64,000 bases of DNA. Source: Diadema setosum (lineage: Eukaryota > Echinodermata > Echinoidea > Diadematoida > Diadematidae). Below are positions 1-64,000 of this stretch, in pieces. The notes below the pieces were generated by a model. The model had not been told where the DNA came from. It ran no database searches and saw nothing but the letters and a program-made list of their open reading frames with translations. The stretch spans positions 25,530,699 through 25,594,698 of the forward strand of contig CM067070.1 of the NCBI GenBank assembly GCA_033980235.1, in the 5' to 3' direction. The stretch's first letter is position 1; every line of letters begins with the position of its first letter. A program made the position numbers and the translations under genes.

Positions 1-631
1 TTCAAATATTAAAATAATCACATTACTTCAAGCCAGAGCACTGAAGCACATTCATATTACATTCACATCCTGACTGACGTCTTAATTACCTCATCATACA
101 AATATATTCAGGCTCATGCAACCATAAATAACAACCATTATATTCTATATCACATATTAACTGGGGCGTTTATCACAATTCACTCTCACTTCAGATATCA
201 TTTACACAAACGAATTATTCCAATTGAAAATGTGAAAATTACAAAAATAATGCACTTACCACTGTCTGTGGGTATCTCTAATTAATACTGACTGGGGTGG
301 CGGCCCCTGTCACCATTACCGAGTGGCCATTTACAACGTGTCACGGAAACAGCACCACAGCGTAATGTCCCCTTCACGGCCTGATGTCATACTGCCGCTC
401 CTTGCCACACATAGCACTACCGTGGCTCTACCGAGAGCGGTCTGGAATGTGTTCTATTGACATGTTAAACAGTTTGCATCAATTTACATGCTTAAGTGCT
501 TATTTACAAATTCCATGCAAATTGACCTCAGTGGAGGAGAGCGTCTGTCACTCCACTCGTGACAGCAATCAATAATCATTTGTTACTTTTGTAACAAATT
601 GCGTGAAACGCTTATTTACTATGTGGCAGTT
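1..631. other. No gene seen
   Basis: AT-rich sequence with only short unconvincing open frames. No splice-flanked exon or transposon end is recognisable before the TIR element that begins at 632. Confidence 0.6.
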
Positions 632-735
632 TAGACCCCGTTTACAGTGCCAGGCTCGGCCGCGGCCGAGCCCAGCCCCGATTCAGTGTAAACGCGCAAA
701 AGGCAAAATGCGAGGCCAAAATTGGCCTCGCATTT

Positions 736-802
736 GGCCTCGCTCTGGAGGTGGTCTCGGCCGCGGCTCGGCCGCGGCCGAGACCACCTCCAGAGCGAGG
801 CC
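736..802. repeat. Perfect 32-bp inverted repeat with a 3-nt loop
   Basis: Left arm 736-767 (starts GGCCTCGCTCTGGAGG) is the exact reverse complement of right arm 771-802, with loop TCG. The arms are GC-rich and CpG-rich, unlike the AT-rich surroundings. It is part of the 632-1187 element. Confidence 0.9.
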
Positions 803-849
803 TCTTCTTGGTGTAAACGCAAACTGGGCCAAATGCGCGGCCAATTTTA

Positions 850-1036
850 GTCTGGTTTCCAGACCCTCTGCCCGTACTATTTCGCTATTCACGATATTAA
901 CCCCCTCAACGTGGAAAACTAGTATAGTTTAAGGTGGTTTTGTCCTGCAAAGGATTTTTCCTTCGGCAAAGGCCTTTGCCCGAACGGCGACTTCGTCGCC
1001 ACGGAATCCAGTTGGCAAAGGGTCTGAAAACCAGGC
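850..1036. mobile_element. TA-flanked MITE, TAGTCTGG family (copy 1)
   Basis: TIRs read GTCTGGTTTCCAGACCCT at the left and, reverse-complemented, GCCTGGTTTTCAGACCCT at the right. Both ends are flanked by TA (848-849, 1037-1038), as expected of a Tc1/mariner-type insertion. Two relatives lie at 61723-61850 and 61936-62221. It is nested inside the 632-1187 element. Confidence 0.65.
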
Positions 1037-1785
1037 TATTCCAAATTGCGTTTGTTTACAAGCAGAGCGCCACTACGACAAAATATTGAAAGGTTTGAAT
1101 CAAAAGGGCGGCCGAGCCCAGCAGTGTAAACGGACAAAATTGCGAGGCTCGGCCGCGCAATTGAGGCCGGGCTGTAAACGGGGTCTATGTTTTAAATTTT
1201 AGTTCTTGTTTCAAAATTACGCTGTATCACCAGTCACGAAATCACAACGATCAAGAAAGTTATGCCAATGCTTCTCCAGTTGATATTAATGAGGTATAAT
1301 GTTACTTGGTCTAGATTTTTATGCATGAATCCGACAAATAAGAATTTCAAGAAATAAGTTGCTTCATTTGCCCCTCCAGTAGATCTAAGTCGTAATCATT
1401 CTATGTAACTCTATAATGTGGGTGTGCGCGCATGTTAGATTGTGATGCTGCCGTCCGTCCGTACTGTTATACAACATGTCCTTTTCAGAATGATTACGCG
1501 CGGGCCAAAGGTCTGGTGGCGTACTGTGCAATATGACGACTGCTTCACGCTCGTGTGTGTAATAGCGAATAAGCTTATAGTCGTATTACTTTCATTACGA
1601 TAGCATCAGGTATCTCAAAATTTATTGACAAGAATAGATTACAAAATATGGCTAGTGTTGTTTCATACACAGACCCACTGGAACATCATGTAGGCTAAAA
1701 CCCATGGTCGAGTTCTTAATGACTTCTACATCGGTGTTTTCTCTGTTCGATGCGTGTATTTATACATTCTTTTTGTATTTTATCT

Positions 1786-1790
<5 letters not shown>

Positions 1791-1848
<58 letters not shown>
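1791..1848. repeat. (TA)n microsatellite with a TATATC prefix
   Basis: An imperfect TATATC run grades into a pure TA dinucleotide run. The rest of 1188-2860 holds no recognisable gene. Parts of 1270-1500 resemble 2820-2940 (shared CAGTTGATATTAATGAGG and GTGCGCGCATGTT), so a dispersed repeat is present. Confidence 0.85.
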
Positions 1849-2863
1849 CATACATATGTATATTTACAATGAGAATGACATTCTCTGTAGTTGCTATCAG
1901 TCATGCACCTGATATGACTGGACAATTTATTTTGAGTGTTGATGAACCCATATCTAAGACGTAAGGGTTTTTCACGATTGATGTGGTTTAATCATTTCAG
2001 AATTGGGTCTAATGTATAGGATTACAGTTATTACAAAAGCAACACGTATGAAAGGTATAGATTATAAAAGAAATATACCTCATACCTCATACGTACCTAT
2101 GCTGCGAATGTCCGTCCGTGCTGGCACACTTACCTTTTGAGACTGTCTGTGTTTGGCCGTACGGCCATGCACCATGACTTTCGTATTGCGTGATTCTGTT
2201 TTAGGGTAACTCTTTTCAGCAGGTGTATAGAACTAGAGGAATAGATTGTCGGCGTGAATTATGTCGCGCATGAAGAATACTAAATTGATCTAGAAATCCG
2301 CTCTCCAGCGACTGCAGCTCACTCAATTTGAGAGGAAGTTCTCAAACTGAAATGTGAGTGAGGAGATTTAGATAGTTCTCCTTGCTTTTCTCGGAATGTT
2401 TCAGTTTTTTTTTAAAAGAAATACATGTAGAAATAAGAGTTACGTTTGTGAAAGGTAAGACGCTGTGTGCGGGGTATGGTACTTAAAACATTGTTTTTAG
2501 GAAAATAGCCGAGTATTCTTTTTTTTTGTCGGCAAACTGCAGATAGTTGTATATTTTATATATTATAATAATTATACTCTCCGTCTTTCTCATCATGGTC
2601 AACATTCTTTTTCACAACAATCTATACTAAAGCCACAAGTCATAAACTCCATTTGCTCTCTTTCCCTTGCAACGCAAATTGTCTGGATTTTTATTTATTT
2701 ATTTATTTATGTATTTTCTTGTTTGCACATAGTACTTACGTTGTGGAATGTGATTCATGTACTGCACATAGTATATTTGCATATGTATGGGAGGAAGGGC
2801 CGAGGCTTGCAATAATAGGCCTGCATCTCCAGTTGATATTAATGAGGTTGTGCGCGCATGTTG

Positions 2864-2994
2864 AAGGATGGTCCTGCCGGTCGTCCGTGCTTTTACACAA
2901 CACGTCCTTTTCCGAATGATTAGTTTTTCCACAACTAATCATTCGGAAAAGGACGTGTTGTGTAAAAGCACGGACGACCGACAGGACCATCCTT
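2864..2994. repeat. 62-bp inverted repeat with a 7-nt loop
   Basis: Left arm 2864-2925 and right arm 2933-2994 are reverse complements with one mismatch in the CTGCCGG/CCGACAG segment. The left-hand context (from 2822) resembles single-copy sequence at 1270-1500, so the right arm looks like a later inverted duplication of part of a dispersed repeat. Confidence 0.85.
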
Positions 2995-3152
2995 TGGGGG
3001 TAGAGTAGAATGATCAGGTTTGCATGAAGCCCCTTTTCATTTCTTGATATCCTTAGTATTTTCTTCACTTTCAAGTCTAATAAATTTTGAAAGGATAATG
3101 CTACTGCTTTGAAAGTTGGCATTCATCATGGACAAAAATGGACAATTTCACC

Positions 3153-3535
3153 TTAAAGGGATGGTACAGTATCGGTGGAGATGAGAATTGGGCTTTTAAC
3201 TTTTTGCGAGATACCAAGAAAACACATAAGTACAGAAAATACCATTTTAATAGGAATTCAAAGTTTATTTGATGAAAATCGGGTTTGGAATGACTGAAAC
3301 ATCCAAAAACAAAGCGATCGTAATAAAGTGTGGGTCACACACTTTATAAGAATCGCTCTTTTGGGGACATCTCAGCCATTTCAAAACCAATTTGCATCAA
3401 ATAAACGTTGAAATCATTGTAGAATTACATGCTCTTTCATATTTCATAAGAGGTTTCTCATTATCTCACCAAAAAAGTTAGGAACCTGAAATTAGGTCTC
3501 AACCAAAACTGTACGATTCCTTTAATCTGATAATC
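3153..3535. mobile_element. TTAA MITE, AAAGGGATGG family (copy 1)
   Basis: TTAA occurs at both ends (3153-3156, 3532-3535). TIRs are AGGGATGGTACAGT and, reverse-complemented, AGGAATCGTACAGT. The interior is quasi-palindromic, with CTCAGCCATTTC and ACTGAAAC segments in mirror positions. Relatives lie at 27069-27446 and 60759-61141. TTAA targets are typical of piggyBac and Kolobok elements. Confidence 0.8.
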
Positions 3536-4139
3536 CCTTTATTGTTGTTGCTCTGGTGGTTGACATCCTATGTTTTGTCCCTTTCATCACACAGCTTGAA
3601 TAGATCCTCTACTTCAGCGCCTCTTTTTTCAGTTCGCACTTTTCCAGAGTGTGTGCTTTCTTTCCAGTATTTAGGTAGGTTAGGGGAGTCCATTTGAACT
3701 GACTTATACATCATTTTAAAGCTTGGAGTCTCCTCTTTCAGAATCTGCCCTTTAATAAAAATCCATGCCTGGCGACTTGTTGTTGGTTTTGTGATGCATG
3801 GTCACAAATAATCAGAAAAAAAAAGACTATGACAAGGACAAGAACAAAAGCAGGGACGGAACAGACAGAAAATAAAACTAAAGATTGGTAAAACGAGAAA
3901 TTGAGTGAAACAAAACAAGACAACGTCTACATTCAGTTATTTGGAAATTTCATTAAGGCATGAGGAAGAACTTATAATTCTATACGACTTTGGCTTAAAG
4001 CGCAAACTCGTAATAATTTAAGGAAATACTTAAACAAAATTATTCATTTTTTTATGAAATTTGTTTATTTTCGTGTAGACAAAAGAAGATTTTTTTTTTT
4101 TTCAGTTCTGATTTGAAGGAAGGAAACGTCAGAGCATCT

Positions 4140-5040
4140 TTTAAAGTATTTTCAAGGCTGTTTCAGAACCTCGGGCCGGTGAAAACGAATGAATTTTGGG
4201 CGGGAATTGTATGTAGTAATGGTAAATGATATTCACTGGAAAGTCGAGTAGGATAATTGTGTACCGCATCATTGCAACGAAAAATTTGATCATATATTTG
4301 GGGTAAACTTTTATTATGATATTTGAACATAAATTGACCCAATTGAAATAAATATAAATCATTTGTCTTTGATAATTTATTATAACAAAACAAATTATCA
4401 GTATGAGCACGTGGATTTAAGCTGGAGATTACTCTCAACGACTTTTTCTTTGCAATAATAACATTTTCGCAAAAGGAATTGATGCGTGTTGCCCCACACT
4501 ATAGAATCCCATAATTCAAATAAAACTGGAGTAAAACATAGTTGATGAGGAAGATGGTTTAAAAAAAAAAAAATCAGTATATATTTCGTGAAATTGTTTT
4601 ACAGAAACACTGACATGATCTCTCCATTTAAGTTTATTGTCAACACAAATACCAAGACATTTTATACTATTGACTTCTTTAAGACGAATATTATCGATAA
4701 AAATGTCCCCAGGCAGTATTTCTATTGAATTACTGAAAATCATAAACTTGGATTTAGCAATACTAAGGGAAAGTTGATTTGCCGTAATCTAACGTGAAAC
4801 TTATATCAATTCTGAATTCAGGGCATGGAGAAAAAAAAATGAATTATCTGCAAACAGAAAAAACGGTAATAATTTGAAAGATCTGTGAAAATTATTTATA
4901 TAAATTATAAAGAGCAGTGGACCTAAAAATAAGATACCCAGTGGAACACCACAATTTATGCCCAACATCTCGGAGTTGATTTTGTTAAAAGTCACAAATA
5001 AAGTTCTGTCAGATAGGTATAGCTCCTGAACCACTCCAAT
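4140..5040 (-). pseudogene. LINE reverse-transcriptase fragment (CR1/Jockey-like)
   Basis: Minus-strand fragments resemble the C-terminal half of a LINE reverse transcriptase. One near 4801-5034 has GVPLGILFLGPLLF, a decayed GVPQGSxLGPLLF, and FADN in place of the catalytic FADD. One near 4516-4743 has SIKCLGICVDNKLKW, matching the thumb region. One near 4163-4438 carries the post-RT region ending in a PAQNSFVF-type segment. Frameshifts, a poly-A slippage site near 4560 and the lost catalytic Asp show it is dead. The 5' part (endonuclease and fingers) is absent, as expected for 5' truncation. Confidence 0.7.
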
Positions 5041-6002
5041 GCTTATGATAGAATTCCTGATTTACTTTATGTTATGTTTTGTTGGAAGAGAAATGAGAAT
5101 GAAATAAATGAATTGAATATATACACCCATTTGTTTTGCATCCCTACCAATTCCTCTTAAGTTGTATTTATGGTACAGTCCTCAATCTATACGCACTATG
5201 TCATCTGAGCCCTACTGTGGAGTAGTTCTGAGGCCCCAGATCAATGATAAGACTTTGAAAAGCATTGTCCAAACCTTATAAGGGGAATCAAAAAAAAATC
5301 CCTTATAAACCAATTCCCCTAAGATACTTCTTTTCCAGATGAATCACCCTATGGACGCTGATGTGTGTATATATATATATATATGATTGATAGATACCTT
5401 ATTTTCTGCAAATCAATATACATAAGTTACATAATCATGAAGATGCAGGAAGTATACAAAGTAAATTCAACGCAAAGTCGTTTGACTTGCATAAACCACG
5501 ATACATATAAGTACATAATCATGAACATGTAGGAAATATATAAAATTTATTTATTTATTTTATTTCAGTTTTATTTCCACAGGGTAGTCTCATCAAGAGC
5601 AGCAGGTCCTGCTCTTCCAGAGAGCCCTGCCCATGATAAAAATACATAAACATTCATCGTAACACAAAGTTAACCTTCATACATTATTGAACAGTAAAAC
5701 ATTAAAATCTACACACATGAATGCTTATCATAATACAGACAATCAAAATGAAATAAAATCATCTCAATACATTTGTAGATATATTTCTTTACATAGAATA
5801 AAAGTGAAATAACCCATCCCCCCCCCAACAAAAACTAATAATCACAAGCCCTCACGCCTACGTACGCACACACAATGCAGGCCACTTGGCGCAGACACGT
5901 TGGTGCACCAACCCGAAAATCTAACCCTGCCAGTTACTCCCGCGCACGCACGCACGCACGCACGCACACATGTATACCGTTACACACACACACACACACG
6001 CA

Positions 6003-6036
<34 letters not shown>

Positions 6037-6600
6037 ACACACAACACACACTCACTCATACATCGTCCCATACTTTCTTACACTCCACTTCCAAATGCAT
6101 AGCGAACTCATGCATGATACATAGTGTACCTGTATGGGGGATGCACACACACAAGCGGGAAGGTGAGACCTCCGTGAGTACCCGTGCGCCTACACTGTAC
6201 GTACACACATACACGTGCTCGCGTGTTATACACAATAATTTTCTATACATACAGTACGACAACAGTCATTCATGTGCGTGTATAAAATAGCAAGATTAAA
6301 AACAAAACAAAAATGTCACACGTCTACGATCTGTGCTTAAAACCTTCATAGAACAAAGTGGTGTGGGGAAATCACCTTCAACATGCAAATGCGGGTCAAA
6401 CAAAATGATCAAGGCACCGCTATAGACAAAATAAACAAACAAACAAACAAACAAACAAAAGAGGTACCCGCACTCCTTCCCGTGCAGGGTCACAGAAATA
6501 ACCTATATGGTATGTGTGATTTCCATGTCACCTTACCCTGAACCTTAAAGCAAAAATAATAAAATCCGAAGTTGCTGTTTAAAACACTGCAAAGATTTAC
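5041..6600. other. Repeat-rich gap without genes
   Basis: Holds a short TA run (5371-5386), an ATTTATTTATTTT-rich segment at 5546-5580 that resembles a LINE 3' tail on the minus strand, and a CA/CG-rich simple-sequence block (about 5938-6056). There is also an (AAAC)n run at 6427-6460. GTTTGACTTGCATAAACCACGATA-type sequence (about 5480) recurs in similar form near 10676. No coding signal is convincing. Confidence 0.6.
5938..6056. repeat. (CA)n/(CACG)n simple repeat
   Basis: Runs of ACGC and CA dinucleotides; open frames here simply translate as Thr-His repeats. Confidence 0.9.
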
Positions 6601-6651
6601 AGTTTTGAACGAATAACGGTAGTTTGTTGAACAGTTTTGCTCCGGTAACTG

Positions 6652-8418
6652 CTAGGTGCGAACCTTAAAATCTGTCTTACATCTTGGAATAGATAAGGGA
6701 CTATTAATAGCATATCGCGTAAAATAATATACTGGTCGTTTACTAATACATGAATTCAAATACATTGGGGCTACATTATTCAATATTTTAAAAACCATCA
6801 AACACCGTTGGTACTTAATAATTTGTTGCACTGTTTGCCAATTCAAAATACTGATAAGGTTGCTTTGTGGGGTGGAATAATCTGCACGTAATATTAATCG
6901 TGCGTACCTATTTTGTAACTTTTGCAATTTTGCGATGTTTGCTTTAGAGGTATTTCCCCATACGCTGTTACAATAATCTATATGCGGCAGTATCAACGAG
7001 TAATATAACTTTCTTAAAAGTCTCTTGGATAAATAATGCTGAACTCGTCGAATACAAACAATCGTATTTGATACCCTTTTAACGATATCATGTATGTGTG
7101 AAGACCATAGTAAATGCTTGTCAATCGTAACACCAAGGTACTTGATTTTATCTACTGATTCTAACAGATAGCTATTATATTTGATGGAAATGTCAGCATT
7201 TTGAGTTTTTCTCCTAGAGCCAAAAAGTATCGTTTTTGTTTTGGTTGCATTTAAGCACATACCATTACATTGTAACCATTGAACTACATTATTGAAATCC
7301 TTTTGCAGATTGTTTTCACATGATTGTTGATCCTTTGCCTGATTAAACAATGCCGTGTCATCTGCATACAGAGAGATATTTGTCTCCGGATGGAGATTTA
7401 GATTACAAATATCATTGACGTACAAACAAAATATCAGCGGTCCCAAAATGGAACCTTGTGGTACACCAGATCTCACTGTGAGATAGTTACTCATGGTCCC
7501 TTGTATGCTAGTACAATGTTGCCTATTTAAGAAGTATGACTTAAACCACGCCAATTCAACTCCATTAATGCCGTAACATAACATTTTTTGAAAGATCAAA
7601 TGATGAGGTATAAGATCAAAGGCCCAGCAAATCTAGGAAAACGGCACCTGTGACTCTGCCTTTGTCCATATTGTCAAGAATTTTCTCTACTATATGGGTT
7701 AAACATGTGACAGTTGAATGACCAGGGCCCCGTTGCAAGAAAGTTGCAATCAATTGCAAATAATTGCTAATTTTGAAACAACCATTCTGATTGGCTCAGG
7801 GTCTGCCCTATTAAGAAGACATGCATGCAACAATGATTTTGATTGGCCAGTGACAATCAGTTGCAAGTTGCGTTTAAACGCAAAGTTTCTAGCAACGGGG
7901 CACAGGTCTAAATCCTGATTGAAATTCGCTTAACATTGATTGTTCGTTCAGGTATGTATATAATTGCGTATCCACAGCTTTCTCAAGAATTTTGGACAAT
8001 ATTGGCAGCACGGAGATGGGTCTATGATTGTAGTTGCATTCGATTTCATCCTTTGTGAATAGGAGTTATTTTTGCTATCTTAAACTCGCTCGGAAAACAA
8101 CCATGTTCTAATGAACAATTAAACAGCTTTGTTAAAGCACCAGTTATGTAAGGAGCAGCTATTCTAAAGCAACCTTGGAGGTATATCATCAACTCCAACT
8201 GCTTTAGACGTATCAAGATGAGATAGTTCCTTAAATACAAATTCTTCCTTAAGTTCAACAAACTTAAATACATTTTCAGTCTGATGTAACGTCTTTAATG
8301 CATTTGCATTAAGATTTCGGGTGTCCGTATTACCTAAAATTTCATTTTGTACATTATTAAAAACTTTATTAAAAAGTTCAGCGACCTTTTCTTTCTCTTC
8401 TATAATTTCATTATTCAA
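6652..8418 (-). pseudogene. LINE A ORF2 reverse transcriptase region
   Basis: Reading leftward on the minus strand, fragments near 8418-8046 carry the region before the RT (SHLDTSKAVGVDDIPPRLL) and FKIAKITPIHK. The palm continues between 8040 and 7600 in broken frames with GHSTVTCL-type sequence. The 7599-6652 frame (about 315 residues) holds GVPQGSILGPLIF, the catalytic YADD in SLYADDTALF, and KIKYLGVTIDKHLLW. It ends with the conserved post-RT region. The YADD core is intact, but the upstream frames are broken and a MITE sits in the palm, so it is non-functional. Confidence 0.85.
7726..7902. mobile_element. MITE inside LINE A, 3-bp TSD (CAG)
   Basis: TIRs GGCCCCGTTGCAAGAAAGTT and, reverse-complemented, TGCCCCGTTGCTAGAAACTT. 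CAG is duplicated at 7723-7725 and 7903-7905. Removing the element and one CAG restores an uninterrupted LINE reading of the GFRPGHSTVT type. A 3-bp TSD and short TIRs suggest a PIF/Harbinger-type element. Confidence 0.8.
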
Positions 8419-8681
8419 AACAATCTTAATTTCAGAACTACAATCTTTTTTTAGGCAACAATTGTTTCAATACTCTCCATGATGATTTCATATCACAATT
8501 CTTATTACATAAATTTTTAAAATAATTTCGTTTCAGATTCTTGTTCAGAACGTTTGCTGCATTTCTCATATTTCTATACTTTTCCCAATAATGCAAACTT
8601 TTATACTTATTATATTTGCGCTTAAAATAATCACGATCACGTGCTATACTCAAATACTCATTCGTTATCCATGGTGACCCT

Positions 8682-9390
8682 TTAGACTTTCTTTTTATAG
8701 TGATGTAGGGAGCATGGCTGGCGATACACAATACCAAGTAACTTTGAATTGTGATTTTGTAGTCTTATTTCAAGCCACATCATTTCTAGCTCACTGTCTT
8801 CGAGATCACTTCTTCTTACATATGAAATATTAGCTTTTATAAAACAACTAACTCCTCCACCTTTTTCGTCTCTATCCCTCCTTTCAAAACAGTATCCATC
8901 TATGTGTAATAAAGAGTTGGATACACTTTCACAGAGCCACGTTTCTGAGATTGAAAGTATTTCATATGGGTTATTCTCCAAATATAATTTCATATCATCA
9001 ACCTTATTTCTCAAACTTCTTATATTAATATGCGAAATTTTTAATCCCTTACTTTTTGGAAATTCAGATGGAATTCTTGAGGAGTCATCATCACATGACA
9101 TTTGTGACAAATCAGCCAGGTGGGGCTGCTGATATTTAGTATTCATATCAGCGTTCCAAAATGGCATTTGTTGAAAAAGACACCTGGGACATTCCCACTT
9201 AAAAAAAATGATAAGATGTATCATTATACTGCCTAGGAGAGACACATCCACATTCAATGTGTATCCATTGAGTGCAATCTGTACAGAGTAAGGCCTTATG
9301 ATTGCATTGAACAGGTTTTTGACAAACGTTACAAAAAGATGATTCAACCATAAATAAAAACAAAAACGATTCTACATTCAAAAACAAACA
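8682..9390 (-). pseudogene. LINE A ORF2 N-terminus: PHD-like finger plus EEP endonuclease
   Basis: Reading leftward, the 9387-9199 frame has a Cys/His array of PHD type (CNVCQKP, LLCTDCTQWIHIEC). The overlapping 9347-8682 frame holds the start of an exonuclease-endonuclease-phosphatase domain: LKISHINIRSLRNKVDD, ILSISETWL (with the catalytic Glu) and RDEKGGGVSCFIK. The two parts are in different frames, so at least one frameshift has occurred. The catalytic GDFN-type and SDH-type motifs should lie further on, in the 8737-8438 region, where the sequence is too decayed for me to see them. Confidence 0.75.
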
Positions 9391-9669
9391 CTAACATCTA
9401 CCTGAAATGATATGTAGGGTAGATAGATATATACAGTAAAATAAATGTAATACATACAAGAGTTTACTAACCACTATAAGGTCGTATACAAATGCGAACA
9501 GAGGGAACTTGGACAAAATAAATGTATTGAATAATCACAACATTATGAGCTTAACTGGCATATATTTGTATACAAAATTGCGCAGATATTCCTATCAATA
9601 TATTACTTTCTTTTTTTTATGGGCTGTGGAGTATTGTAGAATTTGCTGTTGAAGCAGAAATTCTTGAGT

Positions 9670-10647
9670 TCATTTTAAGTACCTGTCTAGTTTGGTGAGG
9701 TCGTCTTCCCTTGATACAATCACACGTCCCATGTCATTACGTAGCTAGACACAAATGCGTCCATCCTGGGTCCATATTCTGCTTATTATTTTCTTGTATT
9801 TACTCCTGATCTTCCAGAACAGATCTTTTCGCTTTTTAGTGAGACTCTCATTGATGTACACTATGTTGTTTGCATTCTTGAGCTTGAACCTCGCACTATA
9901 AACACTTTCGCGTTTGCGGTAGTTGGCAAATTTCACAGTCAGGTTCCGGGTAGGTGTCCGTGAAGCGTTTTTCGTTGACGAGCCTCTGGTGGAGACGCCA
10001 CTGGCTTGGTTGTGCGTGCTCGGCTTGCCCAGTCGATGAGTACGGTCAATGTCCTCCTCGCAGATATCGACTCCGAGGTCACTTCTGCAAAATTGGATGA
10101 TTTTGGTGTCGGTATTCTCATCGGGGGTCTCGGGTATGCCACTGAAGATGAGACTGTCCGTCTAGAGTATTGCTCAGCCTCGTCATTGGCGTCTTGCAAG
10201 TCATGGATCTGCTTCCTCATTGACGTTATTTCATCATTCTGTTCGTCAATGTCAAATTTAACCGAGTCGGTTACCTCTTGGCAAATGGACTCCTTCATAT
10301 TGTGGAGCAACTTTTCTTGTATGGTACGAACAAGTTCGTTCACGAAGACATCATCTTTGAGGAGATTTTTCGATGACTTGTCTTATAGCGGAGTTCAGAC
10401 CCGTCTCGGGTGGTATCTGTGCCGAGTCATTCGTCGAAGTACTCTGTACGCACCGGTTTCGAGTCACGTGATCAGCGTACGTGTCGAGAGGCGCCGAATT
10501 TAAACACACAGGTGGTTCTTCGGCTTGGTCCGGTGCACAACTAGCGAGAGCTGGTTGTTCCTGCCCGGGCTCTATGGGGGAGCCAGTGGGCTGTTGCTGG
10601 TTGGTAGCTGCCGCCCCGCGTTTACCTTTTTGTGTTTTCCCGGTCAT
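9670..10647 (-). pseudogene. LINE A ORF1-like protein (RNA-binding), frameshifted
   Basis: The likely start is the minus-strand ATG at 10647-10645 (MTGKTQKGKRG), giving a basic, Gln/Pro-rich N-terminus. A coiled-coil-like helix follows (about 10340-10150, DEQNDEITSMRKQIHDLQ). In another frame come FSGIPE, DRTHRLGKP and VKFANYRKRESVY. The last part, KKRKDLFWKIR and IWTQDGRICV, matches the C-terminal nucleic-acid-binding region of LINE ORF1 proteins. At least two frameshifts and an in-frame stop near 9750 break it. Confidence 0.7.
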
Positions 10648-10980
10648 TTCTCTTGTTGAATTCCACCAACAGTCTTTTGACTTGCATAAACAACGATATG
10701 AAAGAAATATATTATACAATATGCATGTCTATGCAGCAGTGATAAGAATAACATTTATAGTTAAGAAACGATTATGCAGAGGGCCGCCATTATAAGCATT
10801 GCTTGAAAAGATGGCCGGCCCGAGGAAAAAATAAGCACGTACTAGATTCGTAACGATATAAATTCTGCTGCGAAGGTAGCAGGGGAAAATAAACTCTAGT
10901 GTGTGATGGTGGTGGTGGTGAATGTGTGTGCAGGTGCTTGAAGGTGCACAATGGCAGATAGGCTGGAATTTAGAATAATA

Positions 10981-11003
10981 TTTTTTTTTTTTTTTTTTTT
11001 TAC
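10981..11003 (-). repeat. Poly-A tail of LINE C (read as T on the + strand)
   Basis: An uninterrupted T run on the + strand, about 70 bp downstream (minus strand) of the LINE C stop, marks the retrotransposed 3' end. Confidence 0.75.
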
Positions 11004-11070
11004 TGAAAGAGGGGACGATATGCGTTGTTGCTATCGGGAGACCAACATTAATTGTATAATTTGTTTGTTT

Positions 11071-12708
11071 TTAGTTCGTATTGGAAGTATACTGTAATAA
11101 AATGTACTTCTTTAAGTTTGCTTTAAATGAAAACAAGGAGGCACACTGTTTCAACTCCTCAAGAAGAGTGTTCCATGTATCCGGACATTGATGTCTAATT
11201 GACTTTTGAGCAAGTAAAAGCTTCGGATTACTTAAATGAAAATCATGGGAACGACGGGTAGGGTACCAGGTATAAGTGAATATGGTCATTGGTTACAAGG
11301 TTATTATGAAAAAATGGTAATAAATTTCGAGTGTGTTTATACATAAATATGGCAGTTAGGTATAGATGTATATCATGGGCCTTCAAAGTTTTTGGGCGAT
11401 AAAATATGGGATCAGTGTGAGCAAAAAAAATTTGAATGTGTGCATATACGAAGAGCCTTTTTCTGGAGAAGAAAAATTGTGTTCAATTTTGTTTTGCTAC
11501 TGTTGCCCCATACAATATTACAGTACATTACAATGGTAAAAATGAAGTGTTGTATAACATAATTAAAGTTTGATCATTAATTAAGTATTTCATTCTTCTT
11601 AAAACACCAGTTGCTTTAGATATTGCTGTTATAATATTCTGAACATGAGTACTCCAAGATAGATTGCTATCTAGGGTCACTCCTAGGAACTTGGTTGAAT
11701 GTTTCTCAGCAATGTTTATATCATCAATAAAAATACTTTGAGGAAGGGTGGGTTGGGATTGCAACGTATGAAAGTGTATAAAACATGTCTTTTCAATATT
11801 CAATGAAAGCTTATTACTTCTAATCCATTTTGAGATGTTGCTTAATTCCGTATTTATTGTATCAACCAGTGTTACAATGTCCCTGTGGGAATAAAAAAAA
11901 CATTGGTGTCGTCTGCAAATAAGATGAAATTTAAACGAGGAGAGGAGTTGATAATATCATTAATATAAATCAAAAAGAATAGGGGCCCGAGGATAGATCC
12001 CTGAGGGACACCGCATAACACGTTAGAATATGTTGAGTGAGTGGATTTAAATGCAACATATTGTTTTCGATGACTTAAATAACTTCTGAACCACGACAGA
12101 GTAATCTCTCTCACACCATATTTATGTAATTTTTCAAGTAAAATGTCATGATCAATAGTGTCAAACGCTTTACTAAGATCCATAAAAACTCCAATTATGT
12201 GCTCCTTTTTAGGAAGCGCATCAATAATATTATCAACAGATTTAATTATAGCATAATCGGTAGAAAATCCTTTCCTAAAACCAAACTGATTCGCATTTAA
12301 TATTTCATTTTCAATCATGAACGAGTGACGACGCTTGTAAAATACTTTTTCTAAAATTTTCGATATTTCGGGTAACAATGAAATGGGTCTATAATTTTTC
12401 ACCATTAAGGGATCTTCTCTTTTTTAAATGGGGATAACTTTGGCCGTTTTGAAGGAGTCTGGATACTTTCCGTTGAGTAGGGATAGATTGAATATATGGG
12501 TGAGAGGGGCTGCTAGGAGGTAAATTATTTTTTTCAACAAATTCACACTTAAGTTATCAGGCCCACAGGATTTACTACATTTAAACAATCGAACAGTATC
12601 AATAATTTCCGATTCATTAATTGGAGTAAAAAACAAAGAATTTTGATTACTTTCAGATAAATATTCTTTATAGTTCTTTGTATCGTTTATGGGAATAGAT
12701 GCTGCCAA
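11071..12708 (-). pseudogene. LINE C reverse transcriptase and C-terminal region
   Basis: Minus-strand frames in order: 12708-12424 (SCGPDNLSVNLLKKI, fingers); 12405-11872 with KNYRPISLLPEISKILEKV, NQFGFRKGFST, DLSKAFDTIDHDILL, GVPQGSILGP and the catalytic FADD in FILFADDTNVFF. Then 11803-11528 with TKFLGVTLDSNLSWSTHV and 11289-11071, the typical LINE C-terminal end (CPDTWNTLLEELKQC). All RT motifs are preserved, but the frames are separated by shifts. Confidence 0.9.
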
Positions 12709-13220
12709 AGAAGGACCAACATTAACAAAACAATTGTTAAAAATATTTGCAATTTGATCAGGATTGGTAATAACATTATCGTTGTGAGTAATGCTGTCAG
12801 GACATTCCGTAGGTTTCTTTTTCAGTATTTCATTTTATTTCCGCCAAAGAGCACTTTTATCATCCTTATTAGATTCGAGTTTATTCGAAATATATGATTT
12901 ACGTGAAACTCGAATCAAAGTAGTTAGTTTATTTCTATATATTTTGTACCTTTTCACGTTTTCAGGAGTAGGTTTTCTCAGAGATATTTTTTAAAGACGG
13001 TTTCGAGTGAGAATAGAACATATAAGACCTTGAGTAATCCAGGGTTGCCGAGCTTTTTTCCTTCCATTTCTTTTGGGAGTTAAAGGAATGTGTTTATCAC
13101 AATAATCTAATAATGTTTGTAAAAAAATTTCATAAGAAGAATTAACATCTTGGAGTTCAAAAACTTCATTCCATTGTTCTTCAAATAAATCTTGATTGAA
13201 TGAATCAATATTATGTGGCG

Positions 13221-13632
13221 TTACGTTTCTATATGCATTTTCAAATATTGTTTGGGTTGGTGGCGTATTGGGGTTGTTACAGATTTATTATCAATCATAA
13301 AAATTGGTAGGTGGTCGGATATATCTGAATAAATAATGCCGTTCGTACAGGTTTCCGTTATTACGTTAGACATTATGTTATCTATTAATGTTTTGCTGTG
13401 GGTGGTGTTATTTATTCTGGTGGGCTTATTGATGTGGGGATGCAGTGAATTGGAAAATAATATGTCATGGAAATGGGTGGGTTGTAATAAATCTATATTG
13501 TAATCTCCCATCAAGAAAATGGATTTTCTCTCTCCGAAGATTTTATTAATACAATGGTCGAAGTTATCAAAAAAAAGATTGAATGTCATTTTGTGGAGGA
13601 CGGTAAATGGTACCAACTATAATATTTTTTCC
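13221..13632 (-). pseudogene. LINE C endonuclease, C-terminal part
   Basis: The minus-strand frame contains FLMGDYNIDLL (GDxN-type catalytic motif of EEP nucleases), NKPTRINNTT and SDHLPIFM (the SDH catalytic His motif). It continues directly from the N-terminal half beyond 15107; the two are separated only by the 1470-bp insertion. Confidence 0.85.
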
Positions 13633-13636
13633 TTAT

Positions 13637-15106
13637 CAGTCGCAGCGGACGGGTGCAAGTAACTCACTGTTTTCATTTTGACCTGACCTCGCTTTCCTCT
13701 TGAATGAACACGTTTCGCACGAGAACCGCTAGGAAAGTGTCACAGCAAAACTGCTGTAACTTTACTATTTATTCATATTTTTTGATAATCCAAATGGTTA
13801 TGAAAAGTAAAAACCTCATTTTAACCTGCCATTATGTTTTCTTTTTTATATAACGACGATAAAGTATTTCAAAATGGAGCATAACTTCACTCTCAAAACG
13901 GAAAATAATTGTCAGAAATCGTTGCTAAAATTTCACATTTTGACATCGTGAACAACAAAAAACTTTCAAGTATGTTACTAAGTATGTATTTCTTTCCGGT
14001 ACTCTAAAATATCACATTCGAGAAGTCATGCGTCCGGATATGTCTGAAAATAATCGAAAGTGATGCACTTTCTATCTTCGTTCCGAGCACGAAATTTCAT
14101 AGTCATTCGCACACGGGAAGACAGGGTACAGTCCCACGTACCCACATCTTTGTCGCTCTCACGTCACCTGTACTTCAGTGCAGTACGGCACTGCTGTACT
14201 CTAGTCTTATCGTAACTCGTACCGGGAATTCGTAGTTGTACTGTTACTTACTAGTGCAGTAAAATCTGCGTTAAGTCCGAATAATCCAATGTCATGAATT
14301 TGCAACTGCGTAAATGGTATCATAGCTGATAGGTGTTCAAATTTTTCCTACATTATTTTTAATAGGCCAGTTCTGAAGTGCTTGGTTTTGAGGTGGCGAA
14401 GTCCCCAGCACACTGCTACATTGTTCGACACCGCCTGCGTCCACTCTCATAGCATATAGCATGCATGTGCAGTTTACTAGGCATCCGCAGCAGCCACCTC
14501 GCATCGCACAGTAACAGTACGCTGCATTGCATCGCACAGTAACAGTACGCTGCATTGCATCGACCAATCAGCTCGCTGGATCGAAGCAGCGTGGGAAAGT
14601 CCATTCATTGCGCAAGCGCAAATCAGTTTTTCTTAGAATATGACGTCATTATTCTGGTTTGCTGCTCCTACATTTCTGACAAGATACCTCATTTATTTTC
14701 ACTTGTAACTTCAAAAATAGGTCTTCGGCAAAGCGAACATGGCTACTTTGACGTCCGCACATGTCTTCTGAATATGTATTTCAAGTTTCATGAATATTAA
14801 GTGGTGCGTCCAGATGTGTCTGGAAATAATCGGACGGTAGTTTTCCGACACAGTGAAACATGAAATGTTTAATAACTTAAAAAGTTCTCAATCGTTTCTC
14901 GTGATTTTTCGTATGTGGATAGAAATCATGATTCTGCATTGATACTGAAAGTTCGAGCGATTTTGGTTGATGTATAGGAGAGATATGAGAAGGCGAAATT
15001 TTGGTGAAAATGAGGACGCCCGATTCGCACTGCCTCGATGACGGTTGAAAATTCAAAACGTTTCGTGGGTTTCGGGGGAGTTAATTACAGTCGTCCGCTG
15101 CGACTG
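13637..15106. mobile_element. 1470-bp DNA element in LINE C, TSD TTAT
   Basis: The ends CAGTCGCAGCGGACG (13637) and CGTCCGCTGCGACTG (ending 15106) are perfect 15-bp TIRs. TTAT is duplicated at 13633-13636 and 15107-15110. Excision restores the LINE endonuclease frame (ILND joined to KEK). Inside are a 28-bp tandem duplication near 14506-14561 and a subterminal repeat (GCGTCC-GATGTGTCTG-type near 14028 and 14803). No transposase is seen. The 4-bp TSD does not fix the superfamily. Confidence 0.85.
14506..14561. repeat. 28-bp tandem duplication
   Basis: The unit CATCGCACAGTAACAGTACG plus 8 more bases occurs twice head to tail inside the 1470-bp element. Confidence 0.85.
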
Positions 15107-16495
15107 TTATCATTTAAAATTTCAATAAATAAACTTTCTGATTCCTGAATACACAAATCAGTTCGAATTTTAAATTCAATTTGATTATTGACGTACATGG
15201 CAACCCCACCTCCTTTGCCATGCTTTCTATCATTACGAATAAAATTGTAACTTTCAGTAGCAAATAGGTCCGGGGAATTGGTGTGCAACCATGTCTCGGT
15301 AACTCCTATGACAGAAAATGGGAAATCATTGAGGGAACTTAAAAATAATTCAAATATTTCAAAATTTTTATTTAAACTTCTTAAATTAAAGTGAATTAAA
15401 CTGAAATTAGCACAAATCTAATTTGCGTTATTGAAAGGAAACTGACTGTTAACCCTATTAAGCCCAAGCTATTTTGACCCCTCGCAGGCCCAAGGGGGGG
15501 GGGGCACATTGTGCCCCCTATATAACTTTTTTATTATTTGATGTATCATCGTCATATTTGGCACGTCATACTGACCATACATTTGAATTTTCACAAGGTC
15601 ACCCATGGAGGGCGCTATTAACAAAAATATAAAGAAATACATAGGAAATATGCTAAAAACATGATTTTTCGGTATAATTTCTTTATCCCCATTATATATG
15701 TCTTATTATAGACCAATCATTTTCATATTTGCCACAAATGATAAGCAAGTGGAATTTTATTGTTTGTTATGTTAGAAATTTCTCAAGGTCACCACATGGG
15801 GGCGCTATTCATATCAACATAGTGATACATTATGAGACATGAGATGAAATGTTTGGGATGGGAACATGTATAGTTATGACATTTCATATTTGCATAATAC
15901 TGGAATTTTGAGATTGCAAATTGATAATATGATAAACTAATGATATTAGAGGCATAACTTTGGTGAAGGAATCAAAATAACTCAAAATATAAGGGCAATC
16001 TATAGAAAATATTATTGTTTTCAATTATCTCTATTATATATATATTGTTTTATGCCTTTGTCACATAAAAACAAAGGAATTATAAATAATAAGAAAAACT
16101 TTCCAGGACCATAATTACTTCAAATTTTGCTTCTTCAACAAATTTCAGCAAAGAAACACCCATTTCATACACTGTAATGCTGTTAAATGAAATGGGAACA
16201 GAAAATAGATGCAAAATCTGACTGACATGGTTGTCAGTTTATGGTTGCCATGGCAACCAGCAACATCAAATATAGCTAAATTATATATCAAAATGTTTGC
16301 AATAAGATTTTAGGAAAAGTCAGCAAATTTGGTTGAAATCGGATTAAGGACGAAGGAGTGGCAAACGAAAATCTGGTGGGGGGCACAATGTGCCCCCCCC
16401 CCCTTGGGCTTTATAGGATTAAATTCGTTCATAGTGAAGTACTGGCTTGTATGGTTCACTAGCTGTTGGTCATCTATTCCAATATCAGAATCCAT
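15107..16495 (-). pseudogene. LINE C endonuclease, N-terminal part
   Basis: Minus-strand sequence 16495-16423 begins MDSDIGIDDQQL. After the TTAA element (16418-15453) it continues with FSLIHFNLRSLNKNFE, VIGVTETWLH (catalytic Glu) and KHGKGGGVAMYV, as in EEP endonucleases of CR1/Jockey LINEs. An in-frame TAG near 15418 is a decay mutation. The frame then runs into the 1470-bp insertion at 15106. Confidence 0.8.
15453..16418. mobile_element. 966-bp TTAA element in LINE C with GCACATTGTGCC palindromic subtermini
   Basis: TTAA at 15449-15452 and 16419-16422. TIRs CCCTATTAAGCCCAAG and, reverse-complemented, TCCTATAAAGCCCAAG are followed on both sides by a G-run and GCACATTGTGCCCCC. Excision restores LINE reading (MNEF-NSQ). 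There is no transposase, so it is a non-autonomous piggyBac/Kolobok-type element. Confidence 0.85.
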
Positions 16496-16665
16496 TTACA
16501 ATGAGTGACAGTACGTGGTAGCTGCATATCATGCTGGTGCAACGTGAAGTGCAGTGCACATCGTATGCACGGGGTGTATACGATGAGGTGCATCGGTGCG
16601 TGGTGTGCTGTAACATACTATAAAGGAGTGATTGAATCGAAATACTTAGAGCCAGAGTCAACATA

Positions 16666-17174
16666 CACTGCAAAAAGTCCGGTGTTAAATAGTGAACACC
16701 GAGCTGGTGTTAAATGTTCGGTGCTCGTTTATGGTGCTAAATTAATACCTACGGGTGTCATTTCCAAATTTTAAACTGTTTTTTGAAGAGTTTCTTAGTA
16801 ATTGCACTTCTTCTTGATTTGTAATTTAAACAAGACGGTCAAGAATTTTACATTAAAATACTAGATTTTTGACAAAGTAACACCAGCTGGTGTGGTCCCT
16901 TATTGAAGCTGGACGGGTGTTAAACCATTGATATTAACACCAGCAAATATCAAATCAACACCATGTGGTGTCATTTTTGAATTAACACCACGTGACAGTG
17001 TCAAAATAACACCAGGTATAGTGTCAAATTAACACCGCGAAGTGTCAGGTGAACACTTTTCAATACCATCACAGTGCATTCTTAACACTTGTGGGTGTGG
17101 TCCTTTATTGAAGTTTGATCGGTGTTAGATTTAACACCCGTGGTGTTAGATCTAACACCGATGTTTTTACAGTG
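16666..17174. mobile_element. MITE rich in GGTGTTA/TAACACC repeats, CACTG ends
   Basis: Ends CACTGCAAAAA and TTTTTACAGTG, flanked by TA on both sides. The interior carries more than ten copies of GTGTTA/TAACAC in both orientations. CACTG termini with a 2-bp flank suggest an EnSpm/CACTA-like non-autonomous element. Confidence 0.7.
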
Positions 17175-17699
17175 TAATTACGTTACTACTAGTAGTCATT
17201 TAACAAAAACAAACAAACAGGGGAACTTAGCTATAAATCTGCGTATAAATGCACATTTAACTATTATTGACCTTATTGAGTTCTCAATGTACCATACAAA
17301 CTCTACCAAAACTCCTGCACTGGATTTACTATCATAAGAATAGAACATAATAAAATCTGGTTCACCTGTAACATACAAATTAAGAGGTATTTAACATTCA
17401 GCGACAACAACATCTTCTCTCGGAGCTCTTTGATTAGGGGTGTGAAACGTTGAAATGCGGTTATTTCAGATCATCCAGTATAATAATTGCTTTCGCAATT
17501 ACACCGCATGCATACCAACCATTGACATTTTCTGAAGTTTCCGCTCTGAATGTAGTGCAGGTGCCTAGTCCACCATACAAAGCGTCACTTGCAGTAGTTT
17601 GTAAAATGGATTACCGATTGTCTGTTGACCTGTGAAAAGGTCTACACTTAAAGGTTAGTGACACACCGGAGCACACCGCGGGGCCAGCACGGCCAACCA

Positions 17700-17819
17700 C
17701 CGGACCCCCCCCCCCCCCCCCCCCTCCACACGGTTTTATACCATATGAAAGGAGTGGAAGGGGGCCCGGCAGCCGACCACGCCGACCCCACATTACACTC
17801 CAGTGTGCACCATACCTTG

Positions 17820-17864
<45 letters not shown>
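17700..17864. repeat. Poly-C tract and (TA)n microsatellite
   Basis: A pure C run (17704-17724) lies in an imperfect inverted arrangement (CACACCGGAGCACACCG-type against CAGTGTGCACCATACC), followed by TA dinucleotides at 17822-17863. 17865-18525 shows nothing recognisable. Confidence 0.85.
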
Positions 17865-17868
<4 letters not shown>

Positions 17869-18526
17869 CTTTTTTCAAACAAACATAGAAATCAAGGTTC
17901 CAAAATTAGTATTTACGCTAATGTGTGCGCGCGCATATTACAAGTTAACATCTCTTTGGTAGATAATTTGTGCCTTTTGGGTGAAAAGCTTCCATAATAT
18001 ATACCGCACGGATATTTGTTCCAAGTGAGACATTATTGTACTCTAGGTGCAATGATCCCCCTCCCCCTTACCCCACGGCAAGTCTACAACATGTATACAA
18101 CTACAAGATGTGATAATGAAATATAATCTATTTCGTAAGTGTTTCTCCCCTGCTCTCTCCTTGCGCTATGCGATAACAAGTCTGGACCTGCCTGAGCTAG
18201 CATAGCATGTCTAACATCCGTTAACAATTTCCTCTGTGATAAAATTTAGTCTTCGGTCAAAGGAAAATCATAATCAAAACGATTAGTACATGTTGTAAAA
18301 ATACTCGCTTTCAGTGCAACATATTATATTTACTGTGAGGTAAAATTTCTTTATTTTTTGATGAGATATTCCCCTCTCCTTTTTTCATTTTAGTTTCTCC
18401 GGTCAAAAATAATATAGGCGTATGTATAATCAATCATAAGAGAGCGTTTTGACTAAAAACAAACTGACTTGGAATGCCGGGAATATATTCATATTTGAAT
18501 GACGCGCCTCAAATACAAAAACAACA

Positions 18527-20827
18527 ACAAACTAGAGATTGTAATTTGTCATTACTGACAAATTAAGGTGATCCGATTTTTGTTTATCAATGATTCGAGT
18601 CCTGATCGCAATACGCATGAACATACAGGTTTCATCTGTGTTTAGAGACATTGGCCGTGTGATGTTTGGATTCTCATTTAGAAAAGGAAGTCATATCTGC
18701 CATCCTTGGTACTACATTCTGTATACACTAGATAACGAAGATACAGCAAGAAATACATATGACCTTTGACCCACCTTTACACTCCCAAGATGGCACCTGA
18801 GGAAAAAGTGGTTAATTTGTGAAATGATTCTTGCGACATCGCCTATAAGTGTGCAAAATATGGGAAAGATAGGACAGGTATTCACCAAGATACAAGATGA
18901 AACAGTTATGACCTTTGACCCTTATTTACATACCCAAGATGACGTCTGATCAAGAAGTCGTTATTTTATGAAATAATGTAGGTGACATGAACTAAACATG
19001 TGCAAAATATGGTGGTGATAGAGCATGTTTTTCTTGAGTTTTTGCAAAGAAAGTTGCGCAAAGAAAGAAATATTTCAATACATCGTTGATGAGCTTTAAT
19101 TTCAATCAAGTATTTTGACGTGATACCGACATCGTGTGAAAAAACAAGTGCACTTATATGATAGCACAAAGTTTCAGCTACAACATATTAAAATCTAGGA
19201 GAAATTCACTGAATCATAAGTGAGATAGTGCTTGATAAAGATAGTCATGTCAATTTTAACATCTAGAAAAACTCCCTCCCATAGAGATAACACGTAATAG
19301 CGAAGATTGAGAAAGAAGTACATATGACCTTTGACCCCACTTTGCACACCCAAGATGGCATCTGAGCAATTAGTGGTTATTTTGTGAAATGATCCTTGTA
19401 ACATGGTCTTTACGTGTGCAAAATATGAGAAAGAAAGGACATATATTTACGAAGATACAGGATGAAACATTTATGACCTTTGACCCTAATTTACATACCC
19501 AAGATGGCGTCTGATGAAGTAGTTGTTATTTTGTGAAATAATGTTCGTGACATGAACTAAACATACGCAAAATATGGTGGTGATAGAGTATGTTTTTCTT
19601 GAGTTATTGCACAGAAATTTGCAGAAAGAAAGAAATATTTCAATACATCGAAGATAAGCTTTAATTTCAACCAAGTTTTTCACGTGATCCCGACAACGTA
19701 TGAAAAAATGAATGACACATTTAAAATAGCCCTACGTCTCAGCTACAACATATCAAAATCTTAGAGAAATTCACCGAAGCATAAGTGAGCTACTGCTCGA
19801 TAAAGATAGTCATGTCAATTTTCATTTCCATAAAAATTGCACTCCCATAGAGATTACACGTAAACTGGTCAAATTTGACAAGGTTACCTTCAATCCATTT
19901 TTTCGAGGTGATTTCGTTATCTAATCAAAATTGTGTGATCACATTCATGAAAGAGCATTTCATAAGCTACAACATATTGAAATTTAGGTGAAAATTGGCA
20001 AAGGATAAGTGAGATACGCTCGAGTAAACTTGAAATTTGATGACGTCATTTTGAAAATTTACTTTTTTTTTACTTTATTAAGAAATTTGATATCTTTTAA
20101 TCATTTTGTCAGCATAGCCAGCCCATGAAATGGCATGTACAACTCATCAGCTTTCAGAATATATCAAGAAAATGGGGAGTCACCATCCATCCTAACGAGT
20201 AAAATCCGATTTAAAATTAGAGGTTTTTTGGCATAGTTGCACTGTATATCGCCATTGACGCGCGCGCGGAATTTCAACTTTGACGAGCCCGTATGACGTC
20301 ATATTGAGTCGGATTGACTTGAAACTTGGTAGAAATATTCCTTGACATTTCAGACATCCGATCCATGTAAAAAAACGGGAAATTTCTATTGCATATGAGC
20401 TGTGCGTGCGTATATGCGCGCGCGCGTACGCGTCCGTCCAATTTTTTCAATTTTTCAAAAAATGCTCCAAATTGTCTGAAACGTGTGCAAAAAAATTTTG
20501 AGCTCGATTGGATACAAATATTTATATTATATTACGCGTGCGTTTTAAGTGTAGATATGAAATTTGAAAATATGTGTAGAATCAGATTGACTTGAAATAT
20601 ATGTGACGTAAATTTCATTGAAAAATTCCATTCCATTAATGAGATATGAATGAGTTTGTGTTTTCATATAATGACGTCATAGTGACGTCACGATTGACTG
20701 ATCACTGTGATTTTATAAAATTTGTCGTCTTTGGGACACGATACATATATGGTATAATTTTGAAATTGATAGGTGGAGCACTTTCTGAGCTAATCGATAC
20801 ACAACTTTTGCGGAGAAATAAAGAAGA
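18527..20827 (+). repeat. Large noncoding repeat unit, copy 1 (~2.3 kb)
   Basis: Begins ACTAGAGATTGTAATTTGTC, then TGACAAATTAAGGTGATCCG. It contains two internal sub-repeats of about 550 bp, recognisable by CCCAAGATGGC and TGACCTTTGACC, then a CRE-rich segment, a Z-DNA-prone GCGCGCGCGTACGCG stretch, and the ending ACAACTTTTG...AGAAATAA. Copy 2 follows directly. No long conserved ORF; apparent ORFs are chance. Confidence 0.85.
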
Positions 20828-22917
20828 ACTAGACTCGGAATTTGTCAACACTGACAAATTAGGTGATCCGATCTCTTCGAAAATCAATGATTTGAGTCCT
20901 GATCCAAATATTCATGACCATACAGGTTTCATCTGTGTTGACGGGACATTGGCCGTGTGATGTTTGGATTCTCATTTAGAAAAGGGAGTGAGACCTGCCA
21001 TCTTTGGTACCGAATTCCGTATACACTAACGGAAATACAGAGTAAAGTATATTTGATCTTTGACCTCACTTTGCACACCCAAGATGGCGTCTAAGCAAAA
21101 AGTGATTATTTTATGAAATGATTCGTGTAACATGGTCTTTGCGTGTGCAAAATATGGGAAAGATAGGACATGTATTCACCAAGATACAGGATGAAACATT
21201 TATGACCTTTGACCCTAATTTACATACCCAAGATGGTGTCCGATCAAGTAGTTGTTATTTTATGAAATAATGTACGTGACATGTATTAGACATGTGCAAA
21301 ATATGGGATTGATAGCCATTGTTGTTGTTCATCTATTGCACAGAAAGTAGTATAAAGAAAGAAAAATAAAGAAAAATTATGTTATTTTATAGAAATTTGA
21401 AGGAGAAGCATAAAAAAATGAGAAAAAGATAAAGTTAGGAAAGAGAGATTAAGATTAACTAAAGAAAAAGAAGAAAAAAGTGTTTAAAAAAAATATTGGC
21501 AGGAGTGAGCCTCGAACCAGGGACCTTAGGATTACGAGTCAGATGCGCTACGCAATGACCTATTTCATTCTCCATAGGCCCTGTGTATTAAGCAAAATGA
21601 CGCTGCATCGAAGCCTCGTGCCATTTTCAACCAAGTTTTTCGACGTGATGCCGACATCGTATGAAAAAATGGAGGGCACATATACAATAGCCCAAAGTCT
21701 CAGCTACAACATACTAAAATCTGGGAGAAATTCACCGAAGCAAAAGTGAGCTAGTGCTCGAAAAAGAGAGTCATGTCAATTTTCACTGCCAGAAAAACTG
21801 CTCTCCCATAGAGATAACACGTAAACTGGTCAAATTTGACAATATTACTTTCAATCCATTTTTATGAGGTGATGCCGTCATCCAATCAAAATGTTGTAAT
21901 CATTTTTATAAAAGATCATTTAATCAGCTACAACATACTGAAATCTGGGTGTAAATTGGCAAAGGATAAGTGAGATACACTCGAGTGAACTTGAAATTTG
22001 ATGACGTCATTTTGAAAATTTACTTTTTTTTTATTTTATTAAGAAATTTGATATCTTTTAATCATTTTGCCAGCATCGCCAACCCATGAAATAACATGTC
22101 CAACTCATCAGCTTTCAGAATATGTAAAGAAAATGGGGGGTCACCGTCCATCCTGACAAGTAAAATCGGATTTAAAATTGGCGTTTTTTTGGCATCGTTG
22201 CACTGTATATCGCCATTGACGCGCGCGCGGAATTTCAACTTTGACGGGCCCGTATGACGTCATATTGAGTCGGATTGACTTGAAACTTGGTAGAAATATT
22301 ACTTGACATTTTAGGCATCCGATAAGTGCAAAAAACGGGAAATTTCCATTGCATATGAGCTGTGTGTGCGAATATGTGCGCGCGCGTACGCGTCCGTCCA
22401 ATTTTTTCAATTTTTCGAAAAATGCTCCAAATGGTCTGAAACGTGTGCAAAAAAAAATTTGAGCTCGATTTGAGCATACAAATGTTTCAACGCGCGCGTA
22501 CGCGCACGTTTTAAGAGAAAATATGAATTTTGAGAATATGAGTAGAATGCGCATAACTTGAAATATATGTGACGTAAATTTCATTGAAAAATTCCATTCC
22601 ATTAATGGGATATGAATGAAAATGTGTTTTCATATAATGACGTCATAGTGACGTCACGGTCGACTGATCGCAATGGTACATTAAATTTGTCGTCTTTGGG
22701 ACATAATACATATAAGGTATGAGTTTGAAATTGATACTCTGAGAACTTTTTGAGTAAGTAGATACACAACTTTTGTCCAGAAATAAGAAGAAGAGCACAC
22801 AAAGAATCCGTACAGATACAGAAGGTGATCCGAGAGGATACTCGGATCACCTAAAAAGAAGAACAGAGAATCCGTACAGATACAGAAGGTGATCCGAGAG
22901 GATACTCGGATCACCTA
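20828..22917 (+). repeat. Large noncoding repeat unit, copy 2 (~2.1 kb)
   Basis: Starts ACTAGACTCGGAATTTGTCA and GGTGATCCGATC, in register with copy 1. It ends in a palindrome AGGTGATCCGAG...CTCGGATCACCT that is itself duplicated (about 22825-22856 and 22888-22917). It carries a tRNA-like insertion (21493-21560). The GGTGATCCGA terminus in inverted form at both ends suggests a TIR-bounded element. Confidence 0.85.
21493..21560 (-). pseudogene. tRNA-derived pseudogene (CGT anticodon loop)
   Basis: The minus strand reads GTAGCGCATCTGACTCGTAA then CCTAAGGTCCCTGGTTCGAG. This has a tRNA anticodon loop CTCGTAA and a B-box-like GGTTCGAGGCT. The acceptor stem cannot form and the T stem is broken, so it is a pseudogene or SINE relic. 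Confidence 0.5.
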
Positions 22918-24561
22918 ACAACTGGGATTCCCCACTAACTGTTAGAGGGTGAGAGCAAGACACGAACAAAGGTCAGGTCAAGATGTCAGCGAGGCACGTG
23001 TATAGTCCTTTTCAAAGACCCTCTCATTTTTAGCACTCTATACAGACAGCTGTAGCCGAGCACGTCAACGTGAGTTCCTCTATGAGATATATGCGATTGT
23101 GAATATCAGTCACGACCATGAGAAAGTATAACCAGTTTCCTGTTTCTAGGGCCTACTTAAGCTCCTGTCACACTTTTGCTGGATAGGCCCACCGTATATG
23201 AAACGGGCGATATTTTGTTCATACGTTGTTAAAATTGTCAATTCGGTGGACAGAGTGCAAAGTTTCCATTTTAGAGGAGCGTACATGCATGGTTTTGGGG
23301 CTGGACCAAACGAAGGAACAACGCACCTGGGAAAATTGTGTACAGGAAAGTGGTACATGCGTAACGAAAACGAATATGAACAGTGACTGCTTGCCCACAG
23401 GACAAAACGCACGAGGAACAAATAGGTGACGCACGAGACGTACATCGAACGTCACAGATCCATTGACGTGACGGCAATCGGGCTATGAATTTACAGCATC
23501 ATCTTTGAGCGTCCACCACTCGGCCACTTCTGCCGCTATTACCTGTACACTTCACTTCACATCTCATATCAGCTCCCATCAATATTATGCTAAAGGGATG
23601 GAAGGCCAAGACATAGCTTCCTCCTCAATATGGTGGCTATTACTTGTTGCTAAGCTTTTGACACCACTTTCTTCATTTTGGTCCTAAATATCACTTTCAT
23701 GCAGATTTACCGAAAAGTTTTTCACTTGCATACATACTTTCATACATGCCCGATGTTTCCTTACTAATTTAACCTTCTCAAATTTTTTTCTGATTTATTT
23801 TTTTTTCAGATGTTCTTTATGATGATTAACAGCTGAATAAAGTATTTAATGTTGATTTTCTCAAGTGAAGGCACATAATTATTCTTCATTGAACTCACCC
23901 ATTGTAGGCCTAATTGAAGATCCTGAAGTCATAGAACATGACTGCTTTCAGAATATCAATATCAGCAATACATTTTTCAAGTTTGGACAATTGACTCAAG
24001 GTTTGAAGCAGTCTGTACTATTTTCTCTCAAACATTTTCTGTGATCAATGGTGATACATCAAATGCATAAAAGCAAGATTGATCATTTAGATTTCCTAAT
24101 GTTATTCGAACCTTGACGTCATGGGTTTTAATTTAACAGATATGGCTTCTACTCATTATCTCATTTTCGACTCAACTATCACTCACAACTTGTAGCCTGT
24201 GAATATCCAACGGTTTATCTCAGCCGATGCCCAGTCATATTGAATATACTTCATTGCCCCATGATATCGAATCTGCTCAAGGCTGCCCTTTTTGGTGGTA
24301 AACCCTACAACTAGTGTATTATAGGTGCAATGGCAATTATATCACAAATATTCAACCTAATTTTAGTGGAGTTATTTGGACACCTCCTGCTCCCACTGAA
24401 ACTACTACTTTCATCGAGGTGAATTCTCTTCACTGCACAAGAGCATTAAAAAAACGCATTTTGTCCACACACTTGACTGCACCTACGTGAAAACTGTTTA
24501 GTTATTTGTGTGGGCCACATTTAAGCTATAACACTTTGCATTCATATCCAAAATCTTATCT
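22918..24561. other. Gap without recognisable genes
   Basis: Open frames on both strands near 23146-23690 are short and mutually overlapping, with no family resemblance. 23700-24550 is AT-rich. Nothing is supported. Confidence 0.5.
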
Positions 24562-24695
24562 GGGGGCATTTCATGAAGCATTTTGTCAGATCTTTTGTCT
24601 GGCAAACTGTTAAAAGCTACTCAAATCATTGCATCTGATTGGTTGACAGCAAATTTGACAAAGTTGTCGGACAAAATGCTTCATGATATGCCCCC
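24562..24695. mobile_element. Short MITE with GGGGGCATTTCATGAAGC TIRs
   Basis: Left TIR GGGGGCATTTCATGAAGCAT (24562 on) is the reverse complement, with one or two mismatches, of ATGCTTCATGATATGCCCCC at the right end. Total about 134 bp. The TSD is obscured by a C run at the right. Confidence 0.7.
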
Positions 24696-25632
24696 CCCCC
24701 CCGGTGTCTTGGCGACTTCATGAATGATTATTTTAACACTGACAAACATCTACACAACCACACACACACAGTATCCATTTCGTATCCTACACCTTAAGAA
24801 CTGCATGTCTGTCAGTGTTTGTAGAAATCTGTCCATACTTTGTGTAAAACTTGAAAAACAGGACATTACGCAGTCAAACATAATTATTACCTCAAATTTA
24901 GCTAGAAAATGGTAATATTACTCCTATAGGCCATGCAAATGAGTGAAAAAAATTCACGGATAAATTGGCCCACTCTCTTTCACACTCTGAAAACAAAGTG
25001 CATTTTACCTGTATGTGTTTTTCTGTTAGTTATGATTCCGCAGTTTCAAAGACGGCTATATAGGATCCTTCGTATCATACCCGTCAAAAACGGCTTATTA
25101 TGGATCCTCCGTATCACGAGTTCATGATTGTGACTGATAGGTAACCTAATTCCTTCTCTCTTGGCACGATGATATATTAGAACCAGCCAGTAGTCTCACA
25201 GCTGTTGCTATGTTTCAATAGGGACGACAGTTACAAACGGTAGATACCTAGAATGTGTCCGTATGTGTCTTCGCGTGTGTGTCGTCCAATTGTATGCGTG
25301 TGTGTTGGAGGGGGATTAATCTCATGTTTGTTTTTCTAATATAAGCAAATCACTTTAACTTTAAGTCTTGATACGCATCAGGGTATAGGAATTCCTAGAA
25401 AATCGTTCGAAGCAGCCTAGAAAGAAGACTGTTGGCTCATAATAGAAAGTGCAACCATTCGATAAATAGCCTTTATTCAAGGGCAAGCGTGCACAAGTAT
25501 GTAAAGAAATTACCTTTTGAGAAAAAATTTCATCGGAATTTAACACAACAAATCATTTCTTGACCCATTCAGTATACTATATTTGTGATGTACACCTTCC
25601 TAGCTCTCTTAACGTCGGTTAATCTAATTTGA

Positions 25633-25651
25633 GTAAAATTATAAAATAAAA
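25633..25651 (+). promoter_or_regulatory. Possible TATA-like element upstream of the receptor gene
   Basis: TTATAAAATAAA lies about 220 bp upstream of the predicted initiator ATG at 25865. It is the only TATA-like match near the predicted first exon. There is no transcript evidence, so the transcription start is unknown. Confidence 0.2.
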
Positions 25652-25864
25652 AGCGGTCTTGACTGTAAGCCATTCCTGTACAAAGACGGGACTTCAGCCA
25701 GGATGTATCACTTTCGATGACAGCAAGTTAGCGGGTGAGTCTAAGGAGTCCAGATACGTTAGTGGGAAAAGAGCTAGATTGTTGTAATGTATAGTATAGC
25801 GACCATGTACATCGACAAATGTATGCCTGACTTCTGCAGCACCATCCTTTTCTCACCAACAAAC

Positions 25865-25934
25865 ATGTACTTGGTGGATATTAATAGGTGGAGTCACATA
25901 CGATTGATAATGGTCATTATCCACGTTCTGTCTT
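25865..25934 (+). CDS. Exon 1 of the V-set receptor gene: signal peptide
   Basis: ATG at 25865 opens 23 codons plus one base, ending at a strong donor (T|GTGAGTAT at 25935), phase 1. The peptide MYLVDINRWSHIRLIMVIIH then VLS has a basic n-region and a short hydrophobic core. Joining to exon 2 makes a Cys codon (T+GT) and keeps the frame of the Ig domain. The intron (about 5.6 kb) contains the foldback-like element and a TTAA MITE. Signal-peptide exons ending in phase 1 before an Ig-domain exon are the usual arrangement in Ig receptors. The assignment rests on position, phase and hydrophobicity, not on homology. A similar exon is seen at 62894-62972. Confidence 0.5.
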
Positions 25935-27068
25935 GTGAGTATTAATTCTTTAGAATCCCCTTCTTTCATCCAGAAGAGAGAGAGAGAGAGAGAGAAAAAT
26001 CACAAACTTGTTTCAACGGACAGGTTGTCGGGTCATGTGATAGATAAAGAACAAACTTTTGAAAGGGCATGTGACAACCAATTGGGTAATTGGGTAATTA
26101 ACAGATTTCGCTTAGGTAACGTTGATGTGCCTTGAACAAGGCTACTGCTCTTCATGCAGTTCCTAGCAAGTTATCTTTCTTCTCAATCGTGAAGTTTTGA
26201 AAAATGATAATGTGAAGGTTACATGGGTTAGGGTGTCATTTGAGGTGAATAGAGCGGAATATTGTGATTGTTGTGTTGACGGGTGCTGTTCGTTATTCCG
26301 AAGGTTCGTTGATCCGAAACATGCAAATTCCCTATACCTAGAGGTTCGTTAATCCGAAAATGAAAAAGGGTTCATTAATACGAACATTTGTGGCGTTATT
26401 CCGTAGGTTCGTTATTCCGAAGGTTCGTTGATCCGAAAATAAACTAGGGTTCGCTATTCCGAAGGCCCGTTAATCCGAAAATGACCTAGGTTTCGTTATT
26501 CCGAAGGTTCGTTAATCCGAAAATGAAATAATGGTTCGTTATTCCGAAGGTTCGTTAATCCGAAAATAAAATAAGGCTCGATATTTCGAAGGTTCGTTAT
26601 TCCGAAGGTTCGCTGATCCGAAAATGAAATAGGGTTCGTTATTCCGAAGGTTCGTTAATCCGAAGATATGTTAAGGTTCGTTATTCCGAAGGTTTGTTCA
26701 TCCGAAAATATGATAGGGTTTGTTATTCCGAAGGTTCGTTAATCCGAAAATGAAATGCGGTTCGTAATTCTGAAAATGAAATAAACTCACTGTAATGACA
26801 AAATACGTTGTCTTAATAATAAGAATAAAAAAAAACTGCTTGAATATTACGCAATGAAAATTCGATATTGTCTCTGGGAAGGGTGATACACGTGTATATT
26901 CTTGTTGTTTGTTTGTTTTTTAATCCAATGATGGGGCGTGTTTTTGTAAGGTGCTTGCAGTTAGTCCCCTTTTTATTTTGTGTCTGTGTGTATGTGTGGG
27001 GGGAGTCTATCGATCCTCTGGGGTATTAGTGTCTTATAAAGAGATTTATTTCATACAGGCGAGGTATT

Positions 27069-27446
27069 CTAAAGGGATGGTATAGTTTTGGTTGAGATGG
27101 GAGATTCAAATTTTAACTATTTGCAAGATAATTAGAAATCACCTGTGAAATTTAAAAAGGATACAATTCTAAAATAAATTCAAAGTGTATTGTATCAAAA
27201 TCGGTTTAAATGGCCGAGATATCCAAAAAACAAAGTAAAACATTGGGCAAAACAAAAGGTGAGTCCATCGTTTTATTAGGATCCCTTTGTTTTGAATATC
27301 TCAGCCATTTCACAACCAATTTTCGTCAAATAAACTTTGAATTCCTCGTAGAATTACGTGCTCTTTCATATTTCATAAGAAATTTCTCATTATCTCACAA
27401 AAAAGTTGGAAATCTGACGCCCCATCTCATCAGCCCATCCCTTTGA
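27069..27446. mobile_element. TTAA MITE, AAAGGGATGG family (copy 2)
   Basis: Shares AAAGGGATGGTATAGTTTTG, CTCAGCCATTTCACAACCA and CTCTTTCATATTTCATAAGA with the copy at 3153. The ends are degenerate TTAA (CTAA and TTGA). It sits in the centre of the foldback-like element. Confidence 0.75.
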
Positions 27447-28790
27447 TTTTGAATGCCTTCCCTTTATTTTAAGATGGTGACCGCGGTCCCCCCCCCCCTC
27501 AAAAAAAATAATATGTTAAGAGAAAGTGAAATGCATGCAAACTGACAACTCGTTATTTTTTCACTTCTAATAATGGGTATATACAGTAACTTAAATATCC
27601 AAACAGTGCACCTAAATATGTGTCCAAAATCTGGTTTTACACAAAAAGTTGCAGTTTCTTTTGGTAATAAGTAATACAAATATAGTGTTATGGCAAAGGC
27701 TGTCATAATGGAGTGTAAAACCCAATTTACTTAACTTTACGAGAGCTAGAAAATGATACAAAGCACTGGCTTACATTTTGTAAGTTACCATAACGACATG
27801 AATTCCATGAGTTACCATGTCACACAAAAGAGTGGCGAACTGCATTTAACTTCTCACTGAATTCATGCTAAAAATAATTTATTACCGAGTGACTGATCGG
27901 TAGGACAAGTTCGATTACATTCCACTTTTCACAGTGAAGCTTATTAAAAGAGATGTTACATTTGAAATCTGCTTGTTGAGTATCTTTTTATTGCTTATTT
28001 GTATAAAAGCCTTTATTTTTAAGTCCACGCATGTGTGATTTTTTTTTTCCTGCTAGAGACATGTTAGAGTCGCAGAATATGGTAATTATTTCAAATAATG
28101 AATGTATTTTCCTGACAATGATGAAGAAGTGAAGGAGTGGGAGGGGGCGAGCTCATCCCGCTCCGGATGAGAAAATACCTCTACTTTCATTGTTAGCATA
28201 CATCATGTACAATTGAAATTACAAATTACGACGGCATTCTATACGTCGCCGATAATAAGTTTGTATAGAATTGCGTGTGTTTGTGTGTGCCTGTTTATAT
28301 ATGTGTGTGTTCGTATGTGTTTATGTGTCCAAAAAGAGTATGAGTATGCTTGCATCCCCTTTTCAAAGTGAACATGCCTCTCCTGAATTGTTATGATGAT
28401 GATGATGATGAATTTTACACTAACGATAAACGTGATGCTATAAGGCGACGATAATGGGGGTCAGAGCGGATAAGATGGGCATTTAAACAGTAATTTCAAA
28501 GGTTTTATGTAGGCCTACTTGTCCTCAATACACACACTCACACATTATGCGCACACGTATCAACGAACGCATATGACAGTAATTACAACACCATATTTTG
28601 TCACAACAAGAATTTTACTCTATTTTCGGAATTTTAAGAGACTTATTTTATTTTCGGATCAACGAACCTTCATTTTCGGAGTAACGACCCTTATTTCATT
28701 TTCAGATTAACGAACCTTCGGAATAACGAACCTTATTTTATTTTCGGATCAACGAACCTTCGGAATAACGAGCCTTATTTCACTTTCGGT

Positions 28791-29252
28791 TTAAAGGAGA
28801 CCTCCAGATGATTTTCAGATTTTTGCATTTGAACAACTATAAATCAGTTATATTGAGGACAGAGTTTCAGAATTTATGATAACTGGGATGAAGAATAAGA
28901 ATATTTTCAAAATTTAGAACAAATTGCAATGAACAAGGATGATGACATGGCAGAGTCACCATAAGTATGCCTGAGTTGGGGCTCAAGGAAGCAGAACAAA
29001 AGAAGAAGGCATGCATAGATTATACACAGGTGAACTCGCAAGCAAGCGGTATTATAATTAAACTGCTGCATTTGTGAAATATGTGAACCTTCTATGTCAT
29101 CATCCTTGTTCAGTGTAATTTGTTCGAGGTTTTTCAAAGTATTGTTTCTCTGATCAATAACCACAATAAATTCCACAAATCTATACATGGAGTTGTCAAT
29201 TTATGTACTACATGATGTGAAATTATGAAAATCGTCTGGAATGTCCCTTTAA
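28791..29252. mobile_element. TTAA MITE nested in the foldback right arm
   Basis: TTAA at 28791-28794 and 29249-29252. TIRs AGGAGACCTCCAGATGATTT and, reverse-complemented, AGGGACATTCCAGACGATTT. The flanks rejoin into the tandem repeat CGG-TTAA-C-AAACC, so the target was the TTAA inside a repeat unit GGATTAACGAACC. This dates it after the foldback arm. Confidence 0.85.
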
Positions 29253-30924
29253 CAAACCTTCGGAATTACGAAGCCTACTGCATTTTCGGATTAACGAACC
29301 TTATTTCGTTTTCGGATTAACGAACCTTATTTCGTTTTCGGATTAACGAACCTTATTTCGTTTTCGGATTAACGAATCTTCGGAATAACGAAGCTTATTT
29401 CATTTTCGGATTAACGAACCTTCGGAATAACGAACCTTATATCAATTTCGGATTAACGAACCTCCGGAATAACGAAGCTCATTTCATTTTCGGATTGACG
29501 AACCTTCGGAATAACGAATCTTCGGAATAAAGAACCTTCGGAATAAAGAACCTTCGGAATAACGAGCTGTAACCGTGTTGACTGGGTTGTTCCAGGACGA
29601 ATTGGGGGCTTGTCCGGGAAGAACCAATACACACAACCTATATGTTAAAGCCACTGTTTCCATTGAGAGCTATGATTCGAAAATATTCGCGATGTTACTT
29701 TCAATGCATATATTATCATTCTAAAACAATTTTAATAAAACTATTGGTCACATTTCTATACATGTATTTGTAACACTTTGACATTGATTATACTGATTAC
29801 AATTTTACATTAGTTGTTTCTAACCCTAATTAACATTTTAAAACTATTTTGAATTACTAAAGCTTGGTTTTATTTTCATCTGCAAACTGTGAATACTGGC
29901 TTTCTATAATCTATAATCTATAACTTCCAATATTTGTCTGAATACAGCTAGTCAATACGCGCGCTTATATACTATGTGTACCACGTACATAAAAATATGC
30001 CTACACAGCTACATACCAGACTGCTGCTAGACTATCATACAGTTGTAATCTGTTGAGCAGCAGCTTGAGTCTTTTAACTTGCAATCATGATCGACCGTCG
30101 TTGCTTTAAAATTGATTTTACAAGGAGTTTCAAAAAAAATGAAGAGTTTGAATATGTTATTGAGTAGAGTAGATATCCATTGGTCAGATTTTTTTTTTAT
30201 ATTTCTGATTTCAGATTATGTAGACAGTTGTAAGACAGTAATAATGATTCGTGTGTCTTGGTAATAAGTTTTGGTTACATTATCCACAATTTCTCAGTAG
30301 TTTAAATCTTGGTATGCTAAGTGTACACTGATTGTTCTAACACTCTGTTTGCCAAAGGTTTGAGCACACTATGATGGAAATTATTCAATTTATTAGAATT
30401 TCCAATTCGTTTTGTAGACAGTGCTTCTCGTTCCGCCCTGTCGCAATTCGACAGTTTTTGTGGAAATTACTAAAAATCAAATCCACTAGATTTATATCTT
30501 AGCTCTTTTGTTGAAGTAATGAAGGGAACATAATCAAATAAATACCACATGGCATGGCAAGTCTGGCTCATAATTTTTTGTTTTCATTCTCCTTTGAATC
30601 TTGTTTACTAAAATCAGTGATTTTTTTTTTCCATTTCGTCCCGTTGCGCCAGTGAAATTTGTTGTAGCCATGGAAACAAAGCAAATGTATGCCTTGTCTA
30701 TAATGCACTTTCATGCTTTCGTTTAAGCTTGATACATATGTAGGGATATATGACTGCTATCATTTTAAGGTGTTTTTTTTTTTTTGTTAGGAAAAAAAAA
30801 AACCTCTAAGAAAATCCGTCCAGTCGTGGTCCCTTGACTTTTGGATCAAAACCTACCCTGTACTGTAAAGGCCGATGTGCAAAGTCGGAGAAATGCTGTC
30901 AAACTAACGCCCTTCTTTGTTCAC

Positions 30925-31441
30925 TTAACTCTTTATGTGCCACGTTCGCACGTCCGACTCAGTCGACGGCGTGCCAACTTCGCATATTCTGCTCAACAAA
31001 CAAAGCCGCCAAAACCGATCGATAAATCGCTAATCACTGCTAATCCTGCGGCACAATGAAAGCGTTTTTCGTGCTTTTGTTCCTCTCATTACACGGCTTG
31101 CATTCTATGTGGTGATTGACTATCAAGTGGTGTTTCCAACTGGATTTTCTCGTACATTCTAAGTTTCTGTCACGGTTTTATGTGCAAAAGTCACGCCTTT
31201 ACAGTAATGTAGCAACTGGTCATTCGAAAGAGAAATTGAAAATAGATTCGTCATACAATTCATATCGAAACAAAGTTTGGCATTCCTCTTTAACTTTGCC
31301 TACTAGTATGCCCATCTTAACTAAATTTGTAGAGGTTATACAAATTGGAAAAACATAATTCTTTCTCAAAGCATGACTATCTTCGTGTCTCGGAATAACG
31401 TGGCACACAGGGGGTTTCCACCATAGCACATAAAGAGTTAA
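30925..31441. mobile_element. TTAA MITE, CTCTTTATGTGCCACG family (copy 1)
   Basis: TTAA at both ends (30925-30928, 31438-31441). TIRs CTCTTTATGTGC and GCACATAAAGAG. The second copy lies at 35539-36052. The right end is 117 bp upstream of the V-set exon. Confidence 0.85.
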
Positions 31442-31558
31442 ACAGAATCCCCACATGCCATTTAATGTCCAAATGTAGCGCTGTAACTATATTTTATTGC
31501 CATTTATCTGTCTTTCATTTATAACATACCAATGAACCATCTTTTTGCTTGTAAACAG

Positions 31559-31900
31559 GTAATGTGGGAAGATTCCATGGATATGATACCGCGTCTGTAG
31601 AACTGGTGGAAGGACAACAAGGTGTGATACCATGCATCGTGAAGGGGATGGTATCTGTCGTACTCTGGACAAAAGTTGGTGATCCCCCTGAGTTACTGGT
31701 AATCCTCAATCAAAACGGCGATCCAGGTGAGAAGAGTGGAGACGGATATGAGGCCGGCTTGTTCAACATTACAGATGATTTTGCCCTGGTCATCAACGAG
31801 GTCAAACCCGAACACACAGGTCAATATATCTGCCAGATTGCTGACTATTCAAGTGCCTCCACATATGACAGTGCAACGAATGTCACTGTTCAAGAAAGAG
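31559..31900 (+). CDS. Exon 2 of the V-set receptor gene: immunoglobulin V-set domain
   Basis: The 342-bp exon is flanked by acceptor TGTAAACAG (31550-31558) and donor GAAAGAG|GTAGGC, phase 1 at both ends, the classic Ig-exon symmetry. In the assembled protein it gives residues 24-137. Canonical V-set marks are Cys49 (VIPCIV), Trp60 (VVLWTK), the F-strand EHTGQYICQI with Cys115, and a G-strand-like TNVTVQE. The Cys spacing of 66 fits a V-set fold. NIT and NVT are potential N-glycosylation sites. The domain should be extracellular and bind an unknown ligand. Exon size, phase and motifs make this the firmest coding call in the window. Confidence 0.9.
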
Positions 31901-33214
31901 GTAGGCGTATGCAATAAGAACGCTACAACAATAGGGCAGCAATTTGAATCACTTTTTTTCAATCGTTGAAATTTTTTTTTGACAGGTAGTTTATTACACC
32001 TTCAGACGTGATTGAGGAAGTGGAGCTTAATTAGACTGATCATTATTCACTTCAGCTGGTTGCGTCTTCGTACAATGTATGCCTTAGAACATTGACAGTT
32101 ATTTTCTTAAAACTTGATGATTGTGTTAAATTATTGATCTGTTATGTGAATATTTACATTACCATTGAATTGGGGTAAGTAAATAGGATTCTTGACTTAT
32201 AAGATACATGTTTAGCCCAATTATTATAAGAAAACGTATTGAAAGCTGTCATGAGAGGCAACTCTGAAGACATGAACTTTCACCATTAGTATAACTTGTT
32301 AAATCATGGAGAACATCAAATGGAAAAGCTCGTTGCATAAAGTGCTGCGCCTGAAATGACTTGAAATTTGAGTGAGACGAATTGAAATTCGTCTGACAAC
32401 ATATTAAATATTGCGCAAACTAGAAACCTAAAATAACATAGTGCGTCTGAAGAAAGAGAATTTATTTGATTATTTTACAATCGTGTAGCTTTGTACCCAC
32501 CATTATGCAGTATTTTTTCCCGAGAACACTGAATTTTTTTTTGTCATGTATTTTATATATGCAGTACAAAATTATTACAAAGTGATGTTACTAATTTGCA
32601 GAAGCTGATAACTATGCATGTTGCAAAACACAGTAGCGTAGGCGTAAATGTACATGAAATAAATAGTCAGGAACAAAATTATATGTTTGTATGGAGTGCT
32701 TGTCACGAGTTATGATAGTGTCATATTGCCCATGGGTCACACAGTCCACTACTAAGATATACTACAAAAATACAATGCGAGGAAATCATTTGCGGAAAAA
32801 TTCTTTTTTATTGTATATTTCATGAACTTTGTCAGGGCATCATTTCCGTTTTTATCACGCATTCGACGTGACCATGCACCACCTAAGCACCCTAAAAATT
32901 TATGATCACGGACTTTTTCTTCTGTTGGAGAGTTCCAAAGTTGTCGGATTACATTGATGATTTTGATAGGAATAAAATGGAATCAAACTGAATGACAATA
33001 CTTCCTAAAAGTCTGACACTAGAACACCTGTTGGTCATTGTATTCTCTGTGTTTCATTCCGTTGTTACAAACGACACCTTCATTCAGCACAAGTTCTGCA
33101 GAAGATACAGTTTAGAATTCTCTAGCTTCCTCAGTAACGATGTATGGATTACATTATATTTTGAAACATTCGTTTCAAGATATAAAATGTCATATGAGGT
33201 AACTCCACGTGACC

Positions 33215-34085
33215 GACACTAACGAGTCATAGGTGCATGAGTCATACTCGTACTAAACGCAAAAAAAAAAAGGGCTCACGAGACCGAAATTACGAAAACA
33301 ATGACACGAGACCAACAGGATGAACAGCGCCATCTACATGCCAACTACGTATGTATATGTACAGGTTGTGCATCAAAGATAAAAGGGGAAAATAACAGTT
33401 GCCGTGTGCACTTTCGTCAAACTTTCTGGCGCGAGATTGTAAATGATTGAACAAAAAAAAGTAATCATTTGGCAGCTATTTTGTTTATGATAGATGGGCT
33501 TGCATACTTGAAAAATCTTGAGGGTTTTTTTTTTTCCGAAGAGCCCACTTGAATATGATGTTCGTACACAGAATTTATTTTCTGTTCTTATTTTAATTTG
33601 CGGTTTTTTTGTTTGTTTGTTTTTTTTTTGAGGGGGAAGAATAACTAAAAAGTTTGAGGAGTTACACGCAAGCGGGGGTGAAAAGATCTGGCCCTACTTT
33701 TAGAGAATTTTAATACTTATCGTTTTGTATAAACACTCACCCAAACACACACAAATAAAGGTATTTACAATTTCACAGGGTGAGGGAGGGCAACTGGCGC
33801 GGTAACACATTTTAGTAACTCCCATTTCCCATGACTTATTTCTTCTCTATACCACTATCGGGACACCGAAGTACTCTTTGGTTTACGGTGTATGGATGGC
33901 GCTGTTCATCCTGTCGGTCACGTGGGTCCTCTTTGCCTACTGTCGGTCTCGTGAGCCTCTTTTGCTTAGTGTCGAACTCATGGACCGTATAGCTCGTCAG
34001 CCTATTTCACTTGATGCCGACCTCGGGGGCTATAACTTGTGGGCTGTATGACTCGTATAGGCTGTAAAACTCGTGACGCTCACCA
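33215..34085. mobile_element. Imperfect foldback element with TCGTGAG-rich arms
   Basis: The left arm (about 33215-33345) with GGCTCACGAGACCG and ACAGGATGAACAGCGCCATC is inverted in the right arm (about 33895-34085) with GGCGCTGTTCATCCTGTCGG and CGGTCTCGTGAGCC. The arms are extended by further GACTCGTG-type sub-repeats. The interior (about 550 bp) is AT-rich and noncoding. The ends are not sharp and I find no TSD. It lies in intron 2 of the receptor gene. Confidence 0.6.
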
Positions 34086-34673
34086 TAGAATAATGTACAC
34101 ATACATATCTGTGATCATGATTATGATTTAAAGAATGTTAGGCTGTCGCTAACTTGAGTGAGTGTGCTTTGAAAAATAACCTCTTATGCATTTCAAGGAG
34201 AGTGGAAAAGCCTGTCAGAAACCCAGCGAACCCTTCGATCGGTATGCATAGTATCTAGGTTAAAACAAGAGTCGCCATGACAACAGGTAGTTACTAACTA
34301 CTGTTACTTAACACGTCGAAAGACTGAAAAGAACTACAAAGCTACTATCATAGGTTGGAAATCCAAAATGTCTTAAACAGGTGTTTAAACGGGCGAATTA
34401 TACTCCAAATGACCACTGAAGTGCCTTCTAGTAATTGCGATTATCTCATTCTGACGTCATTGAATATTTTTTTTTGTTTTGTTTTCTGGAGTTATATAAG
34501 GTGTTATCGGATGTACAGAGATGTGTTTGGAAACTTCTGACTTCGCTTCGAAGAAAGGTGAAATGACACAACCCGGGTTGGATGCTTATTGAAAAGGGGC
34601 TTTACGTTTGTGATCATATTTTTATTGATACTATTTTCAACGAAAATCGTTGTTCTTGATTCCACATCACCAG

Positions 34674-34823
34674 CTTTCACCGAGGTTCCTTTAACGACCT
34701 CTCCTGCCGAGAGCGCCGGAACAATGGAGATTCTATCAATTGCTGTTCATGGTAGTACTGAATTCCATGATACTACAAAGACAGAGAAACCCAAAGCAGT
34801 CTGCAGCAGGAGCCATCAGTCAT
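34674..34823 (+). CDS. Exon 3 of the V-set receptor gene: Ser/Thr-rich stalk
   Basis: The 150-bp exon runs from acceptor CACATCACCAG (34663-34673) to donor CAT|GTAAGT (34824), phase 1 at both ends and in frame with the Ig and transmembrane exons. It encodes residues 138-187, rich in Thr/Ser/Pro/Glu (FTEVPLTTSPAESAGTMEIL) with one Cys, as expected for an O-glycosylated stalk between an Ig domain and a membrane helix. The T-rich sequence just upstream translates as a hydrophobic stretch, but this is the intron's pyrimidine tract and its apparent start is TTG, not ATG. There is no homology evidence; the call rests on phase and donor strength. Confidence 0.6.
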
Positions 34824-35538
34824 GTAAGTTTTAAGAAAAACGCGGACGGGAGGGGGGGGGGGGGGTGTAGGTGTTTGGATGTCAGGTCAGAACGCTCCCT
34901 CCCCATTTTTTTTTTTTTTTTTAATCAGGTATGAAGCTTAAAATCTAACACGTAATATCGCAGTCTGATCATAACACTGTGTATGACTACTGAGCTATGA
35001 CATTGAAAGAACTAACTTTTTTTTAAACAGCAATGGGTGTAACAAGGAAGCTTCAAAAATGTTATCAGTGAAATTCATTATCCTTTGTACACACACAAAA
35101 AATAACAATACATTGTTCAGACCCCTTGCCGAGGTCCCTTTGCAATGGGATGTATATTCGTGTTACATAGGCCTATTCATACATCTTACAGTTACGTACA
35201 AAAAGGCACTGAAAGTTCAAGAAGCAAAATTCATGCAATCGTTTCCACAACACTCAGATATCGGGGCGCAGATTTGTCATTGTACGATGACTAGGTGGAT
35301 GTTCCGATTTTAATATGCAAAAGGCGTATCCTCTGGGTGTCCAAAATTTTTTGATCCTGCGTGTTTGATCTCCTCCTGAATTAGGTCAAGAGGGTAATGA
35401 AGCATGTTGTATGGACGCCAGGTGAAACTACTCTCTTATAAGGGAGTCTGACACTACGAAACCAGGAGTTTCACAATTTACTGCTGATGATTGCAAATTA
35501 GATTTTCCACTCAGTTATACTGTCACACTCAGATTTGG

Positions 35539-36052
35539 TTAACGCTTTATGTGCCACGTTCGCACGTCCGACTCAGTCGACGGCGTGCCAACTTCGCATA
35601 TTCTGCTCAAACGCATCAACCCGCCCAATCCGATCGATAAATCGCCAACTGCCGCGGTACAATGAAAGCGTTTCTCGCGCTTGCGTTTCTCTTACATATA
35701 GCTTGCATTTCATGTAGTGATTGAGAATCAAGAGGTGTTCTCTACTGGATTTAAGAGTAATTTCTAAGTTTCTGTCACTGTTTTGAGTGCAATAGTCATG
35801 CCTTTGCAGAAATAGCTACTGGTCATGTGAAAGAAAACAATCATATATTTCTCATATACGATAATACATCAAAGCAAAGCTTGGCATTTTCTCTACAACT
35901 TTACTCACTATTTGGTCCAGATCAACAGAAATCTAAAGAAGTTACATAGACTTGAAAAACCGAATAATTTTCTCAAAGCATGAAACCGTTAGTGTCTCAG
36001 AATAATGTTGCACAAAGGGAGTTTTCACCATGGCACATAAAGAGTGTTTTAA
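35539..36052. mobile_element. TTAA MITE, CTCTTTATGTGCCACG family (copy 2)
   Basis: TTAA at both ends. Shares GCTTTATGTGCCACGTTCGC and the ATGAAAGCGTTT segment with the copy at 30925. It lies in intron 3, just before the inverted large repeat. Confidence 0.8.
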
Positions 36053-36092
36053 CGTGTTATGACCGTTCCTGTATACGTTCTTAATCCGTAAT

Positions 36093-39044
36093 TAGGTGAT
36101 CCGAGTATCCTCTCGGATCACCTTCTGTATCTGTACGGATTCTTTATTAGGTGATCCGAGTATTTCTTCTTCTTTGTTTGTTTCTTTATTTCTCCCCAAA
36201 AGTTGTGCAGAGGTTAGCTCAGAAAGTCCTCTGCCTATCAATTTCAAAATTATACCATGTATGCATCATGTCCTAAAGACAACAAATCTAATGCATCATT
36301 GTGATCAGTTGACCGTGACGTCACTATGACGTCATTATATGAAAACACATTCTGAATCATATCTCATTAATGGAATGCAATTTTTCAATGAAATTTACGT
36401 CACATATATTTCAAGTTATGCGCATTCTACTCATATTCTCAAAATTCATCTCTACCCTTAAAACGTGCGCGTACGCGCGCGTTGAAATATTTGTATACTC
36501 CAATCGAGCTCAAAACTTTTTTGCACACGTTTCAGACCATTTGAAGCATTTTTTGAAAAATTGAAAAAATTGGACGGACGCGTACGCGCGCGCACATATG
36601 CGCACGCACAGCTCATATGTCATACAAATTTCCCGTTTTTTCAATCGGATCGGATGTCCGAAATGTCATGGAATATTTATACCAAGTTTCAAGTCAATCC
36701 GAGTCAACATGACGTCATACGGGCCCGTCAAAGTTGAAATTCCGCGCGCGCGTCAATGCCGATATACAGTTAAACTATGCCAAAAAACCGCCAATTTTCA
36801 ATCTGATTTTACTCGTCAGGATGGACCCCCATTTTCTTTACGTATTCTGAGAGCTCATGGGTTGTACATGTCATCTCATGGGTTGCCGACGCTGGTAAAA
36901 TGATTAAAAGGTATCAAATTTCACAATGAAATAAAAAAAACTAGAATCTGAAAATGACGTCATCAAATTTAAAGTTCACTCGAGCGTATCTCCCTTATCC
37001 TTTGCCGATTTACCCCCAGATTTCAGTATGTTGTAGCTTATTAAACGTACTTTCAAAGTTGTATAACAATATTTTAAGGGGATGATGGCATCACCTTGTA
37101 AAAATGGATTGAAAGTAATTTTGTCAAATTTGACCAGTTTACGTGTTATCTCTATGGGAGTGCAGTTTTTCTGGAAATGAAGACTCGACATGACTATCTT
37201 TATGGAGCACTAGCTCACTTACGCTTCGGTAAATTTCTTCTAGATTTTAATATGTTATAGCTGAGACTTGGGGCTATCGTGGATGTGCCCTTCATTTTTT
37301 CGTTCGATGTCGGGATCATGACCAAAAAAATTTGGTTGAAATTAAAGCTTATCTTCGATGTATTGGGATATTTCTTTCTCTCTGCAACTTTCTTTGCAAT
37401 TACTCAAGAAAAACAGCCCCTATCACCCCCATATTTCGTACATGTTTAGTTCATGTCACGAACATTGTTTCATAAAATAACAACTACTTGATCAGACACC
37501 ATCTTGGGTATGTAAATTAGGGTCATAGGTCATAAATGTTTCATTCTGTATCTTGGTGAATACATGTCTTATATTTCCCATATTTTGCACACGCAAAGAC
37601 CATGTTACAAGGATCATTTCACATAATAACCACTTTTTGCTCAGATGCCATCTTGTCTGTGCAAAGTGGGGTCAAATGTCATATGTACTTCTTTGTATAT
37701 CTACGGTATGACGTGTTATCTCTATGGGAGGGAATTTTTCTAGATGTGAAAATTGACATGATTGTCTTTATCGAGAACTAGCTCACTTACCCTTCGGTAA
37801 ATTTTTCTCAGATTTTAATATGTTGTAGCTAAGACTTTGCACTATTGTGTGTAACCCTTCGTTTTTTCACACAATGTCAGGATCACGTTAAAAAAACTTG
37901 GTTGAAATTAAAGCTTATCTTCGAGTATTGAGATATTTCTTCCTTTCTGCAACTTTCTTTGCAATAACTCAAGAAAAACAGCCCCTATCACCCCCATATT
38001 TTGCACATGTTTAGTTCATGTCAAGCACATTATTTCATAAAATAACAACTACTTGATCGGACACCATCTTGGGTATGTAAATTAGGGTCAAAGGTCATAA
38101 ATGTTTCATCCTGTATCTTTGTGAATACATGTCCTATCTTTCCCATATTTTCCACACGCAAAGGCTATCTTACACGCATCATTTCACAAAATAATCACAT
38201 TTTGCTCAGATGCCATCTTGTCTGTGCAAATTGGGGTCAAAGATCATCAGTACTTCTTTCTGTATCTTCGTTATGACGTGTTATCTCTATGGGAGGGAAT
38301 ATTTCTAAATGTGAAAATTGACATGATTGTCTTCATCGAGCACTAGCTCACTTACCCTTCGGTGAATTTCGCCCAGATTTTAATATGTTGTAGCTTAGAC
38401 TTTGCGCTATCGCTTTAAAGCCCTTCGTTTCTTCCATATGGTGTCGGGATCACGTCAAAAAACTTGGTTGAAATTAAAGCTTATCTTCGATGTATTGAGA
38501 TATTTCTTTCTTTCTGCAACTTTCTTTGCAATAACTCAAGAAAAACAGCCCCATCACCCCCATATTTTGCACATGTTTGGTTCATGTCACGTACATTATT
38601 TCATAAAATGACAACTACTTGATCGGACACCATCTTGGGTATGTAAATTAGGGTTAAAGGTCATAAATGTTGCATCCTGTAGCTTGGTGAATACCTGTCC
38701 TATCTTTCCCATATTTTGCACACTTATAGACGATGTCGGAACAATCATTTCACAAAATAACCACTTTTTCCTCAGATGCCATCTTGGGAGTGTAAAGGTG
38801 GGTCAAAGGTCATATGTATTTGTTGCTGTATCTTCGTTATTCAGTGTATACAGAATTTGGTACCAAAGATGGCAGATATGACTCCCTTTTGTAAATGAGA
38901 ATCCAAACATCACACGGCCAATGTCTCTAAACACAGATGAAACTTGTATGGTCATGCCTATTGCGATCAGGACTCGAATCATTGATTAAAAAAAAAAATC
39001 GGATCACCTTAATTTGTCAGTGATGACAAATTACAATCTCTAGT
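36093..39044 (-). repeat. Large noncoding repeat unit, inverted copy
   Basis: The reverse complement of the 18.5-22.9 kb unit. It starts AGGTGATCCGAGTATCCTCT and ends CTGACAAATTACAATCTC-like. The internal ~550-bp sub-repeat (CTTTGCAATAACTCAAGAAA, then CACCCCCATATTTTGCAC) is present three times (about 37390, 37950, 38510) against two in the + oriented units. It fills most of intron 3 of the receptor gene. Confidence 0.85.
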
Positions 39045-39143
39045 TCTTTTTTGGTCTCTCTTTGTATGTAAAATGACGATCACAGAGACTCTTGACCTTG
39101 AGCTGGATCTGCTATAAGGCCATCATTACACACAGGTATCAAC

Positions 39144-39162
39144 ACACACGCACACACACACG

Positions 39163-39238
<76 letters not shown>
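39144..39238. repeat. (CA)n(TA)n microsatellite
   Basis: A CA-rich run merging into a pure TA run, about 120 bp upstream of the transmembrane exon. Confidence 0.9.
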
Positions 39239-39243
<5 letters not shown>

Positions 39244-39358
39244 CGCACACACGCACCTTTCCTGTCTGTCTGTCTGTCTGTTTCTATCATAATGGTATGA
39301 TGCCTGGCAATTGTAAATGTTGACAATATATCCCGTTTTCGTGTCAATTTCTTCTCAG

Positions 39359-39466
39359 ATGGATTGGCAGTACTCATAGGATTCATCAGTGCTGTCGTAT
39401 TCACGTTGCTGTTCTTGGCAGTCTACCGCTTGTTTATTCACAAAAGATGCGATCCCATTGTCCATG
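39359..39466 (+). CDS. Exon 4 of the V-set receptor gene: transmembrane segment
   Basis: The 108-bp exon starts after a good acceptor (CAATTTCTTCTCAG) in phase 1. It encodes residues 188-223. GLAVLIGFISAVVFTLLFLA forms a single uncharged membrane helix, followed by a basic stop-transfer RLFIHKRC, so the N-terminus is outside. The phase that fits the next exon requires the donor G|GCAAGT at 39467, a GC donor rather than GT. A GT four bases further (39471) would give phase 2 and break the frame. The intron is about 1.5 kb. The junction with exon 3 makes Tyr188 (T+AT). Confidence 0.8.
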
Positions 39467-39472
39467 GCAAGT
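39467..39472 (+). promoter_or_regulatory. Predicted GC-type splice donor (GCAAGT)
   Basis: GCAAGT matches the strong extended consensus seen at GC-AG introns. It is the only donor nearby that keeps phase 1 into exon 5. Confidence 0.6.
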
Positions 39473-40734
39473 GTCATTCATTAGGCATTCTATAATATGT
39501 TATTGCAGTTGCTGCAAGTAGTGCAAAGCGCACACCTCGTACACGTAGGTCTATACGAAGGAACATTAGATGAATATTAGTGGTAAAGAATAATTTGGTG
39601 AGTACCAACATTATTTGATAAGGCATAAGAGTTGCAAAATATTAAATGACGACTGTAACTTGTGTTGAGAAATAAGAACAGATATGGTCAAATCTACCAC
39701 AATTTTATCAATCTCTCGATGTTTTGATAATTTGTATGTTGAGCTGCTACTTTCTTTATCCGTTTTTCTGCTTCTCTGTTCTTATTGTATTAAAAATTTC
39801 TCTCCTTCATATGTATGTATATAGTGTACTAGTAACATGATTCCTGTAACCAGAATAGCTGATAAACTAGCAGTCATTGCGTTTATAAGGATGTCCTGAT
39901 CGACTGTGCACTGCTATCAAAATATCATGTTACACTTGAGGACGGAAAAGATTTCGAATATAACATTTTCACAACAAAATAAAACGTGCGAGGCAGTACC
40001 TCAACGGGAATCTACGTAAAGGATAAATTAGGGTATTTTGTGATTTCTGATAGGAAATTAACTTACTGTTGTTTTTTTTTTCTAAATTCACGAGAGTACA
40101 ACTAAGTTAATCAAAATAATGACACTTCATACTGCGACTCCAAATAAAATACAGTAAAGGTCATTTCAGCACGTATAATTGAAGTTACGATTAACAATGT
40201 GAATGCTAGATCTTACATTCCTTTTTGATATTGTTATCATTATCATTATTTCACAACACGGCACAAATCATGAACTCAAGGCAAGACTGGAGACAAACAA
40301 TACGTCGACAAAACTAATGGTGTTTGCGGTGAAGACAACCAACATTGCCAATTTGATAAAGAAGTCAAAATCGGACGTTTGACTGTATTGTCTCAGGTTT
40401 TAACCCGACTCGGCCTGCTTCAAAATAATGGTAAATATCAAGTTTACGGCAATAAAAGCATTACTGAATACGCCAAGTGGGAAAGTGTCACAATTAATTG
40501 TAGAAATTGTTTAGATCGTTAAAACATGTCTCACTTGACAATATTGCAAGGAATATGTATCCCATACATTTGAACATTGCTCAAAAGAAATAATCTTGGT
40601 AAAGCAGTTTATCAACCACCTTAGTAGTTTCCAAATGAGACGAAATGCACGCCACATGAAAAGAAAGATTGCATTTCCAGCGTGCAAGTCCTAAAGATTT
40701 GCGCGTGTCAGTAAAACGGGGGGGGGGGGGGGGT

Positions 40735-40924
40735 AGCATGCCTGTACAGTGACGGGGCATTAAACTGCACATATACTTTAATATGAGACCATCCTGAAGT
40801 AAATAATTTTCACACAACAATAGATATAAAATGTACTCTTAAATGATTCCCACAAGGATTGGAACAATCATCCCCCAGCATTCATTCTGATTCCCACTGA
40901 TCAGTAACTAGCCATCCCCTTTAA
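40735..40924. mobile_element. TTAA MITE, right half only (GGGGATGGCTAGTAACTGATC family)
   Basis: Matches the right half of the full element at 57480-57844 (GACGGGGCATTAA, ATATGAGACC, CCACAAGGATTGGAACAATC, GCCATCCCCTTTAA). The left half is missing. It ends 41 bp before exon 5, so it supplies sequence in the branch-point region of that intron. Confidence 0.8.
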
Positions 40925-40965
40925 AAAAGAAAATTTTCACGCCCTCCCCCATGCTTCTCCTATAG

Positions 40966-41174
40966 GGGAGACATCAAGGAATGGAGGTAAAGCTGGAGAC
41001 AAAACAACTGCAGTCGATGGAAATGGGACTGACTCCTGTCAAGACAGCCAACAGCGTCAGGCTGATGTCGACATCGAAATGATCTCTGAGTATAAAGTAC
41101 AACGATATGCTGATCTTTCCGTTGAAGAAAAGTACATTTCGATACCAGCAACACAGTCTCATGACTGTGCTTGA
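40966..41174 (+). CDS. Exon 5 of the V-set receptor gene: ITAM-like cytoplasmic tail and stop
   Basis: Acceptor CTTCTCCTATAG (40954-40965), then 209 bp in phase 1 to TGA at 41172-41174. It encodes residues 224-292. A polar, Gly/Asp/Gln-rich linker leads to EYKVQRYADLSVEEKYISIP near the C-terminus. Tyr271 (YADL) and Tyr280 (YISI) form two YxxL/I motifs separated by five residues, one short of the canonical ITAM spacing of 6-8. Tyr266 (YKVQ) precedes them. Such motifs recruit SH2 proteins after phosphorylation, or can act as YxxPhi endocytosis signals; YADL also occurs in vertebrate inhibitory receptors such as SIRP-alpha. The signalling sense is inference. AATAAA at 41245-41250 is a possible polyadenylation signal. 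Confidence 0.85.
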
Positions 41175-41230
41175 TCTAGCTTACAGGTAAATGTTTGCAA
41201 AGGTTAGCGTAGAAGACACGTTTCAATAGG

Positions 41231-41287
41231 ATCGATTGACCCCGAATAAACAAGCCGTTTTTAGAATGGCTCTCTCTCTCTCTCTCT

Positions 41288-41330
<43 letters not shown>

Positions 41331-41572
41331 GAGTTTGTTTGCAAAAACCGATAAGTCAATATTTGCCAAATTGAGATATTTGCGATTAAAGGTCAAGAAA
41401 AATAAAGAGAATAATAAGAAAATTGTTGCTTCTTTTGACCATAACTTCAAAAATATACCTTTATATGTAGTGACCAATATATCATTCAAAAGGTATTATT
41501 TTGTACTTTATGACAGAGATCGTACTTCAAAATCTTCAAAAATGGACTTATCGGTTTTTTGCAAACAAACCC

Positions 41573-41614
<42 letters not shown>

Positions 41615-41685
41615 CATATAGTTACATATATATTATATATAACTCATTGTTTACTCGGCTTGTTTACCCGGGGTCAATCATTCCT
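41231..41685. mobile_element. TIR element with ends GATTGACCCCG..., containing TA tracts and a nested MITE
   Basis: Outer TIRs GATTGACCCCGAATAAACAA (41232 on) and, reverse-complemented, GATTGACCCCGGGTAAACAA (ending about 41683). Between them are two TA microsatellites (41291-41327, 41576-41610). An inner element (41327-41576) has TIRs GAAGAGTTTGTTTGCAAAAA / GAAGGGTTTGTTTGCAAAAA. The inner element sits exactly between TA runs, as if inserted into a TA tract. Confidence 0.65.
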
Positions 41686-41696
41686 AACGAAACGTT

Positions 41697-41744
41697 AGTT
41701 AGGGCGATGGCATTCCATGCCAAAGACCCGGCGGAGACTAATTT
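41697..41744 (+). pseudogene. Partial tRNA-like copy
   Basis: GGCATTCCATGCCAAAGACC then CGGCGGAGAC matches the anticodon arm and acceptor of the 42032 tRNA-like sequence, with the T loop deleted. Confidence 0.5.
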
Positions 41745-42031
41745 TTCAACTCTTGCACTTTCCGAAAAGGAGGAACAGTGAGAGGAATGATAATGTCAAA
41801 GCTACGCACTGATTTCTCCTTTCCTTCGAATATCTCACAATATGCAAAATTAACTCAGAAGCCAAAAAGCTTTTGTAGCATTCATTTCTTTCGCAAAACA
41901 TTATCCCAATTCGCCGTAACGTGAGTCTCATTTGAAGATCCAGCTCTCTGCCAAGAAGGAACATGCGTATAAGGGGTTGAAGGGTTAGTCCGTCAGGAAA
42001 TTGAGTTTGGGACTGCCTGAGCCGCTATGAC

Positions 42032-42106
42032 GTCTACGTGAACGGCGAGTGGTTGAAAACGTTGGCGTTCCATGCCAAAAATCCGGGTTCGAATCCCGGC
42101 GGAGAC
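42032..42106 (+). tRNA. tRNA-like sequence, anticodon TCC (Gly-type); possible SINE head
   Basis: Acceptor GTCTACG/CGGAGAC pairs at six of seven positions. The anticodon stem TTGGC/GCCAA is perfect around loop GTTCCAT (anticodon TCC). The T arm CCGGG-TTCGAAT-CCCGG is perfect and gives a consensus B box. The D arm is poor. No intron. A partial copy 335 bp upstream and flanking TA tracts favour a tRNA-derived repeat over a working gene. Confidence 0.5.
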
Positions 42107-42136
42107 GTACGATTTTTCTTTCCTGTCTTATAACCC

Positions 42137-42138
<2 letters not shown>

Positions 42139-42226
<88 letters not shown>
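42139..42226. repeat. (TA)n(TG)n microsatellite
   Basis: A pure TA run followed by a TG run. Confidence 0.9.
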
Positions 42227-42875
42227 CGTTTATATCAACCTGTAATAGTAATAATGTTTGAGTTTGTTTGTATTTTTGTGTTGGAGTATTAGTGGCTGAT
42301 TGCATATAGTGAGCTATTTTATTGTTTGTCTTTTGTTTTGATGTTCATGATGCTTTTATCGGTACATAAAGTGAGCAGGGCGCCTTGGTAGAACAGTTAA
42401 CCAACTGGAAGGGCTACCCTGCTAAAAGGAGTATTGAAATGAATAGATCAAATGAATAATCAATCACACAATTTTATTTACACGGTTATATTCATTATTA
42501 GTGAAGAAGTGTAAGTATACATTCACATTAGTTTGTTACAAGTCAATGGCAAATAAAGTGAAGATGTTATTATGTAGCCTCGTACACTCATTTCTAAATT
42601 TCATTACTGCTGCATAACTTACTGGGGTAGAGTATGCAGAAGTTGTTTAATTCTATGATACTTTTTTTTTACAACTTAGCGTATAGACCCTTTTACGTTG
42701 TGAAGTAGGCCTACACCATCCTTTTTTTTTTTCGTGCTGTCACTCTAGTTGCATGTAACGCTTTACTGCATGAGAGTTGTTTCACATTTTCCATTCTCTG
42801 TATATAAGCTCGGCAAGCCTCCTGCAATGTCATGTATTACTTGTCTGTTGGATCCAATTGTCTCTGTATTTTTAT

Positions 42876-43500
42876 GCCTCCACCACGAAGTGCATGGTGC
42901 CGGATTCATTATGTTTTCGGGTTGTCCGTCCGTCCGTCCGTCCTTATCAATTTTGTGGACAGCGTAACTAAAAAACTGTTTTAGGTATCCTAAATGAAAC
43001 TTTGCATGTATACTTATGAGTATTATGCATACAGGGTTGTTCTTGACAATTGGTGTTTACTGTATACCCAGTGGAAATTCTCTGTGGAAGTTTTTTTGTT
43101 TTGTTTTGCCAACAGGTCAAGGGTAAGTGAAAATGATTTATTCAGAGTGCTAAAATTTTACTATTGCATAACTGAATTTGCAGTTGTTATGCATCCGCCA
43201 CGAGGCAGAGGCATTACGTTTTCGGGTTGTCCATTCTTCCGTCAGTCCGTCCTTCCGTCTGTCCGTAAGGAATTCGTGGACAGCGTAACAAAAAAAAAAA
43301 AAAAAAAATAGGTGTCCTAATCAGACTTGGTATGTGTAAACATGAGTGGACGAAGTTGTGCCTATCAACTTTTGAGTGCACATGATCAAGGTCAAATGTC
43401 AATGGTCAAGGTCAAGTGATCAAAATTTTACTCTTTTCTTCATATTTATGCTATGCACATCAGCATAGGTATTTTCTTAAAAGTTGGTGCACACATGTAT
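42876..43500 (+). repeat. Dispersed repeat, two tandem partial copies (TTTTCGGGTTGTCCGTCCGT unit)
   Basis: Two units about 320 bp apart share TGCNTCC/CCACGA, TTTTCGGGTTGTCC plus a (TCCG)n run, and GTGGACAGCGTAAC followed by a CTAA step and ACTTNGNATG. The second unit continues into CAAGGTCAA-rich sequence (43386-43412). A common type of dispersed repeat in marine invertebrates; noncoding here. Confidence 0.65.
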
Positions 43501-44275
43501 TACCCGAGACTTACTGTGTTAATTTATTATTAACACACAGTACAAAATAATAGTAACATACATTCAACAATTATCATCATTTTCATCAGTTATACAATCC
43601 ATCTGTGATATATAATTACATCGGCTACATCTTAATTTGCATGCAGAAGAATTGCCAAGAATAAGCACAAAGCTTGACTGTTTGGCAACCAATAACGTTG
43701 TTGTATTGCTTATACGGTTTGCTGTACATTGTGTGAAGGCAATGATGAAAAATATTTTGTTAACTATTCATGTGTATGTATGCATAATTAAATACATGTA
43801 CATGTGTGTACATGTATGTGCATGCATACATAATCATTGTATATTGTGCGACCATAGGTGCCCATTCTCATAATTGTCTTTCATCTCTTGTCTTCCACGT
43901 GATTCCCCTCCTTACAACATCTGATGCCTGCCATCTCATTTGAATATTAATGCTAAAGGGTTGTTTATTGATAATGTAAACGCTTTTCAAACAGTTTTCG
44001 ATCGTATTTTTAATAAAGCAAAGCTTCAACAAAATTGACTGTACCGTGTCGTTTGAACAAGTATGCGAGATTTGGCATCACACGTATTTACTATTGATTT
44101 ATCATGAAGCGAAAAACATCGAAAAAGAAAATAGAAAGGAAACATGTAAAGCACGTAGCCCCCTGAACAGACAAAGTATATTGACGACAAAAGAACTCCT
44201 GATTGGCAATGTTAACCATTACCTCTACGTACAGAAGTATAGATCATGTAGATAGGGCAAAAGTACAGTGTACTC
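43501..44275. other. Gap without recognisable genes
   Basis: AT-rich with short TACATG-type alternating sequence (about 43765-43835). I see no element ends or exon signals I trust. Confidence 0.5.
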
Positions 44276-44662
44276 TAGCCTTTTGTCAAGGTCCACTCGC
44301 TGTATGGTGAAAAGAGCACAGCTGAGTGGGGTTGCGCGAGGGCCTTTTGAGATCTGCTTCGCATCCTCTTGTTAGCCCTTTGAATTACCGACTTTTGCTC
44401 CCCGATTTCGGGAGCAAAAGTCGACCAATCAGCGTGTCTGTCTGCTCGAACCCGATTTGAATGGAGCGAATGCACGCCGCAGACCTCACAGAACTCTACA
44501 CACAGAGTGTTCTGTGGCAGACCTCTGCGAGTGGTCAGTGATGCATGCGAACATAATAAGTAATAATATGTGAAGCAGATCTCAAAAGGCCCTCGCGCTG
44601 GCGCGCTCGGCTGGGCTAGCTTCGCTCGCCCATTACAGCTAGAGGGCCTTGACAAAAGGCTA
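44276..44662. mobile_element. 387-bp Mutator-like non-autonomous element, 9-bp TSD AGTGTACTC
   Basis: Ends TAGCCTTTTGTCAAGG and CCTTGACAAAAGGCTA. AGTGTACTC is duplicated exactly at 44267-44275 and 44663-44671. Subterminal inverted segments (GCGCGAGGGCCTTTTGAGAT against ATCTCAAAAGGCCCTCGCGC) extend the arms. A central hairpin CGACTTTTGCTCCC / GGGAGCAAAAGTCG lies at 44389-44424. A 9-bp TSD is the hallmark of Mutator-like (MULE) elements. Same terminal motif as 62258-62728. Confidence 0.85.
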
Positions 44663-44700
44663 AGTGTACTCCCACTATCACGAACGCGGTTAATACTAAA

Positions 44701-44701
<1 letters not shown>

Positions 44702-44750
<49 letters not shown>
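44702..44750. repeat. (TA)n microsatellite
   Basis: TA dinucleotides, followed by TACATG/CATGTA alternating sequence to 44774. Confidence 0.9.
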
Positions 44751-44751
<1 letters not shown>

Positions 44752-45169
44752 CACATGTACATGTATACATACACGTGATGTACTATTCAACGTGCCGCAT
44801 GGTCCCACATGTCATGTGATTATCTTCGGGAGAAGTAAAGTACCTATAAAGGCAGTTGGGCAATGTATACCATGCCGCGTTACCTTCTGGCAACTCCTGC
44901 CAAATGGCATTGGTTCGTCCTTTCCTTTGGAGTACGTTTGCAACGACTAGAGGGGGAACTTGACGTATGGGCAACATGAGTTCCCCATGTTCCGCCAGCA
45001 CAGGCTCGTAGCGCTCTAGAGAAGATACTCCAGCGACGTCGCAAGACACTGACAGTCACAAGGTGAGAAGACGGCAGGTGCCGGATAGAAGCTAGTTGTA
45101 AATCTCGCAGAAGGCAGAAAGGAAAAAAGAAGAAAAGAAATAAAAAGGAAGACTCAAGCTCTTCGACTG

Positions 45170-45720
45170 ACAAGCTGGAACGTTCGAACCATGAGTCCTG
45201 GACTTACTGACTTACTGAGAACATCAAACAGATTAATGATTCCCGCAAGAATACAACCATTATACCCAAGGAGACTAAATATCGACATTGGTTGACATTG
45301 ACAGTGGTTCCATCAAGCAATACTGTCAAGGAGGCCAAGTACACCTTCTTTTGGAAGGGCTGGCTGTCACAGGACGACCCAAGACAGCACGGGAGTGGGC
45401 TTTCCCGTGAAGAATTAGGCAACTTTCACCATCGAACCATCAACAGATGGAACAGAGATGATAATACATACTCTGTGCTTGTCTACCACGAATGGGTTTC
45501 GTCAGCATCCTCAGCATTTATGCACCTACACTCTGCTCCATCCCAGAGACCAAGGAGAGGTTCCATGAAGAATTGGATGAGATGATACCCAGGATCTCCA
45601 TCACTGAAAGGCTCTACTTTCTAGGAGATTTGAACGCTAGAGTGGGAGCCATTGTCAACATCTGACCATCCTGTCTCGGCCACCAAGGCACGGGGAAGAT
45701 GAATGAAGATTAACTGTGCT
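45170..45720 (+). pseudogene. LINE endonuclease relic
   Basis: The + strand in broken frames reads SWNVRTMSPGLTDLL (EEP start), AKYTFFWKGW, HGSGLSREELGNF, then in another frame SVYAPTLCSIPETKE-type sequence and RLYFLGDLNARVG, the GDxN catalytic motif. These match the endonuclease of LINE polyproteins. Several stops and frameshifts; no RT follows. A 5' relic of an otherwise lost element. Confidence 0.7.
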
Positions 45721-45895
45721 GTTGGTCTAAATGTTATGAAATTTCGATATTTCGACAGAAAACCGCCGATCTCGAGGACTTCGTTATAAAGGGAGTGCAT
45801 TGTATAACAATCAACTTTATAAAATGGGTTCAAGAATGTAGCCAATAGGAAGCGCTGAAATGAGACACACCTCCTTCCTTTACTTCAGTACTATT

Positions 45896-46297
45896 CGTCG
45901 GTGTTACCACGAACCGACGCTATTTCGTTTTTGAGCGAAAATGCAATTCTAAGAAAATCGCGTTTAAAGATCTCACAAGTTTTAGACAACGTTTTCAATG
46001 ACTTTTCCTGTCTTGTGTGTGAAAATTTTGACAGGGTGATGAGAGTGGAAGTTGTTCTTCCTATCCATAGTGTAATTTTAGTGTGACTTCAAAAGAATTA
46101 CGATATTTCTGTCTTCAAACTCACTGCGTCGGTTCGTAAATCCATCGTTTCTTGCGCGCACCATAGGTTATGTACTTAAGCGCGGGTCTCACGGACCGAC
46201 GTAAGTTGTATTACGCCGGTTCGTGAGACCCGCGCTGTAGGGCCTGCACAATAGGTAACGTGCAATACGCGTGTATTTACGAACCGTCGCTATTTCA
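45896..46297. mobile_element. MITE with CGTCGGTTCGTGAGACC motifs (copy 1)
   Basis: Starts CGTCGGTGTTACCACGAACC and GACGCTATTTCG; ends GAACCGTCGCTATTTC-like. An internal hairpin has arms 46179-46204 and 46211-46236 (AGCGCGGGTCTCACGGACCG), two mismatches. A related copy lies inverted at 52917-53202. Confidence 0.6.
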
Positions 46298-48501
46298 TTT
46301 CCGTATGTGTTTACATACAAATACTATTAGGGCTATACCTGCTTATCAACAATAACCTTATTAATTGAAATTAATTGTCATGTAATGATTATTGTGATTA
46401 TTATAATACATTAGGTGATAATTAAGATAATATAAGCCAGTTTCTCTTAATTGTTCTAAAAAGCGTGTTGTCCTTGTTTTCATCTTCATTTAGCATTGTT
46501 ATTAGACCTGTCGTTGATCGCTCCAAAGATTTCTTTGCCCTCCCCCCTCCTTTTTTGTGTGGATATATTATTCAACACTTTTGCATGTGGACATTTATCA
46601 TTTGGTAATTAATATGTACTCGGTATACTGTGTTTCATATTTTTTTTTACTTTTTACTGTTTTTTTTACTTTTTTAACTTACTTTCTTTATTTTTCACAT
46701 AATTTTTAATTCAAATTCAGTTCACTTCTTTCATAATAATTATGAATGTTTGTTCTAAGATGAAGGATACCGCTAAATATAGGGAAAAAGATGTGCCAGT
46801 CAGTAATGATTACTTGCGTTTACTCATCTTTCATACTCATGCACTCTGTTATTTCTTTCTCTGAAATAATCTATTAATTTCTTTATTTCTTATTATTCCA
46901 CATTATTTGTGACTTTTACTTTGTCACAATTTTTATCGGTGTCATTATTGTCATTTGGCTTGCATGCGAATTCACTCATAATTCCTCATTTTCCATCTTT
47001 CTCTTTCCTGCTCAACAGATTCTTTGATAGCTGCACTTGATCATATAAAAACATAAAACTCATCCTGCATGCACTCTTCGAAACTGATAAACTCCTAAAA
47101 ATACATAAATATAAAAATTATCAGAATTTCAAGCTTCATTTTAAATATATAACAATGGTCATGTTTTATTATGCCTTTTGCAGCAATATATTGAAGAGGT
47201 ACATTATGTAATCAAAGAAACATAGGTTCTCAATAAAGTATCAAATTTGAATTATTCAGAGATGAGTAATGACAATGGGAAGGATAACAATAACTGTGGA
47301 AGAGCTCCATAAATCAATAAATATCTAATGGCAAATGGAGATGGAATCAATATTAAAGAATATGCGTAATTCAAGTTCATTATTACATCAGTTCTTGAGT
47401 GTTCACAAAAAGAGAAACACAGTTCGAACATGCGCACCAAATCTTACAATGTACATTTACATCTGTAGAGTGCGGACGGAACATATACAAAAGAAAGAAT
47501 AACATTCTCAAATTAATATATCAAGCATAATTATGTATATGAACATAAAAAGATGTTGCTGCATATGCATGAAGCTTGAGAGTGCTGCAACACACATTAT
47601 GCTCAGATGGAAACTTGATGTATATCATACAAAAGAGAAGAGGTACTGCATGTACATGTAGTTACACTATTCACAGGACAGTAGAGAAAAAGCAAGAGAG
47701 AGAGAAGGAAATGGGTGTCTAAAATAGGTCGATGTAAGGAGTGCCAAGCCAATTAAGTCTCTAATAGAAGTCATACATATATGAAAAGGAAACAAATTAA
47801 TCACAACATAAATGATCGTGCTCATATTAACCAATAATTAGCATCTAAAAATGTGTGTAGAAAGCCCATAATATCAGCCTTTCGCCCCGTAGGCTTGTTA
47901 CATATGAGAAAAGAGAAATTTTGGCCGACCCCCCCCCCTCCGAATCCTTAATCCACCAGTACTATAAACACATGTGCTAGCAAATTCACAAGAGGGGTGG
48001 GGAAATTCGGCCAAAATTGTGTGTGGTTAAGATAATTAAAAAGAAAGGTCATCAGCAAAACTACGGGGTGGATGCAGACGAATTTTCATGTGATGACTAA
48101 AAAAAAAATGCAGCCAAAGGGGGGAAAAAAAAAGGACGGTGGAGAGGGGCCAAGGCTAATTTGACTCCCCTCCCCCCCCCCCCCAAAAAAAAAAAAACAC
48201 GCCAATGTTTTACAGCACCTTTAAAGGACTCTTAATTTTCTTTTGTAAAAAACAAACGTCTCGAAGTAAAGAATTCCATATTGTAGGCGAAATGTAGACC
48301 GATACAGTGTATGAAGTGTACATCCCAAGCTATTAAAGAAAAAAAAAACAGATTATGAATATTATTTAAAGTAAGAATTTCAGTGCGTTTAATCATCTTT
48401 AGTCGAGTTGCAAATGACATGTGCATAGTTAATAAGAGCAGTTAACTTCGAAGCGCCCCAAGCCCTTCTATATTTAATCATTCATGTCTAAAGGTAGTGC
48501 T
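46298..48501. other. Gap without recognisable genes
   Basis: Long AT-rich stretch with short homopolymers (for example C and A runs near 47930 and 48120-48195). No coding, RNA or transposon signal is convincing. Confidence 0.5.
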
Positions 48502-48603
48502 AGGGTATCCCGGTGGTCTAGTGGTTATGGCGCTGGTCTAGTAATCCGGAGGTCGTGGGTTCGAATCCCGCTTGGGCTGCCTGTGATTTTTTTTTTTTTT
48601 TTC
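48502..48603 (+). ncRNA. tRNA-derived SINE head with pol III A and B boxes and T-run terminator
   Basis: A box TGGTCTAGTGG (48514-48524) and B box GGTTCGAATCC (48558-48568) match the pol III consensus and spacing. The anticodon loop CTAGTAA would give AGT (Thr-type). The acceptor and D stems do not pair, so it is not a functional tRNA. A run of about 17 T (48586-48602) follows, flanked by GGCTGCCTGTGA and TCACAGCAGCC, which form a hairpin around it. Confidence 0.6.
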
Positions 48604-49840
48604 ACAGCAGCCCACAAACTGCACACTGCAGTTGCATGTGTTACTACGGATGGAGACAAATGAATAATCTATTATTTTAATATACAATTTTTGACATCCT
48701 TTTTGTAATCACTTTCTTTAATTGTACATTTAGAGACATAATGAATTATTATTAAAAGAAATCATATTTCTGTATTTTGTTGTGAGTTTGCATGGGAGCA
48801 TACACGTATCATAATTTACAATTTTAGTTAAATAAAGAACATCTCATAACAAAACTGTCTAGTGATGGTTGAATGATTATGTCAATTTGTTATAAGTCCT
48901 ATCAGTTATATGGAGTGCATTTCCCATGTTTATAAGAATCATACGTAACACATTCAAAGTGGGTTGAAGACAACAAAATAATAAATAAAAGAATACAGGA
49001 GAATAGAATGAATTACAGTTTGAGGTGAGTTTTGCATGTCATTAACTGGATTAATATTATCATCTAGCAGAGATGCATATTTGATTATTTGTTGCATTAA
49101 TTTCATAAAAATACATACATGTATAACATGTCTCAATCAACATTCAGAATGTTTGCAAAATGTAGATGAACATGTATCATGAACATGGTTGAAGATGAAG
49201 CTGGAAGTTTTTGTTAATGGGTCTAAGCTACCATTTGTGACTCTCATAAATCTGTTTTCTGTGAAAATTCGTACAGCGAGTTAAAAGTTTCTGATATACA
49301 CATTTTGACAGTGTGACACATTTGGTTATGACCCCGACAATTTAGATTGACTCTCGCAATTATCACCGTTTACGAAAAATAAATCAGTGAAGGGCATGTT
49401 AATCCTCAGTCGATAACTATTACAACTATGCAATGATTATTCAACCATCTAACTTCATCTGATTACAGCATCATCTGAATATTGCCAATGTGCACTTAGA
49501 AATTTATCAAGATGTATCACAAGGTTATGATTACCACACAAAACCTTCAAGATTTATTATCATGAAATACATACCAATGAACACTTAAAGAAAATCTAAC
49601 ATTCCATATCCACATGAAGCTTGCCTTGATATAAATGTCTCTCAGTAGTGTTATTAAAGTGTAGCAAAATTGTAATTACGACATCACAGAATGGAATGCA
49701 TGTTTTCACCTTCAATCTTAGAATCTTATTTCATGTTTCCACTTTACAATCACATTTTAATGTAGATATACCGTCCTTATGTTGTCGCCCTTCATCCCAA
49801 GTTCTCCCTTCCATCCTATCTGTAGATTGTCTTCTTTCCT

Positions 49841-50925
49841 AAGCCATTGTATTCACATTCCTTGATGATAAGCACGGTGCTGTACTTTTTTTCTTCTCTG
49901 AAACAGTCCAGCTCTTCGCTACTGCATGGCATCAGTCATGTGAAAGAAAAGACAGAAATTAAGAACTTTCGATTAAAATCAAACATCATGATACAAGATA
50001 CAACTTTCATTTTGAGAAAAAGAAATCAGCCAACTAAGCTGTAGTTGAAATCATTTTGCTCTATTTATATTAAACATAAAACAAAATGGTATACAGGATC
50101 AAAGAATGTCAAAAAATACTGCTGTTCGTCTTTGATGTATATTCAAATTGTCTCGCCTTTTACATATTTTAATGATGCAAGATCTTATGTCTAGCACTTA
50201 GTAAGTCTCATGTAGAAATTAAATTATCATTCACATGAATAAATCTACATGTCCTTGTAAATAAGGCATTGCTTTGAAAAAGCTGAATATTACTAACTGC
50301 ATTTGGGAAACGGTCTACGACAATCAAACTTCTTTATTATCAGAGACTTTAACATCTTGATTAGACCTAGACTCTAATTACCATTGTATTCACATCCGTT
50401 GATGATGTACACGACCCTGTACTTTTTCTTTTCTGAGACAGTCCAGTTCTTCGCTACTACATGGCACCAGTCATCTGAAAGAAAAGAAAGAAATTAAGAA
50501 CTTTTGATTAAAATCAAACATCATGGTACAAGATACAACTTTAATTTTGAGAAGAAAAAAAAATCTGCCAACAAAACTGAAGTTGAAATTATTTTGCTCT
50601 ATTTATATTAAACATAAAACAAAATGGTAGGCCTATGCAGGATCAAAGAATGTCAAAATATACTGCTGTTCGTCTTTGATCCATATTCAAATTGTCTCGT
50701 CATTTACACATTTTAATGATGCAAGATCTTATGTCTAGCACTTAGTAAGTCTCATGTAGAAATTGAATTATCATTCACATGAATATAAATCTACATGTAC
50801 TTGTAAACAAGGCATTGCATTGAAGTAGCTGAATATTACTACCTGCATTTGGGAAACAGTCTACGACAATCAAACCTGTTTCTTATCAGAGACTGTATCA
50901 TCTTAATTAGACCTAGACTCTACAT
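49841..50925. repeat. ~537-bp tandem duplication
   Basis: Unit 1 (49841-50378) and unit 2 (50379-about 50925) share CATTGTATTCACAT, CGCTACT-CATGGCA-CAGTCAT, AAATTAAGAACTTTTGATTAA-type, TGCTCTATTTATATTAAACA and AGACCTAGACTCTA. Divergence is moderate. A possible minus-strand exon lies in unit 2; unit 1 holds its decayed copy. Confidence 0.8.
50374..50474 (-). CDS. Possible exon of an unidentified minus-strand gene
   Basis: On the minus strand an acceptor TTTTCTTTCAG is followed at 50474 by 32 codons in phase 1 and TAG at 50376-50374. The peptide starts DWCHVVAKNWTVSEKKKYRV and ends GCEYNGN. The WCxVV...C pattern is loosely reminiscent of an EMI-type module, but I cannot identify it. Alternatively it continues through a donor at AATG|GTAATT, also phase 1. 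The duplicate in unit 1 has lost the acceptor AG, has TGG changed to TGA, and a 1-bp insertion. No linked upstream exon was found. Confidence 0.35.
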
Positions 50926-52780
50926 TATCATTCAGCTTTTAAAGGTATTAACCATTCACCTATAAAACAGTGGCATTGTCATGTGCATCATATTTCTTTG
51001 ATACTGCACATATTTTCATGAAGTCTGTGCAAGAATGCAAATGAAACACGTCTGCTGTTTGGTATTTATCAAAAAAAAAAAATCACTAACTCAGAAGTCC
51101 TTGGCCTTAGGAATAACACGTGGCGAGTTAGCAGGAATTGACATTAAAATAGAATAAGAATAGATCTACTAAATAGGCCTTTGCCTCATGAATGTCTGGT
51201 CTAATTATAGACTAAGTGAAGTCTAGACCTTTCACTTTTAAGTTACACAGATTTCATATTACTTAGATCTAGACTACATCTAAATCTAGACATCTAATAC
51301 TTTTAGATCTTGGCAACTTTTGTCTTTGTGACACGAAATTAACACGTCACGGATGATATTTCGGCGATGTCCAACAGGATGACAGTACCACTATTACTAA
51401 ATCAGTAAGTTGACATAGAAAACTAACATCAACTTGTTAAAGTACGTTAGAGATGGCACCATATACAATAACCGGTGACACTGACACTGACAGATCTAGC
51501 GACTACCAGTACGTTTAGACTAACGTTAAAGAGTGAGACTCGCCATCTCAGTAAGTCGGCCAAAGACAAAGTCAATACAGGGCTAAGTCAGTGTTACTAT
51601 TATGTTAGGCCTAACAAACGTTAACGGTTACTCGGTAAGGTTAGGTTTACCAGGACTCAAGAGTCCTGGTTAAATCAGTCGAGGGACATTTCTTAGGAAG
51701 TCCTTCGATTCCAAGAATAAAAAGAGTGAAAGAACAAAGGGAAAAAAGGAAAGAAGAAAGGACAAAAGATTATGTATGGCTGCTGTGGAAATCGACAGCG
51801 CCACTGTATCACTATCAATCAAGCGTAAATATATAAACGTCATTTGGTTGGGTCACATTCACAAGTTTTAGGGGAAAAAAGTCCCACCGCTGTACTTAGG
51901 TACTCCACTCAAACTAACGTTAGACATACACTACACACAGTACGGTACTAGGGCTGAATTCACAAGTATACTTTAACACTGCACTGTACATGAAAGCCAC
52001 CTAACCTGTAGAGTACTCGTAGTGTTTAGGTAGTATCACTAGACCACATACTGTCATAGATGACATGTACACCAACGCTGCACACTGGCACTGGTCCGAC
52101 GGTCCCTGACCAGGAAAAATCACTGTTGGATACTGACCAGTAACTTTTTCAGGAATGGACCAGTAAAGATTGGGGGAAAAATGGGTGGACTCTACCTACT
52201 ATTACCACTAGTCTAGATGTAGATCTAGAGCTAGACTACCGGTATGGCTCTGAACTGTGTTAAATTGACTTGGTCTTAGACTTCAGCTGATCTTAGTTTT
52301 AGTAACTGGTATTACAAGTAAAGTCTTAACTTAGACTTAATAGTTAGACTTGAAAGTAAAAGTCTAACATGTCTAACTTTATTCTTTACTCTTCCTTTGA
52401 GTTTTACTGTTAGACTTTTTATTTTTTTTTTAGTTTAGTACGCCTACTTTGTCAATCTCATGGTTTCATTTTCAACTCAAAAGTCAAAGCTTTTAGTGTC
52501 TTCGAGACTTTGAAATCTTGCAATCTGCATGTCTTGCACACAGACGTTACGACTACAGTACTCAGTAGTCTCAGAAGTAACGACATAAGTTGAAAAGAAA
52601 CAATAAATAACATGATTTGGGATCTAATTTGAAATTGTATGGCGTTTACAGACTAGACTTCATAAGCATCACGCGATTGAATACATGGGACTACACACTA
52701 CCGCAATTAATGGTTATGGTAGTCCAACTGAAACTGTTATTTTGAGCATGATTTTAATAGGATTATAGCTTACCATTCAC
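50926..52780. other. Gap without recognisable genes
   Basis: Rich in TCTAGA/AGACTTAGACTT-like low-complexity sequence (52260-52440). A good minus-strand donor (GAATG|GTAAGC near 52771) exists, but no coding frame of matching phase leads to it, so a noncoding 5' exon is the most that could be claimed. Confidence 0.4.
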
Positions 52781-52916
52781 TTCACTCGTGGACAGTGGGC
52801 TGGCTTAGGCCGTCATTCATCTTTCAGAAGGTTTGGTTCTCACTCTGAGATCTGGATTAGGGGCAAAACCTAATTCTAGGCCAGTAAGTTGAACAAAGCT
52901 CAAAGTAATGCAACTG

Positions 52917-53202
52917 CGACGGTTCGTAAAACCCGCATTGCTCTTCACCGTAGCAATTCGGGTTTTACGAACCGGCGTATCTTTCGTGCGTCGGTTCGTG
53001 AAACTCCTTTTTATCAATTTCTCGATATTTCGAGTACCGTCGTTTTTTTCTTTCTTTGATAAAATTAAGTATAATTAATTTTGTGATCTAAAATTTTTGG
53101 ATTTGGTAGAGTTTTGAAAGCACTTTCATTTGGTACCAATATCTCGATTTTGAAAATTTTGACCAAAATCGAAATAGCGTCAGTTCGTGAGAACACCGAC
53201 GT
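52917..53202. mobile_element. MITE with CGTCGGTTCGTGAGACC motifs (copy 2, inverted)
   Basis: A hairpin with arms 52918-52941 and 52951-52976 (GGTTCGTAAAACCCGCATTG / CAATTCGGGTTTTACGAACC). It ends CGAAATAGCGTCAGTTCGTG then ACACCGACG, the inverse of the start of the 45896 copy. Confidence 0.6.
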
Positions 53203-53343
53203 ATTGCACTGCCTGTAATCCTATGGCAATTGCCGATCGTCTGTGCGCGCGGCTCCTTTGAATTGCAGTGCCTGCAATGCTAAATATGCGAAGTCCAGAG
53301 GTTAGATATCGCGATATCGATAGCCCAGCGAAACGAACGAAAA

Positions 53344-53571
53344 ATGGCTGCCTCCAGCTCGGATCCGTTGCAGGCGCAATTTGAACTGTTAAATGACGAG
53401 GAATTGGATGAATTAATCAATGGAACTGATTCGGCGAGCACGAAGCGGTCTCTGAAATTCGGATGGCAAAGATTTGAGGCCTTTGAGAAATTTACCAAGA
53501 CTTCATTGACTGATATTTCCCGTGAAATTTGGATCAAGGAAGGAGGACGGCACATCGTACAGCAAACGTAG
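53344..53571 (+). CDS. Short ORF resembling the N-terminus of Crypton/DUF3504-type proteins
   Basis: ATG at 53344, preceded by CGAACGAAAA, gives 75 residues to TAG. The acidic helix NDEELDELINGTDSASTKRS followed by a WQRFEAFEKF helix is the pattern at the start of Crypton-derived tyrosine-recombinase-like (DUF3504) proteins, where STKR/NTKK precedes an aromatic helix. The recombinase core is absent. A weak donor (AAAC|GTAGTA) near the stop could link it to later exons, but none is seen. It could be a gene fragment, a truncated Crypton or a first exon. Codon use is more GC-rich than its surroundings. Confidence 0.4.
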   Translation: MAASSSDPLQAQFELLNDEELDELINGTDSASTKRSLKFGWQRFEAFEKFTKTSLTDISREIWIKEGGRHIVQQT

Positions 53572-54120
53572 TATTCAGTGTCAATCAGGTATGCAGTTAG
53601 CCCCGGAGACCCGCCGCTCTGCGGCGGGGTCCTGGCGGCTACCTCGCAGTTTTGTTGAAGTGAGAATCACGAACAACTCCCTATTGCCACATATACGGCA
53701 ACTTCACAAATAAACCATGGCAAAATTTCTATCATAAACACAGTGACAATAAAAAATGAAATATACACTACCCCATTGCCTTGTTTCTTCTCACCAATTT
53801 ATCTGGAAACTGCAAAATTTTCCACATTTTTTAGGAGTAAGCGGCCAGCCCTCGTGGAGAGCTTTGCTGCTATTTTGAACGTGTATATCCATTTGTACGC
53901 ATCTACGCATGCGTGAACAGTGACGTCGCCGTTACGGCGCTCAAGGATATGAATAATGCATCATCGCACGGTGCATATAAGGTGAAATGAATATGCATCA
54001 TGTAGCGAGCGATACAGCTGTCAATGGACCGACTGAATGCATGCTGTGCGCATGTGCAAGTGATTGTGAGTTTTAGTGAGCATCGATGAGCTGAAGATAT
54101 TTGCCTTATAAGACAGCATT
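53572..54120. other. Gap with possible promoter-like sequence
   Basis: Contains a CCGCCGCTCTGCGGCGG hairpin (about 53610-53627), AATAAA at 53709, CGCATGCG near 53906, TATAAGG near 53976, and TGCGCATGTGCA-like (NRF-1-type) sequence near 54048. No coding region. Confidence 0.4.
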
Positions 54121-54142
54121 TTCTGCATCATAAGCAATGAAA

Positions 54143-54191
54143 TGCTTCAAACAGTCGCCGATGTGAATCATTTAGGTTTAATCGACCCATG
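54143..54191 (+). CDS. Possible short first exon (phase-1 donor GTAAGT), copy 1
   Basis: ATG CTT CAA at 54143 opens 16 codons (MLQTVADVNHLGLIDP) plus one base before the consensus donor T|GTAAGTATT at 54192. A NRF-1-like site lies about 95 bp upstream. A similarly organised copy lies at 55198-55262. No downstream exon in a compatible frame was found, so the exon may be noncoding. Confidence 0.25.
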
Positions 54192-54290
54192 TAAGTATTC
54201 CTAGTAGTTTTTTGTTGAAAAATTAAGGAAATACAGCGCCGGAACGGCACCCGTTTGGTACAACATCAAAATCTCAATGCCAAAACGGCG

Positions 54291-54330
54291 CAGCCCCAAC
54301 ACTGTACGTTGTACGTTGGGGCTGCTGGTC
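54291..54330. repeat. Hairpin GCAGCCCCAAC...GTTGGGGCTGC
   Basis: 11-bp perfect arms around ACTGTACGTTGTAC-like loop sequence. A twin hairpin (GCAGCCCCAACAC/GTGTTGGGGCTG) lies at 55349-55376, at a similar distance downstream of the second GTAAGT donor. Confidence 0.8.
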
Positions 54331-54819
54331 GCAGTTAGTATGCAGTAGGCCTAACTGGTTACAGCGTCACTATCTAGACCTACTTTGTAGACGAACATGA
54401 TTTGGCAATATTTGTGACAAAAGCACATTTCCGAAAAGCAATAGAGTGTACAAGGCAGTTCTTGTAAAGCTGAAATAGAGTGTACAAGGCAGTTCTTGTA
54501 AAGCACAGTCCAATTTCCAGAGCGTAGAACTTCAAAAACATGATCTTTCTGATGCCAGTGTTACTAGGCCTATGCCCTACTAACCCCGGGACGCTCCGTG
54601 TACACAGTTACACACTGTGGGAGCGTCCTGAGTCAATAGAGTGCTATATCGGTAAGCTTGAAAAACATATACAGTCTGTCACAGATTTTCGCGCCTCCGT
54701 AAGTTTCGAATTTCACTAGGAAAAAACTTACTTTTATAGTATACATAAGATTCTTATCTAATTCCTACCATACGTTCACCTTGTTCTTGTTCACACTGGT
54801 CCAATGATCTTGAAAAAAC

Positions 54820-54860
<41 letters not shown>
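54820..54860. repeat. Poly-T run (~41 nt)
   Basis: A pure T run following GAAAAAACG. No retroelement body could be attached to it. Confidence 0.9.
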
Positions 54861-54863
<3 letters not shown>

Positions 54864-55197
54864 GGTCCATCTCCTAGCTCCCCATCCCATTCACCATTTT
54901 CGAAATCAGTATGCAGTACACTGCGCACGTAAATATTCATGTGCTGGGCGGAGTCGCAATGCTTTTAGCCTTCTGACAAGGCCTGCGCGCGCGTACCCAC
55001 CCAGAAAGCAACGCAATTTACAGCGAGAGGGTTTGCCACACAACAGTATGATACGGCCTTGCCATAAAGCTACAGCTGTACAGATGAATTGACGGCCAGC
55101 GCATGCGCACAAGTTTCAAATCCATTGACCGTATAAGATGACATTCTCCCAAGTTCCTTTCGACCGAGTCGTATTTAACTCATCAATTCGAGCAGAA

Positions 55198-55260
55198 ATG
55201 GAATATTGGCAGGACCAAAAGTTGAACGCAGTCAGTCTTCAACATTATAAATTCACCTGT
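55198..55260 (+). CDS. Possible short first exon (phase-1 donor GTAAGT), copy 2
   Basis: ATG GAA TAT at 55198 opens about 20 codons (MEYWQDQKLNAVSLQHYKFT) and one base before T|GTAAGTCTT. A perfect CGCATGCGC (NRF-1-like) lies about 100 bp upstream, as for copy 1. The two copies share CAGCTGT, GCGCATG-GCA and (C/G)TATAAGA segments, suggesting duplicated promoters with first exons. A downstream segment (55409-55603) is open in all three frames, so it cannot be assigned as exon 2. Confidence 0.25.
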
Positions 55261-55679
55261 AAGTCTTCATATTACAGAATTTTTGCGATTTAATATTGAT
55301 ATTTAGGCGCTATACTTCGCCTGTCATGATCATATCTGCTACAATGCGCAGCCCCAACACTGCGTGTTGGGGCTGATCTAATGCCCTACTAACGTTACTG
55401 TTGCTGGTGAAGAACATAATCGTCATGATCATGGAACAGAGTCAGAGGAAATGTCAATTTCTATTCAGAGTTCTCAGACGCAGAGTCAGGTTCAGGAGTA
55501 TCGGTATCGAAGTGTCTCCATTTTACAAAACTCACCTCAAGTTCGCACTTCTAGACCTCACTTCCATTTCCAGAACTGCGAGGTGCACTTCCACCATAAG
55601 TAAGGCAATTGGAACTTGTACATGAGTTGATGTTTGTATCAACGTTAGTCTTCATTTCACTGTTCATCTTCAGTTTGGT

Positions 55680-55750
55680 TGACGTTCACTTCACTTCGAC
55701 GTTCACTTCACTTCGACGTTCACTTCACTTCGACGTCTTCACTTCACTAC
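55680..55750. repeat. 17-bp minisatellite GACGTTCACTTCACTTC
   Basis: Three to four head-to-tail copies, with degenerate copies on either side (to about 55800). Confidence 0.85.
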
Positions 55751-55835
55751 TTCTTCATCTTGAATTTGGTTGACGTTTACTTCACTTCGACGTTTATATA
55801 GATAAGTAAATAACTCATAGACCCATTTTATAAAA

Positions 55836-56008
55836 CTAATGATGCACAGGATTATTTCGTGGCGTAAGTGAAGGTGCGGCGCACTCTCGAGTATTGACAA
55901 TGGTGCAACATGCACTCGGCTGCGCCTCGTGCATGTTGCACCATTGTCAATACTCTCGAGTGCGCCGCACCTTCACTAACGCACTCTTTCCTGTGCATCA
56001 TTAGTATA
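55836..56008. mobile_element. Foldback MITE, ~76-bp arms
   Basis: Arms 55836-55913 and 55930-56008 are near-perfect reverse complements (ACTAATGATGCACAGGA at the ends, GGTGCAACATGCAC at the centre) around loop TCGGCTGCGCCTC. The flanks TATAA/TATAA may be the TSD, but the ends are ambiguous by a base. Noncoding. Confidence 0.8.
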
Positions 56009-57271
56009 ATAGACTCACTATCACGATCCATACACCTACCTTAATATCTCCTGTGCTAGAATGCTATTTAAAAACTTAGGCATACGAAAATGTAATTGCC
56101 AAAATGAAGGTACAAACGTATTACATCTCCCTCAAGGGAAGGATATGAAAGGTAATTTAATTGGCTATCAACTTACTAAGGCAATAAAAAAGAAGCTGTA
56201 AGCGTGAGTGAACATCGTAATTGTTTTTCTCTTCCATTTAAAAATGGCAAAACTGAACAAGTTGTCATTCATATGTGAATGCTCTTCCATGTAGAAATAA
56301 GAACAAAAGAAAAAATCAACACATTAAAAAACGTAAATTTAGTTGCAAAAATATACCTACATATGATATCCATAATATCGTTAAAGCCCACACGATCAAT
56401 CAGGGCTAAAAATAATGTAAGAAAAAGATTTTTTTGGGGGGTCAAATCCAAGTTCGAATGAAATAAGAGAAGAAGCTATCGTATTAACAAAATTGTATCA
56501 TTTTGCATTTATTTCTGAAATTAGGATAATTGTAAGTTATATTTCGTTTTTGAATTTGTTTCATGAATTCTTAAATCAAAATAGAATGAATGAAATAAAT
56601 ATATTATTCTGTTCATTTAATGATGTTTGTGACTTTATACTCCCTATGTCATTTGAAGTTTGAATTGACAGAAAATTCGTATTTTTCCCTTTAAGTTTCC
56701 CACTTTGATTTTGCTTGAGGTTATTACGAGATAAAGAGAACGGAAACTTATTGTTGGTTTTTCATTCATGTCTCTCAATGTCTTAAACTGTTCTTTTGTT
56801 ATCAATGTTAACTTAAAGTTCATTTGCGAATGAAAGATAATATGTCAATTTTTGCAATTTTTACTTTTTGTCTTGGAGAACAAACACAAATGTGTTCATT
56901 CAGGCGAAAAGTTTCCCTTTATATTGATCTACTAGGTTGAGAGTCAATTAGATTACCTTTAATATGGTTTATGATACATTGACTTTCATCAAAATCTTCT
57001 ATGAATATTATGAAGTCGAAATAGTGTATACTTCTTCTTTTTTCTTTTTGTTTGCTTGGTGTATCTTGGAGTACGGTATGCTTTAACACATCAAATCCTT
57101 TCAATATCCAGCTGCAGAAATGACAGGAATATACTTTAAATCTGTTCTCGTCTCCTGTCTTTGACTTATACCAGGTATGTCTGCCACTCCCTTTTCTACA
57201 TTTTGATAAAATCAGAACAGAGAAAATAGATGTCATTAAAAAGTCTTAGAGGATAGAAATATATTGTTTCC

Positions 57272-57273
<2 letters not shown>
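56009..57273. other. Gap without recognisable genes
   Basis: Very AT-rich. The open frames have no identifiable motifs. Confidence 0.5.

Positions 57274-57317
<44 letters not shown>
57274..57317. repeat. (TA)n microsatellite
   Basis: Pure TA dinucleotide run. Confidence 0.9.
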
Positions 57318-57319
<2 letters not shown>

Positions 57320-57479
57320 TATATACGCTTTTGAAAAAAGCGAGGTATAATAAACGATTTCGTAAAGGATATGACGAATAGTAAGTACGAAGCTGTATGG
57401 GACCTATATTAGCCCTTCGAGAACAAACAGGCAGAAGCACTCTAATACATGACAGACGTTGCGTTGACTGACCTACCAA

Positions 57480-57844
57480 TTAAAGGGGATGGCTAGTAAC
57501 TGATCAGTGGGAATCAGTGGGGATGCTGGAGGATGATTGTTTCAATCCTTGTGGGACTCATTTAAGAGTACATTATATATCTATTCTTGTGTGAAAATTA
57601 TTTGCTTCAGAATGGTCTCATATTCAAGTAATGTGCAGTGTAATGTGTCCAGGTAAGCGTCCCTGGTCAGTGACGGGGCATTAATCTGCACATAACTTGA
57701 ATATGAGACCGTTCTGAAGCAAATAATTTTCACACAACAGTAGACATATAATGTACTCTTAAATGAATCCCACAAGGATTGGAACAATCATCCCTCCGCA
57801 TTCCCACTGATTCCCACTGATCGGTTACTAGCCATCCCCTTTAA
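57480..57844. mobile_element. TTAA MITE, GGGGATGGCTAGTAACTGATC family (full copy)
   Basis: TTAA at 57480-57483 and 57841-57844. TIRs AGGGGATGGCTAGTAACTGA and TCGGTTACTAGCCATCCCCT. The two halves are inverted relatives of each other (GTGGGACTCATTTAAGAGTA against TACTCTTAAATGAATCCCAC), so the whole element folds back. A half copy lies at 40735-40924 in the receptor gene. Confidence 0.9.
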
Positions 57845-59100
57845 GTTTCACACCTACGACGTGAGTGTCACTCCCCAGCAACCCACCTTACGGTCACCCG
57901 CCCAAAATCATTTTCTCACGCCTCCTAGAAATAAGGAGAGGGAAAATGCCGCGCAGGTTGATCAGTAACAAATAAAAGCTCTGTAATGCTGACCTGGGTA
58001 AGGTATTTTTTTTCTTTTCGTTGGCAAGAGTAGACGCAAATACTACATGGCTGCATCTCAGAGCTCTTTTCCTTCCTTAGTAAACAATCCAGAGAGATCT
58101 CTAAAAACTATGCTTAAAATATCATGTCAGTCATACTTTACAGACTCGCCCACCCTTGATATTGGCAAAAATGCTCAAAATCATGTCTTGTGAAAGGCCA
58201 ATCTTTCATAACAAATAGATTCTTCCTCCCCTGGCAACCAGCAGCATACACCTGAAACCACCACAATTCTCATATGATGTAATACGATTTTCTGTTTGTA
58301 CTTTATGTCAGCTTGTATTCTATATTGAATTGCCGATTAAATAATAATAATAATAATAACAATAATTATAGTTTTCCAAGTAAAACCTTATTTTCTAATC
58401 TAATTTCTAATCTCATTCCAAGATGAAAAAGAGAGAAGGGGTGGGGCATCTGCTCCAAACAACTCATTCGGTCGCTTCGCTAAATCGGTTTCTTACTTGC
58501 AGGCAGTTTAGAAACTTGGCATCTCTTTGTTAATGGTGCTAAAGTTTTGTGTATCGATGACGTAAACGGATTATTATTTCAGGAAAATGGTTTTGAAGCT
58601 GAAGCCTTAAAACACAAATTAATGCAATGCCGTATGTAATGCTTTGTTAATGAGTAGGCTGACCTGTCTTTAGTCTCATTGATACACGTGTTTAATCTAT
58701 CACAGTTTGTGAATTCTTAAAATGAGAAAGAGAATAGGGGAGAGGCAGAGTGAGTATGAGGAACAAATAAATTGTAGGAATCAAGCAGTAAGGAAGGGAA
58801 AATACATGAGTCTAACAAAGCCATGTATGTTATAAAGATAGATTGAGTGGCTTTTATAGCAACAAATATAACAGATGGGTTTGAAAAAAGTTTCTGGAAT
58901 AGTTCATAAGATATGGAAAACTTCTGTCTTGCGTGGAAAGTATAATAGATGACGTAAAGGTCATGTACACTCCTAAAGCAACTACAGTAACACAACGGTG
59001 TCCTTTGTTCATTGACTTGAGTGGTAAAATTCCGTCACGAATGCGACTATAACATCGCGATAAGAAACTGGACATGATAATCAGATATCAGACACGGTTA
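57845..59100. other. Gap without recognisable genes
   Basis: No transposon ends or credible exons. ORFs near 58717-59075 overlap in alternative frames and look like chance. Confidence 0.5.
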
Positions 59101-59106
59101 TAACAA

Positions 59107-59162
59107 AAAACAAACAAACAAACAAACAAACAAACAAACAAACAAACAAAAAACAAAAAAAA
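59107..59162. repeat. (CAAA)n microsatellite
   Basis: About ten CAAA tetramers followed by A-rich sequence. Confidence 0.9.
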
Positions 59163-59482
59163 AGCTGCTAACGTTGAAGTGAAATTCACTTTCACTGAAG
59201 GCTATATCAAAATATTCCTCCCCCTCAGTTATTATGAAATGTTGATTTTACGAAAGAAACCTGCTGGTTCCGAGGAATCAACTACTTGAAAAGGTCGCTG
59301 TGAAGACATGCAATTTGTTATATCCTTTGAGACTTTATGACAACTCTGTAATGCTTATCCACGTAGAGGGTTCTCTCTCATTCTTTAAATATCAATATGG
59401 CATAAACGCTCTCCACACATGATGTGAAGTGCAGCCCCATGTCCATTCTCTCAATGTATAGTCAGAGCCTTATACAGAGTAG

Positions 59483-60720
59483 GGTAAACGCTTTTTACAT
59501 CACTGTGGAAGTGTCCTTCTACATTCTTCAGGCACGTGACTATGTACAAATGTACTACATACAAGACGAATTTGGACAAAACTTTTACATACAAGGCAAA
59601 TTTGGACAAAGCTTTTACCAATATTTTCTCCACTGAGGAACGCTACTTCCTTGCGCTTTGCTGCTCCTTCTGTTTTAAGTGCATTTGATATGGTCTGTGT
59701 GTATCTGTGTGATATTGACAGTGTGCCAGGACAAGATCCTTGTGGTTTTGAAATTGGTAATTGTGTGTATGTGTTCGTGCGTGTACTTTTGCAGTTATTG
59801 CATGTCCCAAAGAAAATAAATAGCTATTAATTCATCATGCCAGGAAAATAGATGGCTACGCCTGAACAAGGAAATCTTTACAGAACTGCAATTAAAGACG
59901 AATCTTTTGGATGAAGTCATGAATGTATGGTGTGTATTAACATGAAACAATAACCTCATCTTGTAATGTCTATCAAAGTAAATAAAGAAAAAGTTTATGA
60001 CGTTCAGACTCCTTTGCATTGAAGCTCAGTGTATAATTGGTTTCCTGTTATGATTGCGATGAAGCATTGCCTATAATGTAATCCCTGTTATATATTTCCC
60101 ATGGATGAACAATGTTTACGCTCTTTACATCACAGTGAAAGTCTTCTTCTACATTCTTCAGGTACTATTATGTGAAACATACAAGGCAAATTTAGACAAA
60201 ACTCTTTTTCTCCACGGAGGAACGCTTCTTCTTTGCACTTTGCTGCTCCTTCTGTTTTGCAGGAGCATTTCATGTCAGTGTGTATCTGTATGATATTGAC
60301 AGTGCGCCAAAAACAAGCTCCTTCTGGCTTTAAAATCGGTATATTGTGTGTGTCGGATGTGTGTGTCCGTATGTATGTACTTTTGCAGTTCTGACGTTTC
60401 CCAACGAAACTGGGCAGGCCTCGTTATAAATGGAGCATATCAGCAAAACAGAAGGCAGGCTATTTCAGAACCAGCACATCTTTAGCACATTGCCTTTGTG
60501 CCTTTTGTACATGAGGTCTCTAATTGTAATGGTCTGTATTTACATAAAACAAAGACCTCATCTTTTAAAGTAAAAAAAAAATGAGTTTATGACGTTCAGA
60601 CTTAGTTGCATTGCAGCTCAGTGTAACTGGTTTCCTGTTATGGTTGCGATGAAGCATTGACTGCAATGTAATGCCTGTGATATATTTAGCTTGGATGGCG
60701 AATGTTTACGTTTTTATGCA
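59483..60720. repeat. Tandem duplication, ~630-bp unit, two copies
   Basis: 59483 and 60113 both start GTNTACGCT-TTTACATCAC, then CTTCTACATTCTTCAGG and ACAAGGCAAATTT, CGCTTTGCTGCTCCTTCTG-like, and GCAGCTCAGTGTA. A third unit start is seen near 60705. Short ORFs in each copy are not conserved in frame, so it is probably noncoding. Confidence 0.75.
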
Positions 60721-60758
60721 TGCAGAGGAAAGGGTGAAGGAAGAGATCAAATTTCGCC

Positions 60759-61141
60759 TTAAAGCGATGGTTAAGTATTGGCGGGGATAAGAATTGGACT
60801 TTTAACTTTTTGCGAGATACCAAGAAAACACTTATGATAAAGTACAGAGCATACCATTTCAAGAGGAATTAAAAAATCGGGTTTGGAATGACTGAAACAT
60901 CCACAAACAAAGTATAACAAAGCGATCATAATAAAGTGTGGGTCCCACACTTTATAAGAATCCCACTTTTTTGATCTCTCAGCCATTTCAAAATCAATTT
61001 TCATCAAATAAACGTTTGATTCCTCATAAAATGACATGCTCTTTCATATTTCATAAGAGGTTTCTCACTATTTCAGCAAAAAAAAAAAAATGTTAGAAAC
61101 CTGAAATTAGATCTCGACCAATACATACGATCCCTCTTTAA
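60759..61141. mobile_element. TTAA MITE, AAAGGGATGG family (copy 3)
   Basis: TTAA at 60759-60762 and 61138-61141. Shares ACTTTTTGCGAGATACCAAG, GGGTTTGGAATGACTGAAAC and TCATATTTCATAAGAGGTTT with the copy at 3153. Confidence 0.85.
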
Positions 61142-61722
61142 AACCAAAGGTTACTTCACCCAGTATGTGCCAATGAGTCCATTATGCACAAATAATACAC
61201 AGGACCGTTACGGACAGGTTCATTTGTATGTGGAACAATGAGTTTAAACATAGGAAACTAATTTCCTGAGACTTTTACCATAAAGCTACTTTTTTTTTTT
61301 TTTCCTGGATGACTTGAATTCATGCAGTGTCATGCAATGTTCTCTGCCACGATATAAACCCTACATACACAACAGGAAACATTTTTATCTTGAGCATTAA
61401 TATATTTCGCATTTGCACGGGCAGACAAAGTCAAAGGCAGAAGAAAAACATAAAGACATTTTATATTCTGTTACTGCGGTGAAACACAATAATATTGAAA
61501 TGAGAGGGCATGAAATTTATGCACGCTGGAAGGGATTGCTCTATATCCCTATAGGCTTCAACGTACCAGTAGAAAAGTATCTATAACTATCAATACTGTC
61601 ATGTGATATTCCATATTCAATACTCTCATGATAGAAAATAAAAATAAAATGAAACGGGAAGTTTCACACATTGCCAAGAATGGACTGAAACCGAAACCTC
61701 ATATGAACAGTGCAGTAATGAA

Positions 61723-61850
61723 GTCTGGTTTCAAGACCCTTTGCCAAGTGGACTCCACCACAAAACCATGAACTAATCCGGTTTTTGACGTTGTGGGCGG
61801 CAATATCCTGTATAGCACGATATTACGAGGATAGGGTCTGGAAGCCAGGC
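61723..61850. mobile_element. TAGTCTGG-family MITE (copy 2)
   Basis: TIRs GTCTGGTTTCAAGACCCT and, reverse-complemented, GCCTGGCTTCCAGACCCT. TA flanks the right end; the left flank is AA. Central CCTGTATAGCACGATATTAC-type sequence. Confidence 0.65.
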
Positions 61851-61935
61851 TATAATGATGAATTGTTTGAGTAATAAAGCAGCTCTTAGTACCCTGTTCC
61901 TGTTTTTCCTGCACGTATTATAATCCAGAATTTTA

Positions 61936-62031
61936 GTCTGGCTACAAGACCATCTGACTATATTGTATTCATAACTTTAACGCACATTAACGGAGAAAGA
62001 AGTAGCAGGTTGGTCCTTAACACTGATCTGT

Positions 62032-62077
<46 letters not shown>

Positions 62078-62221
62078 TATATATATTTCCCATATTCACA
62101 GCAGATATAGACCAGTGATACAGACACGCAGCATTCTTGACACAGGCGTCGACTTCGTCGCTGCAGACGCTGCGCAGTTTGAGGAAGGGACTGCATGGAG
62201 CCAAGGGTCTGGAAGAAAGAC
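61936..62221. mobile_element. TAGTCTGG-family MITE (copy 3) with (TA)n inside
   Basis: TIRs GTCTGGCTACAAGACC and, reverse-complemented, GTCTTTCTTCCAGACCCT, flanked by TA at 61934-61935 and 62222-62223. Contains a TA run at 62036-62086. It lies next to copy 2 and the foldback element. Confidence 0.55.
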
Positions 62222-62257
62222 TATCATTCTCGTGAAACGGATGCGCATCAACGGAGA

Positions 62258-62728
62258 TAGCCTTTAAACAAGGCGACTCGCTCTGCGTGCCCCCGTATAG
62301 CGCGTTTACCCCACAAACCTGTTGGCCGGCGAGTGGAGCGAGCCGCCTTTAGACACTCGTTCAGGGATGTGTACTTTTGTCGTTGTTGTTGTTTATATTC
62401 TTTGACAAATTTGCGTACAAATTTGACGCAGAAAATACACACGGCACCAAGGCAAGCCGCGCGCGCTTGCTAACAAATTTATATTCTTTGACAAATGTGC
62501 GTACAAATTTGTTAGCAAGCGCGCGCGGCTTGCCTTGGTGCCGTGTGTATTTTCTGCGTCAAATTTGTACGCAAATTTGTCAAAGAATATAAAGCAACAA
62601 CAACGACAAAAGTACACATCCCTGAACGAGTGTCTAAAGGCGGCTCGCTCCACTCGCCGGCCAACAGGTTTGTGGGGTAAACGCGCTATACGGGGGCACG
62701 CAGAGTGAGTCGCCTTGTTTAAAGGCTA
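62258..62728. mobile_element. 471-bp Mutator-like foldback element, 9-bp TSD CAACGGAGA
   Basis: Arms 62258-62480 and 62505-62728 (about 223 bp each) are almost exact reverse complements. Ends TAGCCTTTAAACAAGGCG and CGCCTTGTTTAAAGGCTA. CAACGGAGA is duplicated exactly at 62249-62257 and 62729-62737. The 24-nt spacer repeats part of the arm (ATATTCTTTGACAAA). The arms are CpG/GC-rich. The 9-bp TSD supports a Mutator-like (MULE) MITE; high arm identity suggests a recent insertion. Open frames in both directions are by-products of the palindrome. Confidence 0.95.
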
Positions 62729-62893
62729 CAACGGAGAAGGGATGCCTCATTTTTGTTCATACCAATCGAACGTGAGCACATACACAGCGTCCAATCAAAG
62801 CATGTTGATCGTGTCGAGTATCACTTTGTAACTCGTTATCAATTACTGTATCTGAGGATGCTCAGAATATATGCACGTCTTTTGAACTTCAAC

Positions 62894-62972
62894 ATGGTGG
62901 ACATGAAGGTTAAGCACTTCCTTAACGAATGCAGGACACTGTGTTTAACGGCCATAATCTTCCTTTCGACAT
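62894..62972 (+). CDS. Putative signal-peptide first exon of a second, paralogous receptor gene
   Basis: ATG at 62894 opens 26 codons and one base, ending at the strong donor T|GTGAGTG (62973), phase 1. The peptide MVDMKVKHFLNECRTLCLTA then IIFLST has a basic n-region and a hydrophobic core. The next codon would begin with T, giving Cys if the next exon starts GT, exactly as in exon 1 of the receptor gene (…IIHVLS|C). Exon length, phase, donor type and the II-x(1-2)-LS(T)C end are shared. The rest of the gene would lie beyond the window. A CCAAT box (62791) lies about 100 bp upstream. No Ig exon is visible before 64000. Confidence 0.45.
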
Positions 62973-63181
62973 GTGAGTGTATTTACTCTCTTATTTTCAT
63001 GTCTTTTCAAAACAGAAAAGCAATTTCAAACATTGAATTTAACTGGCACGTTGACTTTACTTCTCAGGTGAGACGTGCAGTCCATATGACGATCTATATT
63101 AGGACCAGAGAGGTGCGGCCTTCTAAATATACGCCCAATAGGAAAAGTTTTGAGTTTATCGGTTTACCCTTGCTTGGCTAA

Positions 63182-64000
63182 CCAACTTTGAATAATTGGT
63201 ATTGAGTCAAATTGTATTACAGTACTCACCACCGGCGGAACGTTTTCAAAATGGAGGGGGGGGGGGCACTTCTGGGTTTCATGAGCTAACAAGCAAGCAA
63301 AAACAATAACAAAAAAAAAACAAAAAAAAACAAAAAAAAATCAGCGCAACTTCTGATTTTGCTTCCGGGTTTCTTCAGCTGACAAGCAAAAAAAAAAACA
63401 AAAAACAAAAAGAAGAACACCCCCCCAAAAAAAGGTCTTCAGGCTTCAAGGTTCCTATCTATTTCTTTATGGTAACACCTTATGTATTCCTTTTTATGGT
63501 GCAAAAAACAAGTAGGGGGAGCCCCCCCCCCCCGTTGCGCCCGCCATGTTACTCTTATTCAACTGCTTTGTGGCTTGCGTAATTTGTTGCTTCTGTATAA
63601 CACCGTACTTTTTCACTTTATTGCACATGGTAGGTATTGTTATGATAATTTTCAGCAGAAGTCATGAAATGAGGAATCGGCCAGTCGATCACAACAGAAA
63701 GAAGTTTTGTAGATGTCATCATACAATCACATAAAATGCCCTGATATTTTCTGGTCTCCCAACACTCTTCCGCGTGTGTGCATGATGTAATTAACTGTAA
63801 TTATACCTATGCGGATATATTCGTGCATGGGTTCGATTCTTTGCAACACTCGTACTGCTTGAAAGTTGGGTTGAAATTACGTGTGTACCAAGTGTACTCT
63901 CACTGGAAGTAGGGCCTACATAAACAGTTCAAAAGTTTTTTGATCTTAACACATAATTTTGAACCAAAGCAATGAGGATATTTTTGTTAGCGGTGCCTTT
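63182..64000. other. Right edge: no further exon seen
   Basis: Contains G, A and C homopolymers and two loose copies of an ACTTCTGGGTTTC/TTCCGGGTTTC, GCT-ACAAGCAA, (A)nC segment (63270-63410). ORFs after 63480 are short. It may be the intron of the gene starting at 62894. Confidence 0.4.

What the first reader, a model, noticed from the sequence alone, without database searches (positions are those of the whole stretch)
25865..41174. Five-exon V-set receptor with an ITAM-like tail in an invertebrate genome
Seen: five exons with matching phase-1 junctions whose lengths sum to an intact 292-codon frame, coding for signal peptide, V-set domain (Cys49, Trp60, Cys115), Thr/Ser stalk, membrane helix and a tail with YADL-x5-YISI. 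Known: vertebrate leukocyte receptors combine V-set domains with ITAM or ITIM tails. Inference: this is a candidate invertebrate immune-type or recognition receptor. The five-residue spacer is shorter than the canonical ITAM, so it may be a variant SH2 platform or a pair of YxxPhi sorting signals.
Basis: partly seen in the sequence, partly recalled or inferred. Interest (0 to 1): 0.85.

Follow-up and report, generated by a model that had tools for sequence, protein, structure and literature searches.

The report
Sea urchin V-set receptor gene
This is a probable five-exon gene, most likely from a relative of the long-spined sea urchin Diadema, for a small receptor with one immunoglobulin domain whose tail carries two tyrosine signals that resemble, but do not match, the ITAM motif that switches on vertebrate immune cells.

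Summary
Five exons joined at phase-1 junctions give an intact 292-codon frame: hydrophobic leader, V-set domain (Pfam E 7.2e-9), stalk, membrane helix, and a tail with YADL-x5-YISI. Exon 2 folds as a V-set domain. Leader, stalk and tail exons rest mainly on splice signals.

Protein searches found five relatives: four Diadema antillarum (sea urchin) proteins and one protein on an unnamed 666-base contig. They share the V-set domain; the three with a membrane segment have other tails, without YxxPhi motifs, and the tail itself found no relative.

The tail is not an ITAM: spacer 5 instead of 6-8, no acidic residue at -3 of the first tyrosine (PMC7026191, PMC7582382). Such pairs (x5-8) occur in 0.23% of shuffled tails, a post hoc test.

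Best reading: an echinoid surface recognition receptor working like CEACAM3, by SH2 docking; the main rival is YxxPhi endocytosis. Ig receptors with ITAM or ITIM tails are already published in oyster, Hydractinia and Botryllus. New member of a known kind; no expression evidence; its own assembly could not be searched.

The parts
25865..25934 (+). Exon 1: start codon and hydrophobic leader (MYLVDINRWSHIRLIMVIIHVLS...), putative signal peptide
   Evidence: the only donor site found between 14,001 and 31,558 that follows an ATG with a hydrophobic core in the right phase under the thresholds (one donor, four in-frame ATGs; leaders split over two exons and the first 14 kb were not scanned). No homology support.
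31559..31900 (+). Exon 2: V-set domain (Cys49, Trp60, Cys115; EHTGQYIC)
   Evidence: Pfam V-set E 7.2e-9; homologues P0001-P0005; AlphaFold model mean pLDDT 75.5; PDB V domains
34674..34823 (+). Exon 3: Thr/Ser-rich stalk
   Evidence: AG acceptor, CAT|GTAAGT donor, phase 1. Shuffle test for similarity to Diadema stalks not significant.
39359..39466 (+). Exon 4: transmembrane helix, phase 1-1 so skippable in frame; GC donor
   Evidence: Hydropathy 2.78 over 19 residues; similar to the membrane segment of Diadema P0003 (1 of 2000 shuffles as good) but not of P0001 or P0005; skipping keeps the frame
40966..41174 (+). Exon 5: cytoplasmic tail with YADL-x5-YISI and stop codon
   Evidence: no homologue of residues 186-292 at E 10 or better among 53 candidates
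41106..41144 (+). YADLSVEEKYISI, the paired tyrosine motif (Tyr271 to Ile283)
41245..41250 (+). AATAAA, candidate polyadenylation signal starting 71 bases after the stop codon
   Evidence: Read directly; not tested against chance
25825..25839 (+). Possible 3' splice site (gcctgacttctgcag) that would make ATG 25865 the first start codon
   Evidence: Read directly; not tested

Best explanation
The gene encodes a type I membrane receptor of a V-set family so far seen only in or near diadematoid sea urchins. One V-set domain on a flexible, Thr/Ser-rich stalk binds a surface ligand (microbial or self; unknown). Ligand-driven clustering would let Src-family kinases phosphorylate Tyr271 and Tyr280, and the two phosphotyrosines, 9 residues apart, would recruit SH2 proteins, either one at a time (hemITAM-like, as proposed for CEACAM3) or through a tandem-SH2 Syk-type kinase, to drive uptake or activation of coelomocytes. 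SHOWN: gene structure as an open model, V-set domain, homology to Diadema proteins, a hydrophobic membrane segment, the tyrosine pair. INFERRED: expression, surface location, phosphorylation, partners, cell type and outcome.
Against: No transcript was seen. The ITAM consensus is not met. None of the 3 Diadema relatives with a membrane segment (P0001, whose segment is only weakly hydrophobic, P0003, P0005) has a YxxPhi motif after it; these are single isoforms, and their other isoforms were not returned. The shuffle test is post hoc. No charged residue in the helix, so no sign of pairing with a signalling adaptor. Loops are not clearly hypervariable: differing positions in loops and strands are 6 of 46 and 7 of 56 against P0002, 17 of 46 and 15 of 56 against P0001, 23 of 44 and 28 of 56 against P0003, 28 of 44 and 23 of 57 against P0005. 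Syk homologues are not universal: PMC5978004 finds vertebrate-like Syk only in invertebrates that have CARD-CC/Bcl10 (abstract and passages). For CEACAM3 itself Syk inhibition did not reduce uptake of bacteria (PMC7026191).
Confidence: 0.48

Rival explanations
1. An adhesion or scavenger-type V-set surface protein whose YADL and YISI are YxxPhi sorting signals bound unphosphorylated by AP-2; it recycles by endocytosis and does not signal through SH2 proteins.
For: Both motifs fit YxxPhi, and a third, YRLF at Tyr210, sits at the membrane edge; ITAM spacing and acidic context not met; structural neighbours include adhesion V domains (nectins, Dpr/DIP, ZIG-8/RIG-5).
Against: A pair at this distance is rare in shuffled tails (post hoc), and Tyr280 has acidic residues at -2 and -3, which Src and Syk kinases favour (recalled).
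Confidence: 0.3
2. The V-set exon is real, but the true transcript differs: another leader, further exons, or a different tail, so that the tyrosine pair is not part of the main product.
For: Exon 1, the stalk and exon 5 rest on splice signals; weak exon 1 donor, GC donor of exon 4; stalk similarity not significant; tail unmatched in the protein search; Diadema relatives have unlike tails.
Against: Five exons of one phase fit without a stop, each with an AG acceptor where needed, and an AATAAA follows the stop; the membrane exon resembles P0003.
Confidence: 0.17
3. Mainly a soluble or decoy V-set protein made by skipping the membrane exon.
For: Exon 4 is 108 bases, phase 1-1, and skipping keeps the frame. 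Diadema isoforms P0004 and P0005 differ by one inserted stretch of 35 residues that holds the membrane segment.
Against: Shown only in the annotation of a relative; the membrane exon is intact here. More likely a second product than the main one.
Confidence: 0.05

Closest known systems
Uncharacterized V-set proteins of Diadema antillarum (P0001, P0003, P0004/P0005)
   Same: Homologous V-set domain with the shared stretch SG.GY.AG..(N/D)I...F.L.I..V; Ser/Thr-rich stalk and, in three of the four, a membrane segment; that of P0003 is similar in sequence.
   Different: Different tails without YxxPhi motifs; P0003 has two V-set domains; P0004 lacks the membrane segment.
CEACAM3 / CEACAM4 (human granulocyte receptors)
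   Same: [quoted passage not shown] the imperfect motif of CEACAM3 still drives phagocytosis (PMC7026191, passages).
   Different: No sequence homology beyond the V-set fold was shown; CEACAM3 departs from the consensus by its last residue (methionine), not by spacing; it arose within primates (same passages).
Hydractinia Alr family and Botryllus FcoR
   Same: Invertebrate Ig-superfamily receptors; V-set domains in Alr (PMC11999971, passage); ITAM/ITIM (Hydractinia) and ITIM/hemITAM (Botryllus) motifs (PMC12065747, passages).
   Different: None of the 4 named hits comes from these groups; they belong to allorecognition loci; no polymorphism data exist here.
Oyster CgIgIT2
   Same: Invertebrate Ig receptor with a membrane helix and an ITAM (PMC11999971, passage).
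   Different: Five Ig domains, and a motif that the review calls classic.
Vertebrate 2B4/TREM/NITR-type leukocyte receptors
   Different: No orthology evidence; the window protein itself has no Receptor_2B4 match at E 1 or better; no ITIM, no charged helix residue.

Membership tests
Immunoglobulin superfamily, V-set | Profile match above the curated cutoff, with core Cys/Trp/Cys | tested here: met
   PF07686 36.2 bits against 26; Cys49, Trp60, Cys115
Immunoglobulin superfamily, V-set | V-type beta sandwich | tested here: met
   [not shown]
Diadema-type V-set family | Sequence homology across the V-set domain | tested here: met
   E 3.6e-38 with the single sequence, P0001 only; P0003, P0004, P0005 at E 3.6e-30 or better with a profile of the query and P0001
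ITAM receptor | YxxL/I-x6-8-YxxL/I | tested here: not met
   Spacer is 5; consensus from PMC7582382 and PMC7026191
ITAM receptor | Acidic residue at -3 of the first tyrosine | tested here: not met
   Val268 at -3 of Tyr271
ITAM receptor | Doubly phosphorylated motif binds tandem SH2 of Syk/ZAP-70 | not testable with these tools
   Needs peptides and protein
ITIM receptor | (S/I/V/L/T)xYxx(L/V/I) (recalled) | tested here: not met
   0 matches in residues 212-292
AP-2 cargo (YxxPhi) | YxxPhi in the tail (recalled) | tested here: met
   YADL and YISI; binding untested
Rearranging antigen receptor (VJ type) | Recombination signal sequences with 12 or 23 spacer (consensus recalled) | tested here: not met
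   0 matches with up to 3 mismatches in this window, where about 1 each is expected by chance; the rest of the genome was not searched
CEACAM family | Sequence homology | tested here: inconclusive
   None of the 4 named hits is a vertebrate protein, but the search needs shared 5-residue words and limits length
Hydractinia Alr family | Sequence homology | tested here: inconclusive
   None of the 4 named hits is a cnidarian protein; same limits

The most novel reading that the evidence does not exclude
Diadematoid sea urchins possess their own multigene family of small V-set receptors in which a conserved recognition domain is combined with exchangeable tails (paired-tyrosine, tyrosine-poor, soluble), an independent echinoid parallel to CEACAM and Alr receptors, and this member signals through a shortened, x5 ITAM.
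Probability: 0.22. Interest if true: 0.7.

Novelty: new member of a known kind. Interest (0 to 1): 0.42.

Why it matters
If the five exons are expressed together in coelomocytes, an echinoid would have a direct-signalling V-set receptor, adding to the cases (cnidarian, oyster, tunicate) where Ig receptors and tyrosine motifs meet outside vertebrates, and giving a testable example of a shortened ITAM spacer. Diadema has suffered mass mortalities (recalled), so recognition receptors of its family are of practical interest, but nothing here links the gene to disease.

Tried and rejected
Canonical ITAM: rejected, spacer 5 and no acidic residue at -3. ITIM: no match. Adaptor-pairing receptor: no charged residue in residues 189-209. 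V(D)J-type element: no recombination signal in the window. Further V-set exons in the window: none seen; a profile built from alignment A2 (which contains the query, so its own exons score by construction) gave the five model exons at E 1.9e-5 or better and nothing else under E 1 among stop-to-stop pieces of 20 residues or more in six frames. Tail homologues: 53 candidates, none at E 10 or better. Paralogues in the window's own assembly: the genome search did not complete in 11 identical tries, so this stays untested. Structure lists: dominated by TCR and antibody chains; a family missing from them is not excluded. The PDB sequence search gave antibody light chains and TCR chains first (best E 5.7e-07, 60 of 1465 rows shown), which says V-set and no more.

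Papers: ten searches; their listings, some of them capped (20 of 56, 20 of 35, 20 of 97, 15 of 28), showed no title on this family. Passages were seen in PMC12065747, PMC11999971, PMC11593052, PMC5978004, PMC3995055 (nothing usable on spacing), PMC10253181 (and its section 18 in full), PMC7026191 and PMC7582382; no paper was read whole. Huene 2022 and Rodriguez-Valbuena 2022 and 2024 were seen only as cited there.
Full report
What is in the sequence. Joining 25865-25934, 31559-31900, 34674-34823, 39359-39466 and 40966-41174 on the + strand gives 879 bases: 292 codons and TGA. Each of the four acceptors ends in AG; donors are GT except exon 4, which is ATG|GCAAGT, a GC donor with an otherwise strong context; all four junctions are phase 1. 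An AATAAA starts 71 bases after the stop (read).

How firm each exon is. Exon 2 is firm: Pfam V-set E 7.2e-9, 36.2 bits against a cutoff of 26, and a Diadema antillarum homologue at E 3.6e-38. Exon 4 is supported by similarity of its membrane segment to Diadema P0003 (1 of 2000 shuffles as good), though not to P0001 (640 of 2000) or P0005 (1459 of 2000). The stalk is not supported by the same test (421, 1507 and 1947 of 2000), and the tail at best weakly (1515, 1482 and 42 of 2000; nine comparisons in all). Exon 1 holds the only donor found under my thresholds between 14,001 and 31,558, but that donor is weak and four in-frame ATGs share it. No transcript could be consulted.

Who the relatives are. 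A search of 5.8 billion proteins returned one relative with the single sequence (695 candidates) and five with a two-sequence profile (6020 candidates): four Diadema antillarum proteins, on contigs of three different lengths, and P0002, a 137-residue protein on an unnamed 666-base ENA contig, 83% identical over 37% of the query. Diadema antillarum is a diadematoid echinoid. The host is thus probably a relative of Diadema; this is inference, as the window is unlabelled and its assembly could not be searched. No other named species appeared, which suggests a restricted or fast-changing family, within the limits of a search that needs shared five-residue words and similar length.

What the family looks like. 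The V-set domain is shared, with a stretch SG.GY.AG..(N/D)I...F.L.I..V. P0003 has two V-set domains and a short tail; P0005 has one and a long tail; P0004 equals P0005 without one stretch of 35 residues that holds the membrane segment; P0001 has a weak membrane segment and a short C-terminal part. In none of P0001, P0003 and P0005 does the part after the membrane segment carry a YxxPhi motif; P0001, P0004 and P0005 are named isoforms X2, X3 and X2, and the other isoforms were not returned, so tails of another kind may exist. In the window gene exon 4 is likewise a membrane exon, phase 1-1, and skipping it keeps the frame, so a soluble form is possible but not shown. Differences between the V-sets do not gather clearly in loops: loops against strands 6 of 46 and 7 of 56 (P0002), 17 of 46 and 15 of 56 (P0001), 23 of 44 and 28 of 56 (P0003), but 28 of 44 and 23 of 57 (P0005).

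Structure. The AlphaFold2 model of exon 2 (six sequences, mean pLDDT 75.5, pTM 0.71) has eight strands. Model residues 51-70 have a mean pLDDT of only 55-56; they are residues 75-94 of the protein and include much of the most conserved stretch. Foldseek and VIA-align place the model among V domains: TCR chains, nectin-4, CD226, PD-1, 2B4, Dpr/DIP and ZIG-8. This shows a V-set fold, not a function; immune and adhesion proteins are mixed in the list.

The tail. It holds three tyrosines, 266, 271 and 280; the pair is YADL-SVEEK-YISI. The published ITAM consensus has a 6-8 residue spacer and, in the fuller form, an acidic residue three before the first tyrosine (PMC7026191 and PMC7582382, passages). 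Neither is met. YxxL/I-x5-8-YxxL/I arises in 0.2265% of 200,000 shuffled tails, the x6-8 form in 0.1735%, x5-12 in 0.4365%, and Yxx(L/I/V)-x5-12 in 1.1635%; because the motif was chosen after seeing it, these figures overstate its rarity. Both halves are also YxxPhi sorting signals.

How it most likely works. The nearest analogue is CEACAM3: an IgV receptor with one helix and an imperfect ITAM, in which phospho-Y230 is the hub for SH2 docking (PMC7026191, passages). A Syk transcript is reported from sea star eggs (PMC11593052) and a single Syk-like gene plus HTK16/SHARK from invertebrates (PMC10253181), although PMC5978004 finds vertebrate-like Syk only in invertebrates with CARD-CC/Bcl10. A reader for phosphorylated tails therefore plausibly exists in an urchin, but was not looked for in this genome. 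I give 0.48 to a clustering receptor with SH2 docking, 0.30 to an endocytic or adhesive protein with sorting signals, 0.17 to a different transcript, 0.05 to a mainly soluble protein.

Novelty. Ig receptors with ITAM or ITIM tails have been described in oyster (PMC11999971), Hydractinia and Botryllus (PMC12065747). This gene is a new member of that kind, in an echinoid. The listings of my paper searches showed no report of it, but some lists were capped and the library holds only openly licensed papers.

Noticed in passing
window 30925-31438 and 35539-36045: Two copies of a roughly 510-base element, 4.6 kb apart, on either side of exons 2 and 3. It begins CTTTATGTGC and ends GCACATAAAG, so it looks like a small non-autonomous DNA transposon with inverted ends.
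   Followed up: partly
window 26394-26793 and 28627-29565: Large inverted pair of 42-base tandem repeats (GGTTCGTTATTCCGAAGGTTCGTTAATCCGAAAAT...) inside intron 1; listed arms 82-88% complementary.
   Followed up: partly
window 37187-38790: Three tandem copies of a roughly 566-base unit inside intron 3.
   Followed up: no
window 6655-15417, - strand: Remnants of LINE-type retrotransposons: reverse transcriptase pieces at 6655-7632 and 11875-12423 (Pfam RVT_1, above cutoff), a sub-cutoff one at 11531-11956, and a sub-cutoff endonuclease match at 15088-15417.
   Followed up: partly
window 48507-48579 and 42049-42100: tRNA matches to Rfam; the second covers only model positions 7-64 and may be a tRNA-derived SINE.
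   Followed up: no
P0001 (Diadema antillarum): This relative passes the Pfam cutoff for Natural killer cell receptor 2B4 (PF11465, 23.7 against 21 bits); the window protein does not match it, P0004 and P0005 only below cutoff.
   Followed up: no
P0002 (ENA, 666-base contig): Seems to read past the exon 2 donor into sequence (NKNAT) that the start of intron 2 here also encodes in another frame, so it is probably genomic DNA of a close paralogue or sister species; yet 13 of 102 compared V-set residues differ (compared by eye).
   Followed up: partly
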